This document shows, piece by piece, positions 1 to 37,999 of a stretch of DNA of 37,999 bases (position 1 is its first letter; each line of letters begins with the position of its first letter). The notes beneath the pieces are model-generated. The model was not told the DNA's origin and did no database searches. It saw nothing but the letters and a program-made list of their open reading frames with translations. Origin of the DNA: a virus; IMG/VR virus record IMGVR_UViG_3300008267_000135, positions 1-37,999 of that record, one strand, 5' to 3'. A program made the translations under genes and the position numbers.

Positions 1-333
1 GCAGATACTTCTGCGATTGATGCAGAGATTAAGCGATTGCAAGAGCGCAAAAAGGTAATCGAAAACCGCAAGCAATCACTGCGGGCATACCTGCTGCATA
101 ACATGGAAGCTTGCAACATTCCTAAAATTGAATGCTCGCTGTTTACTGTATCACTGCGTAAAGGTGTTGAGTCGGTTGAGATTATTGACCAATCACAAAT
201 ACCTGACGAATATGTCAATGTGGAAGTGGTTACAAGTCCTGACAAGAAAGCTATTAAAGCGGCTTTAAGTGCAGGCAAAGAAGTTCCTGGTGCTGCGCTG
301 AAGCGTGGTGCTACAACAATCGCAATCAAGTAA
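1..333 (+). CDS. Siphovirus Gp157-like protein, C-terminal part (5' end at the other end of the window)
   Basis: The frame is open from base 1 and ends at 333, giving the last 110 residues. The start codon lies at 37847, so the gene is split only by where the circle was cut; the two parts join in frame to about 160 residues. This part holds a charged helical segment (EIKRLQERKKVIENRKQSL) and then a beta-rich tail with SLRKGVESVEI, the layout expected of the Gp157 family. The role of that family is not settled; it usually sits among recombination and SSB genes. The next gene, an SSB, starts 9 bases downstream behind AAGGAA, and the annealing-protein candidate lies just upstream, so the three look like one early recombination operon. 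A TTG at 37 is an internal leucine codon, not a start. Confidence 0.8.
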   Translation, partial: ADTSAIDAEIKRLQERKKVIENRKQSLRAYLLHNMEACNIPKIECSLFTVSLRKGVESVEIIDQSQIPDEYVNVEVVTSPDKKAIKAALSAGKEVPGAALKRGATTIAIK

Positions 334-342
334 GGAAAAACC

Positions 343-837
343 ATGAGCGTTACAGTTACCGGCAAGCTCAATAAAGCTGCCACACAATTTCAAGCAAATG
401 ACAGCGTAGGCTTCGGCTTGCGAATTGGAGTCAAGTATTATTGCAGGGAGTCAAAAACAGAGCAGTGGTGCAACTACGAGCTTTGCGTATTCGCCAAAGC
501 TCCAGCGCAAGTTCAATTTTATCAACAGGCACTTATTGAAGGCGCCATAGTTGAAGTATCAGGAGACAAGCAGCGCATCAAGCAGTTTCAGGGTGCTAAT
601 GGGCTGAATCTTTCTATTGAGATTCTTGATGCTCGACTTGGCGCAGTATTCGCACCGCAAGGACAAGCACCGCAACATACAGGACAGTCGCAACAGGCAG
701 CGCAAGCACAGAGACAAGGGCATAACCCAATGCAAAATAACCAATCGCCACAGCCACGCAACGCGCCGCCGCAAGGTTATCAAAACCAGATGCCGCAGCA
801 GCCCAACTATAACTTTGACGAAAATATGGATTTCTAA
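343..837 (+). CDS. ssb: Single-stranded DNA-binding protein (SSB)
   Basis: The 164-residue product has an N-terminal OB-fold-like region (about residues 1-105), a Q/P/N-rich disordered linker (about 105-150) and an acidic tip ending DENMDF. That is the bacterial SSB plan, in which the acidic tail recruits replication and repair partners. It would coat single strands made during phage replication and annealing. The N-terminal part (MSVTVTGKLNKAATQF) is diverged from E. coli SSB, so this is a phage-type SSB. The start is set by AAGGAAAAACC before ATG. It is co-transcribed with Gp157 upstream and followed by a UUCG hairpin. The opposite-strand open frames here are shadows of the low-complexity linker. 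Confidence 0.85.
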   Translation: MSVTVTGKLNKAATQFQANDSVGFGLRIGVKYYCRESKTEQWCNYELCVFAKAPAQVQFYQQALIEGAIVEVSGDKQRIKQFQGANGLNLSIEILDARLGAVFAPQGQAPQHTGQSQQAAQAQRQGHNPMQNNQSPQPRNAPPQGYQNQMPQQPNYNFDENMDF

Positions 838-846
838 CAACCAACA

Positions 847-862
847 GGCGGCTTCGGCCGCC
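847..862 (+). terminator. GC-rich UUCG hairpin after ssb
   Basis: GGCGGC-TTCG-GCCGCC forms a perfect 6-bp stem with the very stable UUCG loop, 10 bases after the ssb stop. No T-run follows directly (the next T-rich stretch starts near 879), so it may act as a weak terminator or as a 3'-end stabiliser for the ssb message. Confidence 0.5.
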
Positions 863-898
863 ACTCCTCCGACCAGTAGTTTTTATTTAAAATAATTA

Positions 899-927
899 TT
901 GACGTGCCAGCCATGGCAAACTATATT
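899..927 (+). promoter_or_regulatory. sigma70-like promoter for the small early genes
   Basis: TTGACG (899-904), a 17-base spacer and TATATT (922-927) form a close match to a sigma70 promoter. It lies in the gap before the gene at 972, after the ssb hairpin. The spacer contains TGCCA-gcca-TGGCA (905-918), an inverted repeat placed where an operator would sit. This would restart transcription of the 972-4081 gene series separately from the recombination genes. Confidence 0.65.
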
Positions 928-971
928 GAACTCATCGAAACGCAATAACGCGGATAGCTGAGGAAAGTATC

Positions 972-1193
972 ATGAAAATCACAGACTTAATGAACCAACT
1001 GCACGCAGAGTCAAAAAACCAAGCAATAAAAGACGACAACTACGCTTGTGCGTTTGGCGAGCTTGACGGCGTGCAAATTCAATCTACCAGCTTCGTCGTT
1101 AGAACAAACTCAAAAAAAGGCGTGGTAAATTCTATTTGGTACGCTAACGGTAAGAAAATCAGCCGAGACAAATTAGTTTCAATGTTTGCATAA
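972..1193 (+). CDS. Hypothetical early protein
   Basis: 73 residues; I do not recognise a family. The start ATG follows GAGGAAAG at good spacing and is the first gene behind the promoter at 899-927. The product is soluble, with an N-terminal helix (MKITDLMNQLHAESKNQ) and a likely beta-rich centre. Its stop is followed by TAACAACC and a short hairpin before the next gene. Small unknown genes in this position often encode host-takeover factors, but nothing here shows a specific role. Confidence 0.7.
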   Translation: MKITDLMNQLHAESKNQAIKDDNYACAFGELDGVQIQSTSFVVRTNSKKGVVNSIWYANGKKISRDKLVSMFA

Positions 1194-1202
1194 CAACCCG
1201 CC

Positions 1203-1219
1203 GCCAGTCGGTTACTGGC
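1203..1219 (+). other. Hairpin before an early-gene ribosome site
   Basis: GCCAGT-CGGTT-ACTGGC is a perfect 6-bp stem with a 5-base loop. It ends one base before the AAGGA ribosome site of the next gene (ATG at 1232). There is no T-run, so it is more likely an mRNA-processing or translation-modulating structure than a terminator. Confidence 0.4.
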
Positions 1220-1231
1220 TAAGGAATAAAA

Positions 1232-1582
1232 ATGAACAACGAACAGCTCGCAGAATTCCACAACGTCAACTTGCGGTCAACCTACCGCTGGACGCCGGAA
1301 ACAAAACACAAAAAGACAGTGCAAGCCCAAGCCGACGTAACGCCTGACGAGTGGCGCTTAATTGGCGAGATTATGCAGCTGGTGTATCTTTACAATGCTA
1401 GTAGTTGGCTAGGTGAGGTTCCTTTGAAGTGGTGCAGCTTAATGATGAACAGTATGCAGCTGTTGGTTGCATTTCACGATGGAGGCGATGCGCGCAGGGA
1501 TATCTGCATTACCTTCATCAGCACTAACGCAACCACCCAAATGGAGCTGCTTAAACGCCAGCTTGAGCAGTTGGTTTATTGA
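1232..1582 (+). CDS. Hypothetical early protein
   Basis: 116 residues, no family recognised. ATG follows AAGGAATAAAA. The product has a polar N-terminus (residues 1-35), then VTPDEWRLIGEIMQLVYLY and WLGEVPLKWCSLMMNSMQLLVAFHD, suggesting a compact helical core with a hydrophobic stretch near 60-90 that is too polar for a clear membrane span. The C-terminus ends in a leucine-rich helix. It is part of the series behind the promoter at 899. Confidence 0.7.
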   Translation: MNNEQLAEFHNVNLRSTYRWTPETKHKKTVQAQADVTPDEWRLIGEIMQLVYLYNASSWLGEVPLKWCSLMMNSMQLLVAFHDGGDARRDICITFISTNATTQMELLKRQLEQLVY

Positions 1583-1623
1583 TTAACAACCGCCCAGCAA
1601 CGCAGTCGGGCAAAGGAGTGCAA

Positions 1624-1806
1624 ATGATGAGCATTAAAAGATACAAAGATGGCGATTATTTACCACTGACACGTTACGACTTTGCGCGCAAAACCGACCA
1701 ACAGCCAGAGCGCCAAGATGGTGCTGGGGTTATAGCGTGGATTGCCGTTGCGATTTGTGTGGGCGTTTTGTTTTTGATGGCTGGTAATGCTGGTTACTTT
1801 AATTAA
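1624..1806 (+). CDS. Small single-span membrane protein
   Basis: 60 residues. The frame is open from 1579, but the start is placed at the ATG at 1624 because AAAGGAG ends five bases before it. Residues 1-35 are polar and positive. Residues about 36-55 (VIAWIAVAICVGVLFLMAG) form one strong transmembrane helix, with a short tail after it. The expected topology is a cytoplasmic N-terminus. Function unknown; such proteins in early regions may act on the host membrane, which is only a guess here. Confidence 0.65.
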   Translation: MMSIKRYKDGDYLPLTRYDFARKTDQQPERQDGAGVIAWIAVAICVGVLFLMAGNAGYFN

Positions 1807-1816
1807 GGTGGACGAT

Positions 1817-2170
1817 ATGAGTAGAGAGATTAAGTTTCGGGCTTTTGTAAAAAAAGACAAAGCCATGGTTTCTGATGTAAGGATTGGCGATTCGTTAAAT
1901 GATTGCCTTAAGTCTGACGGAGTTGTCTTCATGCAATTCACCGGACTGAAAGACAACAACGGCGTTGAGATTTATGAGGGTGATATTGTATCAGTTGTGC
2001 TGATTGACAAGTCTGGGTCGAAAAACCAATATTTTGGAAAGGTTTTTTATCAAGAATATGAATTCTGCATAGAAACTGACAGCGATTACTGGCCTGTGGC
2101 ATCGTGGCACTGCGTTTATGAGTGTGAAGTTATCGGCGACATCTACCAAAATCCGGAGCTACTGAAATGA
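1817..2170 (+). CDS. YopX-family protein
   Basis: 117 residues. The N-terminus MSREIKFRAFVKKDKAMV and the later FTGLKDNNGVEIYEGDIV are the two hallmark blocks of the YopX family of small phage proteins. The C-terminus CEVIGDIYQNPELL fits the usual GNIYENPELL ending. The molecular role of the family is unknown. The frame extends ten codons upstream, but the ATG at 1817 has AAGGTGG behind it and gives the family's normal N-terminus. The stop overlaps the next start by four bases. Confidence 0.88.
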   Translation: MSREIKFRAFVKKDKAMVSDVRIGDSLNDCLKSDGVVFMQFTGLKDNNGVEIYEGDIVSVVLIDKSGSKNQYFGKVFYQEYEFCIETDSDYWPVASWHCVYECEVIGDIYQNPELLK

Positions 2171-2379
2171 GCAACTTAATCGAAGCAAAACAAGCCCTAT
2201 GCGGCTGCACATGCAAGTCGCAAATAATGGCTGTTGTCGATGCGTTCTGCGATAAGACGCGATTCAGCTACAGTGAAGATTTGTCATTAATGGACAATGC
2301 GACCATTGCAAGTCGCCAGGATAAACACAAGGTCAGCGAAGTATTGAGCTTTGCGGCTAAGCAGTGGGGAAGGTTATGA
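2167..2379 (+). CDS. Hypothetical early protein
   Basis: 70 residues, unrecognised. It starts in an ATGA overlap with the YopX-like gene and ends in an ATGA overlap with the next, so translation is coupled on both sides. It has a C-G-C-T-C cluster at residues 12-16 and another Cys at 28, which could bind a metal but do not form a standard zinc-finger pattern. Confidence 0.65.
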   Translation: MSNLIEAKQALCGCTCKSQIMAVVDAFCDKTRFSYSEDLSLMDNATIASRQDKHKVSEVLSFAAKQWGRL

Positions 2380-2510
2380 AAGTATCCAAAGTTCGCATAA
2401 TCGCCACAGGCGAAATCAAAACAGTGAAATCATACGGCAACGGGTTTATTGATGCCAAAGGTGATTTTTATCATAAAACAGCAGTTGAGTTTTTAGAGGT
2501 GGCGGAATGA
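2376..2510 (+). CDS. Small hypothetical protein (44 aa)
   Basis: A 44-residue gene that fills the space between two coupled neighbours exactly, with ATGA overlaps at both ends. AAGG lies just upstream of the ATG. The product starts MKVSKVRIIATGEI, then has KSYGNGFIDAKGDFYH and ends FLEVAE. It looks like a small beta-rich domain. No family recognised. The tight coupling is the main evidence that it is real. Confidence 0.6.
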   Translation: MKVSKVRIIATGEIKTVKSYGNGFIDAKGDFYHKTAVEFLEVAE

Positions 2511-2893
2511 GCGGTTTAACAGAAATTGAATTAAAACAACAGATTGATGAGTTACTGGATATTCGAGATGCATTATCCCAAAAACTGCGAGCGGCGCAGC
2601 ATGAGTCAGAAGCATTGGCGGCTACTGTTGAGGCGTTTGTCCAAGTGATTTCTGAACGTTTTACCAGCAAGGAGCTACAACCTGATGGAACTGTAATAAC
2701 TGACGGGGCAGATTGGGCGCTTAAACTGCTGGCGACAACCCTACAACACCACCTGCGCGAAATCCGCGCAGAAGCTGGGCGGGTTGGGTTTGTTGTAGGT
2801 TGTGAATATGCCATATATTATTTCTGCAGCGATGCAGATAAGAAGTGGTTTGAAGATAATTACGCAGACAAAATTGGGTGGGGCGAGTTATGA
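2507..2893 (+). CDS. Hypothetical protein with N-terminal coiled coil
   Basis: 128 residues. Residues about 5-50 carry a heptad-like pattern (IELKQQIDELLDIRDALSQKL) predicting a coiled coil. The C-terminal third is aromatic (YAIYYFCSDADKKWFEDNYADKIGW). The start is in an ATGA overlap with the previous gene, behind GAGGTGG. Phage genes of this shape are common among short early ORFs, but I cannot assign a function. Confidence 0.7.
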   Translation: MSGLTEIELKQQIDELLDIRDALSQKLRAAQHESEALAATVEAFVQVISERFTSKELQPDGTVITDGADWALKLLATTLQHHLREIRAEAGRVGFVVGCEYAIYYFCSDADKKWFEDNYADKIGWGEL

Positions 2894-3069
2894 ACGCCAC
2901 ACAGCAACTAAACCAGGCCATCAGCGAATTCGAGCTACTGCATCAGCGCAAGCCTACGGTGGTGCATCTGGATTGGCGCACAAGGGCAGATTTGGCGATG
3001 CTTGACGCGTTGCCGGATTTAGAGATTATCAATGCTACTGTTGAGTGGCGTGTGTTGAGATTGGAGTAG
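2890..3069 (+). CDS. Hypothetical early protein
   Basis: 59 residues from the ATG at 2890, which overlaps the preceding stop (ATGA) and has GGGCGAG behind it. An in-frame start four codons earlier is less likely because the overlap pattern is consistent along this operon. The sequence (LNQAISEFELLHQRKPTVVHLDW) suggests a short helix followed by strands. Function unknown. Confidence 0.6.
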   Translation: MNATQQLNQAISEFELLHQRKPTVVHLDWRTRADLAMLDALPDLEIINATVEWRVLRLE

Positions 3070-3072
3070 ATT

Positions 3073-3261
3073 ATGGCTTTCATTTACTTGCCTAGCGTAG
3101 TTGTCCAGCCGTATAAAATATTTGGCGCTACACTTTTTGCGGTTGAATCTACCGGCTGCGACTATGGCACTGGATGTGTATTTAAGATTCAGCACAGTTA
3201 CGAATTCTGTAATCACTTATCCGCTATTGCAGCAGAGAAGCTAAGGAATAATGATGATTAA
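3073..3261 (+). CDS. Hypothetical early protein
   Basis: 62 residues, starting three bases after the previous stop. It is hydrophobic and beta-like at the N-terminus (MAFIYLPSVVVQPYKIF) and helical at the C-terminus, with Cys at 28, 34 and 45. No family recognised. Its 3' end overlaps the next small gene by 11 bases. Confidence 0.55.
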   Translation: MAFIYLPSVVVQPYKIFGATLFAVESTGCDYGTGCVFKIQHSYEFCNHLSAIAAEKLRNNDD

Positions 3262-3385
3262 ACCAAACTACTGGCAGCACAAGCAGCTGCAACGGCAACG
3301 CGAGCGCAAAGAGCTGTTAAACCGCATCGCGTGGTTGGTGGTGTTAATTTTACTTCCGGCGGTGGTGTTATGGATGCAATCATAA
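3251..3385 (+). CDS. Small single-span membrane protein (44 aa)
   Basis: 44 residues, starting at the first of two adjacent ATG codons behind AAGGAATA. Residues 1-24 are strongly basic (KQLQRQRERKELLNR). Residues about 25-42 (IAWLVVLILLPAVVLWM) form one transmembrane helix ending two residues from the C-terminus. The positive N-terminus should stay in the cytoplasm. It overlaps both neighbours (11 and 16 bases). Confidence 0.55.
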   Translation: MMIKPNYWQHKQLQRQRERKELLNRIAWLVVLILLPAVVLWMQS

Positions 3386-3669
3386 ACATGCCGATATTCA
3401 TCAAGCCGTTGCCAGCGAAAGAAAAAACGCAAAGGCAGCGGCACTATGAAAAAGTGCAGGCAAGAAAGAAGAAAGAAGCCAAAGCAGCAGAAGCTGTTAT
3501 CAAGTCCGGCGTAGACTGCGACAAGGCATTAAAGCAGCTTGTGATTGAGCTGCGACAACAGAAATTAACTTACAAGTGGATAAGCGAGATAACGGGAGCA
3601 ACTTATGGATATGTTAGAAATATCTGCTGGCAGTGCGGCCTTACCAATGAATCAATACGCAACACCTGA
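3370..3669 (+). CDS. Basic protein with a possible C-terminal HTH
   Basis: 99 residues from the ATG at 3370. The frame is open earlier, but this start follows GGCGGTGG and overlaps the previous gene in the usual way; ATG at 3388 is an alternative. Residues about 15-45 are very rich in K, R, A and Q. Residues about 60-90 (ELRQQKLTYKWISEITGATYGYVRNI) read like a helix-turn-helix. Its last 65 bases overlap the HTH gene downstream, so both probably belong to the same regulatory or replication function. Assignment is tentative. Confidence 0.55.
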   Translation: MDAIINMPIFIKPLPAKEKTQRQRHYEKVQARKKKEAKAAEAVIKSGVDCDKALKQLVIELRQQKLTYKWISEITGATYGYVRNICWQCGLTNESIRNT

Positions 3670-4081
3670 CCATCAGCTAATCTGTGAATTAGCAAAAGAC
3701 CTGGCACCGTATAAAATCGCCAGCAAGTTTGAACTGACAACCGATGCAGTAAAGCGAATCTGCGCCCGTTACGGCGTTCCGGTGATTGGCAAGCACAAAG
3801 CATCAACGCTGAAGATGCAGATACTCGAACTGAAAAAGCAAGGTCTGCGACAGTGCCAGATAGCCACTCAGCTGAATATTGACGACAGCATGGTAAGGAA
3901 GTATCTATGGGAGGCTGGCATTAAAAGCGGCGTGAGAACCGATAAGAGCGCAGACTCAGTGAAGAAAGCCAAGCAGATAGACCTGCTTAGAAAAGACGGC
4001 ATGACCGCGCAGGATGCGTGTAATGCGGTTGGGATTAGCCTGAACACGTATTACCTTTACCGCAATAAAAAAGCCCCGTAA
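3605..4081 (+). CDS. Putative DNA-binding protein with three HTH-like segments
   Basis: 158 residues. I see three successive HTH-like blocks: about 35-55 (APYKIASKFELTTDAVKRI), 70-97 (LKKQGLRQCQIATQLNIDD) and 127-150 (LLRKDGMTAQDACNAVGIS). Such tandem arrays occur in transposase-like or Hin-type DNA-binding proteins, but no catalytic domain follows. GGGAG lies six bases before the ATG. It is the last rightward gene and ends inside the terminator of the convergent structural operon, so it could act as a late regulator, which is inference. Confidence 0.65.
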   Translation: MDMLEISAGSAALPMNQYATPDHQLICELAKDLAPYKIASKFELTTDAVKRICARYGVPVIGKHKASTLKMQILELKKQGLRQCQIATQLNIDDSMVRKYLWEAGIKSGVRTDKSADSVKKAKQIDLLRKDGMTAQDACNAVGISLNTYYLYRNKKAP

Positions 4082-4090
4082 AAACGGGGC
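4067..4090 (-). terminator. Terminator of the leftward late operon
   Basis: GCCCCGT-AAAA-ACGGGGC (4073-4090) gives a perfect 7-bp stem. Read leftward it is followed by six T residues (4072-4067), so it terminates the structural operon about 50 bases past its last stop. It overlaps the final codons of the convergent rightward gene. Confidence 0.85.
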
Positions 4091-4138
4091 GAAATACTAC
4101 AGGATGGTGGAGAGTGTCGGAGTGGAAACGATTAAATC

Positions 4139-4423
4139 TTACACTCTGCATGCGTCAGCGTCAATGACTACAACAACGTGCTTTTGTGAGTCACTACGAG
4201 TGGCGGTTGAATAGGTAAATATCACTTCAGCGCCACCGCGCAGCAAACCAGTTGCAAAAAATCCGATAACGTCACCGTCAATATCATAGCTATCAACGGC
4301 CAGAAAAGCGCCGCAAGCCGTGACTGTTGCCGCTGTTATCGGCTCGCCATTTAACCACGCGGAAAGTCCAAGCGTGTAGCGCTCTTTCTTCCCGACCTTT
4401 AGCTGCTTTTCGTAAACCGCCAT
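4139..4423 (-). CDS. Putative fibre-tail adaptor / Ig-like small tail protein
   Basis: 94 residues, the last gene of the structural operon. The beta-rich layout (YTLGLSAWLNGEPITAATVTA; EVIFTYSTATRSDSQKHVVVVI) resembles small Ig-like phage fibre-tail adaptor proteins, whose C-terminal edge pattern 'T.. GR.d...i.v' is similar. It ends 50 bases before the terminator. It starts three bases after the upstream gene's stop, so the two are probably translated together. Assignment by resemblance only. Confidence 0.5.
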   Translation of the reverse strand: MAVYEKQLKVGKKERYTLGLSAWLNGEPITAATVTACGAFLAVDSYDIDGDVIGFFATGLLRGGAEVIFTYSTATRSDSQKHVVVVIDADACRV

Positions 4424-4425
4424 AG

Positions 4426-4767
4426 TTAAGACGCCGGATAAGTAATTGCTAAGCTGTTGATTGAGCTTGTTCCGCCAGCAACATAACTGAGCGTAGGGAC
4501 AATAACTTCTGTTCCGCTTGTACCGATGGATAGCGTTAGAGTGCGGCCTGCTTGCGTTAACGTAACACTGGTTGCTGTACCGCTTGCGTCGATAGTGTCG
4601 TTAGCAATCGCAGCGGCAGTGACAACGCCGTTAGAATTAGTTAAGCCTGTCAGCGTGTGAGTCGCTAAAGCAGTTGCACCGGCAAGGATTGTTAATGTCG
4701 CAGTAGAGAAGCCAGACACGATTGCGTCAGCCATGTGGTTACGTGCTGCTGTGTTTAATGATGGCAT
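4426..4767 (-). CDS. Hypothetical tail-associated protein
   Basis: 113 residues, threonine/alanine/glycine-rich. The N-terminus MPSLNTAARNHMADAIVSGF is a block I associate with small phage tail-region proteins found near fibre genes. The rest alternates short beta strands (SVTLTQAGRTLTLSIGTSGT). The ribosome site is GGAG, eight bases before ATG. Its place between appendage genes suggests a virion part or adaptor. Confidence 0.55.
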   Translation of the reverse strand: MPSLNTAARNHMADAIVSGFSTATLTILAGATALATHTLTGLTNSNGVVTAAAIANDTIDASGTATSVTLTQAGRTLTLSIGTSGTEVIVPTLSYVAGGTSSINSLAITYPAS

Positions 4768-4788
4768 TTTTGTAACTCCGTGATTAGT

Positions 4789-5547
4789 TTATAAAGTGTA
4801 CTCTATGTGCGTTGACGCCGCTAGAGTTTCAATTCTGGTTCCGACGCCGTTATAGTAATCAAACTCACCGCTCAGCACGTAAACGCTCATTTGCGGCATG
4901 GTAAAGCTGACTGAGGCGCTGATTACTGGCGCTGTAGTTGACACGCTGGCGCTGACTGCCATCTGCGGCATGGTCAAAGCGATATTGGCAGAAACTCCCG
5001 CAACAGCCTGAACATCGGCAGAACACACAACCTGCATCTGTGGCATTGTTGCTGCAATCGTTGCAGCAAACACCGGCACCGTTTGACTGCTAGATGAAGC
5101 AACGGCCATTTGCGGCATTGTAAAGCTAACAGATGCAGAGTTGCCAACCGCCACGACGTTGCCACTTACCGCCACAGTCATTTGCGGCATGGCGAAATCA
5201 ACGGTTGCAGACTGGCTACCAATCGTCATCGTTACAGTGTAATCGCCATAGGTGACACCATTACGAAACCCGCGATAGGTAAACGTATAGACCCCATCAG
5301 GTGCGCCGGTAAAGCTAAAGCTACTATCCTCGTAAGGCGTAAACGTACCAGCGGCAGGCAGCGTTAAAATCTGCCCCCGCATCTCGTCAGTTGCTGCCGC
5401 ACCTTGCGCGGCGATATCGTTGTATAGATACCCCGCGCCGTTATCGCCTGTTGATGGGATGTTTTGAGCTTGGATGCCCTGCCCCGCGTAAAGGCTTGAC
5501 GTCCACTTGCCAGCGAATAGCTGCGAACTATCGCTGCGCCAACTCAT
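4789..5547 (-). CDS. Repeat-containing distal tail/appendage protein
   Basis: 252 residues. After an N-terminal part (1-70: MSWRSDSSQLFAGKWTSSLYAGQG) and an Ig/beta-like stretch (70-115), there are five tandem copies of a 24-25-residue beta repeat centred on the invariant core MPQM, as in VSFTMPQMAV and IALTMPQMAV. A short C-terminal part follows. The repeats suggest an elongated beta-structured spike or fibre shaft. The start overlaps the upstream gene's stop (ATGA). Unrecognised as a family. Confidence 0.65.
   Translation of the reverse strand: MSWRSDSSQLFAGKWTSSLYAGQGIQAQNIPSTGDNGAGYLYNDIAAQGAAATDEMRGQILTLPAAGTFTPYEDSSFSFTGAPDGVYTFTYRGFRNGVTYGDYTVTMTIGSQSATVDFAMPQMTVAVSGNVVAVGNSASVSFTMPQMAVASSSSQTVPVFAATIAATMPQMQVVCSADVQAVAGVSANIALTMPQMAVSASVSTTAPVISASVSFTMPQMSVYVLSGEFDYYNGVGTRIETLAASTHIEYTL
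4888..5191 (-). repeat. Five tandem 72-75-bp coding repeats (MPQM repeats)
   Basis: The plus-strand core CATYTGYGGCAT recurs at 4888, 4960, 5035, 5107 and 5179, spacings of 72, 75, 72 and 72 bases. Each encodes the A/T-MPQM-x-V core. Sequence between cores varies, so the repeats are old or under selection only at the core. Confidence 0.85.
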
Positions 5548-7022
5548 GACGCCACCACATTGTAAGCAATGCCAAATTCGCCACCAGATTCAAGCCACGA
5601 CACGATATAGGTTGAGCCTGTAGTTATTGCCGCGTCGCTAAACGCAAACACGCTGGATCCGTTTGTGCTTACGCCTGTTTTGCGAACAACTAAAGCGCCG
5701 GTTGATTGTAATCTGACGTCAATGTGTGACAGCGATACAACACCTGACGCGGTGCCGCTGTTACGCGACAATGGCTGGCTGGTGATAGTGCCAGTAGCCA
5801 CAGCAGCAGTCGTGAAGTTCTTGACCGACGACCAAGTGCCAGCGCCAGTCGCATTAATGGCGCGAATCTCAACCGTGTAAGCTGTGTTTGCAGTTAAGCC
5901 GGTGAGCGACTGAGGCGAAGCTGTAGCCGTTACTGCTGCACCGCCGTTCAATCTGTATTCAAATCCGGTTTGGTCGCTCAGGCTGTACGTGTATGGTACT
6001 GACGCGGTGGTTTGCGTTGTTGTTACCGTACCAATCGTAACCGTACCCTGCGGCACCTGCGCTGCTGGTGCTGAAGTTGCGAAGTTAGCAGCAGTAGACC
6101 ACGCGCCCTGACCAGATGCGTTAATCGCCCGAATCTCAATAGTGTAAGCGGTTGACGATGTTAAGCCGGTTAGTACTTGCGGGCTGGTTGTGCCCGTGAC
6201 TGCTGCGCCGCCATTTAAGCGGTACTCAAAACCAGTCTGGTCAGCTGCTGAATATGTAAACGGTACTGATGCGCCCGTTGAGTTCGGCGTGATTGTGCCG
6301 ATGGTTACTGTGCCTGTTGGGGCTGTGCCGCCACCGCCGCTATTCAACAGTGATATCTGATTGTTAGCGCCTAAGCTCGTGTAAATCTCATCTAGCTCGG
6401 CCTCTGACAAATACTTGCGGAAGTGGATATAATAAACGTAATCCGCAGCGAAGCCGCCAAAGCCGCCAGTATTTGCACCGCCAATGTAGGTGCTTTTTGC
6501 TGTGTCGCTGGCATTCCCCAAGTTGCCAGATACCACAGCTTCCTGATTGCCGTTAACCCATGTTTTATATTCTGTCGTGCCATTCCATGCGGCTGCAATA
6601 CAGTGAGCGCCCGTGCCGATAACATCCGTTGTACCAAGCGCTACCGGAAAGTTGCTGGTATTTTGGCAGCCTGCAACGTCACCAGTATAAACGCCGATGG
6701 AGTTTGTACCAAGGTTTGGCGTATTTGTTACTGCTCCTCGGCTGGCTCTACTGTTGCCAGCGTTGATCACAATCATTGATGTGCCGACTGGATTTGCAAC
6801 TGGCTTTGTAACGTGACCGTTAGTTAATGCTATGCCTTTGGCGTTATTGCTGACAATCTGCGTTTGAAAGTGCCTGCCATACGTACCTGTGCCGATAACA
6901 ACTGCGGCATCTGTGGTGCAGGTGTCGCCCTTTAAGTCTTTAACAACATTGTCATCATCAACGCAGATAAATGCGACAATATTTGAGTAAAGCGGATGTG
7001 ATGTGTTTAGTGTTAGTGGCAT
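5544..7022 (-). CDS. Tail appendage protein with LamG-like domain and two fibronectin type III repeats
   Basis: 492 residues. Residues about 1-225 look like a concanavalin/LamG jelly-roll (YIGGANTGGFGGFAADYVYYIHFRKYLSEAELDEIY is the typical LamG C-terminal edge), which in phages often binds sugars. Two near-identical FN3 domains follow (about 230-320 and 325-410; each has GFEYRLNGGAAVT and YT(I/V)EIRAIN). A last small beta domain has SLSHIDVRLQSTGALV. A surface carbohydrate-binding appendage is the best reading. FN3 repeats are common in virion proteins and easily exchanged. Confidence 0.7.
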   Translation of the reverse strand: MPLTLNTSHPLYSNIVAFICVDDDNVVKDLKGDTCTTDAAVVIGTGTYGRHFQTQIVSNNAKGIALTNGHVTKPVANPVGTSMIVINAGNSRASRGAVTNTPNLGTNSIGVYTGDVAGCQNTSNFPVALGTTDVIGTGAHCIAAAWNGTTEYKTWVNGNQEAVVSGNLGNASDTAKSTYIGGANTGGFGGFAADYVYYIHFRKYLSEAELDEIYTSLGANNQISLLNSGGGGTAPTGTVTIGTITPNSTGASVPFTYSAADQTGFEYRLNGGAAVTGTTSPQVLTGLTSSTAYTIEIRAINASGQGAWSTAANFATSAPAAQVPQGTVTIGTVTTTQTTASVPYTYSLSDQTGFEYRLNGGAAVTATASPQSLTGLTANTAYTVEIRAINATGAGTWSSVKNFTTAAVATGTITSQPLSRNSGTASGVVSLSHIDVRLQSTGALVVRKTGVSTNGSSVFAFSDAAITTGSTYIVSWLESGGEFGIAYNVVAS

Positions 7023-7025
7023 TTG

Positions 7026-8066
7026 TTACACCTTGTAAATCCAAAATTTTGATTGCGTCGCTCCGCCAATCCTGCCAGTAGCTCTCCACGTTGCTAAAGC
7101 GCCAAGCCCAACAAGTGACGCGCTAACAGATGCTGACATTTGCGGCTCTGACGGTAGTGTGCCGTAATCCGCAAAAACTCCGGTCATTATGTCTAACGTG
7201 CGAATTTTAAGGTCTGACTGAGATATACAGATCGCTTTAGTTGAGTCTGTCGGGTGTGGTAAAAACCTGTAATTGCCACGGCAATCATAAGGGACAGGAA
7301 ACGACTCAGAAACAAGCGTAACAACACCAGACGTGTCCATTTTATAAAGCTTCGTCGAAGCATCTCCAGCGCCGAAAACAATATGACTTCCAACTAAAAT
7401 CATTATCGGATAAGCGCCAACGCCGGTATGATTTCCGATAACTGAACGGGTTCCGGTCGTTAAATCGAACTTAACCAACCGGCCAGTAAGCTGCTCAAGG
7501 CAGAATAATGCATTGTGCGCAGCACTACACTCTAGCGCCCAAATAGTAGATACAGACGACAAGCCAGATAGGGAGTAGCTTGATGTCCACAAATCGGTAG
7601 ATTTATCGTAAGCCCACATTACAAGCTCATTGTAAGCTTTGCGAAAAGTCCTGTCGCCAGCGAATCCGCTGCAATTTGCGTCGTAGATGTGACCTTGTTT
7701 TTGACCTGTCGGGTTCCACTTGACGGTAAACTGGTTTGAAACTAAATCAAAAATAACTTGCTTTGCGTATCGCTCACCACCTGCAACAGTAAAACCTTGG
7801 GCCGTGCCTGCGCCAGAAATGCGCCGATTCTCAGAATCCCACACAAATTTATTAGCCCAGTTGGTCAGCGGGTAGTTTGCGTCAGACTCAAGCACGCTCA
7901 TTGGCGCACCGTCAAATCTAGCTGTGTCAGCGGCATTGATGTTAGTTCCGGTATATTCCGCCCAGCTATTAGATGGCATCGCATCAATAAATGTTTGCAG
8001 TGGCGTGGTGTTAAACCGCCCCGCATAAATCCCCTGACCGCTCGCCGCGCTGTAGTTATCGTTCAT
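7026..8066 (-). CDS. Putative beta-propeller-like appendage protein
   Basis: 346 residues. The centre shows repeated short blocks in which a hydrophobic strand is followed by a polar turn (WAYDKSTDLWTSSYSLSGL; LVKFDLTTGTRSVIGNHTG; LYKMDTSGVVTLVSESF; IRTLDIMTGVFADYGTL), the pattern of a beta-propeller. AAGGTG precedes the gene downstream of it, so expression continues. It overlaps the Rz gene by 11 bases, placing the lysis cassette inside the appendage region. Likely a receptor-contact or structural protein of the tail end. Confidence 0.6.
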   Translation of the reverse strand: MNDNYSAASGQGIYAGRFNTTPLQTFIDAMPSNSWAEYTGTNINAADTARFDGAPMSVLESDANYPLTNWANKFVWDSENRRISGAGTAQGFTVAGGERYAKQVIFDLVSNQFTVKWNPTGQKQGHIYDANCSGFAGDRTFRKAYNELVMWAYDKSTDLWTSSYSLSGLSSVSTIWALECSAAHNALFCLEQLTGRLVKFDLTTGTRSVIGNHTGVGAYPIMILVGSHIVFGAGDASTKLYKMDTSGVVTLVSESFPVPYDCRGNYRFLPHPTDSTKAICISQSDLKIRTLDIMTGVFADYGTLPSEPQMSASVSASLVGLGALATWRATGRIGGATQSKFWIYKV

Positions 8067-8553
8067 TCAATGCAGTCCTTACAGCGTTATATTCCGCGTT
8101 ACAGTTTATCAGAGCTTTCCGGTTGCTGTCAGCGTATTCAGCAACGATTCCGTAGCTAACGTGTGATTGCTCAAGCAGCTGGGCGAGCACAAGTCTATCT
8201 GTTGCGGCGGCTGCGCGACTGATGACAGTGCTGGGATTGTCGGCTGCGTACACGGCTTTAAGTTTGTCGAATTCTGCGCGCAACCTGTCAGATGAAGCGC
8301 GAGCAGCAACGACATTGCTATCATGCTTTTTTTGTAAGTCATTTGCGGTTTTGTAAGCATTATCTAGCTCCTGTAAGAGATTTTGCTGTTTTGTAAGTGC
8401 AGCTTCTGCCGCCTTGCGGTTGGCTTCAGCATCTGCGAGCATGTGAGAATCCCAATCGGATTGCCAGCGCAAGTCAACAACGTAAGCGCCAATACCCACA
8501 GCAAAAGCGCCGTAGAATAACAGCGCCGCAATTTTAATTCGCCAGCTAATCAT
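8056..8553 (-). CDS. Rz: i-spanin Rz
   Basis: 165 residues. One N-terminal transmembrane helix (about 7-27, IAALLFYGAFAVGIGAYVV) is followed by a long charged helical periplasmic domain (30-120; AEANRKAAEAALTKQQNLLQ). This is the lambda Rz plan: an inner-membrane spanin that joins an outer-membrane partner to fuse the membranes at lysis. A second frame inside it encodes the partner lipoprotein. It starts in an ATGA overlap with the lysozyme gene. Confidence 0.9.
   Translation of the reverse strand: MISWRIKIAALLFYGAFAVGIGAYVVDLRWQSDWDSHMLADAEANRKAAEAALTKQQNLLQELDNAYKTANDLQKKHDSNVVAARASSDRLRAEFDKLKAVYAADNPSTVISRAAAATDRLVLAQLLEQSHVSYGIVAEYADSNRKALINCNAEYNAVRTALNER
8109..8360 (-). CDS. Rz1: o-spanin Rz1 lipoprotein, embedded in Rz in another frame
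   Basis: 83 residues, wholly inside Rz. It has a lipoprotein signal (KKSMIAMSLLLALHLTGC) with lipobox LTGC and lipidated Cys27. The mature part is short, with several prolines (PCTQPTIPAL, AQPPQQ), as Rz1 proteins are. The start at 8360 is supported by AGGAG seven bases upstream, within the Rz coding sequence. Nested Rz/Rz1 pairs are well known in lambda-like phages; the C-terminal part is longer than in lambda Rz1. Confidence 0.85.
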   Translation of the reverse strand: MLTKPQMTYKKSMIAMSLLLALHLTGCAQNSTNLKPCTQPTIPALSSVAQPPQQIDLCSPSCLSNHTLATESLLNTLTATGKL

Positions 8554-9017
8554 AAATCAGACTCGCACAGTGAACGCTCTGCCGCCCTTCTCTTAACCAG
8601 CCCCATCAGCTGCTTTCCGCCTGCGGTAGTCCAGCGGCTAAGCTCTTTGCAAGCGCCTTTGTGGTCGCCTTCGTTTATCTTTTTCGCCATGGTTGACTCG
8701 CAGAATTTACGCACCCCGACATTATAGGCGAATGATACAAAAGCCGCCTTTTGCCCTGTGGTTAGCTCTGTTTTTACGCAGCGCATAACGCCTTCAGCAT
8801 GTACGGCCAAATCGTAATCAAGAAGTGATTGGCACTCTTCCCGCGTGTAAGGTCTGCCAAGTTGCGCCGTTAGAGTATGCCCAGCGCAAGCTGTAACAAT
8901 GCCAACAGGGTCTTTATAGCCGCGCAGTACCATCCCTTCAAACTGCGGAACGAAACTACCTAGTGTCGTGGCGGCCGCCATGCCTACTACCGCAACCAAT
9001 CTGGCCTTCATTGCCAT
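8550..9017 (-). CDS. Endolysin, GH24 lysozyme with N-terminal signal-anchor-like helix
   Basis: 155 residues. Residues 27-42 contain the T4-type catalytic layout: Glu27, Asp36 and Thr42 in FEGMVLRGYKDPVGIVT, with the same E-8-D-5-T spacing, then a conserved GHT. It would cut the glycan strands of peptidoglycan. Residues about 7-24 (LVAVVGMAAATTLGSFV) are weakly hydrophobic and rich in Gly/Ala, as in SAR endolysins, which are exported by the host Sec system and released later. AAGAGG precedes the ATG; Rz/Rz1 follow directly. Confidence 0.92.
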   Translation of the reverse strand: MAMKARLVAVVGMAAATTLGSFVPQFEGMVLRGYKDPVGIVTACAGHTLTAQLGRPYTREECQSLLDYDLAVHAEGVMRCVKTELTTGQKAAFVSFAYNVGVRKFCESTMAKKINEGDHKGACKELSRWTTAGGKQLMGLVKRRAAERSLCESDL

Positions 9018-9019
9018 AG

Positions 9020-9370
9020 CTACCTCTTAATCCATCGCGAGTGGTCTTCGTCTTTTTCTACGCTAACACGGCAGTGATTTTCTTGTCCAATCGCAGCGTA
9101 AAACATGAAGTCTACAAAATAAGCCATGACAATCGCTGGTCTATTTCCTTGCAATGCCATGTAGCCAATCTGACTGCTAACTGTCACATCTGGATTCCCA
9201 CCAAAAATAACGTTTACACCTTGGTCTTGCCAAATCCAAAACCTGTAGCGGTAGCCGTTTAATGTTGGGTTAACCCAGCCTAGCAGCGTAAGAGGCAGTT
9301 GAAACGGTGACATAATGGCAATCAGTAGTAGCCATACAAATCCTACACCTATCAGATATAAAATGCCCAC
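9020..9370 (-). CDS. Membrane protein next to endolysin (holin candidate)
   Basis: 116 residues from a GTG start behind AAGGA. Residues 2-32 are very hydrophobic (LYLIGVGFVWLLLIAIMSPFQLPLTLLG), and a second hydrophobic stretch lies near 78-94 (AIVMAYFVDFMFYAAIG). The C-terminus is charged (VSVEKDEDHSRWIKR). It sits directly before the lysozyme and Rz genes, where a holin is expected. I do not recognise a holin family, and its length and middle domain are not typical, so an unrelated membrane protein is possible. Confidence 0.6.
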   Translation of the reverse strand: MGILYLIGVGFVWLLLIAIMSPFQLPLTLLGWVNPTLNGYRYRFWIWQDQGVNVIFGGNPDVTVSSQIGYMALQGNRPAIVMAYFVDFMFYAAIGQENHCRVSVEKDEDHSRWIKR

Positions 9371-9379
9371 ATAGCATCC

Positions 9380-9799
9380 TTAGCCGTTAAAGGCCTCTTC
9401 TGGTTGAATGGAAATACTCAGAATAGCATCCGACCGCTCTGCTGTGATTAGGTTTTTGCTGACCAACAACTGAACACCTTGCTGGGTGTCAAGTCGCGCC
9501 AAATCAATAAAGGTTGCTGCCTCTTGATCTTTCAACAAGACGCGCACTGTCGCATCTCCTTCAGCGGCGGTTTCAATCAGCACCTTCTCAGAGAAGGTGA
9601 AGCGGTTTCTAAAAGCCAGCTTGGTAATCTTTACGCTAGTTGGAGATTTTTTATCTGGCGCTACAAACTTACCTCCGCCATAATTCCACCCAACACTGAC
9701 TGACGCTGGAGGATTCTGAATCCAACCAGCATCCATCGACTCTTCTGCAACCACAATATTAGTTACTGCGCCATTCTCAATAATCGCGAATCTTTTCAT
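9380..9799 (-). CDS. Tail-fibre-associated protein (possible assembly chaperone)
   Basis: 139 residues. The opening MKRFAIIENGAVTNIVVAEE with a later PASVSVGWNYGGGKFVAP is a common start of phage proteins that follow fibre or adhesin genes ('I.nG.V.Nii.ad...a.g.i...... vgw.Y.. g.f'). The C-terminal half is helical. It begins at the stop of the glycine-rich adhesin candidate, so it probably helps that protein fold or attach. Function inferred from position and N-terminal pattern. Confidence 0.55.
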   Translation of the reverse strand: MKRFAIIENGAVTNIVVAEESMDAGWIQNPPASVSVGWNYGGGKFVAPDKKSPTSVKITKLAFRNRFTFSEKVLIETAAEGDATVRVLLKDQEAATFIDLARLDTQQGVQLLVSKNLITAERSDAILSISIQPEEAFNG

Positions 9800-10593
9800 T
9801 AGTAATAAATCTCCACTATGCCGTTTGCGCCATTTCCGCCAGTGCCATTGCCACTGGTGGAGCCACTTGAGCCGCCGCCGCCTGCCCCGTACGATGTTGC
9901 CGCAGCGTTGGCTCCTGTCACGGCAGCTCCTGAAGAGTTGCTTCCGCTTGCACCATCCCCGCCAGCGCCGTAAATACTTGTTCCGCCGCCGCCGCCGCCG
10001 CCGCGCACAGAGCCGACCACCCCGCCAGATGATACTGGCGTGCCAGCTACGGTTGCGTTGGCTGCCGTGCCAACCCTTGACCTCAGTGATGGCACGCCAC
10101 CAGGGAAACCGTTAGCACTTGTACTGCCTGACGTTCCTCCAGCGCCACCAGCTACTTCAACCCTGCTTATTGATGCGCCAATCACACTGCTTGCAGCTCC
10201 GCCTGCAACAACAGATGCGCCGGTTGGTGAGTTGCCTTTTAGTCCGCCAGACACTGATACAATCGGAAGCAAACCAAGCCTGACAGAGCTGGCTCCGCCA
10301 TCATTCCCATTTCCAATTAATCCTACGCCACCAGCACCTATATTGATGGAAAGCACATCTCCTGGATTAACCGCAACTAATGATGACAAGGTTGCTGAAG
10401 CACCGCCACCGCCACCGCCAGGCGGAACTCCGCCACCTGCGCACCCGCCGCCAGAGCCGCCCCCGCCGGTAGCCCAAACCTCAATAAAATAAACGCCAGC
10501 CGGAACCGTCCAACTCCCAGATGCAGTTACCTGCACTTTATTCTTAAAAACGCCGCAGGCATCTTTGAATACGCTAAATGGTACGTCAGACAT
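9799..10593 (-). CDS. Glycine-rich adhesin-like receptor-binding protein
   Basis: 264 residues. After an N-terminal beta domain (1-40; VTASGSWTVPAGVYFIEVWATGGG) most of the protein is glycine- and serine-rich, with runs of up to seven glycines, the composition of polyglycine-sandwich adhesins such as T-even gp38. The 'W.vPagv..i.v...GgGG' opening is typical of glycine-rich fibre proteins. It is the best candidate in the genome for a fibre-tip adhesin. The GC-rich coding produces long proline-rich frames on the other strand, which are artefacts. Confidence 0.65.
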   Translation of the reverse strand: MSDVPFSVFKDACGVFKNKVQVTASGSWTVPAGVYFIEVWATGGGGSGGGCAGGGVPPGGGGGGASATLSSLVAVNPGDVLSINIGAGGVGLIGNGNDGGASSVRLGLLPIVSVSGGLKGNSPTGASVVAGGAASSVIGASISRVEVAGGAGGTSGSTSANGFPGGVPSLRSRVGTAANATVAGTPVSSGGVVGSVRGGGGGGGTSIYGAGGDGASGSNSSGAAVTGANAAATSYGAGGGGSSGSTSGNGTGGNGANGIVEIYY

Positions 10594-11291
10594 TATGAAA
10601 TCACCTTTAATTCAGTTGAGCTGCGGCACTGTAAATAAACGGTTTCACCGGCAGCTAAAACAATGTTATCAGCGCTTGTAATGGCGCGCTGCGCAGACCT
10701 AATGTTATAACCTGCGTTCATCACGCGGACAGTTTGAGTTGATGCTGGGTCGTTGTGAACAACAATAAAATCGCCATCAGTCATTGCTGGCAAAGTCCGG
10801 TCAACCGGCGAAGAAGTGGCAAGTATCGGCCACATTGCGTTTTTAGCCAGTGAGCCTGATGTTGTTATTGTTTTCTGCCAGCTTGTGCCGCTAACAAACT
10901 GCCAGTCAGCATTTGTTATTGACGGCTCAGATGTTGTTACATTGGCAAGATTATTATTCAGCGCCCAAAATCCGCCATTGTGCGATACAGAATAAGGCTT
11001 TACTGCTGAACCTGTTTGTGCAGACCATAAGCCTTTATAGCCAACAGCTGATGCTGAAGCTCCAGCAGCCGTAGCGCTTGCTGATGCGCTATTGCTATAG
11101 GTTAGAGCTAAATCTTTATAGCCGTCAACCTCAACAGCCAAAGCGTTTGCTTCAGTGCCGAAGGTGTTTAGATTTGTTTGAATCGTGGTGGTGTAGCTAA
11201 CCCAGTTCGCAACATTCGTGTTGAACTCTGATTGCGGCTGGCTTCTGTTTGGAGGTGTCCCGCTAAACAGCGGAATTGGTGTAATAGCCAT
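10593..11291 (-). CDS. Tail fibre-like protein
   Basis: 232 residues. The start MAITPIPLFSGTPPNRSQPQ and FNTNVANWVSYTTTIQTNLNTF, then an Ala/Ser-rich helical part (SASASATAAGASASA), is the familiar start of phage fibre proteins that trimerise through a coiled coil. The C-terminal half is beta-rich (WALNNNLANVTTSEPSITNADW; VYLQCRSSTELKVIS). It links the tail-tip protein upstream to the adhesin downstream. The adjoining genes share or overlap one base, indicating tight coupling. Confidence 0.65.
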   Translation of the reverse strand: MAITPIPLFSGTPPNRSQPQSEFNTNVANWVSYTTTIQTNLNTFGTEANALAVEVDGYKDLALTYSNSASASATAAGASASAVGYKGLWSAQTGSAVKPYSVSHNGGFWALNNNLANVTTSEPSITNADWQFVSGTSWQKTITTSGSLAKNAMWPILATSSPVDRTLPAMTDGDFIVVHNDPASTQTVRVMNAGYNIRSAQRAITSADNIVLAAGETVYLQCRSSTELKVIS

Positions 11292-12208
11292 TAAACAAGC
11301 CCCTGAACTGTGATAATCATTTCGTTAATTGTAGGCGTTTCAATCGGTATGCGCGAGCCTCGCCCGAATCCGTAAACCAATGTCGCGTCGTCTGCTGCAT
11401 TTTCACCAAACCAGACGCAGTTAACGCCGCGCACATCTTTTAAAATGTTTCGCACATAGTTTATACGGTTTTTCTGAACTGCGATACGAAACTCAACCAA
11501 GTCGGCGGTGCGGCGGCGTACAACCTGCCGATTGCCGAAATCGTCAGTTTCGTAAACGCTATAATCAAGCGTTTCGATAGATGTGCCGTAAAGCGCCTCA
11601 CCAAGCGGCTGCTGGTTGCCTATCACGATTTCACCGACACCAATTGCAGCAGCGCCGGAAAAAGTAACCTGTATTTTTGGGTTATTGTATGCTGGCAAAT
11701 CAATCAAAACAAACTGAGTCCTGAATACGATTGGCGAAAAGAACCAAGTGTATTCATCTATCACCAGCATGTCGTCGGTTAGATCTAAATCGTTATTGTA
11801 AACCTCTGTCACGCCGTCAAAAACCTTGACGTTAACCGCATCAACGCCGGATAGATTGAACGCTGAAATAGAGTTGCATAAGCCAACCGGCGAAAGCTCA
11901 ATGGTAAGTGGAGATGCAGACTCTGTTGAACGGGTATCAATAACCGCATCAAACGCCCTGTATCGGTTTACAGAGCTAACCTCTATCCATGTTTGTACCG
12001 CCTTTGCTGCGCCAACGTCAGGCGCATCTGTTGTGTCTGGAGTTGCCACCACTTCGTACAGCTTGCGCGTTGATGACATTATGCGCCGAGTTCCGGTGGC
12101 GTATGGTCCTGAACTCCACTCAATTTCACCAACGCTTGCGTCAGGCATTGGAATGGATGATGCAGTTAAAACAGCTGGCGTAACTTGCGTTGGAACTATC
12201 AGAATCAC
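11291..12208 (-). CDS. Tail tip / distal tail protein
   Basis: 305 residues from a GTG start overlapping the tape-measure stop (GTGA). The N-terminal third has the pattern 'GEIEWSSGPYATGTRRI...KLYEVV', often seen in phage proteins attached to tail ends. The rest is beta-rich and ends in a compact domain (DLVEFRIAVQKNRINYVRNILKDV). It is the only mid-size gene right after the tape measure, so it probably caps the tube. No lambda gpJ-size hub protein follows, making this the main tail-tip candidate. Confidence 0.6.
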   Translation of the reverse strand: MILIVPTQVTPAVLTASSIPMPDASVGEIEWSSGPYATGTRRIMSSTRKLYEVVATPDTTDAPDVGAAKAVQTWIEVSSVNRYRAFDAVIDTRSTESASPLTIELSPVGLCNSISAFNLSGVDAVNVKVFDGVTEVYNNDLDLTDDMLVIDEYTWFFSPIVFRTQFVLIDLPAYNNPKIQVTFSGAAAIGVGEIVIGNQQPLGEALYGTSIETLDYSVYETDDFGNRQVVRRRTADLVEFRIAVQKNRINYVRNILKDVRGVNCVWFGENAADDATLVYGFGRGSRIPIETPTINEMIITVQGLV

Positions 12209-15200
12209 GCTTCAACCCTCACATCTAAGCCGCCCACAGTCATTTCTTGCAACATACTAGCAGATTTTGATGCGTGGTCGGCATTTGCTTTTGATGCTGC
12301 CAATATTTCTTTGAGTAAATCAGCCATGTCTTGCGTTACCGGCTCGCCTTCATTCTTCACTTCTGGCGCAGTAACTGGCGGCGCCTTTATCATCTCTTGC
12401 ATGCCTTGCCAGTATGTAGACGTTTGCGCCTGTATCGCAGCAGAGATTGAATAAGTCGCTGCAATTAACTGGTCTTGCTTAGCAAGCTGGATTTCATTTG
12501 TCTCTGCCAAGGCTTCGTAAAACTCAGCGGAAGCCTCGCTCATTGTCAGGATTCTATCATCAACACCAAGCAGGGCGTTAAGCTGCTTCTCTGCCTGTGC
12601 AAGCTGCTCATCAATCAGCTCAACTTGCTCATCGTGCAACTGTTGAGCGAGCGCTGCTGCTTCATCAAGTTTCAGCAGTTCAGCTGCATAGTATTTGTTT
12701 GCATCTTCAATCTGCTGAGCGATTAAATCAGCTTGACTGCGAGCACCTGCGAGCCTGCCGCCAATCACGCCACCAATTCCGGAAGCTTGACCGCGAGCAA
12801 TCGCCATAGCGCGCTGCTGGTCGGTTGCTGATGCAAAGCCAGCAGAGCCAGATGAATTGATTGCGCCAAGCACAGATTGCAACTCGCCTTGGTCTGGCGT
12901 TAAGCCTGCTTTGGTTTCGTTGAATATCTGCTCAAGGCGTTTGAATGGGTTTTCAGCTGAGCCGGTGCTGCCTATGAAATTGTTAATAACATCGCTAATG
13001 CCTTCAAGCTGGCTGATGTACTGCTGCACAGCTTGACCTTGCGCCTGATAGCCTGCAATCACTGCATCTCGCTGGCTCGTTAATGCTTCACGCTCTTTGT
13101 CGATAGTCTCAAGCTTTAAGCCAAGCTCAGTTGATAGGCGGTCTTTTTCGCGCTGCGCCGCATCTTGCAGTTTGCCGAAAGCCGATTGCGCTGCGTCTCT
13201 TGCTGCATCCGCTGCCTTCTCTGCCGCTGCCGCCGCTGAGTTTTGCGCTGCTGCCAACTCACGCTGAGCCGCCGCCGCATCTTCTGCCGCGTAAATCTGC
13301 AACAGCAAGGAGCGCAAGGACTCATCAACAGATGCAAGCTCAATCTGGCGGCGCATCTCAATTGCTGCCGCAGTATTGCCCATCGCCTCTTGCAATCTTA
13401 TTTCAAGCTGTTGGCGCTGCTTGGTGAAATCAAGCGCCTTTTCTTGCTGTTCAGCTTGCTGCTCTGATAACTTAATCCACTCTGCCAAGCCTGGCACCAG
13501 CTCCATCAGCGCTGCAAACATGGCCTGCCCCGCCTCAGTAGTTAAATCCAAGCCATCAACAAGTGCTCTGAATTCTTCTTTTGTGTCAGCCATCGGCAAA
13601 CCTAAAGATGCAAATGCCTCTGTAAGCTGCTTAGTCAGATAGTCGAACTGCTCAGTCTCAGTGAAGAACTCTGAAAAATACGTGTTCACTGCACTGTTGA
13701 ATTTATCCAGCCCGCCCATCATCGTGATGATTGATTGAGCGACATCAACGCGGATCAGGTTGGACAGGTCGCCAAGCGATTGCCCTATTTTGTCAATTCC
13801 ATCATTGAAAACAGCCTGCTCTTTAGCTACTCGCATGAGAGTTTCCAGCGCACCCTCTCCCATCTTTTGGTATTTTTCGATTTGCGGAAATACATAGAGC
13901 GCCATCAAGTCACCTTGCTGACTAAACATCGCCTCAAGCTCTTTCTGTATCTCCTCGCCTTTCATGTCTTTAAAACTTATTGAGCCAAGGCTGACAACAA
14001 AGTTTTGGATGGAGTTTGCAGTTTCAACCCCTAGCGAATCAACAGCGCCTGTCACTGCTGATGCCAAGTGTTTGAATATTCCGCCAATCTCAGAAAGAAT
14101 CGAGCTCTCGACGTTTGTCAATTCTGTGTCTGTGGTTACTTTTTTGCTCAGTCCGAAAAGCTTCTTCTTCGTCGTTTCAATGACGTTGAAATAATAACCC
14201 TCAAAGCCACCGCTTAAGATGTCAGCGATGCTTTGTGCGTCAAACTGAAATCCAGTATCGAGTAGCGACTTTTTCGTGCTACCAAAGATACCGCCGAGCA
14301 CCTTGCCGATAATGTTGTCGCCAAGACTGCCGAGAACGCCAGACAAGCCGAGTTTGTCAGCAAGCTTTATCGCGCCAGTTCCGTTTTGCGTTGTGCCAAG
14401 CCCCTGAACGCCAGCGCCACCGAATGACGATGAGCGAACCAATGACATTGCAAGCCCTTCAATGCCGCTTGATAGCGCATTCATGCTGTCACTAATCGAG
14501 CGAAGCTCTGCCAGTTGGTCGAGCGCGATATCTCTGTATTCTTCTTGCGCGTTGTTTATTGATCCTGATTGCGCCCCTGTGTCGCCCGCAACCGTTCCGG
14601 TGCCACCTTGCGTTGGCGCTGAGTAAGAGCCTGAGCCGCCACCGCTAAACACGCCCAATCCAGCCATAAGCGCCATCATTGCAGCAATCCGGCCAAACGC
14701 CGTGTAAGGGTCGCCAGAGCCTTGATTGGTGATTGCAGCAACTGCGTTTGCACTAGCCTTTTGCAATGCAAGCGCGATTTCAACGGCAGCAAAGGCTTTT
14801 TCCATGGAGTGCAGCGCCTTTCGCTCTTTTGATTGCTCTTTGAACATTGACGCAGCAGCGCCCGCTGTTTTACTCAGCATCGACAGGTTTGCTCGGTTTG
14901 TTTGGTATTGCAAATCAGCCAAACCAAGCTCAGCCTTGGCCTTGTCTTGGGCGCTAGATGCGGAGTCGTCCCGCACGCCTTTTAGCTTGCCTTCCAAATC
15001 TGCAATCGTTGATAAGCGTTTCATGTAGTCATCAACAGAATCCGCAGCGCTGCCAAAAGCATCAATCATCGCAGAGCCTGAGTTGGTCCACGCGCCGCCA
15101 AAGTCATTAACCTTGGCAATCAGCGAATCAATGGCGCCTTCTTCTGCTTCGTATATCTCTAGCTTTTCTGCAATGTCGCTTTCTTTCCCTGCGATGCGGT

Positions 15201-16593
15201 CTTTTTCTATTTCGTTTAATTCTTCCAGTGCGTCCATATGGTCGCCCATGGCGTCATCCAGCTTAACCATTGCAGCGGATAAGCCGGTAGTTGCAGCAGC
15301 TGATTCTGTCGCCTGAACTTTGTATTCAGCCAACCTATCTGTGGCACCGCTTGTTGATGCGCTTAGTTGGTCGTACTTCAGGCGCAACCCGTCGGCAGCG
15401 GTAATCTGGCTGCTGAATGATTGTAGCGCTGCATCGCGCTCACCCATGATTGATGTCAAAGACGCCTCACGCGCCGCACTGATGCGCTCGAACTCTGCTG
15501 CAATGTTTACTGATTCCTCAGTGATATCCAAGTATGAGCCGATTGCTTTTGCGTAAACAGCTACGCCATCGACAAAGGCAGACAACTCTACAGTTGCTAT
15601 CTGAATAAATGCCCTGATGTTTTCAGGAATGTTTTTGAATGCGTCGATAATCAAGCGGGATGATTCGCTCATATCCAGATACCAATACTCGCCAGCATCA
15701 GAAAACAGCTGACCGACAAAATCCAGTACCGCCGCAATGTCACGACCCCAACCATTAAACTTGTCGCCAATGGCGTCAATGTATGCACCAAGCTGGCCGG
15801 ATGCGATAGAGTCTGTTAATTCACCAATTGCACTAGTCGCCATGCGGATGCCGTCAGTCATTAACTCACTCGCGCCTTGGCTAGAGATTGTGCGGAACAA
15901 TCCATCCCACGAGTCTGACAGGTTGCTGATTGCACCGTCCAAGGTGTTCATGCGGTTTGCCATAGCGGAGGCAAACTCGTTTTGACCAAGCCCAATCAAG
16001 TAACCTTCGATTTCTTCAGCTGACTTTTTAACTGTCGTTGTCATGCCTCGAAAGGTAAAGCTAACGTTATCGCCTTCTGATTTGGCCTTGATGCCGAATT
16101 CTTTTAAACGCTCAAACTCGCCCACGGTGGCGTCAGAAACAGCCTCTACCATTTGCGACAGGTCTTTACCCATAGCGGCGGCAGTATTACCGTATGACGT
16201 TAGCGCAGCTTCTGACGGTGTTAAGCCAAGGTTTACCAGTTGAGTAAAAGCTTTCGTTGCCTGCGCCAAGCTGTAAGGCGTGGTTTTGGCAAAATCTTCA
16301 ATGGCTTTGAATGCAGCAGTGGCATTTTCAGCACTGCCTGTTGCGGTAATTAATCCGGCATTTAATACGTCAAACTCGCGGGATGTTTCGATGAGCTTTT
16401 GCATTGCAGATGTTGCAGATACTAAGCCACCGACAGCGGCAGCTATGCCAGCGAAAGACTTGCCGATTGATGCGCCAGCGCCTGACATTGCCCTGTCAGT
16501 TTTAGCGCCTTGCTTTGATAGATTATCAAGCCCTTTTTCGGCTTTCATTAAGCCGGATGTGTCAGCGGCAAAGCCTATGGTCGCCAAGTCCAT
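12205..16593 (-). CDS. Tail tape measure protein
   Basis: 1462 residues, the largest gene. The N-terminus (IGFAADTSGLMKAEKGLDNLSKQGAKTDRAM) is the standard opening of siphophage tape measures. It is followed by a small hydrophobic stretch (IAAAVGGLVSATSAM), long coiled-coil regions, a hydrophobic/glycine-rich segment near 625-690 (AMMALMAGLGVFSGGGSGS), and further helical parts rich in A, E and Q (e.g. DAARDAAQSAFGKL). It sets tail length and helps DNA pass into the cell. A dedicated promoter lies upstream at 16623-16665. Many opposite-strand frames over it are shadows. Confidence 0.92.
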   Translation of the reverse strand: MDLATIGFAADTSGLMKAEKGLDNLSKQGAKTDRAMSGAGASIGKSFAGIAAAVGGLVSATSAMQKLIETSREFDVLNAGLITATGSAENATAAFKAIEDFAKTTPYSLAQATKAFTQLVNLGLTPSEAALTSYGNTAAAMGKDLSQMVEAVSDATVGEFERLKEFGIKAKSEGDNVSFTFRGMTTTVKKSAEEIEGYLIGLGQNEFASAMANRMNTLDGAISNLSDSWDGLFRTISSQGASELMTDGIRMATSAIGELTDSIASGQLGAYIDAIGDKFNGWGRDIAAVLDFVGQLFSDAGEYWYLDMSESSRLIIDAFKNIPENIRAFIQIATVELSAFVDGVAVYAKAIGSYLDITEESVNIAAEFERISAAREASLTSIMGERDAALQSFSSQITAADGLRLKYDQLSASTSGATDRLAEYKVQATESAAATTGLSAAMVKLDDAMGDHMDALEELNEIEKDRIAGKESDIAEKLEIYEAEEGAIDSLIAKVNDFGGAWTNSGSAMIDAFGSAADSVDDYMKRLSTIADLEGKLKGVRDDSASSAQDKAKAELGLADLQYQTNRANLSMLSKTAGAAASMFKEQSKERKALHSMEKAFAAVEIALALQKASANAVAAITNQGSGDPYTAFGRIAAMMALMAGLGVFSGGGSGSYSAPTQGGTGTVAGDTGAQSGSINNAQEEYRDIALDQLAELRSISDSMNALSSGIEGLAMSLVRSSSFGGAGVQGLGTTQNGTGAIKLADKLGLSGVLGSLGDNIIGKVLGGIFGSTKKSLLDTGFQFDAQSIADILSGGFEGYYFNVIETTKKKLFGLSKKVTTDTELTNVESSILSEIGGIFKHLASAVTGAVDSLGVETANSIQNFVVSLGSISFKDMKGEEIQKELEAMFSQQGDLMALYVFPQIEKYQKMGEGALETLMRVAKEQAVFNDGIDKIGQSLGDLSNLIRVDVAQSIITMMGGLDKFNSAVNTYFSEFFTETEQFDYLTKQLTEAFASLGLPMADTKEEFRALVDGLDLTTEAGQAMFAALMELVPGLAEWIKLSEQQAEQQEKALDFTKQRQQLEIRLQEAMGNTAAAIEMRRQIELASVDESLRSLLLQIYAAEDAAAAQRELAAAQNSAAAAAEKAADAARDAAQSAFGKLQDAAQREKDRLSTELGLKLETIDKEREALTSQRDAVIAGYQAQGQAVQQYISQLEGISDVINNFIGSTGSAENPFKRLEQIFNETKAGLTPDQGELQSVLGAINSSGSAGFASATDQQRAMAIARGQASGIGGVIGGRLAGARSQADLIAQQIEDANKYYAAELLKLDEAAALAQQLHDEQVELIDEQLAQAEKQLNALLGVDDRILTMSEASAEFYEALAETNEIQLAKQDQLIAATYSISAAIQAQTSTYWQGMQEMIKAPPVTAPEVKNEGEPVTQDMADLLKEILAASKANADHASKSASMLQEMTVGGLDVRVEA

Positions 16594-16622
16594 ACAAAAC
16601 CCCTATAAAAGCAATTGAGGAC

Positions 16623-16665
16623 AGTATAACCCACAACAAAGCGCTTGCGAAGGTTATGCGTAACC
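16623..16665 (-). promoter_or_regulatory. Late promoter before tape measure, with 14-bp element
   Basis: Read leftward: GGTTACGCATAACC (16652-16665), then TTCGCA as a -35-like box (16646-16651), 17 bases, and TATACT (16623-16628). The 14-mer is palindromic except for its central mismatch. Here it lies just upstream of the -35, while at the other three sites it lies in the spacer. Transcription would start about 20 bases before the tape-measure ATG. Confidence 0.55.
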
Positions 16666-16671
16666 GCAAAT

Positions 16672-16694
16672 AAAAAGCCCTCACATGGAGGGCT
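16672..16694 (-). terminator. Terminator between tail chaperone and tape measure
   Basis: AGCCCTC-5 bases-GAGGGCT is a 7-bp perfect stem followed leftward by a T-rich tail (TTTTTATTT). It ends the tail-tube/chaperone unit a few bases before the tape-measure promoter. Confidence 0.8.
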
Positions 16695-16698
16695 AAAT

Positions 16699-17091
16699 TC
16701 AAGCTAAACCAAAAGCCTTTTTCATCTTCAATGCTTCGGCTTTTCTGGCTTCTTCTTCGGCTTGCTGTTCATCATAGATAAATGGTGGCTCAACATCTTT
16801 GCTGTTGTACTGCCTGAGATATGCGCGGGACATATCAACAAGGCATTCGCACTCCCACGCATTCAGCAGATTAAAAGTCTGTGACTGATAAGCTGCTATG
16901 TCCTGCCATGATATCGCGGCCAATCCATTCGAGCCTGACGAAACAATGCCGATTTTATTTAATTCTTCGAGTAGGTAATCCGCCGAAACTTCCGGCATCA
17001 TCCTGAAAACGCTATCTTCCGGCAGCGTGTCAATCCGAGGTGTTCTGTCGTTATCATCCGGCGCAGCATGTAGCCACGCCAGATGTTGCAC
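16699..17091 (-). CDS. Second tail assembly chaperone candidate
   Basis: 130 residues from a GTG at 17091. The frame is open upstream only to 17118. It contains EVSADYLLEELNKIGIVSSGSNGLAAISWQDIAAY and an acidic, basic-tailed C-terminus. Its position between a gpG-like gene and the tape measure is that of the gpT-like partner, usually made by ribosomal frameshifting. I looked for a slippery heptamer at the end of the upstream gene and found none, so separate initiation is likelier. The ribosome site is weak (GAG about 13 bases upstream). Confidence 0.6.
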   Translation of the reverse strand: MQHLAWLHAAPDDNDRTPRIDTLPEDSVFRMMPEVSADYLLEELNKIGIVSSGSNGLAAISWQDIAAYQSQTFNLLNAWECECLVDMSRAYLRQYNSKDVEPPFIYDEQQAEEEARKAEALKMKKAFGLA

Positions 17092-17111
17092 GTATAGAAG
17101 TAGCTCGGATT

Positions 17112-17516
17112 TTAAGCCTTAAAAAGCTCAGTCCGGTCTGCCATTGCAGCGTCAACCTGCTCTTTAATCCAGCTATGCTCAGAGTACAGCTTGACGGCGG
17201 CTTGGTAGCTAAACGGCAAGTCCTTACCATCCATCTGCAAACCAGACCATGACAACGTACATTTTGAAATCAGCTCAACGCCGCGCTTTTCAATGTCGTC
17301 AATATCCATTTCGTCTTTGCGTTTTTTGTTCAAATTAGCCTGACGAATGCGAGCCTTTAACTCACCACGAAACAAAGCAGAATCAGAGCCGGCAACAACG
17401 ATAGTCATTGCTTCGCCTTTGTCGTTAGTCAGCTTTTCGCCTGTAGCAGGGTGCCGCAGTTGAACGGTAACGCCTGCATCAGCCAATGCCGATACGTTAA
17501 GTTTGGATAAATCCAT
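17112..17516 (-). CDS. Tail assembly chaperone (gpG-like)
   Basis: 134 residues from the ATG at 17516, chosen because GAGG lies six bases upstream; the open frame extends earlier without a ribosome site. The N-terminus MDLSKLNVSALADAGVTVQLRHPATGEKL is the typical start of phage tail assembly chaperones, which bind the tape measure until the tube forms. It sits between the tail tube gene and tape measure, as expected. Confidence 0.75.
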   Translation of the reverse strand: MDLSKLNVSALADAGVTVQLRHPATGEKLTNDKGEAMTIVVAGSDSALFRGELKARIRQANLNKKRKDEMDIDDIEKRGVELISKCTLSWSGLQMDGKDLPFSYQAAVKLYSEHSWIKEQVDAAMADRTELFKA

Positions 17517-17615
17517 AATAAACCTCATCAAAGTTATCATCCAGAAAGTTGCCGCCAGCGGGAGTGGATGAGTCTCCATGCAGCGCTGCACTGCCAGCGG
17601 CTTTATCATAGTAAT

Positions 17616-17640
17616 AAAAAAGGCCGGCGAAAGCCAGCCT
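17616..17640 (-). terminator. Terminator after tail tube gene
   Basis: Leftward AGGCTGGC-TTTC-GCCGGCCT forms an 8-bp stem with one G-T pair, then TTTTT. It lies 20 bases after the tail-tube stop and before the chaperone gene, so it should lower chaperone expression relative to tube protein. Confidence 0.85.
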
Positions 17641-17659
17641 CTTTGGTGGTGCTTGGCTT

Positions 17660-18109
17660 TTACGGAGCGGCAACTTCAACTGGCGGCCAGTTAAACCGCA
17701 CTTCAAAGTTTGAACCAATCATGCTGTTGGCAGAGCCTGGATTGCGCTGACCGTTAAAGGACATGCCGCCAGAGTAAACAATTGAGCCATCAGGAAGCAA
17801 AACCTTAACGCTTAACTCGTCAACGTTTTCTAAGATGTTGGCTCGAACTAGGTTTTGGCCAGCATCTTCTGAGTCGTAGTTCATTTCGCCAGAAACTGAG
17901 CCGTAGTTTTTGTGGCCTTTGTAGGATTTCAGCGCGCCATCGCCAAGCGTCCGAACTTCTACAGGGTCACGAGATACACCGAATGGAGAAATAGACACAA
18001 TTTCTTTTACTTCGGTGTAGGTTAAAGCAGCGTAGCCTGTGGCGTCGCGGGTTGCCGGTGAAGCGGCAGACACAAAAATCTTTGTGCCGGTACTAGTCAT
18101 TACAGCCAT
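17660..18109 (-). CDS. Major tail tube protein
   Basis: 149 residues. The opening (MAVMTSTGTKIFVSAASPATRDATGYAALTYTEVKEIVSI) and YGSVSGEMNYDSEDAGQ match the lambda gpV / HK97-type tube fold used by siphophages: small, beta-rich, polymerised around the tape measure. It has its own promoter upstream (18156-18184) and a strong terminator downstream, as suits a protein needed in many copies. No sheath gene is next to it, supporting a non-contractile tail. Confidence 0.85.
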   Translation of the reverse strand: MAVMTSTGTKIFVSAASPATRDATGYAALTYTEVKEIVSISPFGVSRDPVEVRTLGDGALKSYKGHKNYGSVSGEMNYDSEDAGQNLVRANILENVDELSVKVLLPDGSIVYSGGMSFNGQRNPGSANSMIGSNFEVRFNWPPVEVAAP

Positions 18110-18155
18110 TGTATAGCCCTCAAATTAAAAGTGATTGATCAATCATCCGATTGAT

Positions 18156-18184
18156 AGTATATGCGGTAACACGTAACCACGCAA
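18156..18184 (-). promoter_or_regulatory. Late promoter before tail tube, with 14-bp element in the spacer
   Basis: Leftward: TTGCGT (18179-18184), 17 bases, TATACT (18156-18161). The spacer holds GGTTACGTGTTACC (18165-18178). Just downstream, a perfect 14-bp palindrome TGATTGATCAATCA (18132-18145) lies in the leader of the tail-tube message and could be a second operator. Confidence 0.6.
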
Positions 18185-18186
18185 TC

Positions 18187-18225
18187 ACTGGTCGGAGTTG
18201 TTGGATTTTAGATATGTGTTATGGT
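18187..18225 (+). promoter_or_regulatory. Rightward promoter candidate for the moron gene, with ACTGGTCGGAG element
   Basis: ACTGGTCGGAGTTGTT (18187-18202) runs into TTGTTG (-35-like, 18198-18203); 16 bases later comes TATGGT (18220-18225). The same element with a 16-base spacer occurs at 21396-21436 and 29898-29938. It is back to back with the tail-tube promoter, so the two are divergent. Confidence 0.45.
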
Positions 18226-18253
18226 TGCGGTTGGATGAAATTGGAGATTTGAA

Positions 18254-18493
18254 ATGAACATCACTTTAATTATTGAAAACGTAAAGTCATGCAGTGAGAC
18301 TATGGCGCTTTGCAATACGCTGGTTGAGGCACTGAAAAACGAAAGCGTGATAGAGATTTTAGGGCAAAAGACCAAGGTTTACAGCGGTGAGATTGACTGC
18401 GGCACTGTGGAAGTGACCAGTAAGCAATACCCTCAAGCGCCGCGCAGTAGCGTTATGGGTCGGGCTGAATTTGAGCTTTGCTTGGTCAATTGA
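18254..18493 (+). CDS. Moron-like hypothetical protein on the opposite strand
   Basis: 79 residues, the only rightward gene inside the 33-kb leftward block. GGAG lies eight bases before ATG, and no leftward gene covers this segment, which supports it being real. The product (MNITLIIENVKSCSETMALCNTLVEALKNE, then beta-rich FELCLVN) is a small soluble alpha/beta protein with four cysteines (13, 20, 49 and 76). No family recognised. Its 3' end overlaps the tail terminator gene by eight bases, tail to tail. Position between tail tube and tail terminator genes fits a moron: an inserted gene with its own promoter. Confidence 0.65.
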   Translation: MNITLIIENVKSCSETMALCNTLVEALKNESVIEILGQKTKVYSGEIDCGTVEVTSKQYPQAPRSSVMGRAEFELCLVN

Positions 18494-18884
18494 CAACAGT
18501 CCACCTTGCGCTAACCGAATACACGAAAAACTCACCCTCAACCCGCGCCGGAGACACTGAGCAGCCCTCAAGGTTTATGATAGTGTCGCCGTCGATTAAC
18601 GCTCTAGCCTGACGCGCAAAGCCCGCCCGCAACAAGTCGCAATACTCCAGCGCTTTAAACTTGCTGGAGTTTTTCGGCACAATAACGTCTATTTGGTAAA
18701 TTCCGTCTTGCCTCTCGCCGCTTGAGACGCCAAGGTTAAAGGTGTCGTTAAACAAAACAGCTTCGCGCAGGTATGCAGCATTAACTGCCGGTGTAAATGC
18801 AATGTTTTCATTCGCAATTGTCGGCAATCCGCTAATCGTCGCTAATCGTCCGCGCAGTAATGTTGCTATCTTCTTGTGATTCAT
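18486..18884 (-). CDS. Tail terminator protein (DUF4128-like)
   Basis: 132 residues. The opening MNHKKIATLLRGRLATISGLPTIANENIAFTP and LFNDTFNLGVSSGERQDGIYQIDVIVPK follow the DUF4128 pattern of small phage proteins taken to be tail terminators (lambda gpU-like), which cap the tube and join it to the head. It overlaps the upstream neck gene in an ATGA pair. The following structural gene in the operon is the tail tube. Confidence 0.75.
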   Translation of the reverse strand: MNHKKIATLLRGRLATISGLPTIANENIAFTPAVNAAYLREAVLFNDTFNLGVSSGERQDGIYQIDVIVPKNSSKFKALEYCDLLRAGFARQARALIDGDTIINLEGCSVSPARVEGEFFVYSVSARWTVVN

Positions 18885-19279
18885 TTAACCCTCGCAACTT
18901 CTTCTGCGACAACTGTTTGCCAATTTGCTACAGATAGACGCACCATGCCAGCAGGCGCTTGCTGTGACCACGCATCGTATTCAAGGCGCTCTGCGTATGG
19001 CAATGAGTTGGTGAAGTGGAAAACCTGACCCACTGCCAGCCCGTTTAGTTTCGCATCCAGCCTGCCGATTGCTTGAGAGCCTGACTTGTCGATTAACTCA
19101 CTGGTATCTGTATCGGCTGCGCCGTATGCGCTTAGCCAGTTTGCGCGAAACCGGCCAGTATCAACGGGCGACTTGGCAACAATAGAGCCGCCAACCCGCA
19201 TCAGGCTATTCTGTGCAACCTTCAGTAGCTTTTGCTTATTTCGCGCTGCTATCTTTTGCAGGTCGGTTGTTAGGCTCAT
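18881..19279 (-). CDS. Neck / tail completion protein (HK97 gp10-like)
   Basis: 132 residues. An N-terminal helix (LQKIAARNKQKLLKVAQNSLMRVGGSIVAKSPVDTGRFRANW) carries the 'SPVDTGR.R..W' block that marks HK97 gp10-like tail-completion proteins. It then has FHFTNSLPYAERLEYDAWS, also typical. It should form part of the head-tail interface. Adjacent genes overlap by a few bases. Confidence 0.82.
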   Translation of the reverse strand: MSLTTDLQKIAARNKQKLLKVAQNSLMRVGGSIVAKSPVDTGRFRANWLSAYGAADTDTSELIDKSGSQAIGRLDAKLNGLAVGQVFHFTNSLPYAERLEYDAWSQQAPAGMVRLSVANWQTVVAEEVARVK

Positions 19280-19629
19280 TATTTTCTCAGTTGCAAAGTA
19301 TAAAAAACAACATCAGTCGAATCCGGCGCGAGTGGCGAAACAGAGATAACCCGCCACACTTCACCAGCAAGCGTTACGCGCATATCAATCAATGGTGCCG
19401 CGCGAGTGGATAATAAAAACTTAGCGTCACCCATTTGCACTAGCGAGCCGTCAATCTCTGCTTTTTTGTAGTTCAGCTTTACGCCTGCGCCAGCAATGCT
19501 AACCGCCGGAACGCTGACGGGCTGACCTAAGCCGTCATAGCTGGTTTGCGGCTGAGTTGACAACACGCAAGGTGCGCCAAACTCTGCAATCAGCTCGTCG
19601 GCTGTGGCTTGGTCGGCTAGGTAGCTCAT
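19279..19629 (-). CDS. Head-tail stopper/adaptor
   Basis: 116 residues, beta-rich. The stretch LNYKKAEIDGSLVQMGDAKFLLSTRAAPLIDMRVTLAGEVWRVISVSPLAP has the 'd..v...g..w.V..v.pl.p' ending common in phage head-closure proteins. Gene order (adaptor, this gene, gp10-like, terminator) agrees with a stopper. It starts in an ATGA overlap with the upstream adaptor. Confidence 0.68.
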   Translation of the reverse strand: MSYLADQATADELIAEFGAPCVLSTQPQTSYDGLGQPVSVPAVSIAGAGVKLNYKKAEIDGSLVQMGDAKFLLSTRAAPLIDMRVTLAGEVWRVISVSPLAPDSTDVVFYTLQLRK

Positions 19630-20072
19630 ACGCGCATCAGCCCAGTGCCGCCAACAACAAACGGACGGAGCAGCATGTCCAACTCCGGAGCTTTGCGCTT
19701 AAACGCCTGTTGTGAGCCTTCGACGTATTCAATTTCTTTTTCCAGTACGTCTACTTTCTTCATCTCGCGCTTAACTTGTCCAGTCGCAACAGATGCAAGG
19801 TCAAGAGTTAACAATCCAGCCTGCTGCATCTCAACAGCTTTTAGCGCGGCCTTCTTGATGTTGGCAATGGTGACTTCATCAGTTGGCAACTTCATGCTTT
19901 GCGTGTCGCTAACCGGCTGGCCTTTGAAGTTGTAATAGGTATCAATGAATCTGGCAGACTTTACAATGTCATACTGTATGGTCGCGTAATTCGGGATTAC
20001 TCCGCCATCATCAGCATAAGCCAGGTATTCCGCTTCGGTGATGTATGCGTTGGTGCCGACAGTGATTGCCAT
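19626..20072 (-). CDS. Head-tail adaptor (DnaT-like family)
   Basis: 148 residues. The start MAITVGTNAYITEAEYLAY and ARFIDTYYNFKGQPVSDTQSMKLP match the phage family often labelled DnaT-like ssDNA-binding, which by position is a head-tail adaptor. 'Fkg.pv...Q.l..P' is its signature. It is the first of four clustered connector genes. A role in DNA binding is not supported by context. Confidence 0.75.
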   Translation of the reverse strand: MAITVGTNAYITEAEYLAYADDGGVIPNYATIQYDIVKSARFIDTYYNFKGQPVSDTQSMKLPTDEVTIANIKKAALKAVEMQQAGLLTLDLASVATGQVKREMKKVDVLEKEIEYVEGSQQAFKRKAPELDMLLRPFVVGGTGLMRV

Positions 20073-20389
20073 TATGAATTACCCTTCTGCTTTCTTCGCT
20101 CTTGCCAGTCCATGTATTTACCGGCAGCAATGAAGAATCTTTCAACGATGAGCAACAGTACAGCGATAGCCGATAACATATCCATCCAAGGCACCGCCGC
20201 GATTAGGTCGAACACGAAATAAACCGGATCAACAATCCATGATGGTAGCCATTCATGCAGCGTGTCACGCAACTGGTAAATCGCACTCGTTCCACCAGCG
20301 TAGGTCAAAAACTTATGCTGAAGTGTCTGCATGTATGCAGCTGTGTCAGTTGTTATCGTGCTGATTAAGTGCTTTACGCTTTCTTTCAT
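20072..20389 (-). CDS. Membrane-anchored hypothetical protein
   Basis: 105 residues. An N-terminal amphipathic region is followed by a hydrophobic stretch (about 55-90: WIVDPVYFVFDLIAAVPWMDMLSAIAVLLLIVERFF) with one or two membrane helices, and a basic tail (DWQERRKQKGNS). It is reminiscent of holin-like proteins. The lysozyme is 11 kb away, so a lysis role is not supported by position. It ends at the adaptor gene's start. No clear ribosome site before the ATG. Confidence 0.55.
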   Translation of the reverse strand: MKESVKHLISTITTDTAAYMQTLQHKFLTYAGGTSAIYQLRDTLHEWLPSWIVDPVYFVFDLIAAVPWMDMLSAIAVLLLIVERFFIAAGKYMDWQERRKQKGNS

Positions 20390-20489
20390 CGTTGTCCGCT
20401 TTACGTTGCTTTATCCGTTTAAAGCCATTATAGACAATTAATCCTGCCAAAAAAAGGGCGATTATATCCGGCAAAATTCCGCCCTCCAT
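20346..20489 (-). CDS. Small single-span membrane protein (47 aa)
   Basis: 47 residues: MEGGILPDIIALFLAGLIVY forms one membrane helix (about 6-21), followed by a highly charged tail (FKRIKQRKADNDERKRKALNQ). It overlaps both neighbours by 44 and 62 bases. The charged tail after a single helix looks like a real protein, but the ribosome site is poor, so it could be a chance frame. Confidence 0.42.
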   Translation of the reverse strand: MEGGILPDIIALFLAGLIVYNGFKRIKQRKADNDERKRKALNQHDNN

Positions 20490-20850
20490 TGCTTAGCAGA
20501 TACACGAGGATAAAAACATCTAATCCGTTGATTAGCCAAGGGTAGCACATATAGAAAACTGTTTCATTTGGCGAGACAAAATAATCCACCGCCGCCAGCC
20601 AGTTTATAAAAGCCACGCAGATGAGCGCTTGACGGATTTCGTATGAAAGTTTGATATTGATAGTCGCGTTTAGTGAGTAGAGAGCCGCGAGAAGGCATGA
20701 GGCGACTAGCCCGCTATCTGTGCTATCGAACAGGAGCTGCCCGAGTGCGTGGAAAACAACAATAACTATTGCCTGCCGGTTAACAAAAAAAGCCGCTATG
20801 AAAGCGGCTAGTTTTATGTTGTCGATATCACTTGCGAGTAGGCTTTCCAC
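20428..20850 (-). CDS. Polytopic membrane protein
   Basis: About 140 residues from a GTG at 20850; an earlier in-frame start would run through the small basic gene upstream. Four hydrophobic segments are visible (around IKLAAFIAAFF, AIVIVVFHALGQLLF, LVASCLLAALYSL and LICVAFINWLAAV, with another near MCYPWLINGLDVFILVYLL). No family recognised. Its company of other membrane genes in the head region is unusual and could be an exclusion or envelope-modifying module, which is inference. Confidence 0.55.
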   Translation of the reverse strand: MESLLASDIDNIKLAAFIAAFFVNRQAIVIVVFHALGQLLFDSTDSGLVASCLLAALYSLNATINIKLSYEIRQALICVAFINWLAAVDYFVSPNETVFYMCYPWLINGLDVFILVYLLSNGGRNFAGYNRPFFGRINCL

Positions 20851-20890
20851 CGCTCTTTTTGCCTTTTGGTTTCTGTTGTGATTGTGGCAT
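20828..20890 (-). CDS. Very small basic protein (20 aa)
   Basis: 20 residues, MPQSQQKPKGKKSGGKPTRK, very rich in lysine. It starts just after the stop of the frame before it and overlaps the membrane gene by 23 bases. The composition is not random, but a protein this short cannot be confirmed from sequence alone. Confidence 0.3.
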   Translation of the reverse strand: MPQSQQKPKGKKSGGKPTRK

Positions 20891-20989
20891 TTAATAATCC
20901 TCAATTAGCCGGAATTGGCGAACCAAGGATAACATAAAAATACTGGACTTACCGCCCAAGCGCCCAACTTGTGAAAAGGTAGTAACCAT
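20891..20989 (-). CDS. Possible small ORF (32 aa)
   Basis: Starts ATG at 20989 with AAGG only two bases upstream. It encodes MVTTFSQVGRLGGKSSIF and a short hydrophobic end. It joins end to end with the 20-residue basic ORF. Weak evidence: it is listed because this segment has no better gene and its start lies at the edge of the folded segment next to it. Confidence 0.25.
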   Translation of the reverse strand: MVTTFSQVGRLGGKSSIFMLSLVRQFRLIEDY

Positions 20990-21057
20990 AACCTTGGCTG
21001 CACATTCTCCCGTCATCAACCCGCTACGACTGCCGTAGGAGTCGGCAAGCTAAGGTT
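20990..21057 (-). ncRNA. Structured non-coding segment with a 10-bp closing stem and alternative inner hairpins
   Basis: Bases 20990-20999 pair with 21048-21057 (10 bp, one G-T). Inside are three overlapping, mutually exclusive hairpins: CTACG/CGTAG (21024-21028 with 21034-21038), CGACT/AGTCG (21027-21031 with 21040-21044) and GCCG/CGGC (21032-21035 with 21043-21046). No gene covers it. Strand is assumed from surrounding transcription. It could be a leader switch, an attenuator or a DNA structure; no known RNA family recognised. Confidence 0.35.
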
Positions 21058-21158
21058 GCGGCTGCGATGTGGTGACGCGCTACAAAGTAATCATTGCGAC
21101 AACCAGCCCAACTCCATGTCAGTGACTGCGCGAAGTAAAAATAGCATAGATTCAAATA

Positions 21159-21368
21159 TTAACAACCGCCAGTCATTAACTCTTGCTTTCTAAGCTCGAA
21201 TTCGTGACGCCAGCAAATTGGTGGAAAATCAAAAGCTGTATGGTCAACCATTTTTGTGATGTAGGCACCACCAGCAAGGCACAAAAACTCACCTTCGATA
21301 GTACCTTTAGGCCATAAACCATTAAGGTCTAATATAGCCTTGTCGATTTTTTCCATTCTTTCGCTCAT
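21159..21368 (-). CDS. Hypothetical protein
   Basis: 69 residues: MSERMEKIDKAILDLNGLWPKGTIEGEFLCLAGGAYITKMVDHTAFDF, ending with two cysteines (CWRHEF, GGC). AAGGAGC lies upstream of the ATG at suitable spacing. It follows the promoter candidate at 21396-21436, so it may be an accessory (moron-like) gene between decoration and connector genes. About 100 bases after its stop a folded segment begins. Function unknown. Confidence 0.65.
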   Translation of the reverse strand: MSERMEKIDKAILDLNGLWPKGTIEGEFLCLAGGAYITKMVDHTAFDFPPICWRHEFELRKQELMTGGC

Positions 21369-21395
21369 ACCATCAGCTCCTTAACTAAGGAAACA

Positions 21396-21436
21396 ACAAT
21401 AGCACAACCAACGGCGCGGACAACTCCGACCAGTCA
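21396..21436 (-). promoter_or_regulatory. Promoter candidate with TGACTGGTCGGAG element
   Basis: Leftward: TGACTGGTCGGAGTTGT (21420-21436), with TTGTCC (21418-21423) as -35-like box, 16 bases, and TATTGT (21396-21401). It lies between the stop of the structural gene at 21444 and the small gene at 21368. The -10 is weak; the shared upstream element is the main evidence. Confidence 0.42.
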
Positions 21437-21443
21437 GTTTATT

Positions 21444-21989
21444 TTAATACCGATAGCCTCTACTGCGATAAATGCTAATCTGCGCGCTCGGTGCGATTGG
21501 TACGCCATAAGCCTGCAATGCTGCGCTAGGCGTTGACGCAGATAGATCGCCTGAGTTGTCGCCAGTTGAGCTGCGGGCAAACATCGAGCGAAGCTTAATC
21601 CCCTGGTTTAAAAACAGCGTCGAGAAGTCAAAGAAAACATCATTCTCTGTTGAGTTGTCCAGCTTGATATCTATCGAGTTGCCAAGGATATTCCACACCG
21701 TGCCGCCGTCTACGCTAACCTCAACCCAAAAGAAGATTGATGAAACGCCAGACGCGCCAGTCCTGCCGACACGCAGCCGGCTTTTAATAAAGAATGGCCC
21801 CGTCTTTAATATAGTCAACGTACCATCTGCGCCCATGGCTGCAATCCCGCTTGGTGAAGTCAGTGCGGCTCCGTACTTAACTTGCTTTGGCGTGTCAATT
21901 GGAGAACCTGATTGTGTTGTGACGTCGGTGAATGAGACTTCAAGCGTCAAGCCTGAGTCGCCATCTCCGCGCGGTAGTTCAAGAGCCAT
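21444..21989 (-). CDS. Putative head decoration or virion protein
   Basis: 181 residues from the ATG at 21989, placed behind GGGAGG; an earlier start five codons upstream lacks one. The product is beta-rich (LTLEVSFTDVTTQSGSP; FFWVEVSVDGGTVWNILGN; NDVFFDFSTLFL), fitting a capsid decoration or fibre-like surface protein. The gene between it and capsid is similar in style (FFQGEALLKVVVTGTAEWEVY). The start overlaps the upstream stop by one base. Confidence 0.6.
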   Translation of the reverse strand: MALELPRGDGDSGLTLEVSFTDVTTQSGSPIDTPKQVKYGAALTSPSGIAAMGADGTLTILKTGPFFIKSRLRVGRTGASGVSSIFFWVEVSVDGGTVWNILGNSIDIKLDNSTENDVFFDFSTLFLNQGIKLRSMFARSSTGDNSGDLSASTPSAALQAYGVPIAPSAQISIYRSRGYRY

Positions 21990-22225
21990 CAGTACACCTC
22001 CCATTCAGCGGTTCCGGTGACTACGACCTTCAGCAGAGCCTCACCCTGAAAGAAGTCATAAGAGCCGGATGAACCCCAGTTATCGCCAGTATCAACCCAC
22101 TTATCGGTGGTGCCGTCTAGCAACGCCTGCAACTTAACGCTTGAGCTTACGCCAACTTCGACAACAATAGTTCGCTCCCTGCGACCAAGTACGGGATTTA
22201 AAACAGCGTTCACAGTCTTTGACAT
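21989..22225 (-). CDS. Hypothetical small beta-rich virion protein
   Basis: 78 residues: MSKTVNAVLNPVLGRRERTIVVEVGVSSSVKLQALLDGTTDKWVDTGDNW, then a C-terminal strand pattern. Small beta-rich proteins right after the major capsid gene are often decoration or stabilising proteins. It begins after the terminator at 22244-22265, so read-through or a promoter within that gap is needed. The ribosome site is AGAGGG. No family recognised. Confidence 0.62.
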   Translation of the reverse strand: MSKTVNAVLNPVLGRRERTIVVEVGVSSSVKLQALLDGTTDKWVDTGDNWGSSGSYDFFQGEALLKVVVTGTAEWEVY

Positions 22226-22243
22226 ACTAAAACCCTCTAATGT

Positions 22244-22265
22244 AAAAAACCCGCACTAGGCGGGT
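22244..22265 (-). terminator. Terminator after the capsid unit
   Basis: Leftward ACCCGC-CTAG-type loop-GCGGGT: 6-bp stem (22250-22255 with 22260-22265) with a 4-base loop, followed by six T residues (22249-22244). It lies five bases after the 55-residue gene's stop. Confidence 0.85.
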
Positions 22266-22270
22266 CTTAT

Positions 22271-22438
22271 TTAACTACGCTTGCCGCGCGTCGGCTTCTC
22301 TGGCTCAGGCTCTTTCGCCTCTACCGGATTGTCGTAACCTTCAGGCATAAAGGCAGCATCGACAACCTTATAGCCCTTCTTGTTCCATGCGCGCTTATCT
22401 TCAAAGCTTACTGGCATTGGTAAATATACTGGCTTCAT
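22271..22438 (-). CDS. Small hypothetical protein after major capsid (55 aa)
   Basis: 55 residues: MKPVYLPMPVSFEDKRAWNKKGYKVVDAAFMPEGYDNPVEAKEPEPEKPTRGKRS. The ribosome site is GAGGTG before ATG. It is flanked by two terminators, the capsid one upstream and its own downstream. Similar short proteins ending in an acidic-basic tail ('kgykvvd..f.p.g') commonly follow phage capsid genes. It may be a head accessory factor. Function not known. Confidence 0.72.
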   Translation of the reverse strand: MKPVYLPMPVSFEDKRAWNKKGYKVVDAAFMPEGYDNPVEAKEPEPEKPTRGKRS

Positions 22439-22453
22439 TTTGCACCTCGAAAG

Positions 22454-22473
22454 AAAAGGCGACCGAAGCCGCC
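22454..22473 (-). terminator. UUCG attenuator/terminator directly after major capsid
   Basis: Leftward GGCGGC-TTCG-GTCGCC (22458-22473, one G-T pair) followed by TTTT (22457-22454). It begins nine bases after the capsid stop and should lower transcription past the capsid gene. Confidence 0.8.
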
Positions 22474-22481
22474 TCTATTCA

Positions 22482-23462
22482 TTACTGAGCTGCGTCAGCG
22501 ATGGTGATAACACCGGCTGAGTTCTTAATGTCAGTAACAACCAGATCCCAATTCGAACCGGTCGCCAGCTCTGCATCAGTTGGAGACTTACCGCCGTTGG
22601 TGGTGTCCCAAGTGTAGCCTTTCAGCATTACGCTGAAATCGTAATCAGCCTGGAAGCTGGCTTCGATACGCTGCTTGCCGTTCACGCGCTCGATGTTAGT
22701 CTCAACGCTTGAGCCGTCCATGATGGTGGCAGCACCGCTAGTTAGTGACAGCACGTTGAACTTGTTCGGCGTACCGGCTGCGTACAGAGCCGGAGCATCA
22801 GTAACAACGACTGGCTTACCTAAGATATCAACGATGGTTACGTTCTGAGCTTGGAACAGCTGCGGAGCGTTTGCAAGGTTCTTATCAATCAGCTTGTGAT
22901 AAGCAGCGCCATTCATAATCTGAGCGGCCAATGACTGACTGCGGTCACCAAACTTGGCGTGAGCGCCATTTAGCGCGCCGTAGTTCAGAGCGCCAGCACC
23001 GGCAGTTAAAGCTGATACGTCGTTTTTGGCCGCGACTTGGTTAGAGATAGCGGCAACCAAAGCAGCAATCACAGTGTTTAACTGGTCTTGTAGGATTGAC
23101 TCGGACAACTGCTGTGAAATCAGCGCGATTGCCTGAGCTTCGTTTGCCTGAATCCATGACAGTTGCGAAGGCTCCCACACGATAGGACCGAAACCGCCAG
23201 CAACCTTAACACCTGAGTCTTTTAATTGAGACAGGTTAGTGGCAGATGCTGCGCCGTTAGCAGCGTAACGGTCAACACGACGACGGCTTGCGTGTAATGC
23301 CGAATACATTGAGCGCTCGAAGAAGTCACCTTCAAAGTTTTGGTTAGCCAGAATAATAGTGCCGTTTGAAGCACCGTTAAACTTCTCAATCATCTGGCCT
23401 AAAGTTTCGTATGTCGCCTCTTTAACGTATTCGTTAAAAACGACCATGTTAGTTAATGCCAT
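22482..23462 (-). CDS. Major capsid protein
   Basis: 326 residues, HK97-fold type. The start MALTNMVVFNEYVKEATYETLGQMIEKFNGASNGTIIL and the FFERSMYSALHASRRRVDRYA stretch are typical of the capsid proteins that go with DUF4055 portals. An Ala-rich middle and beta-rich C-terminus follow. It lies right after the scaffold gene and before a UUCG terminator. There is no protease gene and no long N-terminal delta domain; a separate scaffold is used. AGGTG-type ribosome site upstream. Confidence 0.88.
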   Translation of the reverse strand: MALTNMVVFNEYVKEATYETLGQMIEKFNGASNGTIILANQNFEGDFFERSMYSALHASRRRVDRYAANGAASATNLSQLKDSGVKVAGGFGPIVWEPSQLSWIQANEAQAIALISQQLSESILQDQLNTVIAALVAAISNQVAAKNDVSALTAGAGALNYGALNGAHAKFGDRSQSLAAQIMNGAAYHKLIDKNLANAPQLFQAQNVTIVDILGKPVVVTDAPALYAAGTPNKFNVLSLTSGAATIMDGSSVETNIERVNGKQRIEASFQADYDFSVMLKGYTWDTTNGGKSPTDAELATGSNWDLVVTDIKNSAGVITIADAAQ

Positions 23463-23474
23463 GTCAGCACCTCA

Positions 23475-24158
23475 TTAGTTGGATAGTTTAAATTTCTTGG
23501 CGTAGTACGCCGCTCGCTCATTCTTTGAGCCATCAACTTTACCAGCCATACCCAAGGCACTGCCCGAGCTATTGCCGTTTGCAAGACCGCCGCCAAAGGT
23601 GGTGATATTGCCTTTTAACAGCGGGCTTAGCGAATCATCTTTCAACAATTCAGCTTTGAAACCTGCTAAATCTAACGCAGAGGCACTGCCGTCAGCGTTC
23701 AAATACGTCACTTTGCCAGTTTCTGCATCAACATCAATCCGGCTTGCAATCAAGGCTTTAAACGCCTTGCCGCCTAAATCTGTGGCCAGCTCGCCAGCTA
23801 AATCAGCAACCAATGCCGAGCGCTTCTCGGTCTTAATCTGGTTCGTCATGCGCTCAATGCGCGCTTCATACTGGCTTTTGCTTTCACCCAATCGCCGCTC
23901 TGCATCTGCAAGGATTTCATCAACCTTACCTTCCGCTTTCAACTTCTCAAGCGCTTTACGCTCAGCCTCAGCTTGTTGTTGCTGTTGCTTTGACTCGTAT
24001 TCTGTCAGCTTGGTGCTGGCTTCACGATACTTGTTATCCAAGTCGTTCAGCGTCTGCTTTAGCTTTGCATCTTTCGCCGGTACGAATTGCTCACCGTCCT
24101 GCACAAATGCTGCTCTTGCCTTTTCTGGCAAGCTCTCAAATTCTTCTTTCGTTAACAT
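23475..24158 (-). CDS. Scaffold protein
   Basis: 227 residues from the ATG at 24158 (AGAGG eight bases upstream; the frame also has an ATG at 24182 with a poorer site). It is charged and helical throughout: coiled coil about 35-115 (Q-rich KQQQQQAEAERKALEKL, then ADAERRLGESKSQYEARIERMTNQIKTEKR). A short beta segment and a basic C-terminal helix (NERAAYYAKKFKL) follow; that helix is the usual capsid-binding end. A dedicated promoter lies upstream at 24211-24239. Confidence 0.85.
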   Translation of the reverse strand: MLTKEEFESLPEKARAAFVQDGEQFVPAKDAKLKQTLNDLDNKYREASTKLTEYESKQQQQQAEAERKALEKLKAEGKVDEILADAERRLGESKSQYEARIERMTNQIKTEKRSALVADLAGELATDLGGKAFKALIASRIDVDAETGKVTYLNADGSASALDLAGFKAELLKDDSLSPLLKGNITTFGGGLANGNSSGSALGMAGKVDGSKNERAAYYAKKFKLSN

Positions 24159-24210
24159 GGGCACAGCCTCTAGTTGCCTCATCCAATGCCAAGCACAGCC
24201 TGACAGCCAC

Positions 24211-24239
24211 AGTATAAATAGTTACGCGTTACTTGGCAA
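24211..24239 (-). promoter_or_regulatory. Late promoter before scaffold/capsid, with 14-bp element in the spacer
   Basis: Leftward: TTGCCA (24234-24239; five of six consensus bases), 17 bases, TATACT (24211-24216). The spacer holds AGTAACGCGTAACT (24220-24233). The element overlaps the stop codon of the portal gene. Best promoter match of the four. Confidence 0.65.
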
Positions 24240-25685
24240 ATCACCGCCATCAGAGCGGTTTAGTAAATCTTCAGCGCTCGCAACAGTCCAACCTCCTTGC
24301 GCCAGCTGGTCAACAGCTTCCTGCCGGTCAATCAAGCCTGACAGGTAGTTTTCGCGGATTTGTTGGACGTCCTGAGCGCTGATTCTTGACTGGCTAAAAT
24401 CTTTCTTCAGTTTGATCTCAATCTGGTCGTTTTGTTCGACCATATCTTGAGGCCATAATCCTTCAAACATGCCGCAATATTGCAGAATGCGAGTGAAAGC
24501 GCCCTCAAGCTGATTCGCCAAACCAACCAGTCGGCTTGATTGCTCTTCGCTGTATGTTTGCACCTCGGTTGCCGTGCGACTGCCGGATAAATCAGCTGGA
24601 AATACAGCGCCCAATGCGCGAAGCTTGGCTTCGTTGTCTTTGAAATATCTCTCGTAACCTTCAAGTGCAACATTGGCCGAAAGTAGTTCGCCGCGAGACT
24701 CACCAGAGAAGATGTTCACAGCGCCAGCTCCAGTTGCGACATAATCGCGCCCGTTGACTTCTTTGAACTGCTCCCAATCAATCGAGCCAATGCCGTAAAA
24801 GTTAGTCGTTGGCGGCAGCATCCGCATCGCCTCTTTGTACTCGGCGCTCACCTGGTAACGCGCCAAAGTCAAATCAACAATGCCAGATAGATAACCCATT
24901 TCAACCGGCATGGAGCCAGCTTGCAAGGCTTCATCACTAACAATCTGCACCGGCAACCACTTAAGCGGAGCGCCGCCGACTTGAACATAACTGCGTTCGC
25001 CTTCTTGCAATCCGCCATCTGCGCCACTAACAATCTTTTGCTGGTAGTAATTGCCGTTTTCGTCGAGCGCCAGAATCAGGTAGCTATCAATCGTCTTTTG
25101 CGTCATTGCAGCTTGATTAAAAATCAAGCCTTGTTCATAAAAGCAGATGTAGGACAGCTGCATCTTGCCGTTGATTCGCTGAAAGTGCCAATACACCACA
25201 GAGTCACGGTTGTATTGTTTAATCGTTGCGCGTGGCTTTAAAGCCTTCAGGTCAGCAACTGAAACGCCTTCAGCTGGCAGGTCAGATAAACCCTGATAAT
25301 CAGCAACCAACACATGCCACTTAGCTGGCAGGATGTTCTGTGCCGTTTGACTCATCATTGCGTCGATGCTCATGCCGTCGCCGTCTGCATCTTCCAGCAG
25401 GTAGGATAAACGCTCAGGCACTTCGATTTCGGCGGTTTCAAATTCCATCTTGCCGACTAATGACTTCAGTGTCTGAGATGGGATTTCGTCAAACTCTGCG
25501 CCTGCGATGTACTGCTGATAGCGCATGCGGGCTGATTTACTGACGGTATCAAGGCTTGACGGATGCGGCAGATAATCAACGGTCTTTTGCTTGACGAAAA
25601 ACGCACCACGCACACAGTCGCGGATTTTAGTCAGCTCCGTCTGCATGAGTGTAAATTCAGGATGCTTAGTGATTGCTGTTAGCAT
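24222..25685 (-). CDS. Portal protein, DUF4055 family
   Basis: 487 residues, normal for a portal. The N-terminus (HPEFTLMQTELTKIRDCVRGAFFVKQKTVDYLPHP) and RYQQYIAGAEFDEIPSQTLKSLVGKMEFETAEI match the DUF4055 portal pattern. The dodecameric ring sits at one capsid vertex, where terminase docks and DNA passes. The last 25 or so residues are polar. The start is 25 bases after a TATACT promoter. Unusually, the MuF-type gene lies upstream of it rather than downstream. Confidence 0.87.
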   Translation of the reverse strand: MLTAITKHPEFTLMQTELTKIRDCVRGAFFVKQKTVDYLPHPSSLDTVSKSARMRYQQYIAGAEFDEIPSQTLKSLVGKMEFETAEIEVPERLSYLLEDADGDGMSIDAMMSQTAQNILPAKWHVLVADYQGLSDLPAEGVSVADLKALKPRATIKQYNRDSVVYWHFQRINGKMQLSYICFYEQGLIFNQAAMTQKTIDSYLILALDENGNYYQQKIVSGADGGLQEGERSYVQVGGAPLKWLPVQIVSDEALQAGSMPVEMGYLSGIVDLTLARYQVSAEYKEAMRMLPPTTNFYGIGSIDWEQFKEVNGRDYVATGAGAVNIFSGESRGELLSANVALEGYERYFKDNEAKLRALGAVFPADLSGSRTATEVQTYSEEQSSRLVGLANQLEGAFTRILQYCGMFEGLWPQDMVEQNDQIEIKLKKDFSQSRISAQDVQQIRENYLSGLIDRQEAVDQLAQGGWTVASAEDLLNRSDGGDLPSNA

Positions 25686-25710
25686 GGCAACGCCTCAGAT
25701 ATTTGTTTGT

Positions 25711-25740
25711 AGTATAGCGCTGGTTACGCGTTACCGTCTA
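25711..25740 (-). promoter_or_regulatory. Late promoter before portal, with 14-bp element in the spacer
   Basis: Leftward: TAGACG (25735-25740; four of six), 18 bases, TATACT (25711-25716). The spacer holds GGTAACGCGTAACC (25722-25735), the most complete copy of the element. It overlaps the last codons of the MuF gene. The start of transcription would be about 20 bases before the portal ATG. Confidence 0.6.
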
Positions 25741-26818
25741 GTGCTCGCAATTCTGCAAGCGTAAGTGGTCTGCCTGCAAGGTCAACGAATTGCGACAGTG
25801 ACAGCTTGCCTTGCCGGAATATCTCCGCCTTGCCTTTACCAAGCGCTGAATCTTGGAACCACGCAGGCTGGCGTTTAAGCCATTCGTCGTATTGCGTGTA
25901 CTTGATTTGGCCAGCTTTGAAGATGTCGGAATCTTTGCGCCCACGATACTTAACCTTTTTGTCGGTCTTATCCTGTCGTTGCTCGAATTCTTCTTTGGCC
26001 TCTGCGCCTCGCTGACCGCCAACCGCCGCCCGAGTATCAACATCTTGCATGGCGATTGCGGGAATCATTGTTGACCGGCAATTGAAGTGAAGCGGCGGTA
26101 CAGGCTTCGCTGGGTCGTCAATCTTGTATCGATTACCGTCTTTGCTTGAGCAGGTCAGTGTAGTGCGATTGTCTAACGTGGCAACAAACACAACCTCATC
26201 GACATCGTTATCAATGAACATTGCTTCGCGCGCTTGGTTTGAGTAGTGGATAACTCCAGTGCGGACAAGCGCCTCAGCTTGCTTGGTTAGCTGACCATCC
26301 ATCAGCAGCTTTAGCTCCCGCAATATCTCGTTTGTTGTCGCGCCTTTACCGTAACCATTGGCAATAATGGAGTCGATGCGATCAACATCATTCAGCACTT
26401 TTGACTTAACAAACTGCGCCCACGTTCCGGCATCCACTTTATTACCATCAGTCAGGCTCATAATCGCCTTGTTGATGTAGCTTGTTATCTTTTCGTCAGC
26501 CGGAGTGTTTAACTTGATGCTAACCGCACTCCCTACAAGACCAGCATAATAACCGCTGTCGTATATTGCGATATTCTCAAGCTCTTTTGTGACTTCCTGC
26601 CAGCCCTCGTTATCAATCTCAGTGATAGCGCGCCTGATTGCCGCTGTGAGCTGGTTTCGCTTGGTGATTGATACATTGTCGCCTGCGTCCAATAGAATCA
26701 GTCTGGCGGCTTTGTAAGCAGCTTCAAGAGTTGGTGCCAGTTTGGAGCGCAAGATGCCGCTTGCGAGTCTGCCAAGATATACGCTGCGCTGCTCTGTCAA
26801 ATTCAGCAAGTCATTCAT
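25724..26818 (-). CDS. Head morphogenesis protein, MuF / SPP1 gp7 family
   Basis: 364 residues. Residues about 150-260 hold the MuF-type core (TNEILRELKLLMDGQLTKQAEALVRTGVIHYSNQAREAMF; then VDEVVFVATLDNRTTLTCSSKDGNRY and PVPPLHFNCRSTMIP, with the conserved 'RT', 'D.rTc..C...dG' and 'P.H..CRs' elements). The C-terminal WLKRQPAWFQDSALGKGKAE is a common end in this family. A minor head protein near the portal, possibly ejected with DNA. It precedes portal here. Confidence 0.88.
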   Translation of the reverse strand: MNDLLNLTEQRSVYLGRLASGILRSKLAPTLEAAYKAARLILLDAGDNVSITKRNQLTAAIRRAITEIDNEGWQEVTKELENIAIYDSGYYAGLVGSAVSIKLNTPADEKITSYINKAIMSLTDGNKVDAGTWAQFVKSKVLNDVDRIDSIIANGYGKGATTNEILRELKLLMDGQLTKQAEALVRTGVIHYSNQAREAMFIDNDVDEVVFVATLDNRTTLTCSSKDGNRYKIDDPAKPVPPLHFNCRSTMIPAIAMQDVDTRAAVGGQRGAEAKEEFEQRQDKTDKKVKYRGRKDSDIFKAGQIKYTQYDEWLKRQPAWFQDSALGKGKAEIFRQGKLSLSQFVDLAGRPLTLAELRALDGNA

Positions 26819-26843
26819 TCTAAAATCCGCCTAAAAAATACAC

Positions 26844-27425
26844 CTAAGCATAGCGCAATCGAAGATTGGCGGCCACTCGATCATCTTTTTGCAATGCAGC
26901 TAACTGCAACGCTAGTTCATGCTTGCGCCTTCTCCATGCCTCATGAGCATCATTTGGGCACGAAAACCGACCAAGAAAAACTCTCCCAGTGCCGAATGGA
27001 TTTTTACACTGAGCTACAAATAATCCTCTTACTGCGTCAAAGTGGACTCCTATTGGCCAATCACCTCTTGCTGCTGCCCTATCTACCGTGAAAAGATTTG
27101 TTATCTTGCTTACAAAAACGCAAGTTTCAGGAGAGTAAATTTTATTTCCGGCAAATAAAAGGTCTTTATCCAGCTCGCTACCTTGCCATTCCTGATTTTC
27201 CATCCATTTTTTAAATACGCTAAAAGTTAACCAATCCGCGCAGACAGCACACCAGATGTATGTCGGCTGTTTTTTTTGGTGCCCTTTGCTGTAACATCTT
27301 TTCAGCATGTCAGCCCACGTCCTATAGAATGGACACATTAACTGCCTGCCATTAACCGCTACATTTACCTTGTAGTCAGCATCATTAGTGCCAACGCCAT
27401 GAACTAGCTTAATTCCAGCCCTCAT
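26844..27425 (-). CDS. AP2/HNH-type putative homing endonuclease or DNA-binding protein
   Basis: 193 residues. The sequence follows a widespread phage family: 'CPFYRTWADMLKRCYSK', 'PTYIWCAVCADWLTFSVFKKWMENQEWQGSELDKDLL', 'NKIYSPETCVFV', then an AP2-like C-terminal domain (RGDWPIGVHFDAVRGLFVAQCKN and FLGRFSCPNDAHEAWRRRKHELA). Such genes act as free-standing mobile endonucleases that insert between phage genes. It interrupts terminase and MuF/portal genes, with large non-coding hairpin DNA on its upstream side. The classic HNH metal triad is not clear to me. Confidence 0.75.
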   Translation of the reverse strand: MRAGIKLVHGVGTNDADYKVNVAVNGRQLMCPFYRTWADMLKRCYSKGHQKKQPTYIWCAVCADWLTFSVFKKWMENQEWQGSELDKDLLFAGNKIYSPETCVFVSKITNLFTVDRAAARGDWPIGVHFDAVRGLFVAQCKNPFGTGRVFLGRFSCPNDAHEAWRRRKHELALQLAALQKDDRVAANLRLRYA

Positions 27426-27439
27426 AAATCACCACCAAT

Positions 27440-27509
27440 AAAAAAGCCAATGCGCTTTATCGGGTGAGAATTAGGTGGCAAATACACCTTCCGATAGAAC
27501 GCACTGGCT
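27440..27509 (-). terminator. Large, nested imperfect hairpin ending in a T-run
   Basis: AGCCAATGCG (27445-27454) pairs with CGCACTGGCT (27500-27509), 10 bp with one mismatch-type pair. Inside, TATCGG (27458-27463) pairs with CCGATA (27491-27496), and AGGTG (27473-27477) with CACCT (27485-27489). Read leftward it ends in six T residues (27445-27440). It lies between the terminase-linked small gene and the endonuclease gene. Much larger than a normal terminator. Confidence 0.6.
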
Positions 27510-27547
27510 GTTTTACACTTGCATCAATTGGCTTCTCACGGCCAATA

Positions 27548-27736
27548 TCAATTGTATGCGTCAAGCAGCGCTCTAGCAAGTATTTTAATCATCAAGTTCG
27601 CATCACCGCAGTACTCCTTGCCATTCGCCAACATCCGAATCTGAGTAAAGCACAGAATATGCGCCTCTTCTGGCTCTATGTCGTTTGGCAGGTAAACAAC
27701 CAGGTGCGGTTGTAGCTCGGAGATGTTATCGACCAA
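27548..27736 (-). CDS. Hypothetical protein after terminase large subunit
   Basis: 62 residues from a TTG start that overlaps the terminase stop by 11 bases, with AAAGG nine bases upstream. The product is soluble (VDNISELQPHLVVYLPNDIEPEEAHILCFTQIRMLANGKEYCGDANLMIKILARALLDAYN) and looks like a compact alpha/beta fold. No family recognised. Opposite-strand frames over it are weaker. A hairpin of ATTGGC/GCCAAT (27528-27547) lies directly after its stop. Confidence 0.6.
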   Translation of the reverse strand: MVDNISELQPHLVVYLPNDIEPEEAHILCFTQIRMLANGKEYCGDANLMIKILARALLDAYN

Positions 27737-28973
27737 CTTTGATGCCTTTTGCTAGTGGCTTAATAACCGGAAACACATACGCCAAAGGATAGCCGAAAGC
27801 GTCTGATTGATGGTCAAGGCCATTTTTTTTGTCTGGCTCACCATTCGCATCATAGGCTTGCTGCTCAATACACTTTGCAGTTTCTGGACACCTTAGCGAG
27901 TTAATCCAAAGTCTGCCAACACTAAACTGTCGATTTACGCAGTTAACCCTGTCTCGCACTCTCGGGTTTGTGTCGTGCGCGCAGACATAAAATCCTGCCA
28001 GCTCTAGCATGTTAATGTCAGACAGTGAAGCGCCTTTGCTGCTGGTGTTTTTACCGCTGGCGTCAGGATAAATTACAATCTTGTGTCCTTGCGACTTCCA
28101 ACGCTCTGTAATTACTTTAATCATGTACGGCGTGTCTTGACCGCCTTTGATTTCTTCGACGCAATGCCAACCGTCTGCGCGCTCAACAAAGATACATGCA
28201 GCCATCTTGTTTACGTTGAAGTCCATGCCGATGTGCAGCTTGTCACCTGGTTGAATTGACTCAAGCGAATTCTTTTTCAGTCGCTCGTATTCAGGATAAA
28301 CACTGCCGGACGTTAAGTTAACGAACTGTCCGCGCAAGTACGCCTGAATTAATCCGTCTGGGTAAGTCTCCAGCAGCGTGTCGATATAATCAGGAGGTAG
28401 ATAGTCGGCATTCTCATAAGTCGAAGCCTGCACCATTGAGTAGCTAGGTGTTGGGTCTTGTTTGAATTTTTCGTAGACAAACAAAAAGCCCTCCGGCGTT
28501 GTCGTTACGCCTATTCCGTTTTCAACACCATCAATGACAAGACGCAAACGCGCCACGATTTTATTCCATGCGTCATGGGCTTTCTTCTTCGGCAACGTGT
28601 CGATTTCATCAACTAACGCACGAGCTATTTTAAAGCCAACGATAGAGCCAGGATTATCCATTGAGCGGCAAATAACTGTGCCGTAGTAGAATCTCCCTCG
28701 GTAAATGTGAACTTCTTTGTGGCTTTCGATTATCTCAACACGAAAGCCCATCATCTCAGCGGCTTCTGCAAATGTCGGGTAAAAGATGTCTCTTATTGAC
28801 GGGTAAGAAGTGCCGAAATAGCCCTGCACCGTCTTTGGATGCTTGGCTGCAAATATCAGCAAGTCAAGACAGCCGACAAAGGTTTTACCCGAACCAAACC
28901 CGCCAACGTATGCGCGATACTTGGTGTTTAATCCGTTTAGGTAAGTATTCTGCGGAGCGCTAAGGCTTAGCAT
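27726..28973 (-). CDS. terL: Terminase large subunit
   Basis: 415 residues. The N-terminal ATPase has Walker A GGFGSGKT (24-31), Walker B ALVDEID (119-125) and coupling motif TTTPEG (157-162). The C-terminal RNase H-like nuclease has Asp251 (IGMDFNVN), Asp304 (IYPDASG) and Asp387/Asp391 (DHQSDAFGY). All key residues are present. It powers DNA packaging and cuts the concatemer. It overlaps the small subunit gene by 14 bases. I cannot say from sequence alone whether packaging is headful or cos-type. Confidence 0.95.
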   Translation of the reverse strand: MLSLSAPQNTYLNGLNTKYRAYVGGFGSGKTFVGCLDLLIFAAKHPKTVQGYFGTSYPSIRDIFYPTFAEAAEMMGFRVEIIESHKEVHIYRGRFYYGTVICRSMDNPGSIVGFKIARALVDEIDTLPKKKAHDAWNKIVARLRLVIDGVENGIGVTTTPEGFLFVYEKFKQDPTPSYSMVQASTYENADYLPPDYIDTLLETYPDGLIQAYLRGQFVNLTSGSVYPEYERLKKNSLESIQPGDKLHIGMDFNVNKMAACIFVERADGWHCVEEIKGGQDTPYMIKVITERWKSQGHKIVIYPDASGKNTSSKGASLSDINMLELAGFYVCAHDTNPRVRDRVNCVNRQFSVGRLWINSLRCPETAKCIEQQAYDANGEPDKKNGLDHQSDAFGYPLAYVFPVIKPLAKGIKVGR

Positions 28974-29391
28974 TCGTCACTGAAACATCAGCTACAGGCT
29001 GGCGCACTTCAAATGAGATATTCAGCGGCAACGACTTCTCATCGTCTTTGCGGTTTTCTGGCTTGTCGAAGCCTAACAGTTTAGCCTTGCTCATTGTGGC
29101 ATTAACAGCAGCAGATGATTGCACTGTCTCAGCAGATAAAGCTGCTTTTCGCGCTTCTTCAAGCTCTTTGAGTAGGTCTTGCAGTGTGATTCCGTGATTG
29201 GCTCGCAAGGCTTCACGTATAGCTTCAACTCTAAGGGCTATATCGGGGTTTGATAAAAGCTTGTTTGCTTCGTTAGCCTGAGTTTGAGCTGTGGCTTTTG
29301 AGTTGTACGCCTGCCGGTACGCTTCCGCACCGTTACTTGTCTCTACGTATGCTTGAGCAAACTTTTCTTGTTTTGGTGTTAGTTCAGCCAC
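28960..29391 (-). CDS. terS: Terminase small subunit
   Basis: 143 residues. An N-terminal HTH region (LTPKQEKFAQAYVETSNGAEAYRQAYNSKATAQTQANEANKLLSNPDI) is the hallmark of the Terminase_2-type small subunits. A helical middle and an acidic/basic C-terminus follow. I place the start at the GTG at 29391 because AAGGAG lies eight bases upstream. The open frame runs to 29631, but that extension crosses a terminator and the tRNA-like gene. It recognises the packaging site and loads TerL. Confidence 0.9.
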   Translation of the reverse strand: MAELTPKQEKFAQAYVETSNGAEAYRQAYNSKATAQTQANEANKLLSNPDIALRVEAIREALRANHGITLQDLLKELEEARKAALSAETVQSSAAVNATMSKAKLLGFDKPENRKDDEKSLPLNISFEVRQPVADVSVTNAKP

Positions 29392-29428
29392 GGGCTTACT
29401 CCTTAAATCAGGCACTGCCTGTCGCCAG

Positions 29429-29457
29429 AGTATAACCCATAAACAAAAGCCCCTCAA
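29429..29457 (-). promoter_or_regulatory. Promoter before terminase genes (no 14-bp element)
   Basis: Leftward: TTGAGG (29452-29457), 17 bases, TATACT (29429-29434). The -35 overlaps the loop of the terminator just upstream. It shares GGGTTATACT with the tape-measure promoter but lacks the 14-bp near-palindrome. Confidence 0.5.
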
Positions 29458-29463
29458 CGGGCT
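29442..29463 (-). terminator. Terminator after the tRNA-like gene
   Basis: Leftward AGCCC-6 bases-GGGCT followed by TTTGTTT. It ends nine bases after the tRNA-like element, separating it from the terminase genes. Confidence 0.6.
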
Positions 29464-29471
29464 GTGAAAGG

Positions 29472-29549
29472 TGCAAGTTAACGGAATCGAACCGATGACG
29501 CCAACCTGCCGCATGGTATGGTTGCGCTCTGCCACTGAGCTAAACTTGC
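29472..29549 (-). tRNA. tRNA-like gene with an enlarged (13-nt) anticodon loop; probably aberrant or pseudo-tRNA
   Basis: Leftward: a 7-bp acceptor stem (GCAAGTT/AACTTGC), T8 A9, D stem GCTC/GAGC with loop AGTGGCA, anticodon stem CAACC/GGTTG, a 5-base variable loop, T arm with TTCGATT and one mismatch in the stem, and discriminator A followed by CC then T, not CCA. The loop between the anticodon stem arms is 13 bases instead of seven, so no standard anticodon can be called (T-ACC and T-GCG are the only T33-type choices). It may be a decayed tRNA or a tRNA-like structure with another role. Confidence 0.65.
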
Positions 29550-29935
29550 ATATTGGCAATAAGCTGGCCACCTCTGCGATGGCGCTTGCTCGGATAAACC
29601 TTCGGAGCAACTTCACGCTTGGCGCGCTCATTCAGCTTATTGGCTTTGGTGTTTCAGTTGCTTATGCGGGCTTCGATATTTTAGCGGGCTAGGATTGGTA
29701 CGTTTCCACAACCTTTCCGACGCCTCGATCACTTGCATAAGTCTACTGTTAAAATTCCCGTTTACTTGTATCGCAAAGTTCGCGTGAAACACCAAACCAA
29801 TAAACTAAACAGGGCAGAGCCTACTATGTAACACTTCCGGAAGTGCGGCATTTCAGCTCAGAAATCATCAGCTCACCCCTCACAACTGACAAAACAAAGA
29901 CTACCACAAAAACCAGCCTTAACAACTCCGACCAG
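29550..29935 (-). other. Non-coding segment before tRNA-like and terminase genes
   Basis: No convincing gene on either strand. It holds the perfect palindrome CACTTCCGGAAGTG (29832-29845), and a leftward open frame without a normal start that ends TAG inside the tRNA-like gene (its C-terminus reads KREVAPKVYPSKRHRRGG...). A second short frame (33 codons, ATG near 29747) has no ribosome site. Position before terS makes this a candidate area for a packaging site, but I see no recognisable cos or pac sequence. Confidence 0.4.
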
Positions 29936-29938
29936 TCA
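29898..29938 (-). promoter_or_regulatory. Promoter candidate with TGACTGGTCGGAG element
   Basis: Leftward: TGACTGGTCGGAGTTGTT (29921-29938), TTGTTA (29920-29925) as -35-like box, 16 bases, TAGTCT (29898-29903). The element overlaps the stop of the gene at 29936. It would transcribe the non-coding segment and the tRNA-like gene. The -10 is weak. Confidence 0.4.
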
Positions 29939-30151
29939 CATTAAAAACATCCCGTCATAAGCACTAACTATCTGCTGCCTTTGCGCCGGAGTTGCAGCAA
30001 TCAACAGCATCAGGTTTTCTTTCGTCTCGCCTTCTGACTCGCTTAACAGTCTAGCTGCTGTTTGCACTATAGCTGCTTGTTGTGGTCGTTTATCTGCAAT
30101 GGCTAGCTGCCTGGATAGTGATATTGTTAGGGCTTGGCTATTGATTGTCAT
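29936..30151 (-). CDS. Hypothetical protein
   Basis: 71 residues from the ATG at 30151, which overlaps the preceding stop by 14 bases and has AAGGG upstream. The frame is open further, but the earlier starts lie deep in the next gene. The sequence is helical (SRQLAIADKRPQQAAIVQTAARLLSESEGETKENLMLLIAATPAQRQQIVSAYDGMFLM). Unrecognised. Last gene before the tRNA-like region. Confidence 0.6.
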   Translation of the reverse strand: MTINSQALTISLSRQLAIADKRPQQAAIVQTAARLLSESEGETKENLMLLIAATPAQRQQIVSAYDGMFLM

Positions 30152-30305
30152 TGTTTGCCCAACCCTTAATCGCCAACACCTCATCCGCCAACTCTCGAAT
30201 ATCACCAGCAACCTTTGGCGAGTCTTGCTCTGCCTGTCTTGCTGCGTCGTGTAGTTTTATGATTGCTTCGTTTAGTGAATAGACTGCTTGGGTGTTTAGT
30301 TTCAT
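30138..30305 (-). CDS. Small hypothetical helical protein
   Basis: 55 residues: MKLNTQAVYSLNEAIIKLHDAARQAEQDSPKVAGDIRELADEVLAIKG. Mostly helical and probably soluble. The ATG at 30305 sits in an ATGA overlap with the upstream gene and follows GAGGGGAG, an excellent ribosome site. An earlier in-frame start at 30344 lies inside the neighbour and is rejected. No known family. Confidence 0.6.
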   Translation of the reverse strand: MKLNTQAVYSLNEAIIKLHDAARQAEQDSPKVAGDIRELADEVLAIKGWANNDNQ

Positions 30306-30469
30306 CTCCCCTCCAGCTCGTGCCAGCGGTAAACCGAACCGCATTTAATTAATTTGCCTTCGCTGATTAGGCGCAAGGCAATCTCACGCGAGTTAGGCTT
30401 TAGCTCGCTCAACTTAATAGCGCCGAACTTTGCTTTTTGTTTTATTTGGTGGTGTAAGCCGACTGTCAT
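30302..30469 (-). CDS. Small putative winged-helix/HTH protein
   Basis: 55 residues: MTVGLHHQIKQKAKFGAIKLSELKPNSREIALRLISEGKLIKCGSVYRWHELEGR. The pattern 'lsel....reialrLi.eGkl.kcg..yrw' reads like a small winged helix. It overlaps neighbours by four bases on both sides (ATGA), which strongly supports it. A regulatory or DNA-binding role is plausible. Confidence 0.6.
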   Translation of the reverse strand: MTVGLHHQIKQKAKFGAIKLSELKPNSREIALRLISEGKLIKCGSVYRWHELEGR

Positions 30470-30855
30470 TTAATCTCCGCAAGGATTTCGTTGATTCTTT
30501 CCAGCTGGCTTTTGTTTAGTTTGCTAGCTCGAAAATATCTAAGCTTTTCATCAAGCGCGCTACGCAATTCTTGCAAGTGTCGATAATCCGCCAAGTCATC
30601 AAGCGTTTCAAAAAACCTGTAGCCTGCATTGCTTGTGTAGCCCGAGTTTATAGCTTTCTGTGTTGCTCCATTCTCTGGCGCGTATTTATTTTCATTGCCA
30701 ATTGCGCCGTCGCTGTAAACTGTAGATAATCCAACATAAACCCTGCCAACAGACATCACTTTAAAGGTGGCAATTTTATCGCCAGCTCCGCGAGCATTAT
30801 TTCCTGTCGGTATTGCGTAAATTTCACGGCCAATCATTTCTTTTGTAAAAATCAT
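30466..30855 (-). CDS. Hypothetical protein
   Basis: 129 residues. The first half is beta-rich (MIGREIYAIPTGNNARGAGDKIATFKVMSVGRVYVGL), the second helical with a charged C-terminus (LQELRSALDEKLRYFRASKLNKSQLERINEILAEIK). The block 'IGreiYaIPTGNNARG......f.V..v.r.yv.l' appears in small phage proteins of unknown role. ATGA overlaps both sides. Confidence 0.7.
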   Translation of the reverse strand: MIFTKEMIGREIYAIPTGNNARGAGDKIATFKVMSVGRVYVGLSTVYSDGAIGNENKYAPENGATQKAINSGYTSNAGYRFFETLDDLADYRHLQELRSALDEKLRYFRASKLNKSQLERINEILAEIK

Positions 30856-31037
30856 TTATTCAAATCCTCATTAGTCACCTTTGCCGACTCTCGCCATGTT
30901 CCGGTTTTTACATGCAGGTAAAGCGCATAGCTACCTGATTCGTTATGGCGATGCACTACGTCGTCGATTGTTACAGTTGAGTAGTGCTCGCCACTGCCAT
31001 CTGATGTAGCTATGATGTCGATACGGCTTATTTGCAT
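30852..31037 (-). CDS. Hypothetical protein
   Basis: 61 residues: MQISRIDIIATSDGSGEHYSTVTIDDVVHRHNESGSYALYLHVKTGTWRESAKVTNEDLNK, beta-rich, soluble, with two histidines spaced HRHN. Overlaps its upstream neighbour by 10 bases and its downstream neighbour by four. Not recognised. Confidence 0.6.
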   Translation of the reverse strand: MQISRIDIIATSDGSGEHYSTVTIDDVVHRHNESGSYALYLHVKTGTWRESAKVTNEDLNK

Positions 31038-31258
31038 TTAATACCTGCCACAACCAAACAGTTGGTTATTTCTCTGCGAATGTGCAACGGCTTGTCGCTT
31101 GGCAACTCCACAAAAACCGAAGCGATTGCGGCTTGCCACCATCTCCAAGCTTCACCGCCAAAACCTATGAAATAATCGCCGCTTTCGTCATCATATCGCT
31201 TTAACTCGTAACCTATCTTTCTGCAATGCGCCTCAAACAATTCTCTTTTCTTATCCAT
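31028..31258 (-). CDS. Hypothetical protein
   Basis: 76 residues from the ATG at 31258; a GTG one codon earlier is possible. It begins MDKKRELFEAHCRKIGYELKRYDDESGDYFIG, then EAWRWWQAAIASV, which fits a small phage family with a tryptophan-rich 'fe.hcr..gy.l.ry....g.Y......awrwWqaa' pattern seen next to nin-type genes. GGGGTGAG acts as ribosome site. Function unknown. Confidence 0.65.
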   Translation of the reverse strand: MDKKRELFEAHCRKIGYELKRYDDESGDYFIGFGGEAWRWWQAAIASVFVELPSDKPLHIRREITNCLVVAGIKCK

Positions 31259-31406
31259 CACTCACCCCATTAACGCGCTTGTATGCGTCCATAATCAATA
31301 ATTCCACCACGGCGTACTCAGTGGCACAGTTGTTTAAGCAAGCTCGCCACAGGCTAGGCTGCTTGAGCTTACGCTTTGACTTTGTTTTTAGGTGGCGGAA
31401 GGTCAT
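31251..31406 (-). CDS. Small basic hypothetical protein
   Basis: 51 residues: MTFRHLKTKSKRKLKQPSLWRACLNNCATEYAVVELLIMDAYKRVNGVSDG. The N-terminal 17 residues are very basic, and a helix with two Cys (23, 27) follows. It overlaps the upstream gene by four bases and the downstream one by eight. The ribosome site is AAGTT-poor, so coupling to upstream translation is likely. Confidence 0.5.
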   Translation of the reverse strand: MTFRHLKTKSKRKLKQPSLWRACLNNCATEYAVVELLIMDAYKRVNGVSDG

Positions 31407-31744
31407 AACTTCTCACCAATAGCCGCAGCAGCTCTGACTATGGCGCGACGGGTGGCGGCGCGCATATCCAAATCAACATCAGCCTGCATTGTAAAGTTTC
31501 CTTCTTGGTCTAAAACCGCCGCATTTGGCTCACCCCACCTAGTCATCACGTCAAACTTCAACTTAACCGCCAACCGTAACGCGTCGCCGTCGTCGGTTAG
31601 TGGTGACCATTTAGTTTTGTTTTTTGTGTTTTTTTCTCCAACAATCAACCCGCTAACATTATCATCAGCATCTAAGCTGATGTACTTTACATTTAAGTTG
31701 CAGGCTTTCGCAGCAAGCAGTAGTAGCGCCTTATCTGTTTTCAT
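31403..31744 (-). CDS. Phage protein of unknown function (nin-region type)
   Basis: 113 residues. 'KWSPLTDDGDALRLAVKLKFDV' and the C-terminal 'DMRAATRRAIVRAAAAIGEKL' form a pattern common in small phage proteins ('nPl.dDgdalrlavkL......aR.Ai..aaa.ig'). The role is not known. Predicted alpha/beta and soluble. ATGA overlap with the upstream gene. The 162-residue frame on the other strand here is a shadow. Confidence 0.7.
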   Translation of the reverse strand: MKTDKALLLLAAKACNLNVKYISLDADDNVSGLIVGEKNTKNKTKWSPLTDDGDALRLAVKLKFDVMTRWGEPNAAVLDQEGNFTMQADVDLDMRAATRRAIVRAAAAIGEKL

Positions 31745-31905
31745 GCACTCAACTCCAAATCAACAATCCGCCCTTGCAGTAGCTCATGCTCAAGCTCTGC
31801 CCATTCGCGCTCAGCCTGGATGCGCGCAGCTTCGTCGCATAGGCTGTGGTCTTTCCAGAATTCAATGCGTGAGGCAATGAAGTTGTGTTGTGATTCTGGT
31901 TTCAT
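31741..31905 (-). CDS. Small hypothetical acidic protein (54 aa)
   Basis: 54 residues: MKPESQHNFIASRIEFWKDHSLCDEAARIQAEREWAELEHELLQGRIVDLELSA. AAGGAG lies six bases before ATG, a near-perfect ribosome site. It is helical and acidic with Trp residues. The stop overlaps the next start (ATGA). No family known to me. Confidence 0.65.
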   Translation of the reverse strand: MKPESQHNFIASRIEFWKDHSLCDEAARIQAEREWAELEHELLQGRIVDLELSA

Positions 31906-31972
31906 TTTTGCTCCTTGTTCTTAACCGTAAAACCACTCTACCATTTATTTTTCGGCAGAGTGGTCGGAGTAG

Positions 31973-32542
31973 TTACGCTTTAGGATGCGTTTTATTTTGA
32001 CCGAAAACGCAATCAAACGCAGACATTCCAGATTTAAATCTTCTCTTTATTGAGCTGCCGGTGTGCTTAGCCCCCGCTGCTCTAGCCCATTGATATGCTG
32101 TTTTCTTCTTGCCGTTTATTGTCAAAGTGAAAACCCCATCCATATCGGCTGGGTTTAAATCTCTCCTGCTGTTGCATGGGTTGCATAAAATTCTTAAATT
32201 TTCAGGCCTATTATCACTTTTAACTTTGTTTATGTGGTCTACGTGCGTTGTATATGGATTCCAGTTAGTCTCAACTCCGCAAAGCTCACAAGGCGGCGTG
32301 GCATCTCCGTATTTTTCATACATAACATACCTGTGCTCATAAACTTCGCCAGTTGAGTTTGCCAGCGGATGCTCAGGCATAAACAAGCAAACATAGCCAG
32401 CACTGTGACTTCTTTTGCTTTTCCTAGGTTTCATTGTTAAATCGTATGTGCCGTATCTCATAAACCTAAAGTAATGTTTTTGGCAAACCTGTTGCGCCTG
32501 ATACATGCACTCTCTTTCACAACCATCAATTTTACATTTCAT
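31973..32542 (-). CDS. HNH homing endonuclease
   Basis: 189 residues from the ATG at 32542 (AAGGGG upstream; a GTG three codons earlier is possible). An N-terminal Cys cluster (CKIDGCERECMYQAQQVCQKHY) is followed by the HNH core: CELCG, then HVDHINKVKSDNRPENLRILCNPCNSRRD, with the conserved D-H, N and zinc-binding CxxC pairs. A C-terminal DNA-binding repeat (TAYQWARAAGAKHTGSSIKRRFKSGMSAFDCVFG) is typical of intron-endonuclease repeats. Flanking genes (NinG and a small gene) show no split, so it is free-standing. It breaks the ATGA chain with short gaps on both sides, a sign of insertion. Confidence 0.9.
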   Translation of the reverse strand: MKCKIDGCERECMYQAQQVCQKHYFRFMRYGTYDLTMKPRKSKRSHSAGYVCLFMPEHPLANSTGEVYEHRYVMYEKYGDATPPCELCGVETNWNPYTTHVDHINKVKSDNRPENLRILCNPCNSRRDLNPADMDGVFTLTINGKKKTAYQWARAAGAKHTGSSIKRRFKSGMSAFDCVFGQNKTHPKA

Positions 32543-32582
32543 AATGAACACACCCCTTGCTTGCTTATGTAATTATTACACA

Positions 32583-33170
32583 CTAAAGCAAGGCTTGCAA
32601 ACGTCTAATCTCCGCATTAAATTCTTTCTTCATCGCATCCCACTCATTAGGCGTTCGCTTTGGCACTTCCCGCCTAACTTCCAAGTCAGCCAGTACTATT
32701 TCTGCCTGCTCTTTGCCGTATCTCAGCGCATAACCAATCTTCTGCCCGTCAACATCGCCAGACTTATTGCTATTGCAGCCAAAGTTGTGTTGCAGATGAG
32801 TATTAAGCCTTTCAAGCGCTAAATCACTTCTTGCGCCTCTAGTTTTGTAATGCCCGCAAGCCCACACGTCACCGCCTAGCGGTTTTTGGCAACTGATACA
32901 GATTGGTTCAAGTCCTTGCTGTTTGAACCACAGTAATTCCTCAAGCCTTCGCATCTTGTTAAAAACATCCTGTACTTCAGAAGCCCATTCCTTTTGCGAC
33001 TTAAGCTGCTTGAGCTTCTCTCTGTCGCGCTTTCTGCGCTCGCTTGCGTCTTTGTCTATCTTTTTAATTTGATTGGCTCTAGCTTGCTTGTAGGCGCATT
33101 CCGTGTCACAGAAATAATTCAACCCAAACTTGCTAGTCGCTGGCTTTTTGCAAAATTTGCATTTAGTCAT
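32583..33170 (-). CDS. ninG: Recombination protein NinG (Rap)
   Basis: 195 residues from the ATG at 33170; the open frame runs further but the upstream part covers the neighbour. N-terminal zinc cluster CKFCKKPATSKFGLNYFCDTEC; a long charged helix (60-100: KDASERRKRDREKLKQLKSQKEW); then CISCQKPLGG and ACGHYKTRGA, and NKSGD. These are the NinG/Rap marks; in lambda the protein stimulates exchange and acts on branched DNA. Tight overlap with the gene upstream. A homing endonuclease gene follows it. Confidence 0.87.
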   Translation of the reverse strand: MTKCKFCKKPATSKFGLNYFCDTECAYKQARANQIKKIDKDASERRKRDREKLKQLKSQKEWASEVQDVFNKMRRLEELLWFKQQGLEPICISCQKPLGGDVWACGHYKTRGARSDLALERLNTHLQHNFGCNSNKSGDVDGQKIGYALRYGKEQAEIVLADLEVRREVPKRTPNEWDAMKKEFNAEIRRLQALL

Positions 33171-33396
33171 CAATCGCCTCTGGCGCTGCCTGTTGCTCAC
33201 AATCCAGATGATCAAACATATGCCAATCAAGATGAACTCTTGCCTGAAATGCAAATACAGATGCGCTCATGGCGTGACGTCGAGCTGATGTTACATCGCC
33301 TTTTTTTGCTGCTTTGTAAGCTAATCCAGATTGCAGCTCTGCATCACAGATAAGCTTGTGTAATTCGTTAGCTAGTTTTTCGCTAATTTCTTTCAT
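33163..33396 (-). CDS. Hypothetical helical protein
   Basis: 77 residues: a helix-rich protein (MKEISEKLANELHKLICDAELQSGLAYKAAKKGDVTSARRHAMSASVFAFQARVHLDWHMF) with alternating small residues, probably a helical bundle. It lies between the ninB and ninG genes and overlaps both by 14 and eight bases. Not recognised. Confidence 0.65.
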   Translation of the reverse strand: MKEISEKLANELHKLICDAELQSGLAYKAAKKGDVTSARRHAMSASVFAFQARVHLDWHMFDHLDCEQQAAPEAIDD

Positions 33397-33769
33397 TAAA
33401 AATCACTCCATTCTGCGCACCGAAAGCATAAGCCAGCTCAATGACCTCGTTCATTTCCTTAACCGTCATCTTGCTGGTGCGTTGACCTAACACCACAAAT
33501 CCGCCGTCGATACCTGGAACAACCGCCTGACGTTTCAGCGCTGCCGTTAAAACGTCTTTCCAGTTGTCCGGCGTTAGCTTCTGGCCATGCCAAACAATCT
33601 GCTGTGACAACTCAGTAAGCAAACTCCACATTAGGTCGTTCTGACGAATAGTGCGCGTTAATGGTTTCACCTCAACCGCATAAGCCTTTTCATATCCAAA
33701 CTGCTCAGCGTAGCGGAAGGCTGTTATTAGGTTGTCTCGGCTGCTGATTATGAAATTTTGCTTATTCAT
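33383..33769 (-). CDS. ninB: Recombination protein NinB
   Basis: 128 residues from the ATG at 33769. It is the NinB pattern: VEVKPLTRTIRQNDLMWSLLTELSQQIVWHGQKLTPDNWKDVLTAALKRQAVVPGIDGGFVVLGQRTSKMTVKEMNEVIELAYAFGAQNGV, with 'R...QN.lmW..l...s.qv.w.g..l....WK......l', and 'lG.rTs.m...emselie'. Lambda NinB (Orf) is a recombination mediator that aids loading on SSB-coated DNA. Starting frames upstream overlap the DUF551 gene and are rejected. Confidence 0.9.
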   Translation of the reverse strand: MNKQNFIISSRDNLITAFRYAEQFGYEKAYAVEVKPLTRTIRQNDLMWSLLTELSQQIVWHGQKLTPDNWKDVLTAALKRQAVVPGIDGGFVVLGQRTSKMTVKEMNEVIELAYAFGAQNGVIFNERN

Positions 33770-33962
33770 CTGGCTTTTCCGGATATTCTGGCAGCTCAGC
33801 CCAATAAGTAAAATCAAGCTCCTGCCAGCAACCTTCAAAATAGACTTCCATAAAGCCAAGCGAATTAATCCTGCCAAACTCCCAATCAAGCAAAGACCAC
33901 ACAAGAACAGTTTTATTTATCTCTGGTAGTCTATCTGAGCATTCAATCACATCTTTCATCAT
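33762..33962 (-). CDS. DUF551-like protein
   Basis: 66 residues. 'ECSDRLPEINKTVLVWSLLDWEFGRI' and 'DFTYWAELPEYPEKPDE' fit the short DUF551 pattern ('..drlPe....Vlv.......v...yWm.lPe.P'), common in small phage proteins. Role unknown. It starts in an ATG overlap with the 52-residue gene behind GGAGAG. Overlap with ninB by eight bases. Confidence 0.7.
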   Translation of the reverse strand: MMKDVIECSDRLPEINKTVLVWSLLDWEFGRINSLGFMEVYFEGCWQELDFTYWAELPEYPEKPDE

Positions 33963-34117
33963 CTTCTCTCCACTCGTTTATAGCTCATCACCGGTGCGCT
34001 CATGTTCTTTGCAAACCGAGCAAGTATTTTATGTTTCTTGTAGTTTGACAGAATTACGCAAACCATCTGGTCTGACTTCTCCGGTATTTCGTTGTTTGTT
34101 ACTGGAATAAAGCTCAT
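33959..34117 (-). CDS. Small basic hypothetical protein (52 aa)
   Basis: 52 residues: MSFIPVTNNEIPEKSDQMVCVILSNYKKHKILARFAKNMSAPVMSYKRVERR. It starts in an ATGA overlap with the helicase stop and ends in an overlap with the DUF551-like gene, filling the gap exactly. Its C-terminal part is strongly basic. No family recognised. Confidence 0.58.
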   Translation of the reverse strand: MSFIPVTNNEIPEKSDQMVCVILSNYKKHKILARFAKNMSAPVMSYKRVERR

Positions 34118-35454
34118 TGAGACAACCTCGCTCTTGCCTCTTGCTGGTCGCAGTCATTCCAAACGCCGTTAACGACTTTTGCATAACTAATCCCCGTTGC
34201 TCCATGCCTGTTCTTGTTTAATCCAAGCTCTGCAAATGGCCCACAATCGCTATCTGGATTAAAAAGATAGTCGTAGTAAGGAAATAAAATATAAGTCGCG
34301 TCTTGTTCGATTTGTCCGGAATCTCTTAAGTCCGAATTTTGAGGGCGTTTATTTACTCGGCTTTCGTTTGCCCTGCTAAGCTGCGACAGCAGGACAACCA
34401 GACAGTTAAGCTCTTTCGCTAAAGCTGTGCAAGCCATAGACACAAGGCCAACAGCTAAATCTCTCCTATCCGCCTTTGGCATCTTCAAAAGCGTTGCGTA
34501 GTCGATAAAGATTGCCGATATGCGCTTCCCCTTCGCAACCTGGGCGCGCGCGTTGGCCTTGATTTGCTCTACAGCTAAGCCAACCTTATCGCAGACATAA
34601 AGATTTGAGCTTGCAAAAACTTCAATCTGATTTCCAATCATGCCCCAATCAGAATCAACCCACCACTTAGGTTTTTTGTTGTTGACAGCTTGAAGCATGA
34701 GCTTATCTACAATCTGCTCTTTCGGCATTTCCAGCGAGTAAACGTGAACCTCTCTATCCGGATATTGGCGAGCAATTGCCGTTGACATTGCAATCATCAG
34801 TGAAGTTTTACCCTTACCTGGATTCGCACCGATGACTAACATCGATTTTGGCTTAAGCAGTTTCTCTCCTAGAATTTCATCCAAACCAGAAAAGCCGGAA
34901 GTAAAACCAACCTCAACAGGCTCATTCCGCTGATCCGCTTCTGCGTCTGCAATCCACTCTGGAATCAAATCCTTCATGTGAACCAATCCAGAATCATCGC
35001 TTGATGCTTTTCCAAGCAAAACAGACATTGCAGACTCAGCGCAACCAATAGACTGCACCACATCATCTCCGCTTTCGATGCACTCAATCAGCATCGACAC
35101 TTCCTTTAGCGCATGTCTTCGCATTGAACAGTCAAGAATCTTTGACTTGTGACTTTCTATTGCTGCATAGCCAGGTTGATTTGCCGCAAGTTGACCGACG
35201 TCTGAAAACTTAATTTCAACACCATTAAGCATTTTTGACGATTCTATTTTGTCGTGAAGGCTTACAACGTCGAAAGGCTGCTCTGCCATCACCATTTGCT
35301 TGATGTACCGATAAACTACACTGCAAACAAGGTCTGAAAAATCACTTTCCTCTACCTTTGCAACGTGCTTGAAAAGCTCAGTTATTGGCCTTTGTTCTGC
35401 CATTATCATCAGAGAGCCAACAAAGGCGCATTCTGAATCAATTGAATTAATCAC
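34114..35454 (-). CDS. dnaB: Replicative DNA helicase, DnaB family
   Basis: 446 residues. N-terminal DnaB-like domain (about 1-150), then the RecA-like core: Walker A GANPGKGKT (209-217), SLEMPKEQ (240-247), Walker B FIDYA (316-320), LSQLSR (356-361) and the glutamine/arginine motif DLRDSGQIEQDA (375-386). It unwinds phage DNA at the fork as a ring. It overlaps the loader-candidate gene by eight bases, as in many initiator-loader-helicase modules. Confidence 0.93.
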   Translation of the reverse strand: MINSIDSECAFVGSLMIMAEQRPITELFKHVAKVEESDFSDLVCSVVYRYIKQMVMAEQPFDVVSLHDKIESSKMLNGVEIKFSDVGQLAANQPGYAAIESHKSKILDCSMRRHALKEVSMLIECIESGDDVVQSIGCAESAMSVLLGKASSDDSGLVHMKDLIPEWIADAEADQRNEPVEVGFTSGFSGLDEILGEKLLKPKSMLVIGANPGKGKTSLMIAMSTAIARQYPDREVHVYSLEMPKEQIVDKLMLQAVNNKKPKWWVDSDWGMIGNQIEVFASSNLYVCDKVGLAVEQIKANARAQVAKGKRISAIFIDYATLLKMPKADRRDLAVGLVSMACTALAKELNCLVVLLSQLSRANESRVNKRPQNSDLRDSGQIEQDATYILFPYYDYLFNPDSDCGPFAELGLNKNRHGATGISYAKVVNGVWNDCDQQEARARLSQ

Positions 35455-35965
35455 GCTTCACCACCTGCATTTTTATTTGTTTTAATTGCTGTGCGTTTGT
35501 TAAATGCTCTGGAACCTGCTCAGCCTTGCAATCCAACAAGGAAAGGTAGCAATCAATAAACCCCTTTTTTAATCTAGCAAGCTCCTGAGCCTCTGCATAT
35601 CCGACCAGCCGAACACCGCCAATCATCTGCACTGATCCAATAGCAATCTGATTGTCAGATTTAAAAACAGCGCCGCGAGATGCTGCAGCAATCACTTTTG
35701 ACCACTCAAGCTCTGCAATGCTTTTTGCATCTACAGGCTTGCTGGCTTTGTTAATCTGAAAAACAAGGTCTGCGATTGACGGAAAGAATCTGCCGCGATC
35801 TGGATCTTTTCTGTGAGATGTCATCGCGCTGACAACATGGCTGACTTCATATTCTGACAGGTCACCAAAATAAAGATTCGCCTGCTCTGGATTGAATTTC
35901 TTTTCGTAGGCCAGGCAGGTTAGCGCGTAGCCGTCAGCGAAAGCTTGCTTGTCTTGTTTATTCAT
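35447..35965 (-). CDS. Putative helicase loader
   Basis: 172 residues from the ATG at 35965 (AGGAG 11 bases upstream; a TTG three codons earlier is too close to it). The pattern 'FADGYALTCLAYEKKFNPEQANLYFGDLSEYEVSHVVSAMTSHRKDPDRGRFFPSIADLV' is common in phage proteins found between an initiator and a DnaB helicase, and is taken to be a replisome-loading role. C-terminal helices are polar. No ATPase motif. It overlaps the initiator gene by eight bases. Confidence 0.65.
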   Translation of the reverse strand: MNKQDKQAFADGYALTCLAYEKKFNPEQANLYFGDLSEYEVSHVVSAMTSHRKDPDRGRFFPSIADLVFQINKASKPVDAKSIAELEWSKVIAAASRGAVFKSDNQIAIGSVQMIGGVRLVGYAEAQELARLKKGFIDCYLSLLDCKAEQVPEHLTNAQQLKQIKMQVVKRD

Positions 35966-36776
35966 TTGAAACAAACTCCTGATAGCCGTTTAAGATTCCA
36001 CTAGTCACTGAGCCAGCACCTATATTCATTGCTAGTTTTTCAAGTTGTGATCCGCTTTTGCAAATCATAGCCAAGTCATCATAAACGGTTGTATTTTTCC
36101 CATCCCTAGCCATGTGAAAGTCAGAGCGCGAACAACCATCAATCGCCTGCATGATGTGCACTGTCGTGTAGCCTTCCTTCAGTCTTGCTTTGACAGCTCG
36201 CCTTCTGTCATCAGTAAACTTAGCTGTTCCGCGCTTGTTCATAACGCTGCACCAATAATCAAAGATTGCAGTCAAGTCGTCAGCTTGCTGACATATATCA
36301 TTCCCTTCCTGTTCCCTTCCCTTCCTTTCCTTTCCCTTCCCTTCCCCTTGATCTTGCACAAGAGGCGTGACTGACGCGTGACTGACGCGTGACTGACGCG
36401 TGGAATTCTCAACTAATTCAACAACTAACGAATATTCATCATCGTGAGAAGGTAATTCACTGTCACTTTCCCTGTTATTAATAACCTGGTGCTTTTTAAA
36501 TGTCGGAATACACCCGAAAAGCTCGCCTGAATTTTCGTACTTCACTAGAAATCCACGCGTGACCAACGCGTCAAGAACGCGTGAAAAGTCGATGTTGTCA
36601 AATGGCAAAACATCTAACTTTAACTGTCTCGGCTTCCATTTAAACCTCCCTTCTCTGTCGCAGGCAGTAAATAATCCTGCAAATGAAATCCTTATCGGTA
36701 ATCCCGTCTCTATCTCCAACTCGTAAAGCCCTTCATGTCTAAAAAGTTCTGGCTTTACTGTTCTGATTCTTGCCAT
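35958..36776 (-). CDS. Phage replication initiator (O-like), carrying iteron-like repeats
   Basis: 272 residues. The N-terminal region (1-100: MARIRTVKPELFRHEGLYELE, then LPIRISFAGLFTACDREGRFKWKPRQLKLDVLPFDNIDFSRVLDALVTRGFLVKY and KKHQVINNRE) is a winged-helix pattern found widely in phage replication proteins. A low-complexity linker (about 120-160, including GEGKGKERKGREQEG) precedes a C-terminal domain like those that contact helicases (IFDYWCSVMNKRGTAKFTDDRRRAVKARLKEGYT). ACGCGT repeats spaced 11 bases lie inside its DNA, as lambda's iterons lie inside O. It heads the replication operon. Confidence 0.75.
   Translation of the reverse strand: MARIRTVKPELFRHEGLYELEIETGLPIRISFAGLFTACDREGRFKWKPRQLKLDVLPFDNIDFSRVLDALVTRGFLVKYENSGELFGCIPTFKKHQVINNRESDSELPSHDDEYSLVVELVENSTRQSRVSHASVTPLVQDQGEGKGKERKGREQEGNDICQQADDLTAIFDYWCSVMNKRGTAKFTDDRRRAVKARLKEGYTTVHIMQAIDGCSRSDFHMARDGKNTTVYDDLAMICKSGSQLEKLAMNIGAGSVTSGILNGYQEFVSNE
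36312..36349 (-). repeat. 38-base homopyrimidine/homopurine tract
   Basis: The plus strand carries 38 uninterrupted C/T residues made of near-repeats of TTCCC and TTCC. Such tracts can form triplex (H-DNA). It encodes the Glu/Gly/Lys/Arg linker of the replication initiator. Confidence 0.85.
36363..36582 (-). other. Putative replication origin: two clusters of 11-bp-phased ACGCGT repeats flanking an AT-rich segment
   Basis: Cluster A: ACGCGT at 36374, 36385 and 36396, plus a degenerate copy at 36363; the unit GCGTGACTGAC is tandem. Cluster B: ACGCGT at 36555, 36566 and 36577. All spacings within clusters are 11 bases. Between them lies AT-rich DNA with the perfect 12-bp palindrome GTTATTAATAAC (36474-36485). 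A pyrimidine tract lies beside cluster A. The layout resembles lambda ori inside gene O. Confidence 0.55.
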
Positions 36777-36793
36777 AATGATTCGTCCTTTCT

Positions 36794-36820
36794 GCCCTTG
36801 CCTAGTAGCGGGGCTTTTTT
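36794..36820 (+). terminator. Rightward-oriented terminator-like hairpin
   Basis: GCCC (36794-36797) pairs with GGGC (36811-36814), with an inner GC/GC pair, followed by TTTTTT. It points rightward although both flanking genes run leftward, so it may block antisense transcripts entering from the initiator region. Confidence 0.5.
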
Positions 36821-36825
36821 ATTAC

Positions 36826-37086
36826 CTAAATAAACAAGCCATCAGTTAGGGTTCGAATGTATTCGTTGTACTGCTGATCATCCATTGCAGTGTGAGATGC
36901 GGCATTTTTTGCGGCGCTATACATAGCCCACCTAGTATTGATTTCAACTTCTCTTAATCGCAATGACTGCGACAGTAGGCACTCAATTGCTGCTGTAAAG
37001 TTTCCGCTGTACTCCTCGCTTGCCAGCATTTTTACAGCCTCGCGAATATTAGAATCAAGTCGCATATGAACAATTTGCTTAGACAT
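36826..37086 (-). CDS. Ribbon-helix-helix (Arc/MetJ-type) transcription regulator
   Basis: 86 residues. 'KQIVHMRLDSNIREAVKMLASEEYSGNFTAAIECLLSQSLR' has the RHH layout: a short strand (IVHMRL), helix, turn with 'G-N-F', and a second helix. Such proteins bind DNA as dimers. It lies next to the overlapping divergent promoters and its own promoter is inside them, so it is the natural candidate to regulate both arms. I have no functional match beyond the fold pattern. It is the first leftward gene. Confidence 0.7.
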   Translation of the reverse strand: MSKQIVHMRLDSNIREAVKMLASEEYSGNFTAAIECLLSQSLRLREVEINTRWAMYSAAKNAASHTAMDDQQYNEYIRTLTDGLFI

Positions 37087-37110
37087 TTATTTACCCTTAT
37101 GTGTTATGTT

Positions 37111-37151
37111 GTGTTGACAATGATAAACGCAGTGATTAATATAGTCAACAC
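37111..37151. promoter_or_regulatory. Fully overlapping divergent promoters inside an inverted repeat
   Basis: Rightward: TTGACA (37114-37119), 17 bases, TAATAT (37137-37142). Leftward: TTGACT (37143-37148), 17 bases, TATCAT (37120-37125). The -35 of each abuts the -10 of the other. The arms GTGTTGAC (37111-37118) and GTCAACAC (37144-37151) form a perfect 8-bp inverted repeat covering both -35 boxes, so one dimer or tetramer bound here could block both directions. Confidence 0.7.
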
Positions 37152-37175
37152 CAAATAAAACAACGGAGAGAAATA

Positions 37176-37850
37176 ATGAGTAACTTAAAACTCTGGCAAG
37201 CTGTCGAACAAACAGATTTGCAATTTACCAAGAAAGTCACCCAGCGCGGCGGCTACACCGCCATTAGCCCACAATACCAGCTCAAATGCGCGACTGAGCA
37301 ATTCGGCGCTTATGGCGCTGGCTTTGGTTTGTGCCAGTCTGATTTCGATATGAGTATTTTTGAAGCGACTGGCATCGTGATTCATAAAGCGGTTTTCTTT
37401 TACGTTTTAGACGGTAAGCGCTACGATTTTCCGCTTAGCAACGCAATTGAAGCAGCTCGCGGCAAAGGTGAAAAGCGTTATGTTGACACCGACTTTGCAA
37501 AGAAGGTTGAGACAAACACCGTCAGTAAGGCGCTGTCAAAGCTTGGCTTTAACGCTGACGTATTTATGGGCATGATGGAAGATCAAAGCTACCTGGCTGA
37601 ACTGCAAAACGATTTGGCATTACAGAAGGCAGATGACAAAGACGCCGAGATTGTCAGCCAGCGTTTAGAGTATGACGCATGGAAACAAAAAGAGCTGCTG
37701 GTATATCCATCACTGCAAACGCTTAACGCATTAAACACTGTTTACACCGGCCATGTTCGCAAGTGTAAGCGCCATAACGATGATGCTGGCATCTTGCTGT
37801 TTAAGTCAGCATATGAAAGCCGTAAAGCAGAGCTGGAGCAACCGCAATGA
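37176..37850 (+). CDS. Putative single-strand annealing recombination protein (Rad52/Sak-like)
   Basis: 224 residues. MSNLKLWQAVEQTDLQFTKKVTQRGGYTAISPQYQLKCATEQFGAYGAGFG and FFYVLDGKRYDFPLSNAIEAARGKGEKRYVDTDFAKKVETNTVSKALSKLGFNADVFMG match the layout of phage proteins I associate with the DUF1071/Sak annealing group: 'W..v.kTDp..tK.......g.taI...y......t..fGp.G.GWg' and 'vDtD..Kka.TDa..kalsklGf.aDvflG'. GGAGAG precedes the ATG. The following Gp157 and SSB genes support a recombination cassette. A RecT-type identity is not supported. Confidence 0.6.
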   Translation: MSNLKLWQAVEQTDLQFTKKVTQRGGYTAISPQYQLKCATEQFGAYGAGFGLCQSDFDMSIFEATGIVIHKAVFFYVLDGKRYDFPLSNAIEAARGKGEKRYVDTDFAKKVETNTVSKALSKLGFNADVFMGMMEDQSYLAELQNDLALQKADDKDAEIVSQRLEYDAWKQKELLVYPSLQTLNALNTVYTGHVRKCKRHNDDAGILLFKSAYESRKAELEQPQ

Positions 37851-37999
37851 AACTTTATGAAATAACCGGAGCGCTGGCGGATTTATCCAGCATGGATTTA
37901 GATGATGAAGCCGTTCAGACGTCGCTAGAATTAGCTCAGGGCGATTTTAACGACAAAGCCGTTGCAATCATCAAGCTGACAGAAAACATGACCGCAGAT
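37847..37999 (+). CDS. Siphovirus Gp157-like protein, N-terminal part (continues at base 1)
   Basis: 51 residues to the window end, starting in an ATGA overlap with the annealing-protein candidate. The start MKLYEITGALADLSSMDLDDEAVQTSLELAQGDFNDKAVAIIKLTENM is the Gp157 N-terminal pattern ('klyel.. .y..l....d.e...dtl..i.ge...K...i...i.n.'). The frame continues at base 1 without a gap or stop, so the window edges are one point on a circle or a permuted terminus. Confidence 0.8.
   Translation, partial: MKLYEITGALADLSSMDLDDEAVQTSLELAQGDFNDKAVAIIKLTENMTAD

Follow-up and report, generated by a model that had tools for sequence, protein, structure and literature searches.

A near-palindromic 14-mer shared by separate late structural promoters in one phage clade, a putative operator for a common regulator

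In the usual description of tailed phages, the late genes form a single block that is turned on through antitermination or by means of an activator, a sigma factor, or a new polymerase. The virus studied here raises the question of what a short DNA word does that recurs at several separate promoters of its structural genes. The window that we analyzed is the entire IMG/VR virus record of 37,999 bases (G+C content, 0.477). Its late genes run leftward in the order small and large terminase, head morphogenesis, portal, scaffold, major capsid, and head-tail connectors, followed by tail tube, chaperone, tape measure, and lysis genes (Table 1), with the replication genes (an O-like initiator and DnaB) at the upstream end of the same leftward strand and a rightward early operon that ends at position 4081.

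Table 1. Positions of the late genes, 14-mers, promoters, and candidate regulators in the window
Feature	Position	Strand	Remarks
Candidate reader, three-HTH protein, last gene of rightward early operon	3605..4081	+	AF2 model
Tape measure gene	12205..16593	-	PHROG 7740, E 4e-137
Tape-measure promoter	16623..16651	-	TTCGCA (16651-16646), 17 nt, TATACT (16628-16623)
14-mer GGTTACGCATAACC, upstream of tape-measure promoter	16652..16665	-
Terminator-like hairpin directly before tape-measure promoter, between transcription units	16676..16694	-	Consensus match only
Major tail (tube) gene	17660..18109	-	PHROG 158, E 2e-19
Tail-tube promoter	18156..18184	-	TTGCGT (18184-18179), 17 nt, TATACT (18161-18156)
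14-mer GGTTACGTGTTACC, tail-tube promoter	18165..18178	-
Major capsid gene	22482..23462	-	PHROG 247, E 3e-65
Scaffolding protein gene	23475..24182	-	PHROG 206, E 1e-20
Scaffold promoter	24211..24239	-	TTGCCA (24239-24234), 17 nt, TATACT (24216-24211)
14-mer AGTAACGCGTAACT, scaffold/capsid promoter	24220..24233	-	Holds portal-gene stop codon (24222-24224)
Portal gene	24222..25685	-	PHROG 145, E 5e-69
Portal promoter	25711..25740	-	TAGACG (25740-25735), 18 nt, TATACT (25716-25711)
14-mer GGTAACGCGTAACC, portal promoter	25722..25735	-	Holds stop codon (25724-25726) of upstream head-morphogenesis gene
Head morphogenesis/minor head protein gene, upstream of portal promoter	25724..26818	-	PHROG 241, E 9e-86
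RHH-like protein, candidate of the earlier note	36826..37086	-	RHH class as given in the earlier note; no Pfam or PHROG match

An earlier note on this DNA had described four near-palindromic 14-mers, written leftward and each paired with a leftward -10 box TATACT, three of them lying in the spacer between the -35 and -10 boxes, and we found all four in place and so arranged (consensus, RGTWACRYRTWACY). The 14-mer lies within a spacer of 17 to 18 nt at the portal, scaffold, and tube promoters, while the tape-measure copy is outside the spacer, 23 nt upstream of TATACT and adjoining the upstream side of the -35-like TTCGCA. The symmetry class of the 14-mer is ambiguous, since three of the four sites are near direct repeats as well (GTWAC-N2-GTWAC). 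Leftward TATACT boxes number seven in the window, four with the motif and three (6684, 19297, and 29429) without it; the one at 29429 looks like the small-terminase promoter. Terminator-like hairpins, found close to the tape-measure promoter as well as at other places, suit separate transcription units, but terminator-like matches as a whole are only slightly more numerous in the window than in shuffles (28 versus 22.4).

One explanation is that the four words arose by chance or are kept solely through the coding sequence that they overlap. Two of the sites do overlap the 3' ends of genes and provide the stop codon; the tube and tape-measure sites, however, are intergenic, and their flanks have diverged. 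Exact matches to RGTNACGYRTNACY number four in the window against 0.03 per shuffled window (maximum of 1 among 400 shuffles), and independent tests were needed because this pattern had been derived from the very sites being counted. A matrix trained solely on other genomes returned exactly the four sites of the window, at 19.9 to 23.0 bits with the next best match at 7.7, and its best score on shuffles averaged 9.6 bits and never exceeded 16.8. In a blind search for near-palindromes common to the 100-nt regions before predicted genes, the 14-mer ranked first in the window, level first in relative G001, and second in G003. The same search of G017 did not bring up the 14-mer, and no equivalent palindrome stood out when the motif-free sisters G012 and G013 were searched in this way. 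With only 0.03 matches expected and the motif recurring across a whole clade of relatives, which refutes this explanation, we consider chance or coding constraint extremely improbable.

The earlier note had also proposed a matrix scan in which matches should occur only before structural genes. This was so throughout the window and for nearly all matches in relatives, but two strong matches in relatives lie in coding DNA (G002, 21075; G017, 12502). The motif together with TATACT was matched in unrelated viral contigs as well (L041, L042, L077, L079-L081, L086-L093, and L095-L098), from which we draw no inference because, by a rough estimate from the size of the collection, these matches are not clearly above chance. 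A literature search for the 14-mer sequence returned unrelated papers only.

Among relatives, the motif is found at the portal and/or scaffold promoters of G001, G002, G003, and G017 and of the fragments L044, L047, L048, L078, L148, and L152. The portal proteins of G001, G002, and G003 are 65 to 66% identical to that of the window and the portal protein of G017 is 50% identical; in G001 to G003, the motif also precedes the tail tube and tape measure genes. Further copies in relatives, weaker or partly decayed, lie before the chaperone gene and before the adaptor region. When 39 portal proteins were placed on a tree, all 11 motif carriers fell into one clade (support, 100/100), and the motif label changes once, compared with a mean of 9.8 changes when labels are shuffled. 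The remaining 28 of the 39 rows have no motif at the portal and scaffold positions; many of them nevertheless have a sigma-70-like promoter at these positions (for example, TTGACG N17 TAAAAT before scaffold), and some show isolated weaker matches elsewhere. Since the carriers form one clade and noncarriers keep promoters that lack the motif, the 14-mer appears to be a clade-specific late-gene operator.

Comparison of the window with G001 shows how closely the word itself has been kept: 12 of 14 positions are identical at the portal and tube sites and 13 of 14 at the scaffold and tape-measure sites, while the 40-nt flanks agree at a near-random 7 to 12 of 40 positions apart from two exceptions, the upstream flank of the scaffold site, which is portal coding sequence (30/40), and the downstream flank of the tube site (24/40). 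The tape-measure 14-mers of G002 and G003 match that of the window at only 9 of 14 positions, yet each is another instance of the same consensus. The motif thus occurs above chance at several promoters and is kept at orthologous promoters despite diverged flanks, and within the window it is confined to the promoters that it would regulate. It is an element set in promoters, conserved in one clade, and nearly restricted to late structural promoters. The sites and the matrix scan together bear out the claim of the earlier note that a number of separate late promoters before structural genes carry a common element. Because the 14-mer is kept clade-wide while the surrounding sequence has changed, one common regulator is probable. 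We are highly confident that this motif is genuine, specific to the clade, and associated with late structural promoters, with a common regulator as its natural reading.

What such a regulator would do depends on the promoters in which its sites lie. Across 13 promoters picked as nonredundant, the hexamer at a 17- or 18-nt spacing that best resembles a -35 box agrees with it at a mean of 4.0 of 6 positions, against 2.13 at random positions, and 0 of 20,000 resamplings reached the observed mean; therefore, the 14-mer sits in sigma-70-like promoters. Promoters of this kind seem capable of working unaided, and they contain the element. Placement of the 14-mer varies, as spacer copies lie 2 to 5 nt from the -10 box, one copy lies upstream of the -35 box (tape measure in the window), and one lies downstream of TATACT at an adaptor site that is intact in G001 only and has one change each in G002 and G003. 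Steric repression tolerates such flexible placement in and around otherwise ordinary promoters. MerR-type promoters have spacers of 19 to 20 nt, and a dyad in an over-long spacer of this kind is not what we found, the best spacers being 17 to 18 nt.

We propose that the 14-mer is a putative operator for one DNA-binding regulator, common to the separate sigma-70 promoters of the late structural units. A regulator bound to the -35/-10 spacer would most likely keep host RNA polymerase off early in infection, and its loss, titration, or antagonism would jointly release the portal, scaffold/capsid, tail-tube, and tape-measure genes. Protein binding, repression, and a role in timing are what we infer for the 14-mer, and a repressor is the most likely kind of regulator, repression being favored because the 14-mer sits inside promoters with 17- to 18-nt spacers. 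Alternatively, the 14-mer might be an activator site through which a phage factor recruits RNA polymerase to late promoters whose -35 boxes are weak, or reshapes it there, much as T4 MotA does at middle promoters. The -35 hexamer of the portal promoter in the window is weak (TAGACG) and those of several promoters are poor (TTGCGT, GTGCAA, and GTAGCA); in the tube and some tape-measure promoters, the 14-mer and TATACT are kept nevertheless, and the tape-measure site of the window lies upstream of the -35 box, the usual place for an activator. Such weak boxes give activation some weight, as they are typical of activator-dependent promoters. However, the majority of copies occupy the spacer, a position in which a bound protein and polymerase would compete, the spacers have the normal length, and the -35 match is above random, so that we regard activation as unlikely. 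In the explanation taken as a whole, a shared spacer operator with repression early and joint release late, we have moderate confidence.

Which protein reads the 14-mer is a separate question, and no copy of the motif was found beside a candidate regulator gene in the window. The RHH-like protein proposed by the earlier note is not supported by its distribution: it is absent from the motif-bearing genomes G001, G002, G003, and G017 and present, at 70% identity, in the motif-free G012 and G013, and thus is not found wherever the operator is. The replication initiator (O-like, 35958-36776) drew attention since its iterons (AGTCACGCGTCAGT) share ACGCGT with the 14-mer and are one position off the motif pattern. 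However, iterons and initiator are present in the motif-free G012 and G013, and neither clustered ACGCGT iterons nor the initiator was found in the motif-bearing G001, G002, G003, and G017, a double dissociation that speaks against the initiator and makes this reading very improbable. More broadly, the window shares DnaB, the initiator, and the RHH protein with G012 and G013 at 70 to 91% identity; because this module matches that of motif-free phages while the sites of the window are intact, the reader probably lies outside it.

Two further proteins were rejected. The protein at 1232-1582, which has an HTH-like start, seemed to track with the motif, but its family is present throughout the group, with homologues in G012 and G013 too, and its HTH part differs among genomes with identical sites. 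The protein at 20428-20904 represents the only family that is shared by the five long motif-bearing genomes and missing from the four motif-free ones, but it has a match to a lipoprotein family and appears to be membrane-bound.

The reader is probably the multi-HTH gene, a phage factor missed here, or a host protein. The multi-HTH family comprises the three-HTH protein of the window (Table 1), full-length homologues in G017, G012, G013, G427, G431, and G433, one less closely related in G429, and shorter, distant relatives at the same place in G002 and G003. The AF2 model of the protein of the window shows three 3-helix units (mean pLDDT, 76; pTM, 0.34), and a fold search with this model, whose pTM is only 0.34, gave no significant PDB match. 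In the window, G017, G002, and G003, a gene of this family comes last in the early operon, where late regulators usually lie, and the recognition helices of the carriers are, by eye, more alike than those of the motif-free G012 and G013. Against this, the family profile finds no match at an E value of 1 in the motif-bearing G001, which has only a different, barely similar HTH gene at that place, the family also ends the early operon of G012 and G013, and the sequences of the carriers are only about 30% identical although the motif is nearly constant. It is possible, but rather unlikely, that this family reads the 14-mer.

If a host protein is the reader, the phages would have equipped their late promoters with an operator of the host, and the state of the host would set virion production. 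The distribution of the motif is not matched exactly by that of any phage DNA-binding gene: among BLAST families, none of the DNA-binding ones is shared by all five motif-bearing genomes and missing from every motif-free one. The early module of the window also resembles that of G012 and G013, and yet all sites are kept. In addition, two promoters on the unrelated contig G018 combine TTGAC with a spacer that contains this 14-mer; these two, however, have flanks in common and may represent a single chance match that was duplicated. A scan for one motif form with a -10 box at this spacing found it in 0 of 399 sampled genomes, a weak counterpoint, as these represent one phylum and the host may belong to another. 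We see a host reader as a possibility, though a doubtful one.

Comparison with known systems sets the arrangement apart. Operators of the lambda/434 type are palindromes of about 14 to 17 bp between the -35 and -10 boxes of early promoters, whereas the 14-mer is found at several late structural promoters, with no copy found beside a repressor gene. In lambda Q, P2 Ogr, Mu C, and T4 MotA, a factor times phage genes via special promoter or leader sequences; in the window, by contrast, the units have individual sigma-70-like promoters, most of them with the element in the spacer, and no factor like these was recognized among the scanned proteins. The operators and stoperators of mycobacteriophage L5 are many copies of one short site dispersed through the genome and served by one regulator (PMC9283540), and like the sites of the window they lie in promoters and short intergenic gaps. 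They are, however, asymmetric and orientation-dependent 13-mers, present in more than 20 copies per genome, with a known immunity repressor, while the window has four copies of a near-palindrome at late promoters and no asymmetric, fixed-orientation site in more than 20 copies. No cognate immunity repressor was recognized among the proteins scanned, which are part of the gene set of the window.

A parallel may be found in Oceanospirillum phage GJ44, whose capsid protein is 67 to 69% identical. GJ44 lacks the motif of the window and has a dispersed palindrome of its own, TAGACCWWGGTCTA, with six sites at one mismatch or less against 0.05 expected, a count that is partly circular because the pattern was derived from GJ44 itself. 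Among the sites are those at the start regions of the small terminase (8264) and portal (10036) genes, a weaker one at the scaffold gene (12473), and others in the gap beside an antirepressor-like gene. As in the window, a single word is thus found at several late promoters (terminase, portal, and scaffold), but the word is different, it overlaps or adjoins the -10 box, and it also occurs beside the antirepressor-like gene. The words "promoter" and "palindrom" do not occur in the paper on GJ44 (PMC8451122).

Our findings lead us to suggest, tentatively, that this clade times virion production by derepression, with a host-polymerase promoter for each unit and a common operator in the spacer, and that GJ44-like relatives do so with another word. 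The reader would be exchangeable or host-encoded, because the early module of the window is related to that of motif-free phages and every operator has been kept. The four sites provide a short list of DNA probes for fishing out this reader, and the portal tree supplies natural motif-free controls at the same promoters. If true, an operator common to several separate structural promoters and set inside them would depart from the layout of a single late block, and such a layout could be predicted from sequence alone.

Among the related genomes that carry the 14-bp near-palindrome, ACGCGT falls below expectation over the whole records, with 5 occurrences in G001, 1 in G002, 3 in G003 and 3 in G017 against about 9 to 11 expected, and in G001 to G003 the majority of these occurrences lie within copies of the motif itself.

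A second perfect palindrome, TGATTGATCAATCA, lies about 10 nt past the tail-tube -10 and is common to the window, G001, G002 and G003. The promoter-like sequence that precedes the small terminase shares GGGTTATACT with the tape-measure promoter, and a tRNA-like gene, the only one reported by ARAGORN, directly precedes a terminator-like hairpin and then this promoter.

Oceanospirillum phage GJ44, a relative lacking the 14-mer, carries the dispersed palindrome TAGACCWWGGTCTA at 2580, 4310, 6312, 8264, 10036, 12473 and 26273, placed in the start regions of the terminase, portal and scaffold genes as well as in other gaps. In the phage contig L087/G018, for which no protein homologues of the window were found (E 1e-3), two promoters at 9234 and 10866 (TTGACA N17 TAACCT / TAAACT) hold AGTAACGCGTTACY in the spacer, and these are probably a single duplicated unit.

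The pair of neighboring HTH genes that closes the early operon has similar counterparts at the same place in G002, G003, G017 and the two motif-lacking relatives, G012 and G013. ACGCGT clusters of the putative origin region are also present in G012 and G013, and none are present in G001 to G003 or G017. Within the O-like initiator gene, a polypyrimidine tract adjoins 11-bp iterons of the GCGTGACTGAC and ACGCGTGA types, an arrangement that looks like a lambda-type replication origin.

Coordinates of features in the window
Feature	Position	Strand	Remark
HTH gene	3331-3669	+	end of early operon
Three-HTH gene	3605-4081	+	end of early operon
Second palindrome (region)	18118-18160		about 10 nt past tail-tube -10
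TTGAGG N17 TATACT	29429-29457	-	promoter-like; precedes small terminase; no 14-mer
tRNA-like gene	29470-29549	-	anticodon tacc; amino acid not assigned by ARAGORN
O-like initiator gene	35958-36776
11-bp iterons	36301-36349, 36365-36402, 36555-36585		within initiator gene
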